A stretch of 64,000 nucleotides of DNA from Limonium bicolor. Taxonomy: Eukaryota; Streptophyta; Magnoliopsida; Caryophyllales; Plumbaginaceae. Below the pieces are notes generated by a model, which searched no databases, had not been told where the DNA came from, and saw only the letters and a list, made by a program, of their open reading frames with translations. The translations under genes and the position numbers were made by a program. Shown here piece after piece: positions 1-64,000 of this stretch (positions within the stretch are counted from its first letter, which is position 1; every line of letters begins with the position of its first letter). The DNA is taken from NCBI GenBank assembly GCA_023374045.1, contig CM041777.1, positions 110,201,588 through 110,265,587 of the forward strand. The letters run 5' to 3'.

Positions 1-69
1 ATGAGGGGGTTAACTGTAATATCCCAAATCCTCAAGGGGTTCTAAGTAATTTACTAAAATATATTATCT

Positions 70-145
70 TACATGTTAAATATTGAAGTCAAACGACAAG
101 CTCAAATAGTAAAGGGGACAATGAGATTGGGACGGAGGGGGAGTA
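70..145. repeat. Stowaway-type MITE, 3' end fragment
   Basis: The stretch containing TATTGAAGTCAAACGACA followed by GGGACGGAGGG matches the 3' part of the neighbouring complete copy (147-381). It ends in the Stowaway terminal motif next to a TA dinucleotide. The 5' end is missing, so this is a truncated copy lying head to tail with the next one. Confidence 0.6.
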
Positions 146-146
146 G

Positions 147-381
147 TACCTCCGTCCCGTCATAAGTGTCTCGTTTGCTTTTTGGCACATTTTTCCACTT
201 CAATATTAAACATATAAGATAAAATAATTTTTTAAAATTAAGTTGTATATATATAGTTTTTCACATAAGGATTCCATTTAAAACATAAATTTGTAAAAAA
301 TATTATTTTATAGGTTAAATATTGAAGTCAAACGACACATCCAAATATAAAGTTGACGCTTTGACCGGGACGGAGGGAGTA
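147..381. mobile_element. Stowaway (Tc1/mariner-derived) MITE
   Basis: The left end reads TACCTCCGTCCCGTCA and the right end reads GGGACGGAGGGAGTA, which form terminal inverted repeats of the CTCCCTCCGTCCC class bounded by TA on both sides. The element is 235 bp, AT-rich and non-coding, as expected for Stowaway MITEs. It depends on an outside mariner-like transposase. Confidence 0.8.
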
Positions 382-451
382 TTATTATTCAAGGCAGTGT
401 CTAGCGATTGGGGAGGGTGGTACCTAACTCGGTGTAGCTACTACATATGTC

Positions 452-690
452 TGTTATAAATAATGTAATTATTGGATGTACATCTAATCACCCTTTCATC
501 TATCTTAGACTCTTTATTTGTGTAACCCCGTAACCTATCAAAGTCCTTTGATATTTCGTATTCCTTCCACTTAAAGGTTCAGTAACAATTATGTATTATG
601 TATTACATAAGACGCATAATGGGATGAATGGGATAGAACAATTTAGTCTATCTTGTCTTCTATTTCTTTTATTCTCTCAGTGTTACAACA
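452..690 (+). repeat. 5' LTR of the copia element
   Basis: It starts TGTTATAAATAATG and ends GTGTTACAACA. It aligns along its length with 8848-9104; the 3' copy has a short extra stretch around 8932-8950 and scattered substitutions. Length is 239 bp, short for copia but typical of small non-autonomous members. Confidence 0.9.
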
Positions 691-710
691 CATTATCAGT
701 ACGATAGACT
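691..710 (+). promoter_or_regulatory. Candidate primer-binding site of the copia element
   Basis: The bases CATTATCAGTACGATAG lie directly after the 5' LTR, where the tRNA primer would anneal. They are not the common initiator-Met form TGGTATCAGAGC, and I cannot name the tRNA. The call rests on position only. Confidence 0.4.
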
Positions 711-1671
711 CTACTAAAAAAATATTATTCTCTCTGCTATACATCATCAACAAAGATCATCTCGGCTTCATCAGGACTTGCCCGAGCTCTAGCTTGGAGA
801 AGGGATGAATTGGGTAGTCTGCGCAAGCTACATGGCATTATATTAGATCTTTCCCTGACAATTCGCTTTCATTCTCGAGGGAAGATCCAGATCTCAAGCG
901 CCTACCACTTTCAATATTCTATTTATTTTGTTTTCGATTTCAACTACAAAATAATTGTTTCATAGTGATTGTTTATGTTCTGTGATTTCTTGGCAAGGGT
1001 CTTGGGTCATGCACCTGTCATGATGGTTATTATTTATCCTACCAGATTTGTTGTGCTTTATCAAGAATCTGCTATACCAAAAAGTTTATATGTTAAGCCT
1101 CATTTGATGGGTACTCTACCGATTCTAGAAGGTGTAAGTAAGTGTAATCAATTTTACCGGCATAATCATTTTAACAAGCAGGTAAGTTAGACACAACTTA
1201 AAATAATTTTATAAACGATATGTATTTTTAAATCAAAGGAGAAATGGTTCTTTTATTTGTTAATAATGTTCACAGTTTTTAACAAAGAAAAATGGTTAAA
1301 GAAAAAAAATTATTTTGTGAGATTTCGCGGGATGGAGCTTTTTATTTATTGAATAATAGAAACTTAAAAAAAAATTGCTAAGGAAAGCGGTATCTTCGAC
1401 GGCAGTATATTGTTATAGTTTTTGAATAACTATCAGTTTAATCACTGAAGAACTACATATTTTGTGGTATAATAATTTTTGTATAATTACTCTCTCAAAG
1501 TATTATTTGACGTTATATATTTTTGTTTTGAAAAGTGAACCATAAAATATGGTATAATTCATTCCGTTCAATTTTATTTTATGACTGAAAAACAGCATTC
1601 CCATAAGATGGGTTTGAATTACCGTTTATGAGGAAATCTTTTTTGAGATAGTAACAAAAAAAAGGTGATAA

Positions 1672-1987
1672 CCTCGTGCAAGATGTTGCACTAGATGTTA
1701 ATAATTCTCCTATGTAATCATTGAAAAGGAGATTGTAAATATTACCTCATGCAAGATGGTGCATTTGAGGTTAATGATTATGCTACCTCATGTAAGATGC
1801 TAACGTTTGAGGTAAGATAGTAATACTTCCTCATGAAAAATGAATGCACTTGAGGTTCAGGATTATAAAATCCGTATAGGTTCTCGTGCAAGATGAGTGC
1901 ACTAGAGTGTAATATTTCTTTCTCGCGAAATCATGCTCTTGAGGTTGAGAGCTGTAAGATCCTTATACTCCCTCGTGCAAGAAAATT
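1672..1987 (+). repeat. Degenerate tandem repeats in the copia interior
   Basis: About five diverged units of 60-75 bp share the pattern ACCTCRTGCAAGATG...TGCA...GAGGTT. The motif resumes after the solo LTR, near 4715-4780 (TGCATGACTATGCATTAGAGG), so the solo LTR was inserted into the array. No reading frame spans the units. Confidence 0.6.
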
Positions 1988-1992
1988 ACATT

Positions 1993-4709
1993 TGTTATGC
2001 CCCTGATTTTTTTTTTATTTTCTTTCTGATTCGCAAAGGGAGTTTGTGCTATTTTGTAATCTTATATTAGATTGTCTATGACATTCTCCTTATGTCAATA
2101 TGTTAGCTTGAGGAAGGAGGGTTACAATTGTCTTCTTCCTTGTTGTTATTTATTAATTCCATAAGAGAGAGATTTATTAAACTATTTTATTCCCTCTCTC
2201 TCTTATTCTAATTCACGTTCAATTATTCCTCCTTCCACTACCCTGACGTTCTCTCGCACGACAGTTCTTCGCTCTCAAACCCTCATCCCTTTGCTCATCC
2301 CCTTCTTCAATTTCTTTCAATTGTAATCGCTGGAGGTCTATAGATGGAATTGTGTTCATCCGTCGGTCGTCAATCAGGTTGGATTGTAGATTGGTTCTCT
2401 TCTCCATTAAGGCTTCCTCTTCTCTTCTTTTCTAATTCTGATTTTGTATTTTGGGAGCGGTTCAATTCGAGGGATTATCATTTGATTGGAGATTCGGGAA
2501 GGCGATTCGTAGAGTCCGCAGAGATGGCTTAGCTACGGATGTGAGGTAGGTGGTAGATGGATTCGGTGTGTGCGTTCACCCACGGGGGTTTTGGTTCCGT
2601 TGTTTTCCGTATATTTTGTATGGCTTCTGATTGTGTAACTTTGTGTGTGTTCCGGATTTGCGTTTTGATGTGTTACAACCCCGTGGGAATTTTTGTGTTT
2701 TTTTGCGTATTTTGTTATGTAAGTATACTTTGAAAATGGTGAATCTACCTCTATGGTTCCCTTCAGTTTTGTGAACTCTGTGTGCTTCTGATTTGAGAGT
2801 TCGGATTGTTAAATTGCCCTATGTTTGGTGATCGATCTCTGTCTGATTTGTCTTGGTTTTGACCTTTTAAAACTGCCATGGTTATGGTTTAAAGGCTTTG
2901 GTTTCGTACTACATTTTTGACATTGTTTTGAGGACTCTGTTCGCATCTGATTTCGTTCTGGATATTGAACTTTTCGGCGCGTCCGAACTTCCGTCCGAAC
3001 TTGGAAGTTCGGACACGCTCTGCTGCGTCTGGATTTTCTGAGAGTTTCACTGTGTCCGAACTTCCGTCTGAACTTGGAAGTTCGGACACACCCCGTTTTG
3101 CGCCCTCTGATTTTCTCTTCGACATATGTCCGAACTTTGAAGCTCGGACACATGTTCGGACTTTCCTCGAGTTGTTTTCCGAAGGACGTCCGAACATCCG
3201 TCCGAACTCCGTGGATGTTCGGACACCTTGAAATTTTCTGCGGATTTGAGTTCGACTTGCGTCCGAACTTCGACGTCCGGACACAAGTTCGGACAGCTCT
3301 CTGATTTGACTATAACTTGTTCGTTTGAGCTCCGTTTTGAGTGCCGTTTGCGGCGTTGGTTTCTCCTTCTGAGTACTATCTGTTTTCAGGGTTTTAGCAT
3401 GTGTTTAAGTGTTTCCTGATTTTAAGGTCTCTGATAAGCCTTTGATCTCTGTTATGCTCTGAAAATGTGCTTCAACCTCTGACTTCAGTTTTGCTTTTGT
3501 ATTTACTAGTCGGGTTGCGACTTCTGTCTTGCTAAGGCTTTCCGTTGGTAAGCTTCTGCTCTGTTTTCGTTAAGCTTCTGCTTTCTGTTACGATCTGATA
3601 GGACTTCTGTCCTGTTCTGTATAAAGCTTTGGTCTGTTATGAAAGCTTCTGTTTTGGGACCTAGTTATCTCTGTGTCTGAGCCTTTGGATGGCTGGTTTC
3701 ACTGTCTCGTAGCGCGCTATGTAGGATCCTTCTGTTCACGGGTGATGTTTCCCGTTCTGTTCACGGGTGTTTCACCTGTTCTTTTACGAGTGAGGTTTCC
3801 TCGTTCTGTTCATGAGCTAGTTGCTTGTTTGTCTGTATGCTCTGATTGCTAGTGTCCCACTTCTGTTTGGATTCCGTTCTGCTGTTTTGACAGACTGCTG
3901 TGTGCTTTCTGTCCTTTGGATACCTCTGTTTGTTTGTACTGCTTCCGCTGCTCTGTCTGATTGCAAACTCAGATAGGCTGCTGTGTGCTTCCTGTCTGTT
4001 GAGGATTTCTGATTTTGTAAGTGCTATACTTCGTCTGCTCTCTATCTGTATTTGATTTGGGATGGTCTGCTGTGTGCTTACTGTCTTCTGCTAAGTTCTG
4101 GATTTTGCTAAGCTTCTGATTTTGCTAAGCTTCTGATTGTGTTTAAGCTTTTTGAGTTTGTTAAGCTTCTGATTTCGTCAAGTTTTCAGCTTCAGTTTAC
4201 CTTCTGCTATTAAGTGGATGTTTTGACCACCGCTTAGCTCCTCGTGTTTTAGACTTCTGTCCATTTGAAAGACTCCTGTTTTGTCTCTGATTTCGCTCTG
4301 GCTAAGCGCTTTCGTATATGTATATATATGTATGTTCAGATTATGTTTTGAGCGTGCTCAGCTGATGAAGTTTATCACCTGCTGAGCAATAGTTTTGCTC
4401 ACCCCTATCTCCGTCTGATTTGCAGGTTTTAGTCCGCGCTTGGAGATTCAGTTTCTACTTTCTGTCTTGGCTTTTGAGCTCTGCATTTCAGTTTGTTTGG
4501 CCATGGTGCCCAGTTGTATTTAGATTATGCTTTGTATTTCAGTTTGGCTTCCGCTTGTGTAATGAAAAGACATGTTGGATTCGTCTATTTGGTAATATAT
4601 GAGTTTCAGTTCTTTTTGGGAGTTCGCTAGTGTAGCCTTGCGTTGTCTTAGGTAATAAGCGCGCGGCGTGTAACGGTCTCTCAACCAGGGTGGTTTTGGG
4701 GTCGTTACA
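1993..4709 (+). mobile_element. Solo LTR of a gypsy (Tekay/Del-like) element
   Basis: The insert starts TGTTATGCCCC and ends GGTCGTTACA, with a perfect 5-bp duplication ACATT at 1988-1992 and 4710-4714. No primer site, polypurine tract or coding region lies inside, so this is a 2,717-bp solo LTR left by recombination between two LTRs. A segment at about 4340-4440 has paired GCTCAGC/GCTGAGC words followed by TTTGCAGG. The LTRs of elements A, B, D and G have related segments near their ends, which suggests the same broad family. The plus orientation is inferred from the GTTACA end shared with A and B. Several short open frames lie inside but none looks like a protein. Confidence 0.88.
2977..3301. 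repeat. Array of TCCGAAC/GTTCGGA inverted words inside the solo LTR
   Basis: The word TCCGAAC and its complement GTTCGGA recur many times over about 325 bp, often as close inverted pairs such as TCCGAACTTGGAAGTTCGGA. The array is CpG-rich in an AT-rich context and should fold into several short hairpins in RNA or single-stranded DNA. It opens overlapping frames on both strands, a by-product of the repeat. The same word appears at 63919-64000 in element G. Confidence 0.85.
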
Positions 4710-6479
4710 ACATTGAAGGTTGAGAATGATAAATTATTATTTTCCCTTATGCATGACTATGCATTAGAGGTGGATGTTAAAAATGGTCCACATTTGATAT
4801 AAGATTGGACCAATTGTAAAAGCTCTTGAAGAGCTAGATAGATTTTAAAGAGTTAAAAATAACTTCATTCAAAGTCACTTTGGTATAAGTTACATGGTCT
4901 CCTAAGTATTCATTGAGGAGTTACATTTGAGGATTATTATTGGAAAATTAAAGAGATTTCCCAATGAATTTTTGACTCAAGCTCTAAAATGCTAATGTGT
5001 ATCATGCATGATTATGAAAAAAGTCAAGCTTGAGGTTGATTTTGGCAAGATCTATATGGAAGATCATTGACGATATGGGAACTAAACGCTTGAGTTAGCT
5101 TATGAAAATGACCATTTTATCTTGTAAAGGTCAATTGTAAAAGATGTTATAATCTATGACAGATTATTGTATATCTGTACATGGTTGGACCATGTAAAAA
5201 GGAAATTGTGTGCAATTGACATCATGGTAGACCGTTACATTTCCATGAAGGATATTGTTGAGATGATGTTATTATTGATGAATAAGTGTTAAGGTATCAT
5301 CCTTAGTACATATTTATAAAGTGCGAAAGACACACTCGAGTACATGAATTTTGATATATTTTATAACCATGCTTTGGGTATTGGTTATTCATGGTACTCA
5401 AAAGGAATAAAATATGGTCCGTTGAACCATCTTTGAAATCTATAATAAATTTGCGAGCATGTTGTAAGTGATTGAATGACAAGAGTCATAATTTATTGAT
5501 AGTGCTATAATGCACAACTGAAAATGTTTTATATACAACTCTATAGTCTATAAGAGGCTATAAAGAATGAGAGCTTGCTCTTGTGAGCCGTGAGTTTTAA
5601 AAGCTCTTCATTATGTTCCTTGAGGGAATACGAATAAACATTGAAGATGCACTTTTTTAATGACAAAGTATGCTCGTATGATGGGAAAACAAGCACAAAA
5701 TGTGTCAAGTTATATAAGTTGATATAACGTAAAATCCAATCTCATAAAGCCCAAAAGAAAAAGGAGGGGTCACTAATATACGGTTAGTGTACAAAAAAAT
5801 ATTTCTTATATGAAACGGAAAAATGGGCCATCCATGAGAAAAGTGATGTCAAATCACTACTTTTCTAAATTATCAAGAACTTCCAGGCTCTTACTCGAGT
5901 GACAATAGTTCACATAAGATACAGCGAGATCATTCAAAGGAAGGGTGAGAATTTTTAAACTCCTTGAAATATCATGGATTGAGTATGGGCAGAAAAATTA
6001 CCATGTGGACCTTTGAGATATATATATAATGTTTGATACATCAAATAATGGTCACATGAAGTACTGTATTCATTGGCTATTGATTTAGAAAAATCTAGCT
6101 ATAATGAAATCATCCATGTGATTTTAAGATTAAGATGGATAATATAAAACTTGAAAGAATAATGGTATTGAGTAACTTATACTCCCACTAAGAACGACCT
6201 TATTAAGTCGTTAATTTTGTATAGCAAAGAAAAAAGGTTAGACAAGTGGGTTTGTGTCTATACCTCCCCCATTAAAAAACTATCAAAAGGGTTACAAAAA
6301 AAAGGAAAGTTGTGAATAATGAACTTCTTTAGTTCTTAAGCATTCTCAACTTTAGGTGGAGAATGATATGTGTTTTGATATTTGACACAAAGTCTTATCA
6401 GTAAAATCAATTGTGCCTTATTGAACGATTACAAAAGCAAGCACATATTGAATGTTGCTACAACCATGCTTCTGGGAAG

Positions 6480-6701
6480 TATGAGTCTCCAATATGCTTA
6501 TGAATTTTTAAGATGTCAAATTAGAGAGCGGTTGTCTCTAGCTTGAATATCCTTAACCAAATGTAAATAGACTATGAATTATGTCATGCATATGAGTCTC
6601 CAAGATGCTTATGAATTTTTAAGATGTCAAATTAGAGAGCAGTTGTCTCTAGCTTGAATATCCTTAACCAAATGTTAATGAACTATGAATTATGTCATGC
6701 A
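6480..6701. repeat. Tandem duplication, 2 x 111 bp
   Basis: Two adjacent units begin TATGAGTCTCCAATATGC and TATGAGTCTCCAAGATGC and differ at only a few positions. The near identity suggests a recent duplication within the copia interior. Confidence 0.88.
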
Positions 6702-6904
6702 TGACAAAGTAAAATGAACTAGAGGTTCAAAGAATAATTCATTTGGAAAATGTTACAATTAATTGATGCGTTCATAGATATGAATAAAGTAACACGATCA
6801 TATATACACTAGCTGCGAATATTCCAGCTCAGTTAGAAGCGTGGGAGACAACCGCTATGGCATGTGAATCCCAAGTACGCTGGAGGCATGGTCGACCCTT
6901 GGGA

Positions 6905-7560
6905 TCCATAGAACCCTCGAAAGAGGAGTCCAGTCCTTCGAAAGGGGGACGAATATGCCAAAATGACACAAAAGGAAAAGGTAAATGAGGAAAAATTTGA
7001 ACCCTCGAAAGAGGATTTTAGACCCTTGAAAGAGGAGTCCAGTCTCTCAAAAGGGGGATATATGCCTAAATGACACAGAAGGAAAAGGGAAATTAGGAGT
7101 TTCAGGATTTGAACCCTCAAAAGAGGAGTTTAGACCCTCGAAAGGGGGAAGCTCCAAAATGATAAATTCAAGAGTAAAGGAAGTACGGAGTTTGACTTCC
7201 AAAAGTTGATACAGACAAATCATAAACACCCCAAAGTGTGTGATGCTAGCATGATAATGCACTAGAGTTATGCATATGAGATGTTATAATCTACCCCGAT
7301 ATGAGAAATGAACGCGTTCCTCCTAGTGGATAAAGGAGTTGTAATATCATAAAGGTGGAAGATAGTAGACCCTTGAAAAAGGTGTCGAGCCCTTTAAAAA
7401 GGGAGCTATAAACTTTGGTGGAAAATAGTAAACCCTTGAAAAAGATGTATATCCCTTGGAAAAGGAGCTATAAACTTTCAAAGAAAGTTAATGATAAATA
7501 GTACAGCTTGTTAACTTATATGTAGCCCTTGAAAGAGGATCTAAACTCTCAAAGAGAGCA
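6905..7560. repeat. CCCTCGAAAGAGG / CTTCGAAAGGGGG repeat zone
   Basis: Repeated purine-rich units such as CCCTCGAAAGAGGAGTCCAG and CCCTTGAAAAAGG occur about a dozen times with variable spacing. CCCTCGAAAGAGG and related words are short inverted repeats, so the zone could fold into several small stems. No protein is encoded. Confidence 0.7.
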
Positions 7561-8299
7561 TAATGTGAACATATGAATTCCCGGGAATTGGTATTCGAAG
7601 AAAATCTTAAGAATGATTTTCTCTAAAGGCCTTATGTTTTTATATGATCAATGGTGACTTGGATGAGAACCATCTAAACCACATATCAAGTCACATCTCA
7701 TAAAATTTATATATATATATATATATATCGATATATCAAATGAGCCAAGGTATGGCATAAGCCACTAAGAGGACATATATGTGGATATTAAGTTCAAATA
7801 CTTGAGAATGCATTATTTGTCTGCACTAGACTCATATATATGAGTTTTGTAAAGTCATGTTGATAATACATGACTAGTAAAAGGATACCCCACTTATACG
7901 AATATCAAATACACCTTGGGAGAAAATTGGATCACACAAATTTATCATCAAGATAGAAAAATGTGTGAGGCTCAGGTCAAGAAAACACTATATATATTTT
8001 ACCTGTGCATGATTAATGGTGATATAAGACTTACCATCTGGTAAGGTGATGATTCTCAGTAAACATAAATCACCATTGTCCCCCCTTTTATCAAAGTTAA
8101 GATGATGATGATTGATGACATATTTATGAAATGAATGTTGGCATACATTCATACATGTCAAATTCAGGGGGGGGGGGGGGGAATCTTTATGTGGTTATGT
8201 TTTCTCCTTTGTTTTGGTTTTTACATCACAGGGTTTCCTGAGCAAAAGTTTAATGAGGATTCTATCATGAGATCTATACGAAGAGGGATGCTATGATAT

Positions 8300-8732
8300 A
8301 TACATGGTGGAACTTCCATTTCATGGTGTGCAATGAAGTAGACTACAGTGGCAACTTCATCAAATCATGCCGAGTTGATAGCTCTATACGAAACAGGAAG
8401 AGAATGTGTATGGCTCAGATCAGTTATCCACCATATTTTAAGTTCTTGTGGTCTTCAGTCAGATCAAGAGACGCCGATGGTGATATACGATGATAATGCC
8501 GCATGCATTGCACAAATAAGGGAAGGATACATCAAAGGTGATCGAACCAAGCATATATCACCAAATTTTTTCAACTCATCAGCTTCAGACTAAAGGTATT
8601 CTCGATGTTTACAAGATTCGGTCTAACGAGAATCTAGCTGATTTATTTACAAAATCACTTCCTTCAAGAGTCTTTAAGAAGCTTGTTCATGATATCGGTA
8701 TGCGACATCGAAGAGACATTCTGTTAAATTGA
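8300..8732 (+). pseudogene. Copia RNase H C-terminal remnant
   Basis: Translation across one frame change gives the end of a Ty1/copia polyprotein. Visible are GGTSISWCAMK, then ATSSNHAELIAL with the acidic residue of the RNase H core, then ECVWLRS, DNAACIAQIREGYIKGDRTK and the terminal ENLADLFTKSLP segment ending in an IGMRHRR-like tail. The residues match the usual RNase H tail that ends just before the 3' polypurine tract. One in-frame TAG (at CAMK*) and one frameshift near 8540-8590 break it. It would degrade the RNA strand during reverse transcription. It is the only recognisable coding domain left in this element. Confidence 0.88.
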
Positions 8733-8838
8733 GGGGGAGAGAAACATTTAGACTGTACTCTTTTTCCCTTGACCATGGTTTTTATCCCAATGGGTTTTTC
8801 CTGGCAAGGTTTTTGATGAGGCAGTAGGATGTACATCC

Positions 8839-8847
8839 AAGGGGGAG
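8839..8847 (+). promoter_or_regulatory. Polypurine tract of the copia element
   Basis: AAGGGGGAG directly precedes the TG that opens the 3' LTR, the expected place of the plus-strand primer. Confidence 0.85.
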
Positions 8848-9104
8848 TGTTATAAATAATGTAATTATTGGATGTACATCTAATCACCCTTTCATCTATC
8901 TTAGACTCTTCATTTGTGTAACCCCGTAACCTCCCAAACTCTTCATTAGAAGTTCTTTGATATTTCGTATTCCTTCCACTCAAAGGTTCAGTAACGGTTA
9001 TGTATTATGTACTATATATAGACGCATAATGGGATGAAATGGGATAGAACAATTTACGTCTATCTTGTCTTTAATCTTTCTTCTATTCTCTCAGTGTTAC
9101 AACA
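8848..9104 (+). repeat. 3' LTR of the copia element
   Basis: It begins TGTTATAAATAATG and ends GTGTTACAACA, matches 452-690, and is followed by the target duplication ATGTC at 9105-9109. Length is 257 bp. Confidence 0.92.
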
Positions 9105-9289
9105 ATGTCAGGATTTTCTGAGTATCTTACGTCGATGCAGTATGGGAATAAATCCAGACTCATCCATTTTCTCAAACACGAATTCGAACATGGTTATTAC
9201 TAGACCCGGTAATAGCCTATTATGCCATGTTGTAGTGTGGCGATGGGTAATTTTGTCTTTTATCATTTATTTTATTGTTCTGTATTTTG

Positions 9290-10405
9290 TACTTTTGTAA
9301 AACTTTAAAATATTGTATTTTATTATATATAAGTCCAAATAATATAAATTTTATACCATTGTTCATCTTCGTACTCTTCAAAACAACATACATCATGGAT
9401 ATGTTTTGGTAATTTTTTTATTTTTTTATGTACATATTTTTTAAGATTAATTGTGAATCTTAAGTTTAAGAAAAGTGAATCAAAGATTGTTAAAAAGTGA
9501 ATCGAATGTTGTTAAAAAGTGAATCAGGGAGTTGCGTAAAAGTGAATAAGAGGTTTTTAAAAAAGTGAATCTCATAAACAGAGATTGTTTAACTAAAGTG
9601 ATTCTGAATGTTTGACTAGCGTGAATTAGAGATTTTAGAAAAGTGAATCAAAGGTTGTTAAAAAGTGAATCACAAGTTGTTTCAAAGTAAATCAAAGTAA
9701 TAAGAGTGAATCTTGTAAACATAGATTGTTTAACTAAAGTGATTAAGAGGTTTAAGAAATGTGAATCCGAGATTTTTATAAAGTGAATCATGAGTTTAAG
9801 AAAAGTGAATTAGAGGTTTAAGAAAAGTGATTCTCGTAAATAGAGATTGTTAACTAAAGTGAATAAGAGGTTCAAGAAAAATGAATCAAAGGTTTAAGAA
9901 AGGTGAATCAAAGGTTTCTTAAAGGTGAATCAAAGGTTTAAGAACAGTGAATATTTTATTTTAATACTAGTAAAAGTTAATCCTACCACAAACTTATGCA
10001 ACGGTGGATTTTAGGGTGTTTGGGGGGGGGGGGGGGGTAGGGTAATCTTTTTGGCATTAGTCTACACTTTATATTGTCATTACTAACTCGACAGATTTTT
10101 AGGGTTTGTGGTTTAAGTACAACCCTTAAAAATGCAGTTTTTAAAGTGTTTGGGGGTAAGATTCATTTTGTTAAAGAACAAGGTTCATTTTATTGTTAAA
10201 GAAGATTTATTTTGTTAATGAATATGATTCACCTAAAAAAGATGTAATATATACTCCTTCTAAAAACATGAAATTTTAAGTTTACCAAAACATATCCATG
10301 ATGCATCTTGTTTTGAAGAGCACGAAAAATAATGAACAATGGTATACTTTTTTTTTAATTTTGCACTTATAGTTTGTAAGTTATAACATTTTGAAAAAAA
10401 ATACA
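9290..10405. mobile_element. Long terminal-inverted-repeat element (MULE-like, non-coding)
   Basis: The left arm (about 9300-9412) contains ATACCATTGTTCATCTTCG and CATCATGGATATGTTTTGG. Its reverse complement recurs at about 10275-10395 (CCAAAACATATCCATGATG ... GAACAATGGTATAC). Inverted arms of about 100 bp with a non-coding core suggest a MULE-like non-autonomous element. Exact ends and target duplication are not resolved. The core holds minirepeats (9470-9955) and a G run at about 10020-10037. Confidence 0.6.
9470..9955. repeat. AAGTGAATCAAAGGTTTAAG-type minirepeats
   Basis: About 20 irregular units built on AGTGAATC followed by an A/G/T-rich spacer (RAGGTTNTTAAAAA) fill the core of the inverted-repeat element. 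Unit length varies from about 20 to 30 bp. The units are direct repeats with variable spacers of low complexity. Confidence 0.8.
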
Positions 10406-10604
10406 ATTTCTCTCTCCTACTCATCTACCCCTCTCCCATACCTTGCGTGTGACTATTCTCTCTTCTTTTTTCTTTTTTTTTATTTCTCTCCAATAAATTG
10501 TTCACATGTGGATAGTCTCCATATTATAATATGACACCAGCTCCATGCTCTCCATAAATCAAAAGAACAAACAACATTTCATTACCAATAAATGATTGTA
10601 ACTT

Positions 10605-10695
10605 TTAAAATATAAGTCCAAAATAAAAAAATTGCACCATTGTTTATCTAAATTCAAGCTCTTAAACAAGACCAATCATGGATATGTTTCTGACT
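10605..10695. repeat. Third, unpaired copy of the long-TIR arm
   Basis: TATAAGTCCAAAATAAAA, then CACCATTGTTTATC, CTCTTAAACAAGAC and ATCATGGATATGTTTCTG follow the order of the left arm at 9330-9412. It has no partner arm nearby, so it is either a second, deleted element or a leftover of an earlier insertion. Confidence 0.65.
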
Positions 10696-11067
10696 GGACT
10701 TCCAAGTGGATAGACCACACCAAATATCGTGCGGGATGCTCTCGGCTTTGAATCTGCTATTCAAGGAGAAGTTGTTTGTTACACAAAAATAAGAGTGGCC
10801 GATAGTCGCTAGTTACATAAACATATATCCATTCGGTTAAGGTTCGTGTTTATCAATTAACAAGCTTCATTTTTTCCTTTTAAGTTGTAACACCCTTTGT
10901 TGAAGGCTTATCTAATTAGGTTAATTAATCCCACCTTAATAAGTGATATTTTCTGTTTTTTATTAGTTTAGATTACTCGGTTAAGCTTATTATAGTGTCA
11001 ATTGATTTAAAGAGGTCCCTTAGATTGACCTATAATTGCAAAATGATAGGTACACTGCCTAGGTGGT
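10696..11067. other. No gene seen; unassigned sequence
   Basis: No motif or convincing frame was found. After removing the solo LTR at 11068-12553 this stretch becomes continuous with 12559 onward, so both belong to the same older sequence. Confidence 0.5.
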
Positions 11068-12553
11068 TGATGAGTGTCCAAATGAGCATTTTAGAGGTGT
11101 AGTTCATATGTTTTATCAACACTTTTCATGCTCATTTCTCTACTCTAGCTAGTTTTCCTCTACTTTTGTGTTTTATTGGTGTTTTACACAATTATTATTG
11201 AAACATGGGGAATAAAATAGCTAGGATTAAAGTAGACAAAGAGACAAACGCGTGGGATTAAGTGGATCCAAAATCGGAGCTGAAACGAAGAAGATACAAC
11301 ATTTTGAAGTTAGCCTATCCACTGGACCGACCTTAGGACCGACCCTAGGTGGATCGGTCGGATGATTCCGGAGGCCAAAATTGCTCGTTCCGGGGGCCAA
11401 AAGGGCTTCTGGTCCCGACCGACCTTAGGACCGACCTTGGTAGGGCCGGTCGAACTTAAAAACGTGATTTACGGCCCTGAAATTGCTTCTGGAAGCGACC
11501 GACCCACAGGACCGATCCAGGGTCAGTCGGTCGGTCGTAGATTTTGCCAAAATCTGCCTTTTTAAATGGAGAAAAAGAGGAGAGAGAGGGGCCATTCCAC
11601 ACACACACAAAAATGAGGGGAAAAAGAAGAAAAAAGGGAAGAAGAAGAAGAAAGGAATGGAAGAAGAAGAAGAAGAGAAGAAGGAGGAGAAGGCTCACCT
11701 TCATTGAAGCTCTTCTTCAACCTCCCATGGTTATTTCTTCTCCCTTCTCTCTCTTATGTGCTTTAATGGTTGTGTAGTTTCCTTCTAGCTTGGGATGGGG
11801 ATTTTGCCCCAAAATCCCTAAAACATCCATTGTTGAATCTCGAACTTATTTCTATGCTTTATTTTAGTCCTTGTGCTTAATGAAGATAATTATTGAGTGT
11901 TTATGGCTTCTAAACTCATTACTCATGATTTGGAGATTTGTTTAGGGTTTTGCTCAATTTGTCATCTATGTGTTAAATTGGTTGGTTTGGCCTACCGATT
12001 AGTTTAGCATTATTGTGGGATTCTGTCAAAATGATATTATGAGATAGAAACCTAAACTGTTGGGGACTAGAACAGTGTACTCTAATTCAATGATTTTGAT
12101 ATTAGACTACACTACAACTTAGTGGAACTTGAGCTTAGTGCTGTCGATTGACCTGAGGCTTAGTTGATTGAGAGGTTTTGATTAAATTGGTTAGGATTAG
12201 TAGGCCTAGATTAGGTTGCTAATTAATTAAGTGTTCCCGTTGTTTAGCTATGAGTTCGAGGTTTGACAATTGGTAGAAATGGTAAGACGGGTGCAATGAT
12301 CCATCCCGAGCTACATCTATCCTAGATAGTTAGTTTAGTGTTTATTGTTTTTCTTTATTTCTTTAATTACAACCCAAAACCTAAAACCCCTCATTTAAGT
12401 TTATGCATTTTTGTATATTTCTATTCACAATGACTAACCTTATAATTAACTAGATAATTGCGAAGTCCCTGTGGATACGACCTTGTTGTACTACAATGAT
12501 TGGGTTCACTGCCCATAGTTAGCAAGATAGTTTCACCATTATTTTGCACAACA
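11068..12553 (+). mobile_element. Solo LTR, Athila/Tat-like
   Basis: The insert opens TGATGAGTGTCCAAATG and closes TTTTGCACAACA, with a perfect 5-bp duplication GTGGT at 11063-11067 and 12554-12558. Length 1,486 bp is close to the 1,483-bp LTRs of the gag-only element F, which open TGATAAGCC on their own strand. No primer site or coding region is included, so it is a solo LTR. Inside are a CCGACC/GGTCGG repeat zone (11325-11535) and a GAA-rich run (11570-11695). The phrase AAGTCCCTGTGGATACGACC near the right end is typical of this kind of LTR. Confidence 0.87.
11325..11535. repeat. GACCGACC/GGTCGG repeats inside the solo LTR
   Basis: Three diverged units of about 75 bp share GACCGACCTTAGGACCGACC and GGATCGGTCGG words in inverted arrangement. 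They are GC- and CpG-rich in an AT-rich LTR and can pair as hairpins. The arrangement parallels the TCCGAAC array in the gypsy LTRs and the GCCGG repeats in element F. Confidence 0.75.
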
Positions 12554-12558
12554 GTGGT

Positions 12559-13099
12559 AGAAATATATTCACACATTTTTACTGCTACACTGATGCATAT
12601 CCTATCAACAAAATGAGAAAGGAAATAAAGAAGAAACTTAAAGAAGAGATGAAGCAAAGCATTAAGATGTGGTTTCAGTGGGGTGTAGTTGTAGATGCAT
12701 TGGAATTTGTATTCGCATAATATAATGTAGTTTCATATATAAATGTGTAAAATCTACTTATTGTACTGTTTTTACACTATTGTTTACACTACCGCTTGCC
12801 ATTTCTAAGAGTTGTACAAAAAGATCAGTAAAATCAACACACTACCATATCTACTCATATGAACCAGCAAAACAGACCACTAAACTTCACACATATTAAC
12901 CAAAATATGCACCAGAACTAGTATGCACAAAACCCATAAGTTGAATCTCAAAATGGGCCACCAAACTGTACCCATAAACTGTGCAATTCAATCACATGCT
13001 AATAACAACTACCAAACTAAACCAGAACTACCAAATTCAAATAGTTTTCAACAAAAACTAAACCAATAAAACCAACTAGGCTATAAACCAACACTTGAA
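12559..13099. other. No gene seen; AT-rich flank of a MULE remnant
   Basis: AT-rich sequence with no recognisable protein or RNA. Position suggests it may belong to the 3' non-coding part of the transposase remnant at 13100-13400 on the minus strand. Confidence 0.4.
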
Positions 13100-13400
13100 C
13101 TGGAACCACCTTTCTTGCTTCTGGTTCTAGGATTTTTTGGAGCAGAAGCTGAAGATGGAGATGGACCACCCTCCTAAGATGATTGCCCCATAGCAGTAAA
13201 ATTGAATCTGTCTTTTTCTTGTTAGGCAGTAGCCTTTTTTCCCTTGTGAGTGGCCCACCCTTGCAATTTATTTTGTAGTGATAAAACATTTACATTTATG
13301 CACTTGTTGTTTGCCCGCTTTCTCTTTTATTTTTAATTTTCTTCCCCTTTTGTTTCTTCGCTCGAACTACACATTTGTAAGGATTGTTTGAAACTTCTCA
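13100..13400 (-). pseudogene. MULE (MuDR-type) transposase C-terminal remnant
   Basis: Reading the minus strand, a basic stretch with GRKLKIKEKAGKQQVHKCKC is followed by QEKDRFNFTAMGQSS and then by APKNPRTRSKKGGSSSSVG. This order (basic linker, Cys-rich zinc-knuckle-like element, Ser/Pro/Lys-rich tail) resembles the C-terminal tails of plant MuDR-type transposases. The zinc knuckle is degraded, stops interrupt the frame, and the catalytic DDE domain is absent. The call depends on tail composition more than on catalytic motifs, so it is tentative. Confidence 0.45.
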
Positions 13401-13419
13401 TTGACTGTGGTTGTAAACA

Positions 13420-13831
13420 TGGCCATGGCTTTAGTATGAAGTTTGTGTCCTATTTTGTATGACAAGAGGGTGCTTATATAGAAAAAAAGAGTTGTTAAGA
13501 GTCAAACTATCTATTTGAACAAGAGCTAACTGTTACAACAGCTTAAAAGAAAAAGAGGGCCATATTGTAACTTTTTGACAAAATAGGGGATATTATGAAC
13601 TTAATGTAAAAACAAAGGCATATTATAAACTTTAAAAAGAGAAAAAAACGTTATAAAAGCCAGTAACTAAAATAAGGAGATTTCATGAAATTCCACTATA
13701 ATTTTGATTAATTTAGGAAATGCCCCCCCCCCAAAATGTCACAAAATGCCGCTACTTTTTACAAAAGTTCATGAAATGTTACTCCGCACAGAGGGACGTT
13801 AGTTTTCCGTTAAATGGCCAAACAAAATGAC
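13420..13831. other. No gene seen; possible terminal region of the MULE remnant
   Basis: AT-rich sequence with phrases such as GGAGATTTCATGAAATTCCA and a run of nine C residues at about 13724-13732. It lies upstream of the minus-strand transposase tail, so it could hold a degenerate terminal repeat. No partner was found. Confidence 0.35.
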
Positions 13832-14246
13832 TGTTAGGATTTCGGGCCCACTTCCCCAAGATCATGGTGAGATCGACATGGTTACTGAAGAAGAAAAACC
13901 ACAAGATAATGTAATGATAAAATAGTGACACAAGGATTCACGTGGTTCGGTCCAAACATGACCTACGTCCACGGGAAGAGATAGAACAACTTTCATTAAG
14001 AAGATGAGGATTACAAGTTTACATGAGGATTACCCAACCAACCCATCAACCCGTGTATCCCGTGTTTCCCTTGGTGTTTTTACCTGAGTCCCTTTGAGTT
14101 CCCATAGAACCACCACTAGTAGAAAAAAGGCCTATTTCGGCGGTTCCAATGGGCCTATTTTGGCGGTTGTGAACCGCCGAAATGAGCACCGCCAAAATAG
14201 GTGTACCTATCTCGGCGGTTCTTAGAGAACAACCGCCGAGATAGAC

Positions 14247-14356
14247 CCATGGGATTGACCGATGCTGAGATTGACCATGAGTCTATCTCGGCGGTTGTTC
14301 TCTAAGAACCGCCGAGATAGACTCATGGTCAATCTCAGCATCGGTCAATCCCATGG
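14247..14356. repeat. Perfect 50-bp inverted repeat in the CACTA left subterminal region
   Basis: The arms 14247-14296 and 14307-14356 are exact reverse complements with a 10-bp loop (GTTCTCTAAG). Each arm contains the CTATCTCGGCGGTT unit. A transcript would form a 50-bp perfect hairpin, a possible small-RNA source. Flanking GGCGGTT units add further stems. Confidence 0.93.
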
Positions 14357-14688
14357 ATCTATCTCGACGGTTGTTCTCTAAGAACCGCCGAGATAGGGGT
14401 ATTTTTTTTTGTTTTTTTCCATCCCAGCTTATATATATATTCACCGCATTTGGTTCAATGAGCCCTGTAATAAAGCTTCATCCATACAGGGAGCTCCAGC
14501 ACACATTTAAAAAGTTATAAAAGCTCCCAATTAATACCAACGACGCACCACAATTTGAGAGTTAACAAAACCAATGCAATTACAAATAAAAAACAACATT
14601 ACAATTCAAATCTACCATTACACCATCCACAAGTGTACAGAGTTACAATTACATACTCGAAAAAGTTCACAAAACATCTTCATGATCA

Positions 14689-15510
14689 TCAATTCATTAA
14701 ACTTGTGCAGACGAACTCCGACCATTCCTCAAGCATCTCAACAATTTGAGCATCATCATACTGACCACCTTTGAACACTTCTTCGTAAGCCTTGAAAAAA
14801 AATGAACATTAATCTAAAACGTACAAGTCTAACAACATGTAAAGAGCATAACTAAAACTTTCAAAGAATGTTACCTTGTCAAACGAGTGCTCTGGTAAAA
14901 GGTTCGACGCTCCTACTCTGTCACTCATGAATCTCATGACATAGTATCCACATTCTGAACTCCCAGGCTGCACCAAACACTATACAAACGCACATATTGA
15001 CAGTTATAAATAAGTTTAAACATTATAACACAAATTTATCAATTAATAGAGTACCTTGACAGTGTTCCAAGGGATGTTACTCTTCATTGTTTTATTCTGG
15101 AGAGATAATGCAGCTCTCATGGAACTATATACATCAGCAATATATATAGTTTTAAGCATCAGTAGCAAGTTATGAAACAATTAATGTTAAGTAATAATAA
15201 TTGTTGTTTACGATAACAAACTAATTACCCCAGTATTGCGGTGGAGATCTTCGGTCTCTTGGCATTCGTACCAAGTGAGTCAAATTGGATTCGTGGGTGC
15301 TTCAACATCACCAGCACAAGCAATGACCAATGTCGACTGTCCACAAATTACACAATGTGTTGAAATCATTAAGTAACTAACACAAACTATATGTTTTAGA
15401 TAATACTAAGAGAAATAGTCAAATATCATACCCTGAATGATATGGCAGCATAATAAATGACTTGTTAGAACATTCAAAGAGGGCATTCGTCATATATTGC
15501 ATAATTAAAA
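14689..15510 (-). pseudogene. ULP1-type (C48) cysteine protease, C-terminal catalytic exons
   Basis: Five exons can be read on the minus strand with GT-AG borders and matching phases: about 15510-15432, 15336-15229, 15124-15055, 14979-14875 and 14790-14689. They carry the catalytic core of a ULP1/SENP-type protease. The motif SFIMLPYHSGRHWSLL holds the catalytic His, FDSLGTNAKRPKI holds the Asp, and QPGSSECGYYVMRFM holds the Cys. The last exon ends EEWSEFVCTSLMN and a stop. ULP1 proteases cleave ubiquitin-like modifiers such as SUMO. ULP1-like genes in plant transposons are known. No stop was seen in these exons, but the N-terminal part was not recognised upstream, so the gene may be truncated; expression is unknown. 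Confidence 0.8.
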
Positions 15511-17029
15511 TAAATCAATTCTTTACTAGCTAACTGAAAACCAATTGCAAATTCAGATCATCAAACCAACATTTTCAATTCTACACTGTATAAGTTCAAA
15601 CCGGTTTAGAGATTAAAACATAATCGAGAGTTAAAATACGTACTTGTTTTTTAAGGATTTATGGAGAAGGGAGACTGGTGCCTGAGAGGTTAGCTTCTAT
15701 GCGAGAGATCGATGCAGCAATACCACTTCTGATATGTCTATGCATGGAAGCAACAAAAAATAAATTACAAAAGAAATGCATCAACAAATATGGAAAGAAG
15801 CTAAATTATGTACTAGCACTTATATGGAATGCATCAACAAATATGGAATGCATCAACAAAAAATAAGGTTTAGTTACTTACTTGTGCACAGAGGAGGAAA
15901 GTGCAACAGTAATGGAAGAAGGCGGGAAACAAGAGAGGTGATTCACGGACTTGAATGTAGTGAGACCTGATTAAAAACAATTTAGATATTGTTAGACATA
16001 TACACATACATCAAACAATATTAATTACAAAGAGATTTTGAAAAAAAAATCGGCATGACTTTTGCATAATTTTACCTATCCCATGCTTATTATTAAGCAT
16101 TCACCAACCATTCATCAACACAAATTTCCATCACAAATCAAACTAATACCAAATTTTCCATCAAACCAAATTTTAATAATTTGTGGAAATCAAATACAAA
16201 GTAAAAAAAAAAGACACAACCATGCTTATTATTAAGCATTCCCCAATTATTAACAACACAAATTTCTATCATAAACCAAACTAATATATACCAAATTTAT
16301 TCATCAAACGAAATTCCAATAATTTGTGGAAATAAAATACAAAGTACAAAAGAGAAAAATGATAAGTTAGATTATATTACCGGTTCGAAAATGAATTGTT
16401 CTCCGCTCCGCTTTCAATCTACCATCAAATGGTAAAGAAGCTTCTTAAGTATTTATCTGTAGAGACACAAATACGTATAGACACAAGAGAAACTCAGTAG
16501 TTGTGTTTGTTCCTTATATGCAGTTAGGTTGCAAATTTACAGTGAGTGAAGAGAATGAAGAGTTAAATTAAAAAAAAATTACCGGTTCCTAAATGAATTG
16601 TTTTCAGCCCCTCTTCTCAATCGGGCGTGCGAGACGCGTGTAGCAATACCAATCTCTACAGAGGCAACGCAGACGCAAAATAAATATGAATTGAGGGCGC
16701 AAAACTATATTGCTTACAATGTTTATAATTAGTTTATAATTATAAGCACGAATAATGCTCAAACATTGTTCCACCCCATATATAAGCATAACAAATCTAG
16801 CCCAAATAAGCTAACCTAACTATACTTAAAAGAAGGGCCAAAAACAGCAAAAAAATTCACTCGGACATTTCGTCAAACACCTTGTGTGCATACATAAATT
16901 TATTAGTTTAACAACCAAATCTTGCAAAGATTTCACACACACAATAAATATCAGCATCCACAATCACAATGTGACAACAATCTATCAATTTTAACAACAC
17001 ATTAATAATAATTTAAACAAAACCGAAAT
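15511..17029 (-). other. CACTA interior, mostly non-coding
   Basis: AT-rich sequence between the ULP1 exons and the GC-rich block. Upstream exons of the ULP1 gene on the minus strand should lie here, but I could not recognise any with confidence. Short direct repeats occur, for example ATGCATCAACAAATATGGAA at about 15776-15860 and an ACAAATTTCYATCA unit at about 16120 and 16258. Nothing else is supported. Confidence 0.4.
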
Positions 17030-17215
17030 GAAAGTTAGGGGTTTATACTCACCTGCGCCTCTGTTGCTGGGCGGGAGGACGGCGGCGACGACACCGACGC
17101 GACGACCACCGACGGCGCGACGTCCGGCGAAGGCGGGAGGAGGAGGAGGGCGGGCGACGGCAGTCTGGTGGTGGTGGCGTCGGGAAATCGCAATTCGCCG
17201 CGGAGAAGAGAGAAG
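17030..17215 (-). other. GC-rich exon-like block with splice donor (captured first exon?)
   Basis: This block is strongly GC-rich (runs of CCG, CTC and CGG) in AT-rich surroundings. On the minus strand it ends GAGGCGCAG followed by GTGAGTATAAACC, a good plant splice donor. GC-rich first exons or 5' leaders are typical of plant genes captured by CACTA and MULE elements. It could be the first exon of the ULP1 transcript or a separate captured promoter and leader. No protein family was recognised. Confidence 0.45.
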
Positions 17216-17279
17216 AGGGGTTAATTAGGGTTAATGAACTCGTAATTGTGTCGAGGCGGGCTGGGGGGTTAATTAAAAC

Positions 17280-17620
17280 GATCTATTTCGACGGTTCCTA
17301 ACAAAGAACCGCCGAAATAGACCCTCTGTAATAATAAAAAAAAATAAAAATACCTATTTCGGCGGTTCCTAACAAAGAACCGCCGAAATAGGTCGTTTTA
17401 AAAAAAAAGAAAAGAAAAATAGAAACACCTATTTCGGCGGTTTCGTGTGAGGAACCGCCGAAATAGGTCTCTTTTATTTTTTTAATTATTAAATAGATCC
17501 TATTTCGGCGGTTCATATCTAGGAACCGCCGAAATAGACCCCTTCTTTACAGACCGCATACACCTCGGGCCACTATTTCGGCGGTTTTATCTACAACCGC
17601 CGAAATAGGGGCGCCGAAAT
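17280..17620. repeat. CACTA right subterminal hairpin array
   Basis: Five inverted pairs of CTATTTCGGCGGTT / AACCGCCGAAATAG occur between about 17283 and 17606, each pair separated by a few bases and the pairs by AT-rich spacers. With the left-side copies they form the subterminal repeats that CACTA transposases bind. Confidence 0.9.
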
Positions 17621-17850
17621 AGACGTTTTTTGTACTAGTGCACCCTTGACTCCCTTGGATGTGATCCCCACAAGTTGGGATGAGCCAAAGCTACGGGTTA
17701 CTAGCTCTATTTATAGTGCTAGATCTAGACCCTTCACTTATCCCAACGTTAACCTTGTAACAACCGTATAATAATGGCTCACAAGTTACAACGGTTACAA
17801 CTTAATTAACATCATCCATTAACACCTAGAAACAACTAACACTTGGGTAT

Positions 17851-18403
17851 CTAGAAAGCCAGAAGTCATAACTTCTTCTTTCAAATATTTTAACTTCCTC
17901 ATAATGGGTGTGGCTACTTAGTAAACTCACATATTAGTAGGTTGTGTTTGATCGGTGAGTATTCATGCCTATCTCATTGATTTTTGGCTTTTATATTCCT
18001 ATAATACTAATCGTATAGAAATTGTTTTTGTTCCCTGCATTCGTGCTAGCATAGAAGAGAAAAATGCTCCTCATTTGTGGTTGATAAGTGATGAAAATAT
18101 ATACTTTTAAGGATTATTCTTACATGCATTTTACATGATTTATAACATAGTTTCACCACTTTACAGATTTTTTATTTACATTAGTGAACTTACATATTTT
18201 TTCTACATTCTAGGTAAATGCTCTACAAACTGACAACATCACCGTCTAAGTTAGAAAAGGTGCAACAAGGCACGTAGGCACGCAGGTGCAAGCAGACAGG
18301 TGCAAGCAAGCACTACAAACAAGCCCACTCCTGCTTGCTCTTTCAACCGCGTACGAGAATTCATACTCACACATGTATGTAGCATGCTTTATCCATGCAC
18401 ATC
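17851..18403. other. No gene seen
   Basis: AT-rich sequence without a recognised motif. A local repeat of CAGGTGCAAGCA lies at about 18280-18310. Confidence 0.4.
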
Positions 18404-18840
18404 CACTAGCGGGGATTTGGTGACGGAAGCGATATTTCCGTCCACGACGGATGTCATTATAGCCATTGATATTTTTGTTTCTTTTGGTATGAATCTGAAC
18501 CGTACAATCTTATATATGTGTAAATGGAGGATGCACGTTATGTGTTCATTTTACTTTCGGAATCAGAAAGATATAGTTCTAAACTTCTTTAAAATAAAGT
18601 GTATAGTAATATTTCGGGAAGGAGGGATATATCACCGTTTTTTTTCTTTCTTAAAATAAATAAATAGAACAAAATTCAATATTTCATTGTCTTGTATAAG
18701 TATAATGTGTTTTACTTTGAAAAGTTTTTTTTTTAATTTATGAACTTTTGAAATTGGTTTAAAATAAAAATAAAAACTATTACGGAGGGGCTTTGGTGAC
18801 CGAGAGGAAATTTCCGTCATGTGACGGACGAATTCATGGT
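18404..18840. mobile_element. Possible CACTA-like end fragment
   Basis: CACTAGCGGGGATTTGGTGA at 18404 resembles a CACTA terminus followed by the common GTGACGGAA...TTCCGTC subterminal word. A related phrase GGGGCTTTGGTGACCG...TTTCCGTCATGTGACGGA lies at 18787-18829. No matching right terminus or target duplication was found, so it may be a deleted element. Confidence 0.35.
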
Positions 18841-19101
18841 CTTACATTTTTTAATCATTTTTCTAGTTCTAATCTAAACCGTTGAACTATCTTCGTTATT
18901 ATAGTAGTAGTCCATATTATTTTTGTCGCAGATGAACATTTTTTTAAGCCAAATTCTTATCCAAACAACGTCTTTTTTTCATGCGTGTGATTACCAAGAA
19001 TTTGTTTTTTTAGTTTTTATTCTTATTTTCCTTTATCATAAAAAATTAAATTGTTATAACTATATTATAAACTATACGTTTTTTAGTAGTCCATATTATT
19101 T
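18841..19101. other. AT-rich sequence, no gene seen
   Basis: The phrase TAGTAGTCCATATTATTT occurs twice (about 18904 and 19086), bracketing a 180-bp AT-rich stretch immediately left of the truncated LTR of element A. The repeat may mark the deletion that removed the LTR start. Confidence 0.35.
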
Positions 19102-21443
19102 CTGTTCGATAATTATGACATATTATAAACTATAGGTTATAAATGGTATAATGGTATAAAGTATAATGTATAGTTTATGACTATAATATAACTATATAAA
19201 TAAAATGGTGGTTTTGTAAATAAAAGAAATGAGTGGGCTGTTACGGAAATTATGGGGTATTTATAAATGAAATTTATAATATGATTTATAATGTTATAAG
19301 GGTTGTAACACTTATAATATAAAAATATTCATTAAGGGAGGATGAATATATTATGAAGAAATATCATATTAATAAATGGTCCCAAATCATATATATATAA
19401 ATACATGATATGAAATGAATTATATAATATGATTGGACAACCATATAGTATCATTAATGGATAATATAAGATGAGAGGATGTAATTATAAAACATTAGGT
19501 AATGAGTTCTAATGTTAAGATGTAATTATGTAACATAGTGAATTATATAATTCATGATATTTAATATGAATTAATAAGTATTATATCCTTGGATAAATTA
19601 ACCAAGATAAATACAACTAGGTCAAGTCAACTATCTTGACTTGTTCAACTAAATTGACAAACATGTGGATAATAAAATGTTAAGGATGAATGATATAACA
19701 TAGAACAAGTTCTACATAAAATATAGTGACAACTATAAATATATAATTGTATATTATTGTACATGCGATAATGAATATATATCTAAGTTATATATATAAC
19801 CACAACCTATAATTAAAGGATATAGTTTGTTGGGAAGGTTATTTCATAATCAATAATGTACAACAAAATAACACCGACATAACGAAACCCGAAAACGAGA
19901 ACCGGCAGTGGTATAATAACAGGGAATTAACTGGAGTGATTAGTGACGGTACGGGGTATCGTTTAGTTTTGTTGCATAGAATACTAATACGTAGTATGTA
20001 CGTATTCCAGATCCGTAGACTTTCGTGGAGCTTCCGATTTAGCGTGAGAAATTACGCTAGCCTATATTTCAGTGCACGGTATGTTGTAATATGTCTTGAT
20101 TGTCTCTGAGGAATTCATCAGTTCAGACTTCTGTGAAAATCTATGATAAGATTGAATGTCTGATTGTATGAATTAATATGCATGAACTGTATATTAATAT
20201 TGCTTATTACTGTTGTGTGATAACAGTACCATTTGTATATATGAACATATATATAAAACGAACTAGCGGAATAATGCTATCTTATATGTGTAATATAAGG
20301 ATCGTAAGAATAAACGTTGTATCATAGGATAATAAGATATATATTATCCGAGACTTATATACGGAGCATTGGCCTATTTAACGCCACTCTCGTGTCTTAC
20401 ATTCAAATGGTATGAATCACCTAAAGGCACTAGGTATAAGACCTTAATTAATTAAGGCACACATTCGAAATGTTGCACTGGATCCCGAGTTACACTTAGG
20501 ATTGGATTAACGACCTTAGTCTGCAGTGTTATGGAAATGGTAATGCGAAGCGATGGTATAAGTAAATCCAAGAGGATGTGGCTCTTGGTGCGCGCTGTGA
20601 TCACAAAAACGATACCAGGATGTCCGCGTACGAATTGGTAAGTATCAAAGAAATTTCCAGCGAACTAGAATGGTTCGTTGGTCAGATACTCTACTGCTAG
20701 AGTGGCTATTGTCGTGGGTGACCCGCAATAAGATATGGGTAATAATAGAGACGCGTCGTTTTAACAAGACGTTGTCATTAGGCATAAACCAAACAACTTA
20801 CGAACAGCTACATAGCTCGTATATTAGGCGAACAACTTATGCTATATGGTTATGTGGTGTATGAAATGCATGTAAATGGTTGTTTTATTGTATGACTATT
20901 ACTATTAATTATTTTACAGTTTAAATGTTATTCCGGTATTGCATGTAAATGAACCTCATGCTCTCGATCAATTAACTGGGGGTCCGATGGGGCATGATAG
21001 GCATGTAATAGCATACTCAGCAGGGGCTGATTCCATACAACAAACCATTACTTTTCAGGAGAGTAGTTGATAGTCGACAAGGGGCACGACCTTTTGTTTA
21101 GCTGTATACTTTGGTATGGACTCTGGTATGAACTTGTATGGTTATTTTGGACTCGGGTTTTGTGAACCGAGGTGTATATATTTTTAGATACTCACGTGTA
21201 TGGACTTGTATGGGATGGACTTATGTTGTTACTTTTGGTACATTAAAACTGCTATCTATCTCTTGTAGTCAATGCGGGAAAACGTTTCATATTGTGATTA
21301 TCTTGTAAACGCGTTGTCACTCGTATGGGCGAGTGAGAACAGTAACACCGATAGTTTGACAGTCTTTTATTACCGCTACGATTTAATTGTTTAAGTACGA
21401 AGATTAGTTGGAAATTAGGAGCCATATTAGTAGGGGAGTTACA
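19102..21443 (+). repeat. 5' LTR of element A, 5'-truncated
   Basis: From about 19102 the sequence matches the 3' LTR copy from about 61120 (ATTATGACATATTATA, then GGTTATAAATGGTATA) until 62059, where G interrupts that copy. It ends AGGGGAGTTACA directly before the primer site. About 2.4 kb of the LTR start is absent. Paired TACTCAGC and GGGGCTGATTCC at about 21010-21040, followed by TTTTCAGG, match the conserved segment of the other LTRs here. Confidence 0.85.
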
Positions 21444-21447
21444 AAAG

Positions 21448-21486
21448 TGGTATCAAAGCGGAGTACCGCTCTGATTACAAGAGATA
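21448..21486 (+). promoter_or_regulatory. Primer-binding site of element A, inside an inverted repeat
   Basis: TGGTATCAAAGCGGAG lies four bases after the LTR end and matches the initiator-Met type TGGTATCAGAGC with one change. The bases after it continue GAGTACCGCTCTGAT, so ATCAAAGC and GCTCTGAT can pair imperfectly. The perfect form of this stem is seen in element B. Confidence 0.85.
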
Positions 21487-21667
21487 GTAGTTAAAGTACC
21501 GTGAGCCTAGGATAATTAGTTATGGGAAACCGTTGAAGAGGGTGAGATCAAGTGAAATTTGAGAAATATGTAAAGCTAGTTGTTTAATGCCTTTAGGGCC
21601 ATATGACGTAATGAATGGTTGAAGTACGGTATATTACCGAGTGTTGACTAAATTAAACATATTTCAG

Positions 21668-22196
21668 ATGTCTAGTCGAGATCGCCAAGCTGGCAGAGGC
21701 AGAGGTGGTGGGTCTGAAGGATCCGCACCTGAGACCCACAACGCGGGCGTGCAGAGGCGGTAGCTGCCGTCTTTGCACAGCTAGCCCAGATGGGCGGCAT
21801 ACAGATTGACGCACCCCCACTACCACCACCTATAGTCCCACCCCCACCCGCACCGAGAGAGCCGAACTGGCTGAAGAACATTGCTGATACACGGGTTCCT
21901 ACATACGACAGAGTTGCAAACCCCACAGTCCTTGAGAGGTATATCGTTGAGCATGAGAACCTTTGATGTTATACATGTTCCCGCTGAGCATCAGGTCAGG
22001 ATAGCGGCTTTTCACTTGAGGAACACCGCCAGCACTTGCTGGACGCCCGTGAAGGCCCATTACCTTGATGTGGAAGGTTTTAGCTGGACGGGGTACGTGG
22101 AGCTGCTGAGAGAGAAGTATTATCGTGCTCACTTGAAGCAGAGAAAGAGGAAGGAGTTTGAGGTACTGAGACAGGGTAGTATGACAGTAGATCAGT
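21668..22196 (+). pseudogene. Element A gag, first part (capsid)
   Basis: The start is ATG at 21668 (MSSRDRQAGRGRGG), about 210 bp after the primer site. A stop and frame change near 21755 follow, then the capsid continues with EPNWLKNIADTRVPTYD, ERYIVEHEN, AFHLRNTA and REKYYRAHLKQRKRKEF. Element B gag has the same order (MSNRTRGREADRGGGG, NWLKAVSKTRPPTY, ERYIVEHEK). The frame is cut at VDQ by the insertion of B and resumes exactly after the TCAGT duplication at 44112. Gag forms the virus-like particle around the element's RNA. Confidence 0.85.
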
Positions 22197-25100
22197 TGTA
22201 ACACCCCTCTCGGCAATCATGTTTCACAACGGAAGTATAACAGTAAATATCCTCACATGGGTGTCACATGTCATTACTCGTCCATGCGAGTAAAGAAGTA
22301 GAAACGAAATACAGTAATTAATAACGACAAATAATAAAACTCCACAGTGATAACGAGATACCATCCTATACATCATGCTAAGTTCAAAATCATATCGATG
22401 ACAAGTGAGCGTTAACCGTTTCCAAATATATACAACATCGTCATAGTGTGAACTAGATTCTACAAAATACAATACGAAGTCTCGTGCGGTAATAAAAAAC
22501 AAAAGCCCTATCTACCCGGGTCCCGTACTTTGGATTCAACGTGATCAACAACCTGTAAAACACCGTGGAGGCTCAGCGATAAAGGCTGAGTATGCTAGGT
22601 ATGTATTTGGACCCTATTGGTCACTTAAGTCGTTATAACTGTCTTTGCATTAGATTCGTTACATGTTGTACCGGAATTTACAATTTATATTGAATACTGT
22701 AAAAGACATAATTAAACATACAACATTCACTATAATACACACTCATAATTTATATTAACAACACGGAATAAATTCGAATGTGGTAGAATGCGTAGTCACT
22801 TTTAATGATCGATATACATTATTACAACCGACCTCCCAGGCCCTCACATACCATCGCATTATAATTACCACTATCGGGTGTCAAGTTAGGACAACTCGAA
22901 ATAACTCACATGGACTGTTGTCCCACATACACACAAAGGTGCTCATCATGCCAAGGATCAGGAGATCCCGGGACTTTCACTTTGCCTTTTTAAAGGCGTC
23001 CTTAAATGGCTGAAGCCTGGTACCAACAGTAGTACACTCTGTCTGACGATCTATGTAGGTTCATCAGAATTTAACAAGAGTAGACCCGATGCGGGCGTTA
23101 ACTCTAGTGATCACTGTACGCAACCAGTAGCCAATGACTAACTGGGTTTATATATCAACACACTCACCAACTCTTCATCACTTGATTAATTTTAATCAAT
23201 TTCCTAAAGTATAGTCTTAGGTCTGGAGAATCCATTTATTACTTAGTTGCCCTAAGGGTCTTACGCATACTTAGAAGTAATCTAGGTCGTATTCATGTTC
23301 GAGATCCATGCTCTAGAGACGACATAGACGTGTCTCGCACCTAAGTGTTTTACTAGGTTAATATGTATATGTTTATAATACTAAGTGTATTATATTAAGT
23401 AACAATAGTGTCATCACATTGCTTGTATGTGTATGTTTGTATAAGCCGATCTATAGTCGGCATAATATTAGTTCGAAAGGACGTTCACGTACAATAGTAA
23501 TAATGCGATAATAGCAAACAGATATGAGTTCAAACCACACATACATGCATATAAGCACACACATAACATTGTTAAAATACATCAATATCGTCTGAACCCG
23601 AGGAAGCCCTCAGGACAATTCAGACCAAAAGTGTCCATATACCGTACACCACATACCGTACACCATAGACCAAGGATGCGCAAAACCCTAAGCTCGTCTG
23701 GCGCCTTTGTCTGACGTACGATCTAAAACATTAATATCACTATGAGTCAATCCACACTCGGTATTTCTGAATAACGCTAATAATCCCGACATTTCATCCC
23801 TGGATTTCAACAATTAGTTGGTTCAGATTTTCGTTACGTTAAACTTGTTACTCGTAGTAATTACTAACGTTCAAGTTTAACTAAATAAGTCGGTTTATAT
23901 AAAACGTCATAGTTCGTAGTATCTCCCAATGTTAGGATTTATTCCATTATATCCCATGATATTTATAAGTATACAAATATACATCTATGTTCATACTTAT
24001 GTATATAATCTAACCAAATCGGTTGCACAAACAAGTATATATTTATAACCTACAGTTGCATGTATACATGCAACGTTAATTCATATGATATTGCCATTTC
24101 ATTATTCATTTGTATACATTGTATTATACAACTCATTAACATTGTAACAAGTTACATTTAAATTCAAAAACTTACAGCTTTATAGTTTATAAACTATACC
24201 AATGTAATAACACTTACCATTTGATATTATATGGTTTCCAACCATACTATATACTTGTTTTACACATGTATAGCTTGCGCATTATATACATAAGTTTCAT
24301 GAATTATAAAATCCTCATATAATATGTTACATTTTATCATCTTATATGAGATGATTATTCTCATTAGTTGTATTATATTATACAGCTTATCTTAAGGTTT
24401 CTATCTTAATATTATGTAACACTTATGTCATAGAACAACAATTCCTAAGGGTTTTTTATTATACACCTTAGTTTATAATTCCCATTTATTCATTACTTGT
24501 CACATTATTTTATGTGCAAATTATTAACTGTACTAGTTCCATTTTAATCACATTAATATTATATAGTTGTTATAACATTTATAACATTATAGACTATAGT
24601 CTAAAAATTCATTTCTTAACACCTAATATTTGCACAACAGCTCATAAGTTACTTAAATTATATATATTTTGACCCCATGTCTTATACAACATTACAATTT
24701 ATATCCTTATATCATATAGTATAATATTTTTATTTCATTATTGTTTTAACCTATAGTTTTATAAAAACTATTATAATTGTCGATAGGCACTAATAACATA
24801 AGTCTGATTTTATCAACCTCCCATACTTTTCTTTTATTACAATATTGCCACCTATTTTATACAATGTTATATATATCATATATTATAACATCTTAAACTT
24901 TATAACAAATATAACCTATAGTTTTTAATACCTAAAATTTCCGAACAGACCCTATGGTGTGTTTTAATTTATTTCTCAGCCTACTAACTTTCTATATTTA
25001 CGAATTGACCCAGATTTATAACATATACTTTCTAATGTCATTATAACTATACATTATACACTTTTCTTATTTAAACCCTTTATATTATTCTAAAAATCAC

Positions 25101-27368
25101 CAAACTTTACTAACATGTTATAATTTGCTATATTATCTAATTTAACCTAAAACTTTAAGAAATTTTCATTCCTACCCCAAAAGTTTTGTAAATTCAACAT
25201 TTAACTCCTAATCTCAATATAAGGTCACAAATTAATTACTTATGACATAAATTTTGGTCAAAGCCCCTAACATGCTCAATATTGACCTATAAGCTACCAG
25301 TTTTAACCCTAAGTTTTAGTAATTACAGTTTTGACCCATATTTTCCAGAAATTACATTTTAACCCTAAACTTTATAAAATTCATTTAAATAGCTTTTAAA
25401 GCCTAACTTTTGGCTAATACTATGTTTAGCCCTTAAATTTCATTTTAATTATGGTTTGACCCCCATATATACTCGGTAATATTTATATGGTCTTAAAAGT
25501 AGATTAAACTTAATGTTACATAAACTAAAATGGCCTAAAGTACATGGCGTAATTATAAACATTAACATAAGATAAAAATTACATATAAATGTCACAAATG
25601 ACATATTTTGGTCACGGCTTTTATTATTTTTACCCAGATATTTTTATAAATTGCATTTTAACCATTTGAATTATCCTTATAACATTATAAGTCATTTATA
25701 TGCTAAGCAAGCTAGCCAAAATGTTAATTAACATCTTAATATATAGTTAGGTCATATAAAACCTTATAACTCTACGGCTTGATTTATTTTGCAACAAAAA
25801 TGACATAAAACATTAAATAACTTAGGAATAAGTTTACTTACATTATTTTGAGTCAAAAATCAGCCAAGCACACTTAATAGCTCACAGCCTAATTTTAAAA
25901 CAAGCCTAAGTTAGTTTTTGAAAATAAACTCACATATAACCTTGATTAGTATCATTTAGGTAGTGATTTAGCTTACTTTGACAAGTTTACACTTAGGGTT
26001 GATTTTCACAACTTTAGGCAGAATGTTTCCAAGGTTCCAAGCATATTTCACCAGCATATTTGTAATAAAAAAGGACATGTGTTACTCTTGTGATATTAAT
26101 AACTAGTTACGGTATAATATAAGGTTAAAATGTCATGATTTTTACCTTGGTTTGTAGAGATGTTTTAGTGGTGTTCTCGCCTGATTTTTAAAGTACAAAA
26201 AGAGTGTTATAAGCTAGAGAACACAACCGCATAACATAAGGTAGGAAAGAGCTAGGGTTTACCTTGTGAAAACGGTTTTTAATGGTGTTTTTAGCACCAA
26301 ATGGGCCAAGACTTGAAGAGACTGGTATATCTACTGAAATAGTATGTAAAGAGGAGGAAAATAAGCTTAAGGAACTCAAGAACAAAACCGGAAATGAAAA
26401 GAAGAAGGATTTACAAGCTTAAAGCATGTTTTTACCTTATATGTTACTTAAGCCTAACTTCCCTTCTCCTTTGGATTTTCAGCTGAAAAACTCCCCTTAT
26501 TTGCAAGCCAACTCGGACTGGAGGAGTGGATGGAAATGGAATTAGTTTACACAATGGAAAGAAAGAAAGAAAAGAGAAGAGAATGATGATTTCCATGCTT
26601 TAAGATCTTACCTAGTTCAAAATGTATTGTTCTTGGAAGTTGGCTGCTGCTCACACCAATGGTGGAAGAAAAGGGAGGGTTTATAGTGGATAATCTCGGC
26701 TGGGAGAAGGTAATGAGAGGAGAGAGTGAATTTTGGCTTTTTTAAGTAAGATAAGATTAAGTATTGAATAGTTATGTGATGAGTCACTTAGGAGATATTT
26801 TGGAGATTGCTTAATGGAGGGGGAAACCTCCTAAGCTGCCACCCAAAGATGGTCAAGGTCCTGGGGTAAGTATTGACCATTGACTTGATTAGGTAATTAA
26901 GTGTTAATTTTCCACTATTTGAGTACTATTCACATTTTGTTACACAAATTTCTGATTTTTTTTTTGAAAATTTTTGAATTAGACATTCTAATGTGGTAAA
27001 TTATGTGACATTAGTATACTTAAGGGTAATCAAGGCCCTAAAACCAAACAAAACTCATTGTGAAGACAATCTCTCAAAAATGTGCTTTAAGGAGTTTTAA
27101 AGCACATTTTGTGTCTTAACGTGTTTTTGAGCTTGGTTTTCTTTGGTAGTGGATTTATTATGTTTATTCATGAGTTATAATGCTTAGTAATCAAATTTGG
27201 GTCCTAAGGAGTTCATTTGGGCACATATTTGTCCTAAATGGTCAAAGTGTGTAAGTTCTTCGTTTTATGATGACCATTGTTGTTTTTAATTGATTTTTAA
27301 GGCATGTTTAGGCCTTAATTTATTTTGTTAGATGTTTAATCAAGGTTTAATTAGTTAGGGGTATTTTA
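22197..27368 (-). repeat. 3' LTR of element B
   Basis: It matches the right-hand copy from TGTAACACCCCTC at its left edge to AGGGGTATTTTA at its right edge, where the other copy ends TTTCA. At about 5.17 kb it is unusually long. It is almost free of coding sequence and AT-rich. The segment GGCTCAGCGATAAAGGCTGAGTATG at about 22570 is the counterpart of the conserved near-end segment of the other LTRs. Confidence 0.9.
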
Positions 27369-27395
27369 ATCTACCCTCTTAAAAAGACTTCGTCT
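27369..27395 (-). promoter_or_regulatory. Polypurine tract of element B
   Basis: On the minus strand AAGAGGGTAGAT directly precedes the 3' LTR. It follows CGAAGTCTTTTT and corresponds to GACGAAGTCTCTTTAAGGGG in element A. A second tract with AAGGGGGTAGAGCC on the minus strand lies about 540 bp upstream, at about 27900-27920, just after the chromodomain. Confidence 0.75.
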
Positions 27396-27956
27396 CGAAG
27401 TCGCCTTTCTCTTATAGATTACAATAACTACCCTTATGCCCCATAATGTATATCTATGTTATATACCATTCACACATAATGTATTGTGCTTATACAGCAC
27501 ATTGCCCTCAATTGTGGCGTTAATTCAAATATATGGATGTAGGCGATCCATTAGCACCGTCATTTTCTATCAGTTCTACAACTCTGACAACCTCCCCGAG
27601 GTGTCCATATCATTCGACATTCCACATTTCATCGTTCCATATCTATGATCCAATCAGTATCTAAACAATACTATATGCGAAGGATTCATAAGGAAACATA
27701 ATATATATCACAAGTATCTTAAACAGATACTACTTTCATTAGTTTACCCATTGCCATACAAGTATCTCACAGGATACGCACATACATACTTGCACACAAA
27801 TGTGAAAACGCATATACAACAAACAAACATAACTATATACACAAGTATGCCCCGCATACCAACACAAAACCTAGTGCACACAAGTGTATAGCCAAGAGGC
27901 TCTACCCCCTTAAAAAGGGTTACGTCCCTGTACCCCACAAGTATACATAGACGCTA

Positions 27957-29330
27957 CTCGAAGAGCGCTGGATACTTGGCTCTCATGGAGTCCTCTAACT
28001 CCCAAGTGGCCTCTTCCACCTCGTGGTTTGACCAAAGGACTTTAACCATGCGGATGGTCTTGTTCCTGGTCTCCCGCATCTTCGTGTCGAGAATGAGAAG
28101 TGGAGTCTCCTCGTATCTGAGAGACGGATCGAGCTCTAAGTGCTCTGGCTCCAAAACATGCGAAGGGTAAGGCATGTACTTCTTCAACTGAGAAATATGG
28201 AATACATCATGCACTTTCCCGAGCTCAGCAGGTAAGTCTAACCTGTAAGCTAACAGGCCCACTCGCTCTGTAATGCAGTACAAACTAACGTACTTCGGGC
28301 TCAACTTGCCCTTTTGTCCGAACTGCAAGATGCCCTTCATAGGTGACACTTTGAGGAAGACCCGGTCATAGACTGCAAACTCGAGATCTCTCCGTCGGAC
28401 GTCTGCATATGACTTCTGTCTATCCTGGGTGATCTTCATGTTTCTACGGATCTGTAAGACATCCTTCTTTATCTGCTCAAGGTACTCGGGTCCAAGGAAT
28501 GTGTTCTCGCTGGCCTCATCCCAGCTGAGCGATGTCCTACATGGTCTACCATACAGTGCCTGGAAAGGTGGCATCTGAATCGATGCATGATAGCTGTTGT
28601 TGTAGGCAAACTCAATCAGGTGTAACCGGTCAATCCAACTCTCATGGAAATCTAAGGCACATGCTCGGAGCATGTCTTCTAACGTCTGAATGGTTATCTC
28701 ACTCTGGCCATCATTTTGTGGGTGAAAGGCAATACTTAGCTTCAGCTTCATACGTAGTGCCTCCTGAACTTGCCCCCAAAACCGTGATAGGAATCGAGGG
28801 TCTCTATCTGACACGATCGTTTTCGGCACACCATGGTGTCTAATAATCTCTCTCTAGAAAAGGTCCACTAGCTTGGGAACTTTCTTGGTGTCCTTGATAG
28901 GAATAAACTTTACCACTTTTGTCAGTCTGTCGAGGATCACCCAAATGGTGTTTGAACCTCCCTTAGTCGGTGGAAGGCCGACAATGAAATCCATGGATAG
29001 ATCCTCGAACTTCTAGTACGGAATGGGCATAGGCTGCACCAAACCTCCTGATCTTCTATGCTCGAACTTGACTTTCTAACAAGTCAAGCAGCGGGTAACA
29101 AACTCTGCTACATCCTTCTTCATGCCACTCCACCAAAAGTGAGTCTTCAAGTCTCTATACATATTTGACGATCCCGGGTGGATGGACAAGGAAGAGCAAT
29201 GAGCTTCTTGCAATATCTTGTCTTTCAATTCTGGGTTGTACTCTGGGATGCACAATCTGCCATTCAATCGGATCAGCCTGTCATCACTGAGTCTGAAATC
29301 ATACTTCTGCCCCTGGAAAGCCGTCAACTA
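27957..29330 (-). pseudogene. Element B integrase and chromodomain
   Basis: The N-terminal zinc-binding part shows EAHCSSLSIHPGSS and FVTRCLTC (HHCC). The core then has PKTIVSDRDPRF with the second catalytic Asp and NDGQSE with the catalytic Glu, followed by ALYGRPCRTSLSWDE, the C-terminal KGKLSPKYVSLY and VFHISQLKKYMP. The last part contains ILDTKMRETRNKTIRMVKVL and EVEEATWELEDSMR, a chromodomain-like end that closes with ALFE and a stop at about 27957. Integrase inserts the cDNA; chromodomains of this type are thought to guide insertion to heterochromatin. The last 291 codons are open; upstream there are stops at LF*RE, PY*KF and C*KVK. Confidence 0.9.
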
Positions 29331-29800
29331 ACTGCTGCCTAATGGTTTGTATGTACTGGTCGCTGTCCTGAGCATAGCGTACTTCCTCGACAAGGCTACT
29401 GCTCGCTGACATGGCATGTAAGGAGTGAGCTCTCCGGCTCAGGGCATCGGCTACTACATTTTCCTTCCCCTCCTTGTACTTCAGGTTGATGTCGTAGTCC
29501 TTCAAGAACTCGACTCATCGCCTCTGCCTCATATTCAGATCCTTCTGTGTGAAGATATGCTGAAGGCTCTTGTGGTCGGAGTGGATAGTCACTGTGACTC
29601 CGTACAAGTAATGACGCCAAATTTTCAATGCGAATACAATTGCACCCAACTCTAAGTCGTGTGTTGAGTAGTTCTCCTCATGTTTCTTCAGCTGCCTGGA
29701 AGCATAAGCAACCACCTTGCCATGTTGCATGAGAACACACCCTAGCCCCGAACCTGAGGCATCACAGTACACTTCGAACCCGTCAGTCCCTTCAGGGACG
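29331..29800 (-). pseudogene. Element B RNase H
   Basis: Motifs in order on the minus strand are [19 protein letters not shown] (first Asp), [20 protein letters not shown] (Glu), [19 protein letters not shown] (Asp) and [13 protein letters not shown] (final Asp). The order and spacing are those of Ty3/gypsy RNase H. Small frame changes lie between them. It removes the RNA template during reverse transcription. Confidence 0.9.
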
Positions 29801-30964
29801 GTAAGTATGGGTGCCGACGTAGAAGGTCCTTCAGTGTCTGAAAGGAGCGCTCACAATCATCAGTCCAAACAAACTGAGCGTCCTTCTTCATCAGATTCGT
29901 CATGGGCTTGGCTACGTTGGAAAAGTCCTGAATAAACTACCTGTAGTACCGGACAAACTCAATTAACTACGGATGTCTATCACTGTCTTCGGCCTTGGCC
30001 AACTCTTGACTGCCTCAATCTTCACAGGGTCGACAGATATACTGCTGGCTGAAATAATATGCCCGAGGAATGCCACACAATCTAGCCAGAACTCTCACTT
30101 CGAGAGCTTGGCGTATACCTGGTTCTCTCTCATGATCTGTAGAACTCGTCTCAGGTGAGCCTCGTGCTCCTCCTTAGTCTTAGAATAGACTAAGATGTCG
30201 TCGATGAATACCATAACAGATGTGTCGAGCTACTCTCTGAATAAACGGTTCATGAGGTCTAATATGGTTGGTGCACTGGACTATCCAATTGGCATCACGG
30301 TAAACTCATAGTGACCGTAACACGTCCAGAAAATCGTCTTCTCGATGTCTCCCTCTGTGATGCGTATCTGATGGTAGCCTGATCTATCTTCGAGAACACT
30401 GAAGCTCCTCTCAACTGATTAAATAGGTCGTCGATGCGTGGGAGAGGATACTTGTTCTTGACTGATACGCATTCAACTCCCGATAGTCGATGCAGAGTCG
30501 CATGCTCCCACCCTTCTTCTAGACAAACAATATCGGTGCTCCTCATGGAGACACGCTCGGTCGGATGAACCCCTTGTCTAGTAGATCCTCTAACTGGACC
30601 TTCAACTCCCTCATCTCGTTTGGATCCATCCGGTAGGGTGCTTTAGCAATAGGCCCCGTTCCCGGCATAAGGTCGATGGCGAACTCCACCTCTCGCATAG
30701 ACGGCATGCCTGGCAACTCCTCAGGAAACAGATCAGGGAAGTCGGATACTATAGGGATATCCAACCCTATCTGCTCCTGCCTCGTGTCATGGCTGACACT
30801 AACTTGATGGTGGGCTCCTTCGGTACACTACGGTAGGAAACTGCCTTGCCCTTTGGGCTCTTGAGTAACAATTGGAGCTCGGCGCAATGCAGCCGGTCCT
30901 TGTGTCTCTGCAACCAATTCATACCTATGATGACGTCGAAGCCTAACCCTCTGAACTCTATCAA
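29801..30964 (-). pseudogene. Element B reverse transcriptase
   Basis: On the minus strand the order is [67 protein letters not shown], then a degraded middle, then the active-site motif [11 protein letters not shown] at about 30205-30172 with both catalytic Asp residues. The thumb and connection with [12 protein letters not shown] sequence follow but are broken by stops and indels. The order matches gypsy RT. It is too damaged to be active. Confidence 0.88.
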
Positions 30965-31310
30965 ATCGACAGGGAAAGTCTCATTGTATAATGATCTGTA
31001 GGTCGGTGTAGTGTCCCGTGCATCACACTCTCTCCCTAGATGCTAGTGTGACGGTGAGGGTCAATCCCAACTTCTTCACGAAGAAGAGGAGACGAAAGAG
31101 TGAGACACCCCTAAGTCGAATAAGACAGATGCATCGTTGCCATTGACAGGAAAGGTACCTGTGGTTTATTCGGTTTATCAATATCACGTTCATTAGGATT
31201 ATATGGATTAATTTGATTGTTACCAGTCTTACCCGCAATGACATTGCCAATCTCAGTGGCCTGCGCCATATTAAGAACATTGAGGGTTCCTCCCTTCTCG
31301 GATTCATGGT
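30965..31310 (-). pseudogene. Element B start of pol and aspartic protease
   Basis: The pol part begins after a pyrimidine-rich tract ending CTTTAATCCAG and reads GGTLNVLNMAQATEIGNVIA, as in element A (GTLSILDMAQAKEFGNVLTG). The protease core then reads SVLFDLGVSHSFVSS, where family members have DSG. The DSG has become DLG (a C to T change), so the active site is probably dead. The same region in A keeps LFDSGALHSFIS. Confidence 0.8.
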
Positions 31311-31442
31311 CTGGATTAAAGAATCGTATAAGAACAAGATGGAAACAAGTGTGTAAAAGAACTCCAAAAACTCCACTTTTATTCATTCATCAAAGTATTA
31401 CATTATGCTTGTATACATGGCTAGTAGCCTTACAATCTTACA
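31311..31442 (-). other. Spacer between the AlkB stop and pol in element B
   Basis: On the minus strand, after the AlkB stop, about 130 bp of non-coding sequence contains GATGAATGAATAAAAGTGG, which resembles a plant near-upstream poly(A) element, followed by a pyrimidine-rich stretch ending TTCTTTAATCCAG, a good splice acceptor. This could separate two transcript forms: one ending after the AlkB domain, one splicing into pol. Confidence 0.45.
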
Positions 31443-32150
31443 TCAAAACTCTCTAAACGTCAAATTTAAACGCCCCGGTCGGATGTGGGTAGCATTAACT
31501 GAAGCTGGTGGTGCGGTATTCAACTTAACTCGCTTGATCCCGTGGTATACTAACCTCGAATCCCCACCGAATACCAATACATCCCCCGACTTCAAGACTA
31601 GCTTACTAGCTAAGTCCATTCTCTTCTGATCACCATAAATAAATTATGCTTCGTCGCCAATGGAGAACAACACTACGAGAATACCCTTAGTAATAGACTC
31701 GGGTGTCTCATCCTGGTCCTGGTGTAATCCCAGTCACCCACCTTTCTCGTAGATGTTCACGATGCAAATGTTGGCATTAATGTCGGGTAGTGGGTCGTCT
31801 TCAAGCTGCTGTGTGGTCTCCAGCGCTTTCCTTGCTAAGGTCTTGAATCTCTAGGGTATCCTAGGTACTCTCACCCCATATAATTTCCTAACGTCCTAGT
31901 ATGTCCTAGTCTGCGGGTCCCAATCCCTACCTAGGCACATCATGTGCAGCTTCATCTTAGATCCACTCGTAAATCCCCGAATGTAAAACCCGCCTAATTC
32001 TCTACCCAAGGCTCTACACTCTTCTATGATGTCCGGTTGCTCGTCAAAGGTCAATAATTCTCTAAGTAGAATCATGCCCGGTTGAATGACTTGGCTCTTC
32101 TCTTCGAGATGCTCCCATCTTTTGTTTATGAATTTTGGTGATCTCGGTCT
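31443..32150 (-). pseudogene. ALKBH1-like AlkB domain (2OG/Fe(II) dioxygenase) in element B
   Basis: About 235 codons on the minus strand read as an AlkB-family dioxygenase. Landmarks in order are RPRSPKFINKRWEHL, QVIQPGMILLRELLTF, SGSKMKLHMMCLGRDWDPQT, VRVPRIP, ICIVNIYEKG, then LGLHQDQDE with the HxD iron ligands (His at 31722-31724, Asp at 31716-31718), FIYGDQKRMDLASKLVLKSG, DVLVFGGDSRLVYHGIK with the distal iron His (31542-31544), and RPGRLNLTFRESF followed by a stop. The GRLNLTFR end carries the 2-oxoglutarate and fold arginines of AlkB proteins. The whole layout is closest to plant ALKBH1, enzymes reported to remove methyl groups from nucleic acids. Four in-frame stops (TAG, TAG, TGA, TAA) now break it. 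It lies between the gag zinc knuckle and pol, exactly as in element A. Confidence 0.9.
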
Positions 32151-32330
32151 TTATGGTAGGGGGTTACATATATTGTTACTACGTAAGATGTGAAAGTTCT
32201 TCTAAGGTAAGTTACTACTAAAGTCGGTCCTTAATTCATAGAACATGCTTCAAAAGCGCTTAACACACAACATGGTTTAAAACAATAACACTCGGGTATT
32301 AAGATTACATGTAGCGTGTTGGGCCCCCGC
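32151..32330 (-). other. Probable intron between gag and the AlkB domain in element B
   Basis: About 180 bp with stops in all frames lie between the zinc-knuckle exon and the AlkB domain. They align loosely with 45063-45213 in element A, for example TTAAGCGCTTTTGAAGCATG against TTAAACGCTTTATCTTAGCA, and have a similar length. Splice sites in B are not clean, so the call leans on element A. Confidence 0.4.
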
Positions 32331-33793
32331 CTTAGTGCCCAACGCTCCTGAGAAGTTCAGGGCGCTCTTGCCTTGATCAACTCCCTTCCCCTTTTGAAAG
32401 CACGAGTTTGAGGAAGTCTGGCCTCCTTGGCCACCCCGTGGTGCTCCAGATCCTCCAGCTAAGGTCTTCTGAGTAGTCTTTGGTGGCTGTCGTTTCAGCT
32501 GTCGAGGCTCGATTAGCACTCGAAGTCGTGATGCCCCTGCTTCTTGCAGTAACGGCACTCCACCTTGCGGCCGCTGCAGTCAAGTCCTGGGTGGTTGCTC
32601 CCACAGTGCTTGTAGTAGTAATGACGTTGGGGATGTCCGGTGCCTGATTGCAACCGTAACTTAAGTTAATATAGGAAGATATACATGATAAGATTAATGA
32701 ACAAATTTATGAGGAGGGTATTCTCACCCTTGGGAGGTGCTGATCTGAGTGGCTGGGCATCGATGGGCAGGCCTATCAACCTCGGAATGGGATCCTTCCC
32801 CTTGAAGCCCTACTGACTTTGCTGCCCTTGCTGCCCCTGCTTCCCTTTCTTCTTAAAGAAGCCTCTGTTAAACAGTTTCAGGGTCATCAATCACAATATT
32901 TAAGTAATGGATAATAATTTACAAATGGAATAAGTTCCTTACTTTCCCTTCTTCGAGTCCTCGCCTCGAGTCACTCCCCCATCCTCAGACGCTCTCTCGA
33001 GCTTCTTCCACTTCTTCTGCCATAGAGTCTCATCCCGAGTCTGGAGCATTAGCTCCGTCCTCGAGGCAGCATCATAACACTCCTAAAATTACATTGGTAA
33101 GTCTTCGTACATTCTTCGGATAATTAAACAAGTATGGCATTAATGGTATTGATGGTATTCACATTTATACCTGGATAGTTGTGTAGAGTGTAGCACCCAT
33201 GGCTGCCTGGATGCGAAAAGCAGTCCCCCCGGAACTTCTCGACCTTGACGGTCTCGGAGTAGTCGACTCCGGGGATGAAGTCTTAAAGACCGATGAAGCG
33301 AGCGTAGTACTCGTCCACAGACAAACCTCCCCGGGATAGAGTCTCAAACTCCGAGCGCTTCTTCTACTTGAGGTGTGAGGTAGTACTTCCCTCGTAGGAT
33401 CTTAGTGTATGCAGCCCAAGAAAAGTCGGGCATAGCCAAATGGGGATCCTTCACAAGCCTCTACCAAGTACTAGCCACATCCTTCAGATGGAAAGCGGTG
33501 ATAGTGACAATCTGGTCAGCTGGCACTCACAAGGCTTCGTAAGCCTTCTCATGCTCTACAATGTAGCGCTCTAAGGCAATAAGGTCTGGTTCCCCTGAGT
33601 ATGTTGGCGGTCGAGTCTTGGACACCGCCTTCAGCCAATTGACTTCACGGGGCTGAGGTGGGTGGGGTGGTGCTCCTCCGATCTGCGCTCCAAGCTGGGT
33701 GAGAAGAGCAGCAACCGTCTCTACAATCCCTGGGGTAACAGGGTCACCACCGCCCCCTCTGTCGGCTTCACGGCCTCTAGTACGATTCGACAT
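32331..33793 (-). pseudogene. Element B gag with three intron-like gaps
   Basis: Gag starts at 33793 (MSNRTRGREADRGGGG). Capsid residues include NWLKAVSKTRPPTYSGEPD and ERYIVEHEKAYEAL; several stops follow. Coding identity breaks three times at GT-AG borders: 33170-33083 (88 bp), 32942-32865 (78 bp) and 32727-32644 (84 bp). The exons read ECYDAASRTELMLQTRDE (exon 2), GFFKKKGKQGQQGQQ to DAQPLRSAPPK (exon 3) and a zinc knuckle, KHCGSNHPGLDC then CRYCKKQGHHDFEC (exon 4). The same breaks at matching codons occur in element A. The zinc knuckle would bind the RNA genome. Confidence 0.85.
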
Positions 33794-33993
33794 CTATAAT
33801 ACAGATTGTCGCATCATTAATCGGTAAATATACCATAAAAATTTCGTAGATATTGGATTTCTATAAAGGTTAAAAGGTATACGCGTATTGCGTTTACTAA
33901 ACATAATGTCATTTAACGAGTCATCTCGTACCTCACAGACGTATCCCGTGTTTCCCAATCCTAGGCTCACTGTTTTAATCTTAGTATCTCGTC

Positions 33994-34021
33994 ATCAGAG
34001 CGGTACTCTGCTCTGATACCA
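33994..34021 (-). promoter_or_regulatory. Primer-binding site of element B within a perfect 8-bp stem
   Basis: On the minus strand TGGTATCAGAGC (34021-34010), complementary to initiator-Met tRNA, lies five bases after the LTR end. It continues AGAGTACC and GCTCTGAT, so ATCAGAGC and GCTCTGAT form a perfect 8-bp inverted repeat around AGAGTACC. The primer site could therefore be hidden in a hairpin. Confidence 0.9.
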
Positions 34022-36808
34022 CTTTTTGTAACACCCCTCTTGGTAATCACATCTCGCAACGGAAGTATAACAGTAAATATCCTTACACGGGTGTCACATA
34101 CAATTACTCGCCCATGCGAGTAAAGAAGCAGAAACGAAATATAGTAATTAATAACGATAATAATAAAACTCCACAGTGATAACGAGATACCATCCTATAC
34201 ATCATGCTAAGTCCAAAATCATACCGACGACAAGTGAGCGTCTAACCGTTCCCAAATATATACAACATCGTCATAGTGTGAACTAAAGTCTACATAATAC
34301 AGTACGAAGTCTCGTGCGGTAATAAAAAACAAAATCCCTATCTACCCAGGTCCCACACTTCGGCTTCAGCGTGATCAACAACCTGCAAAACGCCGTGGAG
34401 GCTCAATGATAAACGCTGAGTATGATAGGTATGTATTTGGACCCTATTGGTCGCTTAAGTCGTTATAACCGTCTTTGCATTAGATTTGTTACATGTTGTA
34501 CCGGTTTACAATGTATAATGAATACTGTAAAAGACATAATTAAACACACAACATTCACTACAATACACACTCATCATTTATATCAACAGGGAATAAATTT
34601 GAATGCGGTAGAACGCGCAATCACTTTTAATGATCGATATACATTATTACAACCGACCTCTCAAGCCCTCACATACCATCGTATTATAATTAACACTATT
34701 GGGTGTCAAGTTAGGTCAACCCGAAATAACTCACATGGACATTTGTCCCACGTACACACAAAGGTGCTCATCATGCCAAGGATCAGGAGATCCCGGGACT
34801 TTCACTTTTCCTTTTTAAAGGCGCCCTTAAATGGCCGGAGCCTGGTACCAATAGTAGTACACTCTGCCTGGCGATCTATGTAGGTTCATCAGGATTTAAC
34901 AAAAGAAAACCCGATCTGGGTGTTAACTCTAGTGATCACTATGCTCAACCAATAGCCAATGACTAAATAGGTTTATATATCAACATACTCACCAACTGTC
35001 CATCACTTGATTAATTTTAATCAATTACCTAAAGTACAGTCTTAGGTCTGGAGAATTCATTTATTACTTAGCTGCCGTGAGGGTCTTATGCATACCTAGA
35101 AATAATCTAGGTCGTATTCATGTTTGAGATCCATGCTCTAGAGACCGACATAGTCGTGTCTCGTACCTAAGTGTTTTACTTAGGTTAATATGTATATATT
35201 TATACTAAGTGTATTATATTAAGTAACAACAGTGTCATCACATTGCTTGTATGTGTATGTTTGTATAAGCCGATCTATAGTCGACGTAATATTAGTTCGA
35301 AAGGACGTTCACGTACAATAGTAATAATGCGATAATAGCAAACAGATATAAGGTTCAAACCACACATACATGCATATAGCACACATAAAATTGTTAAAAC
35401 AAATCAATATCGTCAGAACCCGAGGAAGCCCTCAGGACAATTCAGACCAAAAGTGTTCACATACCGTACACCACAGACCAATGATGCGCAAAACCCTAAG
35501 CTCGTCTAGCGCCTTTGTCTAACGTACGAATTAATATTAATATCACTATGAGTCAATCCACATGACTAATTAAACTTGGTATTTCTGAATAACGCTAATA
35601 ATCCTGACATTTCATCCCCGAATTTCAACAATTAGTTGGTTCGGATTTTCGTTACGTTAAACTCGTTACTCGTAGTAATTACTAACGTTCGGGTTTAACT
35701 AAATAAGTCGGTTTATATAAAACGTCATAGTTCGTAGTATCTCCCAATGTTGGGATTTATACCATTATATCCCATGATTTATAAGTATACAGATATACAT
35801 CTATGTTCAAACTTATGTATATAATCTAACCAAATCGGTTGCACATAGAAGTAATATTTATTACCTATAGTTGCATGTATACATGCAACGTTAATTCATA
35901 TGATATTGCCATTTCATTATTCATTTTTATACATTGTATTATACAACTCATTAACATTGTAACAAGTTACATTTAAATTCAAAACCTTACAACTTTATAG
36001 TTTATAAACTATACCAACGTAATAACACTCACTTACCATTTAATATTATATGGTTTCCAACCATACTATATAATTGTTTATACATGTATAGCTTGCGCAT
36101 TATATATATATATACTTAAGTTTCATGTATTATAAAATCCTCATATTATATGTTACATTTTATCATCTTATATGAGATGATTATTCTCATTAATTGTATT
36201 ATATTGTACAACTTATATTAAGGTTTCTATCTTAATATTATGTAACACTTATGTTATATAACAACAACTCCTAAGGTTTATTTATTATACACCTTAGTTT
36301 ATAATTCCCATTTATTCATTACTTGTCACATTATTTCATGTGCATATTATTAATTGTACTAGTTCCATTTTAATCACATTAATATTATATAGTTATTATA
36401 ACATTTATAACATTATAGACTATAGTCTAAAAATTCATTTCTTAACACCTAATATTTGCGCAATAGTCCATAAGTCACATAAATTATATTTTGACTCCAT
36501 GTCTTATACAACATTACAATTTATATCCTTATATCATATAGTATGATATTTTTATTTCATTATTATTTTAACCTATAGTTTTATAAAAACTATTTTAATT
36601 GCCAAGAAGGCACTAATAACATAAGTCTGATTTTATCAACCTCCCGTACTTTTCTATTATTACAATATTGCCACCTATTTTATACAATGATATATATCAT
36701 ATATTATAACATCTTAAACTTTATGACAAATATAACCTATTGTTTTTAATACCAAAAATTTCTGAACATACCCTATGGTCTGTTTTAATTTATTTCTCAG
36801 CCTACTAA

Positions 36809-37824
36809 TGTAGGATCGGATGGCTGACTCAAACCAACTCAAGGTGTTACTCTGTGAGATGGCTTGACTCAATCGAACTTACACTTGAGACGTAGAAACA
36901 CTTAGTCGAACTAAGTGCATGGAAGCAGTTGCTCAAGGTAGTAAAGTAAGAGAGACTTAGAGGCGCTAAATGGATTAACACTCGAAAGGTAGAGGGACTC
37001 TGTGAAACTTAGCAGGATACACAATATAAGTTATTTTATTTCTTGGTCAAACAAAACAACTTATAATGCCCACTCAGCAGATGAGATCTACTTCATGGTT
37101 TTCACTCACTCACCCAATACAATCTCTGATCAGCTCAATCATAAGTGTAGTGAAAACTAGGTCCTAGCTAGAATGACTCTGTCGATATACACAACGAATC
37201 TAGTACTTATCTCTCTCTTTCTCTCTCTCAAAAATAGGCGAAGCTTTCTTTAACAAATGCTCTGAATGATTCTCCCTGGAAAGCTGCGATTAGAAACGAA
37301 ATGACAAGTCTCTTATATAGTTGTTTGGATCTGAACGTTGGAGAGAGTCTGTTTCCGAAATTCCAGGACCAACGACTCTTTCCTTGAATTTCAGAAGTTG
37401 GAGCCAAATTTCGGAAGCTGGAGCCAAGTCTTCTGATTAGTGCCACCTTGAGATAATTTTGGTCCAAGTCTGAACGTTGATGACCGTTGTAAGTAAATGT
37501 AGTTGCTTTACGTGTCGCTCCTTAATTTTTCGTAACTGCTGACGGACTCTCTCGAATTATAAGAAAGTCAAAGCTTTGGATTATGCTCACATTTTGCATG
37601 AATTTCAGCCCAGGATGATAGTTGGTGACTGTTATGGTGTGTAGACTTGACCCTTGAATTTTGTAACTGATTGATGAATTCACATGGATGGACTCCCTCG
37701 CCTCTTTCGTTAAGGACAAGAGACTCTTCATCTTTCAAGGTTGACTGACTCTGTCTTTTTTTGAGAAGTGTGATTAACTCATTGATCTGGTTGACTATCT
37801 CAGCAACACCTTCATACTCCAACA
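36809..37824 (-). repeat. 3' LTR of copia element C
   Basis: Matches 40730-41735 over its length with some substitutions and small indels. It starts TGTTGGAGTATGAAGG on the minus strand at 37824 and ends CGATCCTACA at 36809. A CT-rich run (CTCTCTCTTTCTCTCTCTC) lies at about 37211-37229. Confidence 0.92.
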
Positions 37825-38799
37825 GTTTATCCTTGTTGTTGATGAGCAAAACTATTTTTGTGAATCCCGAATGAGTCATCTGCAAAAACAGATAAGAGCA
37901 AAAAATTTTGGGGAACCGACCCTGTCCCAGTTCCCCCTTAATTACACATAATAGATTGAGTAACTCTGTTAGAGTTCCCCTTGAATCGATGAGCACAATT
38001 TGGCAAACCACAACCTATTAAGAAGAGATTGGAATAAGGGATTGACTAAGTTAAGAAAACTGCAACCAACAATGATCTATACCAACAAGTAAAAACGAAA
38101 CAGATATCCAAACTTCACCTAAGACCTAGTCGCACAGAGACAAGTCAATCCAGAACATAACCAAGTGACCCGTTCATAGAGAGACGAGATTCACTACTTC
38201 CCCCTTTTTGCTATCATCAGTAAGGGAACTTTGCAACAGAGTCTAAGTCAATCCATACATTAAAAACAAATAGACTGTATCCATAATGCAAACATACTCA
38301 TGGACGACAGGGGCAAGAAGTATTGTCATATTTCACACATACCTTTCATTGCCACATACTCACCCAACTTGTAAGATCCCTGTTGCATTGCATTTATAGT
38401 TTTGAAGACTTTATAGCTCTATATTTGCAATTCCATAGATTTTAACAAGTTAAGCACACAAGGATTGTCCTCCATCCCCTATAATTTTCTCTCCACCCAT
38501 GTAACAAGCTTTGGGTCAACTTTCCCAGGTTTCACCCTTAGGAAGTTAGGTGATGAAGCACCCTTAAAGGCTTAATAACCGAGTGGACGAGGTCCGTTTT
38601 GGTTAAGGAAAACAAGTTAGCGAAGTACCTTGCCTTTGTCCCTCTCTCCCCTTTTTTGTTTTTTTCTTTCTTTTTTATATGAAAGCCGCTAAGGACACAA
38701 AGAATACATAGTCTATCAATATGAGAACACGGATTGACTCAAACAGTATGCAAACAACACCTACTAATTATTACAGCTAAGGGAGGAGAGAGACTCCGT
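37825..38799 (-). other. 3' non-coding region of copia element C
   Basis: The minus strand carries purine-rich tracts such as AAAAAGGGGGAAGTAG (about 38215) and TAAGGGGGAACTGG (about 37930), as in the 3' regions of Sirevirus-like copia elements. No protein motif was recognised. Confidence 0.5.
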
Positions 38800-39260
38800 C
38801 TTACGTTGATTGAGTCATTCCGATTGCTGAACAAGAGTACCTCGAATCTGGTGGTAGGAAGAGGCTTGGCAAAGATATCTGCTAGCTGATCCTCTATTGG
38901 AACAAACTCAGTTGAATTAGCTTTTTCTCAACACAGTCCTCAAGAAATGGAAACGTATTTCAATGTGTCTGGTTCTCAAATGTTGGACTAGGTTTCAGAG
39001 ATTTTAAATGCGTAATTGTTATAACACAGAAAATACCAATTGATCTTAGTAAAATTTTGCTTTGTAGAGGACCAGAGACTAAGCATAGACAAAGGAATTG
39101 TGCTTTGCTATATGTACTCTTTCGATCATGGAGGGAATCTGTCCAGTCAAAGTCACTAAAACTAGATAAAGTAACGAAGGTACCATAGATGAAGTTGGCT
39201 GATTCCTTTTAAGTTCAAAATCGTTCGCTTGACCGCCTTGAGATGGGACTATTTGGGTGT
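38800..39260 (-). pseudogene. Element C: end of RT and RNase H (copia)
   Basis: On the minus strand, in shifting frames, are a HLKAVKRTI-like segment, SDFDWTDSLHDRKST (RNase H start with Asp residues), RTRHIEIRFHFLR, and DQLADIFAKPLPTTRFEVLL followed by SNRNDSINVRR. This order is the C-terminal half of a Ty1/copia polyprotein. Several frame changes and stops are present. Confidence 0.82.
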
Positions 39261-39479
39261 GCTCTGACTTGAAAGCGACATTAGACAGACTTGGTCGTCA
39301 GAATGATGGCATTTAGACACTTCTTGTACTATTTCCTTCTTTACGTCCTGTGGCTTCTAGATATTTTGTACGTTCGTAAAAACTTGCAATTGACAGATGA
39401 GAAAAGTACTAAATTGAAAATTTCACAAATTTGAAAAATGCATAACAGACTATGTTGAAGTCCAGTGACCAGATGGACT

Positions 39480-39700
39480 CCATCTACCTTAAACTTGGAG
39501 GGGTTACCTACGAGCCAACTCCCACGATTTCACCTTGGTTGTTGTTTCCAAAGGTGACCTTACCTCCTTTGTAGGATGAAAGCGAGCTGAATTTGTTGGG
39601 ATCTCCAGTCACGTGTCTGGAGCACCCACTTCCAAGTACACATAGTCCATCTTCACGCTCGACTTTCCCCTGCAAAAAAATCACTTAGTAGTTTTGGGAA
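39480..39700 (-). pseudogene. Element C: copia protease remnant
   Basis: The minus strand reads LGSGCSRHVTGDPNKFSSL and then GGKVTFGNNNQGEIVGVGS. In copia proteases the first motif is DSGCSRHMTG; here the catalytic Asp is Gly, so the protease is inactive. Integrase, which normally follows, is not seen. Confidence 0.82.
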
Positions 39701-39720
39701 CCTAAATATACTTGGGGTCC

Positions 39721-40714
39721 CCTTTTTGAACCAGATTTTTTCAGCTTTTCTTGTACCTCAAGGATAAGATTGAGTCGCTTGATATTAAATGACATCCTTG
39801 TGAACTTTTCACAGGCACTATCTCGATGTCCAGACATCCGCAATAACCACCAATCTTGGTGAGGGGAAGGCTAACATACTTTTGTTGTCCTTTCCACCAA
39901 GATTCAAATGTCTTTTTGTTGTTGGCGCTTGGGTTTATTGTTGGATTTGGAAATGTTTTTCGGAATATCGAATTTACATTTATGCCACATGGGGCTTGAA
40001 TTGAGTGGATCCAACTCCAGATCGTATATTGACTATCTCTTGGGAGAGTTTTTCACTTTCTTTCGTAGATTATCACGATCTTGACTAACTTCCTTGATCT
40101 TGGAGTTGGCCCACCCAGGCAATTCGGATGGAGTGACCTGCTTGATGAAATTGACTGGTTTGAGAGAGAGTGCATGTTCCTTTTCTTTCAGTTTTCGAGT
40201 GGTTGCTCAACAAAAGTGCTTAGAGAGATAACTTGAGATTCTAAACTATTTAACTAATTCTGCAAAGAACAACACTTGTCAGCGAAAACAGTAGATCCCT
40301 TTTGAGAGAGTCAATATGAGTGAGCGACTCCTCTTGTTCCCTTTGGTTAGATTCAGTAAGACTCTTGGTTTTGTTGAGCTCCTTTTTAAGGGAGTCAACA
40401 TGACGCCGAGAGTCTTGCAGATCTAATCTAAGTGAGCAGGAATAGTCTTATGCTCCTCAGCTCATCTCTTAGAGCATACATAACTTTTTGAGATCTCAAG
40501 TTCCTCAATTAACTCGGAGATTTTTCTATTAAGATCAGCTTTAAGAGAGTTAGTTTCAAAAGCCATTTTAGCAATCAAGTCATAAAACCCATAGGAGATA
40601 TACGGTAAAGGTCTGTCTCTAAATGAGATCTCGTTACCTCCCCGTGTTGTCGGGAATCATGGAATGAGTCTGGTCATGTGCCATGTCATCTTGATTGGAA
40701 TGTCAGCTAAACGA
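39721..40714 (-). pseudogene. Element C: gag-like region with coiled-coil segments
   Basis: The minus strand shows charged, heptad-like stretches such as ELNKTKSLTESNQREQEESL and DSLKRDLLF, typical of the gag-linked coiled coil of Sirevirus-like copia elements. Stops and frame changes are many. The assignment rests on composition and on position between primer site and protease. Confidence 0.6.
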
Positions 40715-40727
40715 GGCTCTGATACCA
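40715..40727 (-). promoter_or_regulatory. Primer-binding site of copia element C
   Basis: On the minus strand TGGTATCAGAGCC, complementary to initiator-Met tRNA, lies two bases after the 5' LTR end (CCTACA). It fixes the orientation of element C. Confidence 0.9.
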
Positions 40728-40729
40728 CA

Positions 40730-41735
40730 TGTAGGATCGGATGGCTGACTCAAACCAACTCAAGGTGTTACTCTGTGAGATGGTTTGACTCAATCGAACT
40801 TACACTTGAGACGTAGAAATACTTAGTCGAACTAAGTGCGAGGAAGCAGTTGCTCAAGGTAGTAAAGTAAGAGAGACTTAGAGGAGCTAAATGGATTAAC
40901 ACTCGAAAGTAGAGGGACTCTGTGAAACTTAGCAGATACACAATATAAGTTATTTTATTTCTTGGTCAAAACAAAACAACTTATAATGCCCACTCAGTAG
41001 ATGAGATCTACTTTGTGGTTTTCACTCACTCACTTAATACAATCTCTGATCAGCTCAATGATAAGTGTAGTGAAAACTAGGTCCTACCTAGAATGACTCT
41101 GTCGATATACACAAATGAATCTAGTACTTCTCTCTCTCTCTTTCTTTCTCTCTCTCTAAAATAGGTGAAGCTTTCTTTAAACAAATGCTCTGAATGATTC
41201 TCTCTGGAAAGTTACGATTAGAAACGAAATGACAAGTCGCATATATAGTTGTTTGGATCTGAATGTTGGAGAGAGTCTGTTTCTGAAATTCCAGGGACCA
41301 GCGACTCTTTCCTTGAATTTCGGAAGCTGGAGCCGAGTCTTCTGATTAGTGCCACCTTGAGAGAATTTTGGTCCAAGTCTGAACGTTGATGACCGTTGTA
41401 AGTCAATGTAGTTGCTGTACTTGCTCCTTAATTTTCGCAACTGACCGACGGACTCTCTCGAATTATCAGAAAGTCAAGGCTTTGGATTATGCTCACATTT
41501 TGCATGAATTTCGGCCCAAGGATGATAGTTGATGATTGTTATGGTTTAGTGGACGTTGCCCTTGAATTTTGTAACTGATTGATGAATTCACATGGATGGA
41601 CTCTCTCGCTCTTTCGTTAAGGACAGAGAGACTCATTCAATCTTTCAAGGTTGACTGACTCTGTCTTGTTTTGAGAAGTGTGATTTACTCGTTTGATCTG
41701 GTTGACTATCTCAGCAACACCTTCATACTCCAGCA
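40730..41735 (-). repeat. 5' LTR of copia element C
   Basis: Starts TGCTGGAGTATGAAGG at 41735 on the minus strand and ends CGATCCTACA at 40730. Pairs with 36809-37824. Flanked by ACTAA at 41736-41740. Confidence 0.92.
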
Positions 41736-44111
41736 ACTAACTTTCTATTTACGAATTGACCGTGATTTATAACATATACTTTCTAATGTCATTATAACTA
41801 TATATTATACACTTTTCTTATATTTCTAAAAATCACCAAACTTTACTAACATGTATAATCTGTTATATTATCTAATTTAACCCAAAAATTTTGGAAATTT
41901 TCATTCCTGCCCCATTAGTTTTGTAAATTCAACATTTAACTCCTAATCTTAATATAAGGTCACAAATTTATTACTTATGACATAAATTTTGGTCAAAGCC
42001 CCTAATGTGGTCAATATTGACCTATAAGCTGCCGGTTTAACCCTAAGTTTTAGTAATTACGGTTTTGACCCGTATTTTCCAGAAAATACATTTTTAGCCC
42101 TTAACTTAATAAAACTTCATAAAATTCATTTAAATAGCTTTTGAAGCCTAACTTTCGGTTAATATTATGTTTAGCCCCCAAATTTCATTTTAATTATGCT
42201 TTAACCCCCATCTATACTCGGTAATATTTATATGGACTTAAAACTGGATTAAACTTGATGTAACATAAACTAAAATAACCTAAAGTACATGACCTTATTA
42301 CAAACATTAACATAAGATAAATATTACATATAAATGTCACACATGACATATTTTGGTCACGACTTTTATTATTTTTACCCATGTATGTTTATAAATTGCT
42401 TTTAAACCATTTAAATTATCCTTATGACATTATAAGTCATTTATATGCTAATCAAGCTAACCAAAATGTTAATTAACATCTTGATATATAGTTAGGTCAT
42501 ATAAAACCTTATAACTCCACGGCTTGATTTATTTTTCAACAAAAATGACATAAAACCTTAAATAACTTAGGAATAAGTTTACTTACATAATTTTGAGTAA
42601 CAAAATCAGCCAAGCACGCTTAATAGCTCATGGCCTAATTTTTAAACAAGCTTAAGTTAGTTTTTGAACATAAACTCACATATAACCTTGATTAGTATAT
42701 CATTTAGGTAGTGATTTAGCTTACTTTGACAAGTTTACACTTAGGGTTGATTTCCACAACTTTAGGCAGAATTTTTCCAAGGTTCCAAGCATATTTCACC
42801 AGCATATTTGCAAGGAAAAAGGACATGTGTTAGTCTTGTGATATTAATAACTAGTTACGGTATAATATAAGCCTAAAATGTCATGATTTTTACCTTGGTT
42901 TGTAGAGAGGGTTTAGTGGCGTTATCACCTGATTTTTAAAGTACAAAAAGAGTGTAATAAGTTAGATAACACAACCGCATAACATAAGGTAGGAAAGAGC
43001 TAGGGTTTACCTTGTGAAAACGGCTTTTAATGGTGTTTTTAGCACCAAATCGGTCAAGACTTGAAGAGACTGATATATCTACTGAAATAGTATGTAAATA
43101 GGAGGAAAATAAGCTTAAGGAACTCAAGAACAAAACCAGAAATGAAGAGAAGAAGGAGTTAAAAGCTTAAAGCATGTTTTTACCTTATATGTTACTTAAG
43201 CCTAACATCCCTTCTCCTTTGGATTTTCAGACAAAAAACTCCCCTTATTTGCTACCCAAATCGGGCTGGAGGAGTGTATGGCATGGGATTAGTTTGCAGC
43301 AATGGAAAGAAGAAAAAGAGGAAGATAATGGTGATTTCCATGCTTTAAAATCTTACCTAGTTCAAGATGTATTGTCTTGGAAGCTGGCTTCTTCTCACGC
43401 CAAGGAGGAAGAAAAGGGAGGGTTTGGAGTGGATAATCTCGGCTAGGAGATGGTAATGAGAGGAGAGAGTGAATTTTGGCTTTTTAAAGTAAGATAAGAT
43501 TAAGAATTGAATAGTTATGTGATGAGTCACTTAGGAGATATTTTGGAGATTGCTTAAGGGAGGGGAAACCTCCTAATATTCCTCCCAAAGATTGTCAAGG
43601 TCAAGGAGTAAGTATTTACCATTGACTAGATTAGGTAATTAAGTGTTAATTTTTCACTATTTGAGTACTATTCATATTTTGTTACACAAATTTCTTATTT
43701 TTTTCAAAAACTTTGAATTAGACATTCTAATGCGGTACATTATGTCACATTAGTATACTTAAGGGTAATCAATGCCCTAAAACCAAACAAAACTCATTTT
43801 GAAGACAATCTCTCAAAAATGTGCTTTAAGGAGTTTTAAATCACATTTTGTGTCTTAACGGATTTTTGAGCTTGGCTTTCTTTGGTAGTGGTTTTATTAT
43901 GTTCATTGATGAGTTATAATGCTTAAGAATTAAATTTGGGTCCTAAGGAGTTCATTTGGGCACATATTTGTCCTAAATGGTCAAAGGGTGTAAGTTCTTG
44001 TTTTATGATGACCATTATTGTCTTTAATTTATTTTTAAGGCATGTTTAGGCCTTAATTTATTTGATTATATGTTTAATCAAGGTTTAATTATTTAGGGGT
44101 ATTTCATCAGT

Positions 44112-45062
44112 ACTACGCCTTGTCCATCGGGTTGTTGGACTTCGTCTCAGGCATTTTGTATTCAGAAACCTGGAAGGTGGAGAAGTTCAGAGGTGGGCTG
44201 AAGTAGGAAGCCATGGGTGCTGCTCTGTATCCCACAGTTCAGGTATATTTATTAAATGGTTTGTACATTGTGATTTAATTTATTTAATCCAAGTGTCGAA
44301 AAACTCATGAATTCATTATAGGAGTGCTTTGACGCGGCTTCTCGGACCGAGCTGTTGGTAAACAGCCGGGATGACACCTAGGGGAAGAAGCATAAGGCCC
44401 TAGAGAAGGAGGCTCAGGTTGTGACTGTAGGCAGCGGCAGCAAGGGCGGGAAGTAAGAACCATTTTAAATAAGTTATATTACTCTGCTTGATGTGTGCTT
44501 TTATATATGCAACTCCTAACTCTTTGACGATAACAGGAAGAAGAAGTTCTTCTCCTGGAAGGAAAAAGAAGAAGGAGTAGGCTAGTCAGAAGGGCAAGGA
44601 GAAGGTTCCGCAGCTGACCAGACCTACCTACGATGCCCAGCTTCTTAGATCTGCACCCCAAGGGTAAGCGGTCTAACCTCATGAATAAGTTGTGAATTAA
44701 ATATCAAATACTTGTCCATTTATTAATCCAATCATTGTGTTGTAATAGGTTCTGCACCTCAGCACCACTTTCATTGCAAGCGATGTGGTAATGACCACCC
44801 GGGTGTAGACTGCGTTGGGCAAGCAATGGACTGCCATCATTGCGGGAGGAAGGGTCACCGGTCTTTCGGGTGCTTCGTGAACCTGGAGAGCCGAGTGTAC
44901 CATGCAGCTAAGGGCACTCAGAGCGCAGCGTCTGGTGGAGCTGGAGCTCGAGGTGACCAGAAGGGGCAGCCATCCACTAGCCCGAAGGGGCAGCAGCAGA
45001 CCCAAAAGATGAGCCTACCGGGCAACAGGACACTGAATGTAACGAAGCTGCGGGCACTGGTA
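44112..45062 (+). pseudogene. Element A gag, continued: four exon-like blocks and zinc knuckle
   Basis: The capsid frame resumes after the TCAGT duplication with YYALSIGLLDFV and VEKFRGGLK, as in element B. Coding similarity then breaks at three GT-AG gaps: 44243-44321 (79 bp), 44453-44536 (84 bp) and 44664-44748 (85 bp). Blocks between them read ECFDAASRTELLVNSRDD (exon 2), a KKKFFSWKEK region with a frame change and then DAQLLRSAPQ (exon 3), and HCKRCGNDHPGVDC followed by CHHCGRKGHRSFGC (exon 4, double zinc knuckle). Gap positions and phases match element B, except that an indel near the end of exon 3 shifts the frame. The last block ends at CTG before GTATGAGT, a good splice donor. Stops at LK*EA, DT*GK and a TAG in exon 3 make it a pseudogene. 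Confidence 0.87.
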
Positions 45063-45213
45063 TGAGTACACAACACAATGAAGGTTAGCTTGCAAACCTT
45101 GAACCATTGTATGAAAGCATGACTAAGTGTTAAACGCTTTATCTTAGCATGCATGCGTGATTTAAATACCGCTTAAACAACGACTTACTTAGGAAACCTT
45201 TCATATCTCTTAG
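45063..45213 (+). other. Probable intron between gag and the AlkB domain in element A
   Basis: A donor-like GTATGAGT at 45059-45066 and an acceptor-like CATATCTCTTAG ending near 45213 bracket about 150 bp that have stops in all frames. Element B has a related non-coding stretch of similar length at the same place. Splicing here could fuse gag to the AlkB domain. The reading phase across this junction is not clean in A, so the exact borders are uncertain. Confidence 0.5.
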
Positions 45214-45953
45214 GAGACTTCTATATTTGCTACCCCACTCTCTTAAGACCGAGATCACCTAGACCCGTGGAAGAAAGACGGGAGTACTCTGGCGAGTTGT
45301 GTCATGTAGTCAAACCGCGCATGATACTTCTTTGAGAGTTCCTAACCATAGATGAACAAATCTTCATAGTAGATGAGTGTAGAGTGTTGGGTAAGGGCTT
45401 AGGGAGATTTTATACCCCGGTGTTTAGTAGTGGTTCAAAGATGAAGTTGCACATGATGTGCTTAGGGAAGGATTAGGATCCACAAGCTAGGGTTTACCAA
45501 GAGGTGAGGACGGTAGATGGCGTATCAATACCTAGGATACCTGAGAGTATCCAAACCTTAGTGAGGAAAGCGATAGATATCGCCCAGGACTGTGAGACAC
45601 ACCCTTTACCCGACATGACACCCGATGTATGCATCATCAACTACTACGAGAAAGGAAGAAGGCTTGGAATGCACCAAGACCGTGATGTGACAACCGAGTC
45701 CATCACTAGAGGAATACGAGTTGTGTCATTCTTCATTGGCGACGATGCTGAATTTATCTATGGAGACCAGAAGATGATGGATCTAGCAAGTAAGATCGTC
45801 CTCAAGTCCAGGGATGTGTTGGTATTTGATGGAGGTTCGAGACTTATGTATCATGGGATTAAGAGCATCAAGCTCAACATCGCCCCACCAGCTCTAGTGA
45901 ATGAGACCCACATCTGACCCGGCCGTTTAAATTTAACTTTCAGACAGTATTGA
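45214..45953 (+). pseudogene. ALKBH1-like AlkB domain (2OG/Fe(II) dioxygenase) in element A
   Basis: The frame runs from LRPRSPRPVEERRE (about 45238) to a stop at 45951-45953, and 45504-45917 is fully open. Landmarks in order are VKPRMILL, TIDEQIFIVDECRVLGKGLG, SGSKMKLHMMCLGKD, SIPRIPESIQTLVRKAI, DVCIINYYEKGRR, LGMHQDRD with iron ligands His (45672-45674) and Asp (45678-45680), VVSFFIGDDAEFIYGDQ, DVLVFDGGSRLMYHGIK with the distal iron His (45852-45854), and PGRLNLTFRQY with the 2-oxoglutarate arginines. A cupin-type AlkB fold with this wording, ending GRLNLTFRQY and a stop, is characteristic of plant ALKBH1. AlkB enzymes oxidatively remove methyl groups from nucleic acids. Stops interrupt at LL*EF, KD*DP and HI*PG (CGA to TGA). 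The domain lies between the gag zinc knuckle and protease. Confidence 0.93.
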
Positions 45954-46175
45954 TGAATTCGATAGCTAAGCGTGTAATCATGTTGTCATACCAATTGGAT
46001 AAATTAAATAAGAGTTTATGTGCCTTCAGACATATGTTTTCGATCTGTTAATGTCATTAATTCCTAACTCCATGCCACGAAAACAAAAAGGAGGGTACCT
46101 TGAGCATCTTAGATATGGCGCAGGCCAAGGAGTTCGGTAATGTCCTCACAGGTATGACAACTAACAACCGACAAT
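45954..46175 (+). other. Spacer and start of pol in element A, cut by element F
   Basis: After the AlkB stop about 150 bp of AT-rich sequence follow (with AAATTAAATAAGAG, a possible poly(A) element). Then the frame EGTLSILDMAQAKEFGNVLT opens, matching the start of pol in element B. It is cut at the ACAAT duplication of element F and resumes after 52361 with the protease. Confidence 0.7.
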
Positions 46176-47658
46176 TGCTAACTAAAAATTATAGGAAACT
46201 ATATACATAAAAAGAATAAATAAATAACTAAACCTACAACTCTACTACGGGTAGCAAAATAAACCCGGTCGGAGTATAGTGTAAATATATTACGACCGAG
46301 AGTATCATACTCAAGGGACTTATAGAAAACTAGTCCTAATCCGGGCAAAAGCCTATTCTACAATAATAAGGGGGAAATGTAAATGACACAATAATTAACT
46401 AAAACCTATCTAAATGCGAGGTTTAGGATTAAACCACCCCAAGTATCAATATGATCACGCAATGCAACTTCAAGACACGAACTTAACCAACCAACATGAT
46501 TGCGCCGGATGTCCTGCCGGACATCAGATGCACGGCATATTCAAAGTCTTGAATGTGCCGGACAGGAAGCACCCGGCAGTGCACCCGACACGTTCATATG
46601 GTAAAAACCACTCTCTTGCTTCGAACAAGAAACTCAAAACCCATTAACAAATCGAGCATATATCATGCCACGAAATGAACAAGGAAATGGGGGAAGATGG
46701 GTTAACTCGCAATCTTAAGTCTTGCTCCCGCTGAGGCGCAGAAGACAATGTTTAAAGACCACTAAGATTTGTCTAACCTATCTACTCTTGGGCTTTTTTC
46801 CCTTAAGTACAATTTGCACAAAGAGAGTGAGTGATCAACTAATTCTCTTGTCATAAGAACCATAATCTTAATGAACGCTTGAATTTGTATTGAGATAATC
46901 ATAGTGTATACATAGAAGGAAGTCATCCCTAACCAATACTAACAAGGATCTCCACTTCACCATCCACTCAAATAAGGAAGAAATACATGAGGGAGAAGGA
47001 GATTGGTTATAGCCTTAACCCGAAAAGGAAATCTTCTCTTCTTCTTGTGGATGGATTCGTAGAAATGTCTTGGACACCAACACTTGGAATGAGGCGGAAA
47101 TGAAGTATGGAATGGAGTGTAATATGATGTTGGAATGTGTCAAATGATGTTGCCCCACGGCCTATTTATAGGGCTTCAAAATGTCTCTTGCCGGGCGTCG
47201 TGCCGGATCACCAGTAGCCGGCACACGTGGGAAATGTGCCCAACTGTTAACGGTCGAAACCACCAAATTTGCGCAAAACAGTGTATATGCCGGGTAGAAG
47301 ATACCCGGCATCTCACCCGGCACTAGCTAAATCTCCAACGGTCAATAACTGCCATCGTCTGGTCAACCGTGACGACTCCTCACTTATGCCGGATGGGATC
47401 TACCCGGCATCATATCCGGAAAAGCTCCTTTTCTGATCTATGCTCATGCCGTGCAGGATTAATCCGGCATTGAGTCCGCCATCACTTGAACTTTTGCCTA
47501 GAAAATCATTCCTTGCACAGAAAACTCACAAAAACATAAGTCTGTACAAATAATATACTTTAACACATAATATATATAAATAACACATATATAACTCTAT
47601 TTAGATCAATATAATACTAAATCTAATGCATAAAATATGATAAGTTTGCGGCTTATCA
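46176..47658 (-). repeat. 3' LTR of element F
   Basis: Pairs with 50876-52356; only a small number of differences were noticed by eye, mostly single bases and short indels. It contains at least six GCCGG/CCGGC hairpin units (about 46504-46595 and 47188-47482). Its minus-strand start TGATAAGCCGC is preceded by a purine-rich AAGTGTAGGGCCT tract at 47659-47671. Confidence 0.93.
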
Positions 47659-48702
47659 AGGCCCTACACTTACCTTTTGCTAGTCCTCGAGCAAAACAAG
47701 ATTAGAAAGGACTAATTACTTATGCACACAACTAATAAACTCTAGAATGAAATGTAGATAAATATTCTCAACTCTCTGATGCTATTTCACAAGTATCACT
47801 TAAACCTCCTTATTCCATCAGAAACATACGAATGGGTATAAAAGCAAAGAAATTTCAAAACCGATCAAAAACTTTTGGGCTATTTTGCATAAGGGATTTG
47901 TAATCTCTCCTTTTTCCAGTTTCCATCATTCAGCTCTATTTTTCAAGAGTTTCTGAATATGGCCAAGACACTCATCCTTGGTTTTTATTATTCAGCCCTA
48001 TTTTGCAAGGGTTTCTGAATCAACCATGATTTTTTTGCATTGAAGAACGGGGAATTTAGGATAAAAATAAAAGGAAAAACTCTCATATCTTGCTTTTATT
48101 CTGAGGCATTTTATGCAACCTCAAGGAATATATTGCTTTTCCTTTGGAAGAAGATTTGTTTCTTTTTTTTTCTTTTTCTTCTTCTTTCTTTTGCACAAAA
48201 ACCCTTTTTAAGATTTTCACCCAAAAGATTTTTCACAATTTGAAGAGAAAAGAAAATAATACCCAAAAGTACATGAAGGAAAGAATTAGGAGAAAGATCA
48301 TATACTCATGTCAATTTAAAAAGAATCAAAAAGTTAAAAACAGGAATCTATAAGACATTAGAAAGCTTACCTCTTGAGAGAACAAGTTTTTAGTCATTCC
48401 TAATCTCATTTTAATCAAAAACATGCAAAAAGTTTAGTAAAACATCGATAAAACTCACAACTTATGCTTATTAAAAATAAAACTTTATTTTTTTTAAGGG
48501 GGGTCCCTGCCCTACACTTGGCAGGAACACTGTCCCCAGTGTTCAAAAAGAAAATGTGTTTTTTTTAATGAACTAAAATAACTATAATGTAAGCAATTGA
48601 AAACAATAACATAAAATTAAAAGAGAAAAATTTAATGATATGAAGGACTCCCCTGTTTTATAGTGAAGGCGTGAGGAGGAGCCGCCCTACACTTAGCCTT
48701 TT
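47659..48702 (-). other. 3' non-coding interior of element F
   Basis: AT-rich and non-coding. The purine-rich phrase AAGTGTAGGGC occurs three times on the minus strand: beside the 3' LTR (about 47661-47673), at about 48505-48520 and just after gag (about 48683-48695). Only the first is at the polypurine-tract position. A T-rich low-complexity run lies at 48160-48200. Confidence 0.6.
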
Positions 48703-50107
48703 AGGCTATTTGGCATCATTTGAGATCCTGGGTAGGATAGTGACCGAATTCGCATGCTCCCGTGGATTTGTTTGCGTTTGAGATCGGAGTTGACCTTGCT
48801 GTCTTGGTTGCGTCAGAAGTTGCTGTAATTGCAACTGCAACGATTTGTGCTCTTTGCGAATGGTCGAGATCTCGTTGTGAGTGTCTTGGGTTTTGTTCAT
48901 CAGGGCTGACATCATGTCACGAAGTTCAGCCATTTCAGCCTCTAATGATGATGCAGGATGGGATGGTCTGTATTGCCTTGGACCTCCCTGGTAGCCGGCT
49001 TGACTCTGGAAGTGTTGAGGGGGTTAGTTCCCCTGTTGCCATGGCTGCCGATACCCTTGGTTACTCACATAGTTGACTTCCTCAACATTCTGAAAGTCGG
49101 GCATGTCAGGGCTTGGAGCGTGTGGTCGTGCACTTACCACGTTCGCCTGTTGAGGAAGTTTGTTCATTGCTATTTGCTCTACCACCTTCTATAGAGCGCT
49201 AACCTTCGTGGACGTTTGAGTGTTGCTCTCCAACAACTGCTCATGACTTTGCATAAGTTTGTCAAATTTAGCATCGCCCTCTCCCACTTGATATAAACCA
49301 GCGGTACTACCCCTGGTTCCACCGGTGGCCCAATCCCTAATCTCTTCGCAAAGAGATTCAACCCCACTAAGGAATTGATCTCCAGGCTTCTTTAATATGT
49401 CTGCACCAAGAGAGGATAGGATCATTGTCTTGCACTGGTTGACCAATCCTTTGTAGAACAACTGAGATAGTTGTTCCTTGGTGACGCCGTGGTGTGGACA
49501 TGTGCGCAGCAACCCTTTGAATCTGTCCCAAGTCTCACAGATGTTCTCCGAGCTAGGTTGTATGAAGTTGTAAATCTCGGCGATCATCTCCAGGGTGCGA
49601 CTAGGGGCCATGAATTTGTCATAAAACATGGTTGCCATGTCCTCCCATGTGGTGATGGTACTGGGGGTTAGACTGTGGTACCACTTGCTGGCATTCCCTG
49701 TAAGGCTATGGGGGAAGAGGGAAAGCCTGTCATATTGGAGGACGTTATTTGTGGAGGTTAGGCTGTTTGTATGCTGCAAGAATTTGGTGACATGGAGCAG
49801 GGCATCGTCCGGGTTTGTACCGTCGAAAAGACCTAACTCCTTTATGCATCTAATTTGATGATATGGCTTAATTTTTTGTTATTCATTGTATTCGTTTTGT
49901 GGAAGGAGAGGAAGGTCGATTGCTGGTTTTTGGCCTTGGTTAGAAGGCCGGTTTATGTTACGGGCGGTAGGTGCTGCCATTGGTGTAGGATCTGCTTTTT
50001 GTAGGGTTCGTTGTTGCCTAAAGTTTGAAGCAAGGTTCTCTCGATCTCCGGATCAAGGTTGGCTAAATTTTCAGGAGTACTCGTTGACCGAAGAAGCATT
50101 CACTTGA
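48703..50107 (-). pseudogene. Element F gag (Athila/Tat type)
   Basis: The minus-strand gene starts near 50107 (ENLANLDPEIERTL) and shifts frame once, passing PTARNINRPSNQGQKPAIDL. After a TAA near 49880 it continues with ELGLFDGTNPDDALLHVTKF into a 196-codon open part containing RLSLFPHSLTGNASKWYHSL, TWEDMATMFYDKFMAPSRT, ENICETWDRFKGLLRTCPHH and QLSQLFYKGL. These are hallmark capsid motifs of Athila/Tat gag. The C-terminal part is Gln-rich with a probable coiled coil (AEMAELRDMMSALMNKTQDT) and ends at 48706. No zinc knuckle was seen. A few stops and one frame change suggest it is slightly broken, or that the start lies downstream. Confidence 0.88.
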
Positions 50108-50199
50108 TAACTTCAGGAGGAGCAAGAGAAAATGTTATAATACTTCGTAATAATAAAGGAATAATATAATGACATAATTAAACTTACAAAATACAAAAA

Positions 50200-50765
50200 A
50201 AAATTCTTGGTTATGCCGGACAGAGTGCCGGGCGACCCTTATCCGGCAGTGGACTTCCTCCACTACTGCCGGGTTTATACAAACCAGCATGTTGCCCGAC
50301 GTGACCAAAAATCGAACATAACTTAATTAAAAGACATGAAATGTAAAAGATAATCAAAATGTAAGAGTACATAAGAGATTGTAAGAGATCATTCCTAATT
50401 ATCCCTACTATTTACGACAGAAAATATTGAGAGAAATTGAACATGCCGGGTGATATGCCGGATGAATCCTATTCGGCATAGGACTTCCTCCGAAACGCCG
50501 GGTATAAGAAACCCGGCACGATACACGGCAAGTTCAAACTCGAAATTTAAATTAAAGAATCATAGTATAGGGACTATTAGGAGAGAGAAATAACGAAAGG
50601 TAGTAGCAAGAATGAATTTGAATTGTTAAAAATTTAATACTATACGAATCATAAAAATAACTTGAAAGTGCCGGACAGTATGCCGGGTAGAAACTATCCG
50701 GCATCGGACTTCCTCCGATTATGCCGGGTTTCAGTTTTCTGGCATTGTGCACGGCACCTTCGATT
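50200..50765 (-). repeat. Three leader repeats with GCCGG hairpins in element F
   Basis: Three diverged units starting at 50214, 50444 and 50669 (spacing about 225-230 bp) each contain TGCCGG...TGCCGGG, ATCCGGCA-like, GGACTTCCTCC and GCCGGGTWT words followed by AT-rich sequence. They lie between primer site and gag, so they are part of the RNA leader. The same GCCGG words occur in the LTRs. Each unit can fold around CGGACTTCCTCCG. Confidence 0.85.
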
Positions 50766-50851
50766 CTGCATACACTAATGGCGAAATAAATCAAAGAATA
50801 CAAGAATAAAGAATAGGGCGTTTTACCGAATTTAGGACTTGGACTAATTCC

Positions 50852-50872
50852 AAGTCCCCGGCAACGGCGCCA
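50852..50872 (-). promoter_or_regulatory. Primer-binding site of element F
   Basis: On the minus strand TGGCGCCGTTGCCGGGGACT lies three bases after the 5' LTR end. This form is typical of Athila/Tat elements and I recall it as matching tRNA-Asp. It fixes the orientation of F. Confidence 0.88.
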
Positions 50873-50875
50873 ATT

Positions 50876-52356
50876 TGCTAACAAGAAAATTGGAGGAAAC
50901 TATATACATAAAAAGAATAAAATAAATAACTAAACCTACAACTCTACTACGGGTAGCAAAATAAAACCCGGTCGGAGTATAGTGTAAATATATTACGACC
51001 GAGAATATCGTACCCAAGGGACTTATAGAAAACTAGTCCTAATCCGGGCAAAAGCCTATTCTATAATAATAAGGGGGGAAATGTAAATGACACATTAATT
51101 AACTAAAACCTATCTAAATGCGAGGTTTAGGATTAAACCACCCCAAGTATCAATATGATCACGCAATGCAACTTCAAGACACGAACTTAACCAACCAACA
51201 TGATTGCGCCGGATGTCCTGCCGGACATCAGATGCACGGCATATTCAAAGTCTTGAATGTGCCGGACAGGAAGCACCCGGCAGTGCACCCGGCACGTTCA
51301 TATGGTAAAAACCACTCTCTTGCTTCGAACAAGAAACTCAAAACCCATTAACAAATCGAGCATATATCATGCCACGAAATGAATAAGGAAATGGGGGAAG
51401 ATGGGTTAACTCGCAATCTCAAGTCTTGCTCCCGCTGAGGCGCAGAAGACAATGTTTAAAGACCACTAAGATTTGTCTAACCTATCTACTCTTGGGCTTT
51501 TTTCCCTTAAGTACAATTTGTACAAAGAGAATGAGTGGTCAACTAATTCTCTTGCCATAAGAACCAGAATCTTAATGAACGCTTGAATTTATTGAGATAA
51601 TCATAGTGTTTACATAGAAGGAATTCATCCCTAACCAATACTAACAAGGATCTCCACTTCACCATCCACTCAAATAAGGAAGAAATGCATGAGGGAGAAG
51701 GAGATTGGTTATAGCCTTAACCCGAAAAGGAAATCTTCTCTTCTTCTTGTGGATGGATCCGTAGAAATGCCTTGGACACCAACACTTGGAATGAGGCGGA
51801 AATGAAGTATGGAATGGAGTGTAATATGATGTTGGAATGTGTCAAATGATGTTGCCCCACGGCCTATTTATAGGGCTTCAAAATCTCTTGCCGGGCGTCG
51901 TGCGGATCACCAGTAGCCGGCACACGTGGGAAATGTGCCCAACTGTTAACGGTCGAAACCGCCAAATTTGCGCAAAACAGTGTATATGCCGGGTAGAAGA
52001 TACCGGCATCACACCCGGCACTAGCTAAATCTCCAACGGTCAATAACTGCCATCGTCTGGTCAACAGTGGCGACTCCTCACTTATGCCAGATGGGATCTA
52101 CCCGGCATCGTATCCGGAAAAGCTCCTTTTCCGATCTATGCTCATGCCATGCAGGATTAATCCGGCATTGAGTCCGGCATCACTTGAACTTTTGCCTAGA
52201 AAATCATTCCTTGCACAGAAAACTCACAAAAACATAAGTCTGTACAAATAATATACTTTAACACATAATATATATAAATAACACATATATAACTCTATTT
52301 AGATAAATATAATACTAAATCTAATGCATAAAATATGATAAGTCTGCGGCTTATCA
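50876..52356 (-). repeat. 5' LTR of element F
   Basis: On the minus strand it opens TGATAAGCCGCAGAC at 52356 and closes CTTGTTAGCA at 50876. Near identity with 46176-47658 suggests recent insertion. The GCCGG units are repeated at about 51205-51297 and 51888-52182. Confidence 0.93.
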
Positions 52357-52384
52357 ACAATAAATAAGTGATTAAATCAGACTC

Positions 52385-52640
52385 GATGCTAATATGAGAA
52401 ATAACCTCATGTACCCTTCCTGTCGATGGTGTTAGTGCGTCCATATTGTTCGACTCCGGGGCTTTGCACTCGTTTATCTCCTCTACATTCGTGAAGAAGC
52501 TGAAGGCAGCCCCCGAACAGCTCTCTGACTTTTCAGTCACTCTTCCTTCTAGGGAGACAGTTGGACGCACTAGACAGTACACTGGACTAGAGATCGGCAT
52601 TATGACTGAGACCTTCCCCATCGACTGATCGAGTTCAAGA
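52385..52640 (+). pseudogene. Element A aspartic protease
   Basis: The frame resumes after element F with PVDGVSASILFDSGALHSFI, in which DSG is the catalytic motif of retroviral-type aspartic proteases. It continues STFVKKLKAAPEQLSDF and ETFPID before a stop at 52628. The catalytic triad residues look intact, in contrast to element B (DLG). It would process the gag-pol polyprotein. Confidence 0.87.
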
Positions 52641-53800
52641 ACTTGGGCTTCGATGTCATTATTGCTATGGACTGGCTGCAGAAGTACAAGGGCAGCCTAC
52701 ACTGTGCAGAGCATCGACTACTGCTGAAGGGGCCGAGCGGCAACATAGTGTCATACCGTAGTGTGAGAGAAGAACCATCTGTCAAGATCGTGTCAGCGCT
52801 ATCCCTGATAAAGGACATGAGGAAGGTAATCAGGCCTTTCTCTGTTATGTTCAGGACACGAGGTAGAGTGATGAGATGGACTCTGATATTCCAATCGTGG
52901 TAGACTTCCCCGACTTGTTCCATGATGAGTTGTCAGGCATGCCGCCTATGCGTGAAGTTGAGTTCTTCATCGACCTTCTACCTGGTACGGGGCTTATTGC
53001 TAAGGCACCCTACTGCATGGCACCTGCAGAGATAGGGAGTTAAAGCTACAGTTGGAGGATCTCCTCGACAAGGGATTCATCCAACCTAGTGTATCTCCTT
53101 GGGGTGCTCCGGTGCTGTTCGTCAAGAAGAAGGACGGTAGTTTGAGGCTTTGCATCGACTACCGCGAGCTGAATGTGGTCACGGTCAAGAACAAGTACCC
53201 GTTGTCAAGGATCGATGACTTGTTTTACCAGCTGAGTGGAGCTAGTGTATTCTCAAAGATAAATCTCAGATCAGGCTACCATCAGATCACGATTGTAGAG
53301 GGTGATGTGGAGAAGACAGCTTCTGAACTCGGTATGGGCACTACGAGTTCACTGTTATTCCATTCAGATTATCGAATGTGCCAGCCATATTTATGGACCT
53401 GATGAACCGCCTCTTTAGAGAACAGCTTGACAGTTCAGTTGTGGTCTTCATCGATGATATCCTAGTCTATTCTAAGACTCAGGAGGAGCATGAGTTACAT
53501 CTGAGGCGAATTCTGAGTATCATGAGAGAGAACTAGTTGTATGTCAAGCTCTCGAAGTGTGAGTTCTGGTTGGACAGCGTGTCATTCTTGGGGCACATCA
53601 TGTCAGCTAGCGGGATATCTGTAGACCCTGCCAAGATCAAGGCAGTGAAGAGTTGGCCGAGGCCGAAGACGGTAACAGACATCCACAACTTTCTAGGTTT
53701 GGCCAGTTATTACCGAAGGTTCGTAAAGGACTTCTCTAGAGTGGCCAAACCGACGAAAAATATAATGAAGAAGGAGTCTAAGTTCATATGGTCTGCCGAG
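52641..53800 (+). pseudogene. Element A reverse transcriptase
   Basis: In order: [101 protein letters not shown], then the active site [13 protein letters not shown] at about 53440-53480, [20 protein letters not shown] and [20 protein letters not shown]. This is a complete gypsy RT order. Stops (for example REN*LYVKL, a CAG to TAG change at 53534-53536) and indels around 52890, 53030 and 53330 inactivate it. Confidence 0.93.
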
Positions 53801-54317
53801 TGCGAGCAGTCCTTTCAGACACTGAAGGATCTCCTAACATCGGCACCCGTTCTTACTATCCCTGAGGGCGCTGATAGGTTCGAGGTATACTGTGATGCCT
53901 CTGGAATCGGTCTAGGTTGTGTGCTTATGCAGCATGAGAAGGTCATTGCTTACACCTCCCTACAGCTAAAGAAGCATGAGGTGAACTACCCCACACACGA
54001 CCTTGAGTTGAGCGCAGTAGTCTTCGCACTGAAGATCTGGCGCCACTATCTTTATGGTGTGATAGTCACCGTCTACTCTGATCACAAGAGTTTGTAGCAT
54101 CTCTTTCACTCAGAAGAAGCTGAACATGAGACAGAGAAGATGGGTCGAGTTCCTGAAGGACTATGACATAGACCTTAAGTATAAGGAGGGCAAGGCGAAC
54201 GTTGTAGCCGACGCCCTGAGCCGCCGAGCACATTCTTTGTTTACTCTTCTAACGGGCAGCTGTTTGATCGATGAGATACGAGATGCACAGGATAGCGACA
54301 ACAAGTATATGAAGAGT
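53801..54317 (+). pseudogene. Element A RNase H, cut by element D
   Basis: Motifs [49 protein letters not shown] followed by a TAG where B has CAG, then [20 protein letters not shown] and [13 protein letters not shown]. The RNase H Asp, Glu and Asp residues are present. The frame is cut within the linker to integrase at the ATCAG duplication and resumes at 56813 (RQKLAEG). Confidence 0.92.
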
Positions 54318-54322
54318 ATCAG

Positions 54323-56807
54323 TGTAACACCCTAACCATTAATACTACGATTGTCGCTTAAACCTCCATATCTTAACATAAAATTGCAGCGTAAATTCTA
54401 CTAAGTTTGGTGTTACCACCATAAGTCACCCACGTGACTAACTAGGCATACTATAATCTCCAGTTACGGTCTGATGGACCCGAATATACCAAGCAAAGAC
54501 TTACAATAGTTAAACCAAAATATAACGAGTATCTAGTTTCTCGTACCGCTAATACAAGTTCGCTAAACGTCTACTATCTACAACCCTGAGTGTACATGCA
54601 CAACTCAGGTAACAAAATAAAGAAAACTTGGAATACGTCTACCCTCTCCTACTCTCAGGATGAGTCGTCTTCCATCCCTTACCTGAAAAATAATATGGAT
54701 GCCCCGAGGGGCTCAGCACCTTTGCTGGTATGATAAATGTGCAGCCCACAAGCTAACGAGGCTACACACGACTAATTGGTCGTATACATGCAATTGATTA
54801 ATCATACATACAATAGAAAGAAGTATGATAACACACTACGTAATTATCTGAAATAATCATAGCTCAAATAGATCGAACGATGTAACGGACGTTCATTAAG
54901 TAAGTGAGTTAGCTCCTTAACTCCTTAAGCCTGAGAATTATTTAATTCTCGTATTCAACCTCATCTCATAAATGTCAACCATTCTTTAATTAGATCTGGT
55001 TGTACCTTAGTCCGTTGTTTATTTTTGTCAGGTCAAAAGTAACCCTAGCCAATTAGCTACTAACTCTACTGGTTAAATAAACAATAATTCTTAAATTGGG
55101 ATTTAGGAGATCCCACTGCACCATCTTAATCTGGCCTCCCACCTTGTATTGTAATCCAAGGTGGCTGAGTCTGTTCGTCGACTCTAGATGACGAGTTCGT
55201 AGATGAGTCTCAAATGGAAGACGAATCTGATACAGATACTGACCTCCTAGCTAAACATGCATGATCGGAGTCAGTCCCGGATTCCTCACTCCCTCCCCCC
55301 CAAGTTTCAGTTAGTATAAGTCTCGAAGACAATGTTTGTTAGGTAAACCTCTTTCGGATATTAACCAACCAATAACAGAGAGTGTCTCATGTTCTTTCAC
55401 ATTCGTTTATTAACCGAAGTTAGTAAGTAAACTCAAGGTATGTCGTGTTAGTATAATACGAACACGCAACAAAATGCGGTAAACTAGTTTCATGCTTTAT
55501 CTTGTTTAGTTGTAACATATAAACAAACGGCACACAAGATGAAGGTAAACCTCATTAGCAAGCAAGCTGCAAGAAAACCATACCGTCCACAGGAGATTGG
55601 CTAGCTCTAAAAATGATGTTCGCCTAACCGTCGAACACCTTCGACTAACTAGTTCCTATAATATAGTAGTCGGGTACGTTAATAACTTAATCATCTCATA
55701 ACTATTCCATTAACATATGTAACTCTCTTAATCAATCCCTAATCACTTCATCATTTCATGTGACGGTCTAACCGTCTCGTCATTTCGCGTGACGTCTTTT
55801 TGTCTTAACCATTTCCTTGGTTTTAACATGCTAACTATATATACACGTGTATGTATACAATATTATAAATCTAATGTCACACTATTGTCACATTGCTCCT
55901 CTTAATACACTCCTTGTTATTTCGCTATATTTATGCGACGTCAACATCGTCTCGCTATTTTATGCGACGTTTTCTTGTCTTAACTAAATCCCGATCATTA
56001 CGACTTTTAGCTTAAATCTCTTAACCAACTAATTACTAATATATAGCCCATTCTGTTTTTAATTAGTACTCCACCACTTAACTTTCCAATTACAAATATA
56101 CTCCACTTAGTTTCTAATCTTTACAACTTAATTCCTTTTTACACAAGCATACATATATTATGTATGTTATACATCTCCTTTCTTCAAAATGTCATACAAC
56201 TTTACTATACTCCATAAATTCCTCAAATGTCATGCATAGCATGATTACTCTCCTAATATTTTAATTTATTACAACTTAACCCCAAACTAGTTAGCACACT
56301 TTCAAGGGTGGGCAACTGCCCAGTGTTTGAACCTGGGAGAAAGTGAAGGAGAATTTTATTTTGAGTGTAATACCCTTGAGGTTTACCTCCCACATTGATT
56401 GGAGGAGAGAACAAACCACTCCTTATATGGGTGGGGATACCTCTCCATGTTGTGAGGCCTTTTGGGGCTAGGAAACCCCAGGAACAAAACCATGCGGTCT
56501 GCATGCCAAAGCAGAAAATATCACAATAGTGGGATACTGGGCTGTTACAGCTGGTATCAGAGCCAGACCCAGGTCGGTGTGCTGGTGGGCCTACGAGGGT
56601 GTTGGGCTCCTAAGGGGGTGGAGTGCAATACCCTTAAGGTTTACCTCCCACATCTATTGGAGGGGAGAACGAACCACTCCTTATATGGGTGGGGATACCT
56701 CTCCTTGTTGTGAGGCCTTTTAGGGCTAGAAAACCCCAGGAACAAAACCATGCAGTCTACGTGCCAAAGCGGACAATATCACAATAGTGGGATACTGGGC
56801 TGTTACA
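54323..56807. mobile_element. Element D: Tekay-type LTR fragment joined to a TRIM
   Basis: The insert begins TGTAACACCCTAACC and ends GGGCTGTTACA, flanked by perfect ATCAG at 54318-54322 and 56808-56812. The left 2 kb resemble an inverted chromovirus LTR: TGTAACACCC edge, CCACGTGACTAACTAGGC, then GGGGCTCAGCACCTTTGCTG as in element G. The last 440 bp are a TRIM-like double LTR (56366-56807). No TRIM duplication exists, so the two parts were joined before or during formation of the present insert. Confidence 0.75.
56366..56807 (+). mobile_element. TRIM (miniature LTR retrotransposon)
   Basis: Two LTR-like copies of about 180 bp (56366-56549 and about 56628-56807) start TGTAATACCCTTGAGG and TGCAATACCCTTAAGG and end GGATACTGGGCTGTTACA. 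Between them are a Met-type primer site TGGTATCAGAGCCAGACC (56552) and a purine tract AAGGGGGTGGAG about 60 bp later. The whole unit is only about 440 bp and non-coding, which is the TRIM definition. The left flank TTGAG and right flank ATCAG differ, so no target duplication is visible. Confidence 0.85.
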
Positions 56808-56812
56808 ATCAG

Positions 56813-58082
56813 GCAGAAACTGGCTGAGGGTTGTTTTGAGGGTCAGAAGTATGACTTCCAACAGAGCGACGATGGCTTGGTTCGATTGAATGGCCGGTTG
56901 TGTATCCTAGAGTCTTCTCCTGATCTGAAGGATAAGATACTCCAGGAAGCTCATTGCTCGTCCTTATCTGTCCACCCAGGTTCTTCAAAGATGTATAAGG
57001 ACTTGAAGGTCCATTTCTGGTGGAGTGGGATGAAAAAGGATGTAGCCGAATTTGTGACTAGATGCTTGACTTGTCAGATGGTTAAGTTTGAGCACTAGAG
57101 ACCCGGTGGATTAGTGCAATCCATGCCTATTCCTTGCTGGAAGTTCAAGGACATCTCGATGGACTTTGTTGTTGGTCTCCCACCGACTAAGGGAGGACTG
57201 AACATGATTTGGGTCATTATAGATCATCTTATGAAAGTGGTGAAGTTTATGGCTATGAAGGATACCTAGAAGGTCCCGAAGTTAGCGGACCTCTTCTAGA
57301 AGGAGGTGATCCGACACCATGGTGTGCCAAAGACCATTGAGTCTGACAGGGACCCTCGTTTTCTATCTAGATTCTGGGGTCAGATTTAGGAAGCCTTGGG
57401 TACAAAGCTGAAGCTGAGTACAGCATTCCATCCTCTGACCGACGGTTAGAGTGAGAGGACCATCCAGACACTAGAGGACATGATGAGAGCATGTGCCTTA
57501 GATTTTCAAGGGAGCTGGTTAGAGTGACTACATCTGATAGAGTTCGGCTACAACAACGGCTACCACTCCTCTATTCAGATGCCACCATTCCAGACGCTTT
57601 ATGGTAGACCGTGTAGGACTCCTTTATGCTGGGACGAGGCCAGTGAGACTACACTTCTAGGACTTGAGCACCTAGAGCAGATTAAGGAGGATGTCCTATA
57701 GATTTGTAGGAACATGAAGGCAGCCTAGGATCGGCAGAAATCCTATGCCGACATCAGAAGGAGAGACATCGATTTTACTACTGATGATAGAGTATTTCTT
57801 CGAGTGTCACCCATGAAGGGGATCTTCCGGTTTTGGCAGAAGGGCAAGCTGAGCCCGAAGTATGTTGGGTCATATGCGATCACGGAGCGAGTGGGTCCAT
57901 TAGCTTACAGACTGGATATTCCAACAGAGCTCGGGAGGGTGCACAACGTCTTTCACGTTTCTCAGTTGAAGAGGTATGTGCCCCATCCATCACAGGTTTT
58001 AGAGCCAGAGACACTTCAGTTGGACCCCGCTCTTCGATATGAAGAAGTACCACTCCACATCCTCGATACAAAGATGAGGTAG
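56813..58082 (+). pseudogene. Element A integrase
   Basis: The zinc-binding start reads EAHCSSLSVHPGSSKMY and FVTRCLTCQMVKFEH. The core shows [11 protein letters not shown] (first Asp), TIESDRDPRFLSRFWGQ (second Asp) and DG*SERTIQTLEDMM (Glu). The C-terminal part has TLYGRPCRTPLCWDEA, KGKLSPKYVGSYAITERVGP and VFHVSQLKRYVPHPS. In this region nine of ten in-frame stops are TAG and one is TGA. At four of the TAG sites element B has CAG. Confidence 0.92.
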
Positions 58083-58200
58083 ACTAGGAACAAGGCCGTT
58101 AGCATGGTCAAGGTTCTCTGGTAGAACCATGACGTGGAGGAGGCTACATGGGAGTTAGAAGACTCCATGAGAGTGAAGCATCCAGCACTCTTCGAGTAGT
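58083..58200 (+). pseudogene. Element A chromodomain-like C-terminus
   Basis: After HILDTKMR and a TAG the frame reads TRNKAVSMVKVLW, a TAG, then NHDVEEATWELEDSMRVKHP and ALFE with a stop at 58198-58200. The same ending in element B lacks these two stops. The short aromatic/acidic VKVLW...ATWE core is the chromodomain form found at the ends of plant chromovirus integrases. Confidence 0.82.
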
Positions 58201-58658
58201 AGCTGTTATACTTGTACTGGTTCATGGTCAAACCTTTTTAAGGGGGGTAGAGCCACTTGGCATGTGCATATGTTTATGCACTAGGTCTTGTATTTTGTGT
58301 GCTTTTGTGGTGTGTTTTGGTTATATGCTGCGTCATACATGGTTGTTTGGTGATTGTTGTATGTTTGAATTATACATGGTATGTATGTGTCTTAGTGCAC
58401 TTGGCTGATATATATATCTAGTACCTTTGAGTACTTCCTGTTGGTTAAGCACCTTATCTAGTGCTATGCAAGATTGAATAGGGATATGTGGAACAATATT
58501 AGCGCTGTGTCGATTACAACATATGCATACTAGGTTTGAACCTAGTGGGACATGGTCCCTAGTAGTGAGACTGTTGTATACCTAGTGGAACTTGATTCCT
58601 TAGGGAAACTGAATGTGACAAACGACTTTGGGACGAAGTCTCTTTAAGGGGGGTAGAT
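58201..58658 (+). promoter_or_regulatory. Element A 3' untranslated region with two polypurine tracts
   Basis: The terminal tract TTTAAGGGGGGTAGAT ends at 58658 directly before the TG of the 3' LTR. A nearly identical tract TTTTTAAGGGGGGTAGAGCC lies at about 58235-58254, right after the chromodomain. Element B has the same pair about 540 bp apart. The upstream copy may act as an additional plus-strand priming site. Confidence 0.75.
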
Positions 58659-61600
58659 TGAAATACCTCTAACTTCTAAAACATGATTAAATGATTTAAT
58701 AATGGTCTAATAAGATTAAACATCATCTTAAGACCATAGAGGAACAATCTAAAATCTTATAAAGCAAAAACATGCCATAAGATCACTTAAAGCGTAAGTT
58801 GTGTTTTAGGATACCCATAAGATTGTATCACCTTAATTAGGATCCAAAGTGAATTCCTAAACCTTATAACTAAGGTATGAACATAATAAAACAATTACCA
58901 AAGCAAACCAAGTTCTAGAATGAGTTTTAACACAAAAAGGAGCACTAAAACTCCTTAAGACACATTTTTGTCAAAGTGTTAAAAACTTGACTTTGGATGG
59001 CTAAATGGCCTGTATACACCCTAATTAACATGTGTACCTCTTAGTATCACATTATTATCTCCTAATCCAAAGATTTACAAAAAATCCAAAGTTTAGCACT
59101 AAAATGTGAATAGTACTCAAATAGTGCCAAATTAAGCTTTAATTACTAAGGTCAATGGTCAATACTTGATCTATCCTTGACCATAAGTGGGTGGAAGTAT
59201 TAAGGAGTGGAGGACAGAAAACCAAACTTGATCAAAATATCTTCCAAAGTTGGTGAATCATCACTTTACTATTCACTTCTTTATTTTACCCCTTACTTAA
59301 GTCACAAACTAGACATTCTCTTTCCTCTTGTCCTATTATATCTGAGATTCATACTCCCTAAGCTCTCCCAACCTGAGCTCTTAAGAAAGAACAAAGACAT
59401 CAATACACTTGGTATAAGGTAATGCCTTAAATCATAATTTAGCTCATTTTCTTCAACATTCTTAAACCTATCCTTTGAGCTAAACATCAAGCACCTTCCA
59501 TGGCTTCTTCTCATTGAATTTACCTTGTATTAAGGGGAGTATTTTTGGTTGAATCCAGAACAAGGACCAAGGTTGGTAAAAATCACCATGTAAGGTAAAA
59601 ATGAACCTTAAGCTCTCTTCTTGACTTCCATAAACTCAATGGAGTTTTCCTTGAGTATTCTCATTTCCCCTCCATTATTATGTAGATTCAGTACCTACTT
59701 CATTGTTTCAAAGAGGGCCTAATTCAAAGACAAATTACGTCCCTTAAGGAATTCTGTCTAGGTAAATTCTAACACCCTTCTACCTTGTTGTAGTCTTGTT
59801 AATTACCATGGTTTTGTGGTGATTTTGATACTCTTTTACCTCTGGAAAATAGGGCCGAGAACATCTTAGAAAAGCCTTAGGATTTCAAGGTAAGAATCTA
59901 GGTTTTCATGGCTTATAGTTGTTCTTATGGTTAGTTCACTTTTTGGAACTTAACTATATCATTATCTTGTTGTTTGAACATGTTGAAGAAGCTGCCTAAA
60001 ATCTCCCCCATCCTGCCGTGGCCAAACAAGGCTTAAAGCTCATTTAAATCAAGGTACAAACACCTTAATGTTATGTTTATATACTTGGGAGCTTATGTTA
60101 TAATGATTGTCGAGAGTGAACCTAGTTACATGCTCATTTTTTACTTTAAAAATGACTAGGAAGTGTTATAGAAAACCTTGGCTAATTAATTAAGAGATTA
60201 AGTGGCATAATTGTCAAGTTTAAGACATTATATGGAAAACTAGAAAATATGGAGAATTTGTGGGAGAGGCCTAGAGTTTAAAATGTTTTTGATGAAATTT
60301 AAGTGTAATTTATATTACAAGTTCAATGTTGTAATAAGGCCATGTCATTAGGCCATTTTATTTGAGTTATTTAAGCTTAAAAGTACATTTACATTAATTT
60401 ATGCACTTCGCATAATATTTGGGGTATAAACCGTAAATAAATAAAATTTGGAGGGTTGTAGGTGAATATAGCCAAAAACTAGGTATTAAAAGGAGTTTAA
60501 ATGAAAACTATAGGATTTTATAAAGTTTTGGGGTAAAATTGTAATTATGGAAAATTTTGGGTAATATTTGTAATCACCGAGAAACTGTGTTCAAAACTAT
60601 ACTTAGGGGTTAAACATTGACCATATAGGAGACTTTGACCAGATTTGATAATTTATTGAATTAAATACTAACTTATAATAGATTATGTATTAAATTGTAA
60701 AAGTTATATAATATTTGGGGTGTATTTGGAAATACTGAAAGTTTAGGGTATGAAATGGAGTTTTTAACACCCATGGTCTGTTGGGAATTTTTAGAAGTTT
60801 ATTGGGTTGATTTTGGAGTTCAAATGAATTAGGTGTATAATATATAGTTTATTATATCCTTATTATACTATGTATAATAAAAAGGGGTCAAATGGTAATT
60901 TAAGAAAGTTAGTGGGCTTGGAAATTATTCTGGACAGAAGTGGGTCTGTTCGGGATTTTAAAAATGTGTTACAATCATAGGTTATACAAATATAAGAGTA
61001 TAATATCATAATATAAGATATATGGTATAGTTGTAACAATATAATAAGATTTGAGGTTATTATGTAATTTTTAAAAGTATAGGTGAAAAGAATAAAAACC
61101 GAAATACTTTGGGTATGTTCGGTAATTTATGACATATTATAACTATAGGTTATAAATGGTATAAATATATAATGTAACATCATATAAATAATGTGGTGGT
61201 TTTGTAAATAGAAGAAATGAGTGAGCAGTTACGGAAATTATGGGGTATTTATAAATGAAATTTATAATATGGTTTATAATGTTATAAGGGTTGTAACACT
61301 TATAATATAAAAATATTCATTAAGGGAGGATGAATATATTATGAAGAAATACCATATTAATAAATGGACCCATAAATATATATATATATATATAATATAA
61401 TGAATTATATAATATGGTTGGACAACCATATAGTATCATTAATGGATAGTATAAGATGAGAGGATGTAATTATAAAACATTAGGTAATGAGTTCTAATGT
61501 TAAGATGTAAATTATGTAACAATAGTGAATTATATCATTCATGATATTTAATTTGAATTATATAAGTATTATATTCTTGGAAAATTAACCAAGATAAATA

Positions 61601-62059
61601 CAACTAGGTCAAGTCAATATCTTGACTTGGTCAACTAAATTGACCAACCTGTGGATAATAAAATGCTAAGGGTGAATGTATAACATAAGAACAAGTTATA
61701 CATAAAATATAGTGACAACTATATAAATATACAATTGTATAATATTGTACATGCGATAATGAATATATATCTAAGTTATATAAATACATATATATATATA
61801 TATAACCACAACCTATAATTAAAAGACATGGTTTGTTAGGAGGTTATATCATAATCAATATTGTACAACAATATAACACCGACATAACAAAACCCGAAAA
61901 CCGAGAACCGACAGTGATATAATAACGGGGAATTAACCAGGAGTGATTAGTGACGGTACGGGGTATCTTGTAGTTTTGTTGCATAGAATACTAATACGTA
62001 GTATGTATGTAATCCAGATCCGTAGACTTTCGCGGAGCTTCGGATTTAGCGTGAGAAAT
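58659..62059 (+). repeat. 3' LTR of element A, interrupted by element G
   Basis: It opens TGAAATACCTCTAACTTC after the polypurine tract. From about 61120 to 62059 it matches the truncated 5' LTR (19102-20045), then is cut at GAGAAAT by G. The remaining 1.4 kb of the LTR must lie beyond the window. It is AT-rich, non-coding, with a TA microsatellite near 61780-61803. Confidence 0.88.
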
Positions 62060-64000
62060 TGTAACACCCCAACTATCAACAACACACTTATCAACAAACT
62101 GCAGCGGAAGACAGACTTCATCACATTACTTAACTCGCTGGTGTTACACGCCGTTGACCACCCACGTGGCTAACAAGGCTATTACATATACATTGTATCG
62201 GTCTGATGGACTAGATTTCCGAGCGACTACACATTACTATCCCTTTCCGTTAACAACAACAACATACATATACCTTCCAACTGTACCGAGTATTTACAAA
62301 CTAATGCCGATAACAATTTCGGTCTTACTACACCTACTGTACATATACAACTTAAATGACTACCCATGTACAAACCACCTACCCCGTCCTACTCTCGAAC
62401 GGCTTCCAGCTCCTTGTACCTGGAATAGGAAAAAGAAGAGAAAGGGTGGCCCCCCAGGGGCTCAGCACCTTTGCTGGTATGGTAATCCCGCAGCCCGCAT
62501 GCTACCGGGCCATGCACAACTATTTGTCGTCTTAACATGCGGTTGATTACATTTGAATCATGCATGTAAACTACAAACGCACCACACATTAAACTGCACA
62601 ACAATGGCTCAATAAAACACATCTACACTTAATAAATCACCCATTGTGATCTTTAACCCCTAGAGTGTTTCTCCTTTAATGGAGCTATTTCCTTAATAGA
62701 CGTCATTTACCCACCAATCGGGTTATCCTTAAACGCCTCTTACAATACACTGGAATTCATATCCATGATCCACATACTCCACATCTTAACAACATATAAC
62801 ATCACATTGCAATAAGAATTGCAGCACAACAATAATACATAACATAACGGGAACGGTTCCCTTTACGAACCGGCCCAAACATAGTCAGTTCACTTGTAGA
62901 GCCTAGAGAATGTTGCCAGACTCATGATAAGCTCGTTACATAACTCGTTACCGTCTCGTTAAATGAACGGATAACTTAACACCAAGGTGCGTCGGATATA
63001 GTAATCCAAGCACACCAAACAAACATAGTATGCCCCTGTGGCCCGACGTGAGTCAGTAAAATAGCCCTGGTTAAGCTAAAGGGAAGGTTGGAAACCAAAA
63101 AGGTAAAACAACCATAACATACAGAGAGGATCGAACCTGATATGACAACGACCCCCATAGTCACACGCGTGGCCGGAACTACCGGACTCCTCACTCCCCG
63201 GTCAGCACTTGTTAGAAGTCTCATTATTGGACTTAGTACATTAATTCACAATCAGGTGGTTAAGTCTAGTTAGCCACATACAAGGGAAGTGAACATATTA
63301 ACACGCACAAACAAACACATAACTAACTCACGCATAGTCGTGGTTAGAACGTTCCTTAGGTTGGAAACGTTATTACCGGATACCGTTCTCTTACGTTTAC
63401 CTAATAATGGTTAACTAGCCTTTCATGCGCATTAGAGGTTACCGGTATCGGTACGCAACACACAACAACAATAACGACTGTAAACTCGTTTCATGATTTA
63501 TCTTATAACGTGGCAAACATACAGAAAAACACATTGGCATACAAGCCGGTGTAATCCGGTAGGACACAGGTTGCAAGAAAACCATACCTGTTGCCGGGGT
63601 TTCACTCTAACGTGCCATCACATGTTCCTCGTAACATCTTTGAACAACTGGTAACATTACATTTACTTTCATTAACACCGGGGTAACTTATTGTTTAAAG
63701 TTTAAGTTCATTACTTACTCCCGTTAACTAGTTATATAACTTCACATTTTAACTTGTTTTATTCTTACATTTTAACACAACTTCACACCCACTCAATTAT
63801 CATTATAACTCACTTAACATGTCCTTAACAATCTCATAACATCATTACTTATCAATTACCATCGTTAGATATCATTTTCTAACCTTAAACAAAGTTTTTG
63901 GTCAAAACAGTGCCTTGTCCGAACTTGTGTCCGGACTTCCCAAGTTCGGACGCTGTTCGAGGCTCAAATGGGTGTATACTGATGACTGTCCGAACATGCG
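62060..64000 (-). mobile_element. Element G: chromovirus LTR, incomplete at the window edge
   Basis: The insertion starts TGTAACACCCCAACTATC within the 3' LTR of A (left flank GAAAT). The segment GGGGCTCAGCACCTTTGCTG at 62458 is shared with element D, and the TCCGAAC array at 63919-64000 is shared with the solo LTR at 1993-4709. By analogy with B, the TGTAACACCCC edge is the LTR 3' end on the minus strand. The target duplication and other end lie outside the window. Confidence 0.75.
63919..64000. repeat. TCCGAAC/GTTCGGA array in element G
   Basis: TCCGAACTTGTGTCCGGACT, CCCAAGTTCGGACGCTG and CTGTCCGAACATGCG follow one another and continue to the window edge. They share word and inverted spacing with 2977-3301, at a similar distance from the conserved GCTCAGC segment. 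Confidence 0.8.

What the first reader, a model, noticed from the sequence alone, without database searches (positions are those of the whole stretch)
45214..45953. ALKBH1-like nucleic-acid dioxygenase domain between gag and pol of a chromovirus (element A)
Seen: a frame with LGMHQDRD (HxD iron ligands), LMYHGIK (distal His) and GRLNLTFRQY followed directly by a stop, placed after the gag zinc knuckle and before the protease. Known: HxD...H plus the C-terminal Arg motif defines AlkB-family 2OG/Fe(II) enzymes, and GRLNLTFRQY-stop with LHMMCLG upstream is typical of plant ALKBH1. AlkB domains are known in some plant RNA viruses; I know of no description of one as a standard part of a plant LTR retrotransposon. 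Inferred: the enzyme could strip methyl marks from the element's RNA or cDNA, or repair alkylated RNA, and so counter host silencing.
Basis: partly seen in the sequence, partly recalled or inferred. Interest (0 to 1): 0.96.

Follow-up and report, generated by a model that had tools for sequence, protein, structure and literature searches.

The report
Jumping element carrying a demethylase gene
Two related copies of a plant LTR retrotransposon, one inserted inside the other, both carry a gene (now broken in these copies) for an AlkB-type enzyme between their shell-protein and copying-enzyme genes, and selection kept that gene while the family was copying itself; the enzyme is predicted to strip methyl groups from the element's own RNA or DNA copy and so likely helped it spread.

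Summary
Confirmed and widened. The frame at 45214-45953 is a full AlkB domain (PF13532, E 1.4e-35) with every iron and 2-oxoglutarate ligand, though this copy has three internal stops. It is no one-off: element B (22197-44106, minus strand, target duplication TCAGT), inserted in the gag of element A, has the same domain in the same slot. The two align over 245 codons without a gap, 62% identical, dN/dS 0.20 (0.13-0.29), while each copy's LTRs differ by about 7%: selection acted while the elements replicated. An unbroken ENA protein (P0001) and an unbroken pol (P0225) are both listed on a contig of 26,561 bases, probably a third copy. A, B, P0001 and three sequences of unknown context form one clade (100/100). 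The enzyme is OsALKBH1/AlkB-like, not ALKBH5-like as in the known Phalaenopsis Gypsy elements (PMC9289625), so this is likely an independent capture. Unexpectedly, gag looks split by three short GT-AG introns, and in A the AlkB frame starts at the best acceptor-like site nearby, suggesting that splicing chooses Gag-AlkB or Gag-Pol. Activity, splicing, copy number and host species are untested.

The parts
45214..45953 (+). Element A: AlkB (2OG-Fe(II) dioxygenase) exon with its own stop; three internal stops
31443..32180 (-). Element B: AlkB domain, same slot between gag and pol; five internal stops
   Evidence: PF13532 E 1.3e-38; 62% identity, no gaps; stops
21445..22196 (+). Element A: leader side and 5' half of gag, cut by the insertion of element B
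   Evidence: tblastx to B, linked E 3.9e-33
44107..45083 (+). Element A: 3' half of gag in four exon-like pieces; the last holds two zinc-knuckle patterns (by eye)
   Evidence: alignment to B and AT content; Pfam zf-CCHC_3 only E 0.11
44243..44321 (+). Element A intron-like segment 1 (GT-AG, 77% AT)
44453..44536 (+). Element A intron-like segment 2 (GT-AG, 69% AT)
44664..44748 (+). Element A intron-like segment 3 (GT-AG, 71% AT)
45084..45213 (+). Element A intron-like segment 4, between the zinc-knuckle piece and the AlkB exon (GT-AG, 64% AT)
46078..46151 (+). Element A: pol lead segment (GTLSILDMAQAKEFGNVLTG)
46175..52357 (-). Another LTR element nested between AlkB and protease of A; its gag is at 49189-49878
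52413..54118 (+). Element A: protease (by similarity to B and P0225), reverse transcriptase, RNase H, in pieces
56835..58196 (+). Element A: integrase, SH3-like domain and weak chromodomain tail
19103..20053 (+). Element A: 5' LTR fragment
   Evidence: matches 61116-62060; 919 sites, identity 0.930, K80 0.073
61116..62060 (+). Element A: 3' LTR fragment
22197..27366 (-). Element B: 3' LTR (about 5.2 kb; inner end approximate)
34027..44106 (-). Element B: 5' LTR, interrupted by another LTR element at 36808-41735; TSD TCAGT on both sides of B
34010..34021 (-). Element B: primer binding site TGGTATCAGAGC (tRNA-iMet type, recalled) just inside the 5' LTR
32309..33811 (-). Element B: gag (outer end approximate) with intron-like segments at 33170-33083, 32942-32865 and 32727-32644
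   Evidence: the 32865 end is read by eye; no Pfam gag family was hit
32183..32308 (-). Element B: intron-like segment before AlkB; its end is AC, not AG
31159..31232 (-). Element B: intron-like segment inside the start of pol (GTAAGA...CACAG, 69% AT)
27957..31158 (-). Element B: protease, RT, RNase H, integrase, chromodomain-like tail (several frame breaks)

Best explanation
Elements A and B belong to a Ty3/gypsy LTR retrotransposon family that carries a conserved OsALKBH1-like AlkB gene between gag and pol, and this enzyme likely removes methyl groups from the element's own RNA or single-stranded cDNA. Shown: the domain with its metal and cofactor ligands sits in the same slot in two separate insertions, evolved under purifying selection, and forms one clade with four public sequences apart from the host genes sampled. 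Shown as sequence pattern only: gag is broken by short AT-rich GT-AG segments at shared places in both copies, and in A the AlkB frame begins at the best acceptor-like site of its region; in both copies it ends in its own stop. Inferred: splicing the zinc-knuckle exon to the AlkB exon would make Gag-AlkB, and splicing it to the pol exon would make Gag-Pol, while unspliced RNA would be the genome. The Gag part would carry the enzyme into the particle, where it would clean methylated bases (m1A, m3C, m6A or 6mA) that block reverse transcription or mark the RNA for host control.
For: AlkB identity: PF13532 E 1.4e-35 (A), 1.3e-38 (B), 7.8e-45 (P0001). Ligands N, Y, HxD, H and the two Arg of RLNLTFR are identical in A and B. 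The model of P0001 (pLDDT 87.5) is nearest to OsALKBH1 5xoi/5xeg at 50-51% identity, then E. coli AlkB 27-29%, mammalian ALKBH1 18-23%, ALKBH5 15-17%. Family: second copy in B; B is a separate insertion with TSD TCAGT. Selection: dN/dS 0.201, bootstrap 0.13-0.29, 237 codons, 8 with stops skipped; pol pieces 0.089; LTR K80 0.066-0.079 against AlkB dS 1.18; the other two frames give 1.03 and 1.76. Third copy: P0001 and P0225 are each listed on one ENA contig of 26,561 bases. Clade of six: SH-aLRT 100 (84 rows), 100/100 (48 of those rows). Introns: AT 0.64-0.77 in the intron-like segments against 0.41-0.55 in gag and AlkB exons; A's four donors are among the 7 best of 123 GT sites, its AlkB acceptor is the best of 175 AG, B's pol-lead acceptor the second of 181. 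Rice ALKBH1 is reported to act on 6mA in ssDNA in vitro (PMC10469495 passage); an orchid Gypsy AlkB removes m6A from ssRNA (PMC9289625).
Against: Both copies are broken: 3 internal stops in A's domain, 5 in B's, and frame breaks in gag and pol, so these loci are not expected to make the enzyme. No transcript, splice or enzyme data. No Pfam gag family was hit by the gag pieces of A or B (best E 0.11 and 0.056 for zinc-finger models, none for B's capsid piece); gag rests on position, A-B similarity and zinc-knuckle patterns. In B the acceptor aligned with A's AlkB acceptor is AC, with another AG four bases on that would change the phase; in A the site aligned with B's pol-lead acceptor has no AG. 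Three of B's five marked donors score 3, below nine others; A's acceptors of segments 1 and 2 are not in the top 12; B's pol-start acceptor scores low. Site weights were recalled, not trained. The phase of the gag-AlkB splice could not be confirmed because of frame breaks. P0001 and P0225 share a contig only by equal listed length. Substrate cannot be read from sequence.
Confidence: 0.6

Rival explanations
1. The element carries AlkB as a separate accessory gene (internal start, own transcript or reinitiation), not as a Gag fusion, and it acts in the cell on RNAs at large, as proposed for the orchid ORF2.
For: The AlkB frame has its own stop, and a Met stands at the start of the Pfam domain in A (45321), B, P0001, P0002 and P0033; the listed ORFs P0002 and P0033 begin there. 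The orchid AlkB is a separate ORF (PMC9289625).
Against: About 35 residues before that Met keep a shared pattern (IC.P...RPRSP) in A, B and P0001, which suggests coding upstream of it, and A's frame starts at the best acceptor-like site. Listed ORF starts are mechanical, and host ALKBH1 proteins have the same Met.
Confidence: 0.3
2. The enzyme acts on DNA: it strips 6mA or alkylation lesions from single-stranded cDNA or from the new insertion, helping integration or later expression, rather than acting on RNA.
For: Nearest solved relative is OsALKBH1; rice ALKBH1 is reported to act on 6mA in ssDNA (PMC10469495 passage).
Against: AlkB-type enzymes also act on RNA (PMC7968990 abstract start); m6A control of plant retrotransposon RNA is reported (ONSEN, PMC12786077 passage). 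No substrate data here.
Confidence: 0.3
3. A host ALKBH1 gene fragment was picked up by chance and carried passively.
For: Both copies are now pseudogenes.
Against: Two separate insertions hold it in the same slot; no gap in 740 bases while 9 of the 10 other segments compared have gaps; dN/dS 0.20; own clade.
Confidence: 0.03
4. The intron-like segments in gag are neutral spacer insertions or decay, not spliced introns; gag-pol would then need another way to be read.
For: No RNA evidence; some sites are lost in one copy and some score low; 32 of the 120 pol relatives listed (my count by eye) have PF03732 and PF00078 in one protein, so introns are not usual in this group.
Against: Shared GT-AG borders, AT-rich content, and in B the frames on both sides fit phases 0, 2 and 1 for segments 1-3 (phases worked by eye). 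P0225 begins a few residues after the pol intron-like border, though an ORF caller set that start.
Confidence: 0.2

Closest known systems
Phalaenopsis Gypsy elements with AlkB ORF2 (Gypsy_Pa_2799; PMC9289625)
   Same: Plant Ty3/gypsy LTR element with a conserved AlkB domain keeping the cofactor ligands; shown there to be an RNA m6A demethylase in vitro.
   Different: There: RT within the Tat family beside Ogre, tRNA-Arg primer site, gag and pol in one ORF, ALKBH5-like domain in a separate 565-aa ORF. Here: iMet-type primer site, chromodomain-like tail, OsALKBH1-like domain between gag and pol, intron-like breaks in gag. The orchid sequences themselves were not at hand for alignment.
Host ALKBH1C/ALKBH1D genes of plants, OsALKBH1
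   Same: Named host proteins are 39-53% identical over the domain (120 listed), share the C-terminal RLNLTFR(Q/E/K)(Y/F) end and the nearest solved fold.
   Different: The retro-type sequences form their own clade on a long stem (0.78-0.79 as drawn), and A and B are embedded in LTR elements.
Ogre and EVADE, spliced plant LTR elements (PMC6317226 and PMC12786077 passages)
   Same: Introns in the gag-pol region that regulate products.
   Different: [quoted passage not shown] here there are three intron-like segments in gag plus others beside AlkB and in pol, none shown to be spliced.
Retrosat2/RIRE3/RIRE8 (PMC3485330 passages; Retrosat-2 is listed under Tekay/Del in PMC6317226)
   Same: Long LTRs with TGT(C/A)ACACCC at an LTR end, and an extra ORF.
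   Different: Their extra ORF0 lies upstream of gag-pol and is not described as AlkB.
AlkB domains of plant RNA viruses (Alpha- and Betaflexiviridae, Closteroviridae; named in PMC9289625)
   Same: Mobile genome with its own AlkB enzyme.
   Different: RNA viruses; not compared by sequence here.

Membership tests
AlkB / 2OG-FeII_Oxy_2 (PF13532) | Profile match above curated cut-off over the full domain | tested here: met
   123.7 and 133.7 bits against 31.2 for A and B; 153.9 for P0001
AlkB / 2OG-FeII_Oxy_2 (PF13532) | HxD...H, RxxxxxR and N-x-Y cofactor ligands | tested here: met
   Identical in A and B; invariant or nearly invariant columns of 54 proteins
AlkB / 2OG-FeII_Oxy_2 (PF13532) | Demethylase activity | not testable with these tools
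   No assay
Plant ALKBH1C/D (OsALKBH1-like) | Closest relatives in sequence and fold | tested here: met
   Named hits; fold search of P0001
Plant ALKBH1C/D (OsALKBH1-like) | Placed inside a host-gene clade | tested here: not met
   Six sequences form a separate clade; its place beside the angiosperm hosts is unresolved (93, 51/89)
Orchid AlkB-Gypsy lineage | ALKBH5-like domain | tested here: not met
   ALKBH5 structures 15-17% identity against OsALKBH1 50-51%
Orchid AlkB-Gypsy lineage | tRNA-Arg primer binding site | tested here: not met
   TGGTATCAGAGC in B; iMet reading recalled
Ty3/gypsy LTR retrotransposon | LTRs, TSD, primer site, gag-PR-RT-RH-INT order | tested here: met
   LTRs, TSD, primer site; RT and RNase H of A, integrase of B, SH3 of both. 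Gag and protease rest on patterns and similarity, not on a Pfam hit in A or B
Chromovirus (Tekay/Del clade) | Chromodomain at the integrase C-terminus | tested here: inconclusive
   PF00385 E 0.0059 (B), 0.009 (A), 1.5e-4 (P0225 tail); all below cut-off
Chromovirus (Tekay/Del clade) | RT/INT phylogeny within the clade | not tested
   No labelled reference set was at hand

The most novel reading that the evidence does not exclude
An intron-split LTR retrotransposon lineage that captured a plant ALKBH1 terminal exon and uses alternative splicing to make two capsid fusions, Gag-AlkB and Gag-Pol, so that every particle carries its own nucleic-acid demethylase to clean the template before reverse transcription.
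Probability: 0.4. Interest if true: 0.88.

Novelty: new variant of a known kind. Interest (0 to 1): 0.74.

Why it matters
It would be a second, independent capture of an AlkB demethylase by a plant LTR retrotransposon, from a different enzyme subfamily and in a different element type. Repeated capture would say that methyl marks or alkylation on the element's RNA or cDNA are a real barrier to retrotransposition. The intron-like breaks in gag, if spliced, would be a new way for an LTR element to balance Gag, enzyme and Pol.

Tried and rejected
Passive single capture was rejected by copy B and by dN/dS. Long proteins joining AlkB to other domains were sought (103 proteins): none is above 49% identity to A's domain, against 56-68% for the clade members. 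One Cinnamomum model (P0161, gag plus AlkB) has a domain that groups with avocado P0079 at 100/100, so it is not a member. Viral contigs gave no relatives in 3 scans. The window's own genome could not be searched: the genome search was unanswered 11 times, so copy number and host are unknown. In one search three of four gag and integrase pieces were in wrong frames and were run again; B's capsid piece gave no Pfam hit in either call. Literature: listings were seen for AlkB, introns and extra domains in LTR elements; in them only PMC9289625, and a review citing it (PMC12786077), concern an LTR element with AlkB. The library lacks most subscription papers and bioRxiv.

Full report
Observation. 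The frame 45216-45950 is an AlkB domain with three internal stops and a terminal stop at 45951. With X at stops it fills positions 2-194 of the 194-position PF13532 profile at E 1.4e-35. The open stretch 45477-45914 alone gives 5.9e-26 and matches PDB 5xeg (OsALKBH1 by its title) at 1.4e-34, E. coli AlkB at 2.6e-15 and ALKBH1 at 1e-5.

A second copy. A translated search of the window with A's domain found the same domain on the minus strand at 32171-31446, 62% identical over 242 residues, E 6e-97. It belongs to element B. B has LTRs of about 5.2 kb (22197-27366 and 34027-44106, the latter interrupted by another LTR element at 36808-41735), a primer site of the iMet type (name recalled), and a TCAGT duplication on both sides. 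B sits inside the gag of element A: A's gag runs from about 21445 to B's left edge and goes on at 44107. A is also interrupted between AlkB and protease by an LTR element at 46175-52357. So the window holds two insertions of one family, both ordered gag, AlkB, protease, RT, RNase H, integrase. The gag part rests on position, A-B similarity and zinc-knuckle patterns; no Pfam gag family was hit.

Selection. The 740-base AlkB segment aligns between A and B without a gap; of the 10 other segments compared, only the 74-base pol lead has none. dN/dS is 0.201 (bootstrap 0.13-0.29; 237 codons, 8 with stops skipped); the same bases in the other two frames give 1.03 and 1.76. Pol pieces, picked by tblastx and so biased to conserved parts, give 0.089 (904 codons, 33 skipped). 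LTR pairs differ by K80 0.066 and 0.079 (B) and 0.073 (A, 919 sites only), so neutral decay since insertion explains only about 0.07-0.08 of the divergence; by my arithmetic the ratio before insertion was about 0.15. AlkB dS of 1.18 is near saturation, so these are rough.

Relatives. Among 1542 proteins at E 1e-10 or better (best 120 listed), the top one is P0001, 273 aa, no stops, 68% identical, on an ENA contig whose listed length is 26,561. A separate search with part of B's pol (7005 proteins among 7955 scored candidates, 120 listed) found P0225, 1095 aa, 84% identical, on an ENA contig of the same listed length. I take these as one third copy, but the contig could not be read. None of the 120 pol relatives listed carries PF13532, and 32 of them (counted by eye) hold PF03732 and PF00078 in one protein. 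In a tree of 84 domains, A, B, P0001, P0002, P0003 and P0033 form a clade (SH-aLRT 100); with 48 of those rows and a fuller search it has 100/100, and A+B+P0001 99/91. Its place relative to angiosperm ALKBH1C/D genes is unresolved. Element context is known only for A and B and likely for P0001; for P0002, P0003 and P0033 it is unknown. The host's own ALKBH1 genes are not in the tree.

Structure. The AlphaFold2 model of P0001 (54 sequences, pLDDT 87.5) is nearest to OsALKBH1 5xoi and 5xeg (50-51% identity), then E. coli AlkB, mammalian ALKBH1 and, at 15-17%, ALKBH5. The orchid Gypsy enzyme is nested among ALKBH5 homologs (PMC9289625, parts 1-4 of 7 and the Discussion read). The two captures are therefore likely independent.

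Introns. Comparing A and B shows gag broken by segments of 79, 84 and 85 bases in A and 88, about 78 and 84 in B, with GT at the start and AG at the end; AT content is 0.69-0.77 against 0.41-0.49 in the gag exons (MAFFT makes B's second segment 93 bases, ending without AG, and the 78 is my reading). In B the frames on both sides fit phases 0, 2 and 1 (by eye). A fourth segment (45084-45213) precedes the AlkB exon, and another lies inside the start of pol in B (31232-31159). With recalled consensus weights, A's four donors are among the seven best of 123 GT sites and the AlkB acceptor is the best of 175 AG sites. Against this: B has AC at the AlkB acceptor, A lacks AG at the pol-lead acceptor, three of B's five donors and B's pol-start acceptor score modestly, A's first two acceptors are not in the top 12, and no RNA was seen. 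A review says that plant LTR elements generally lack introns, Ogre and EVADE being exceptions (PMC12786077 passages; Ogre also in PMC6317226 passages).

Mechanism. The AlkB exon in A and the pol lead exon in B both start with two bases before the first full codon, so one gag donor could serve both (by eye). I infer that splicing chooses between Gag-AlkB, which ends at the AlkB stop, and Gag-Pol, while unspliced RNA is packaged. The Gag part would bring the enzyme to the RNA. Cleaning m1A or m3C would help reverse transcription; removing m6A would free RNA from host control, as reported for ONSEN (PMC12786077 passage); 6mA in cDNA is a third option, since rice ALKBH1 is reported to act on 6mA in ssDNA (PMC10469495 passage). 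None of this was tested.

Verdict. The claim of no precedent is wrong because of the orchid elements, but this is a different enzyme subfamily, slot and element type, and the intron-like breaks in gag are unexpected. Host species is unknown. The chromovirus label is likely but not proved.

Noticed in passing
36808-41735: Another LTR element (LTRs 36808-37824 and 40729-41735, 91% alike) inserted in B's right LTR, with GCTCTGATACCAC beside one LTR.
   Followed up: partly
46175-52357: Young nested LTR element (LTR identity 0.978, K80 0.022); only a gag on the minus strand (49189-49878) among its ORFs of 120 aa or more apart from one overlapping its right end, so perhaps non-autonomous.
   Followed up: partly
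54323-56807: About 2.5 kb inserted between RNase H and integrase of element A, flanked by ATCAG, with TGTAACAC / TGTTACA ends, GGTATCAGAGC and a 187-base repeat (56363-56549, 56621-56807).
   Followed up: partly
about 62060: A's 3' LTR match ends at a TGTAACACCC sequence that looks like the end of another LTR element running off the window.
   Followed up: no
P0161 (Cinnamomum micranthum gene model): Gene model joins a Retrotrans_gag domain to a host-type AlkB domain; possibly a gag-host gene fusion or an annotation chimera.
   Followed up: partly
9465-10231: 22-base tandem arrays (AAAGTGAATCAAAGGTTCAAGA type).
   Followed up: no
2809-3404 (-): Two overlapping ORFs with repeated peptides such as VRTSKFGRK.
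   Followed up: no
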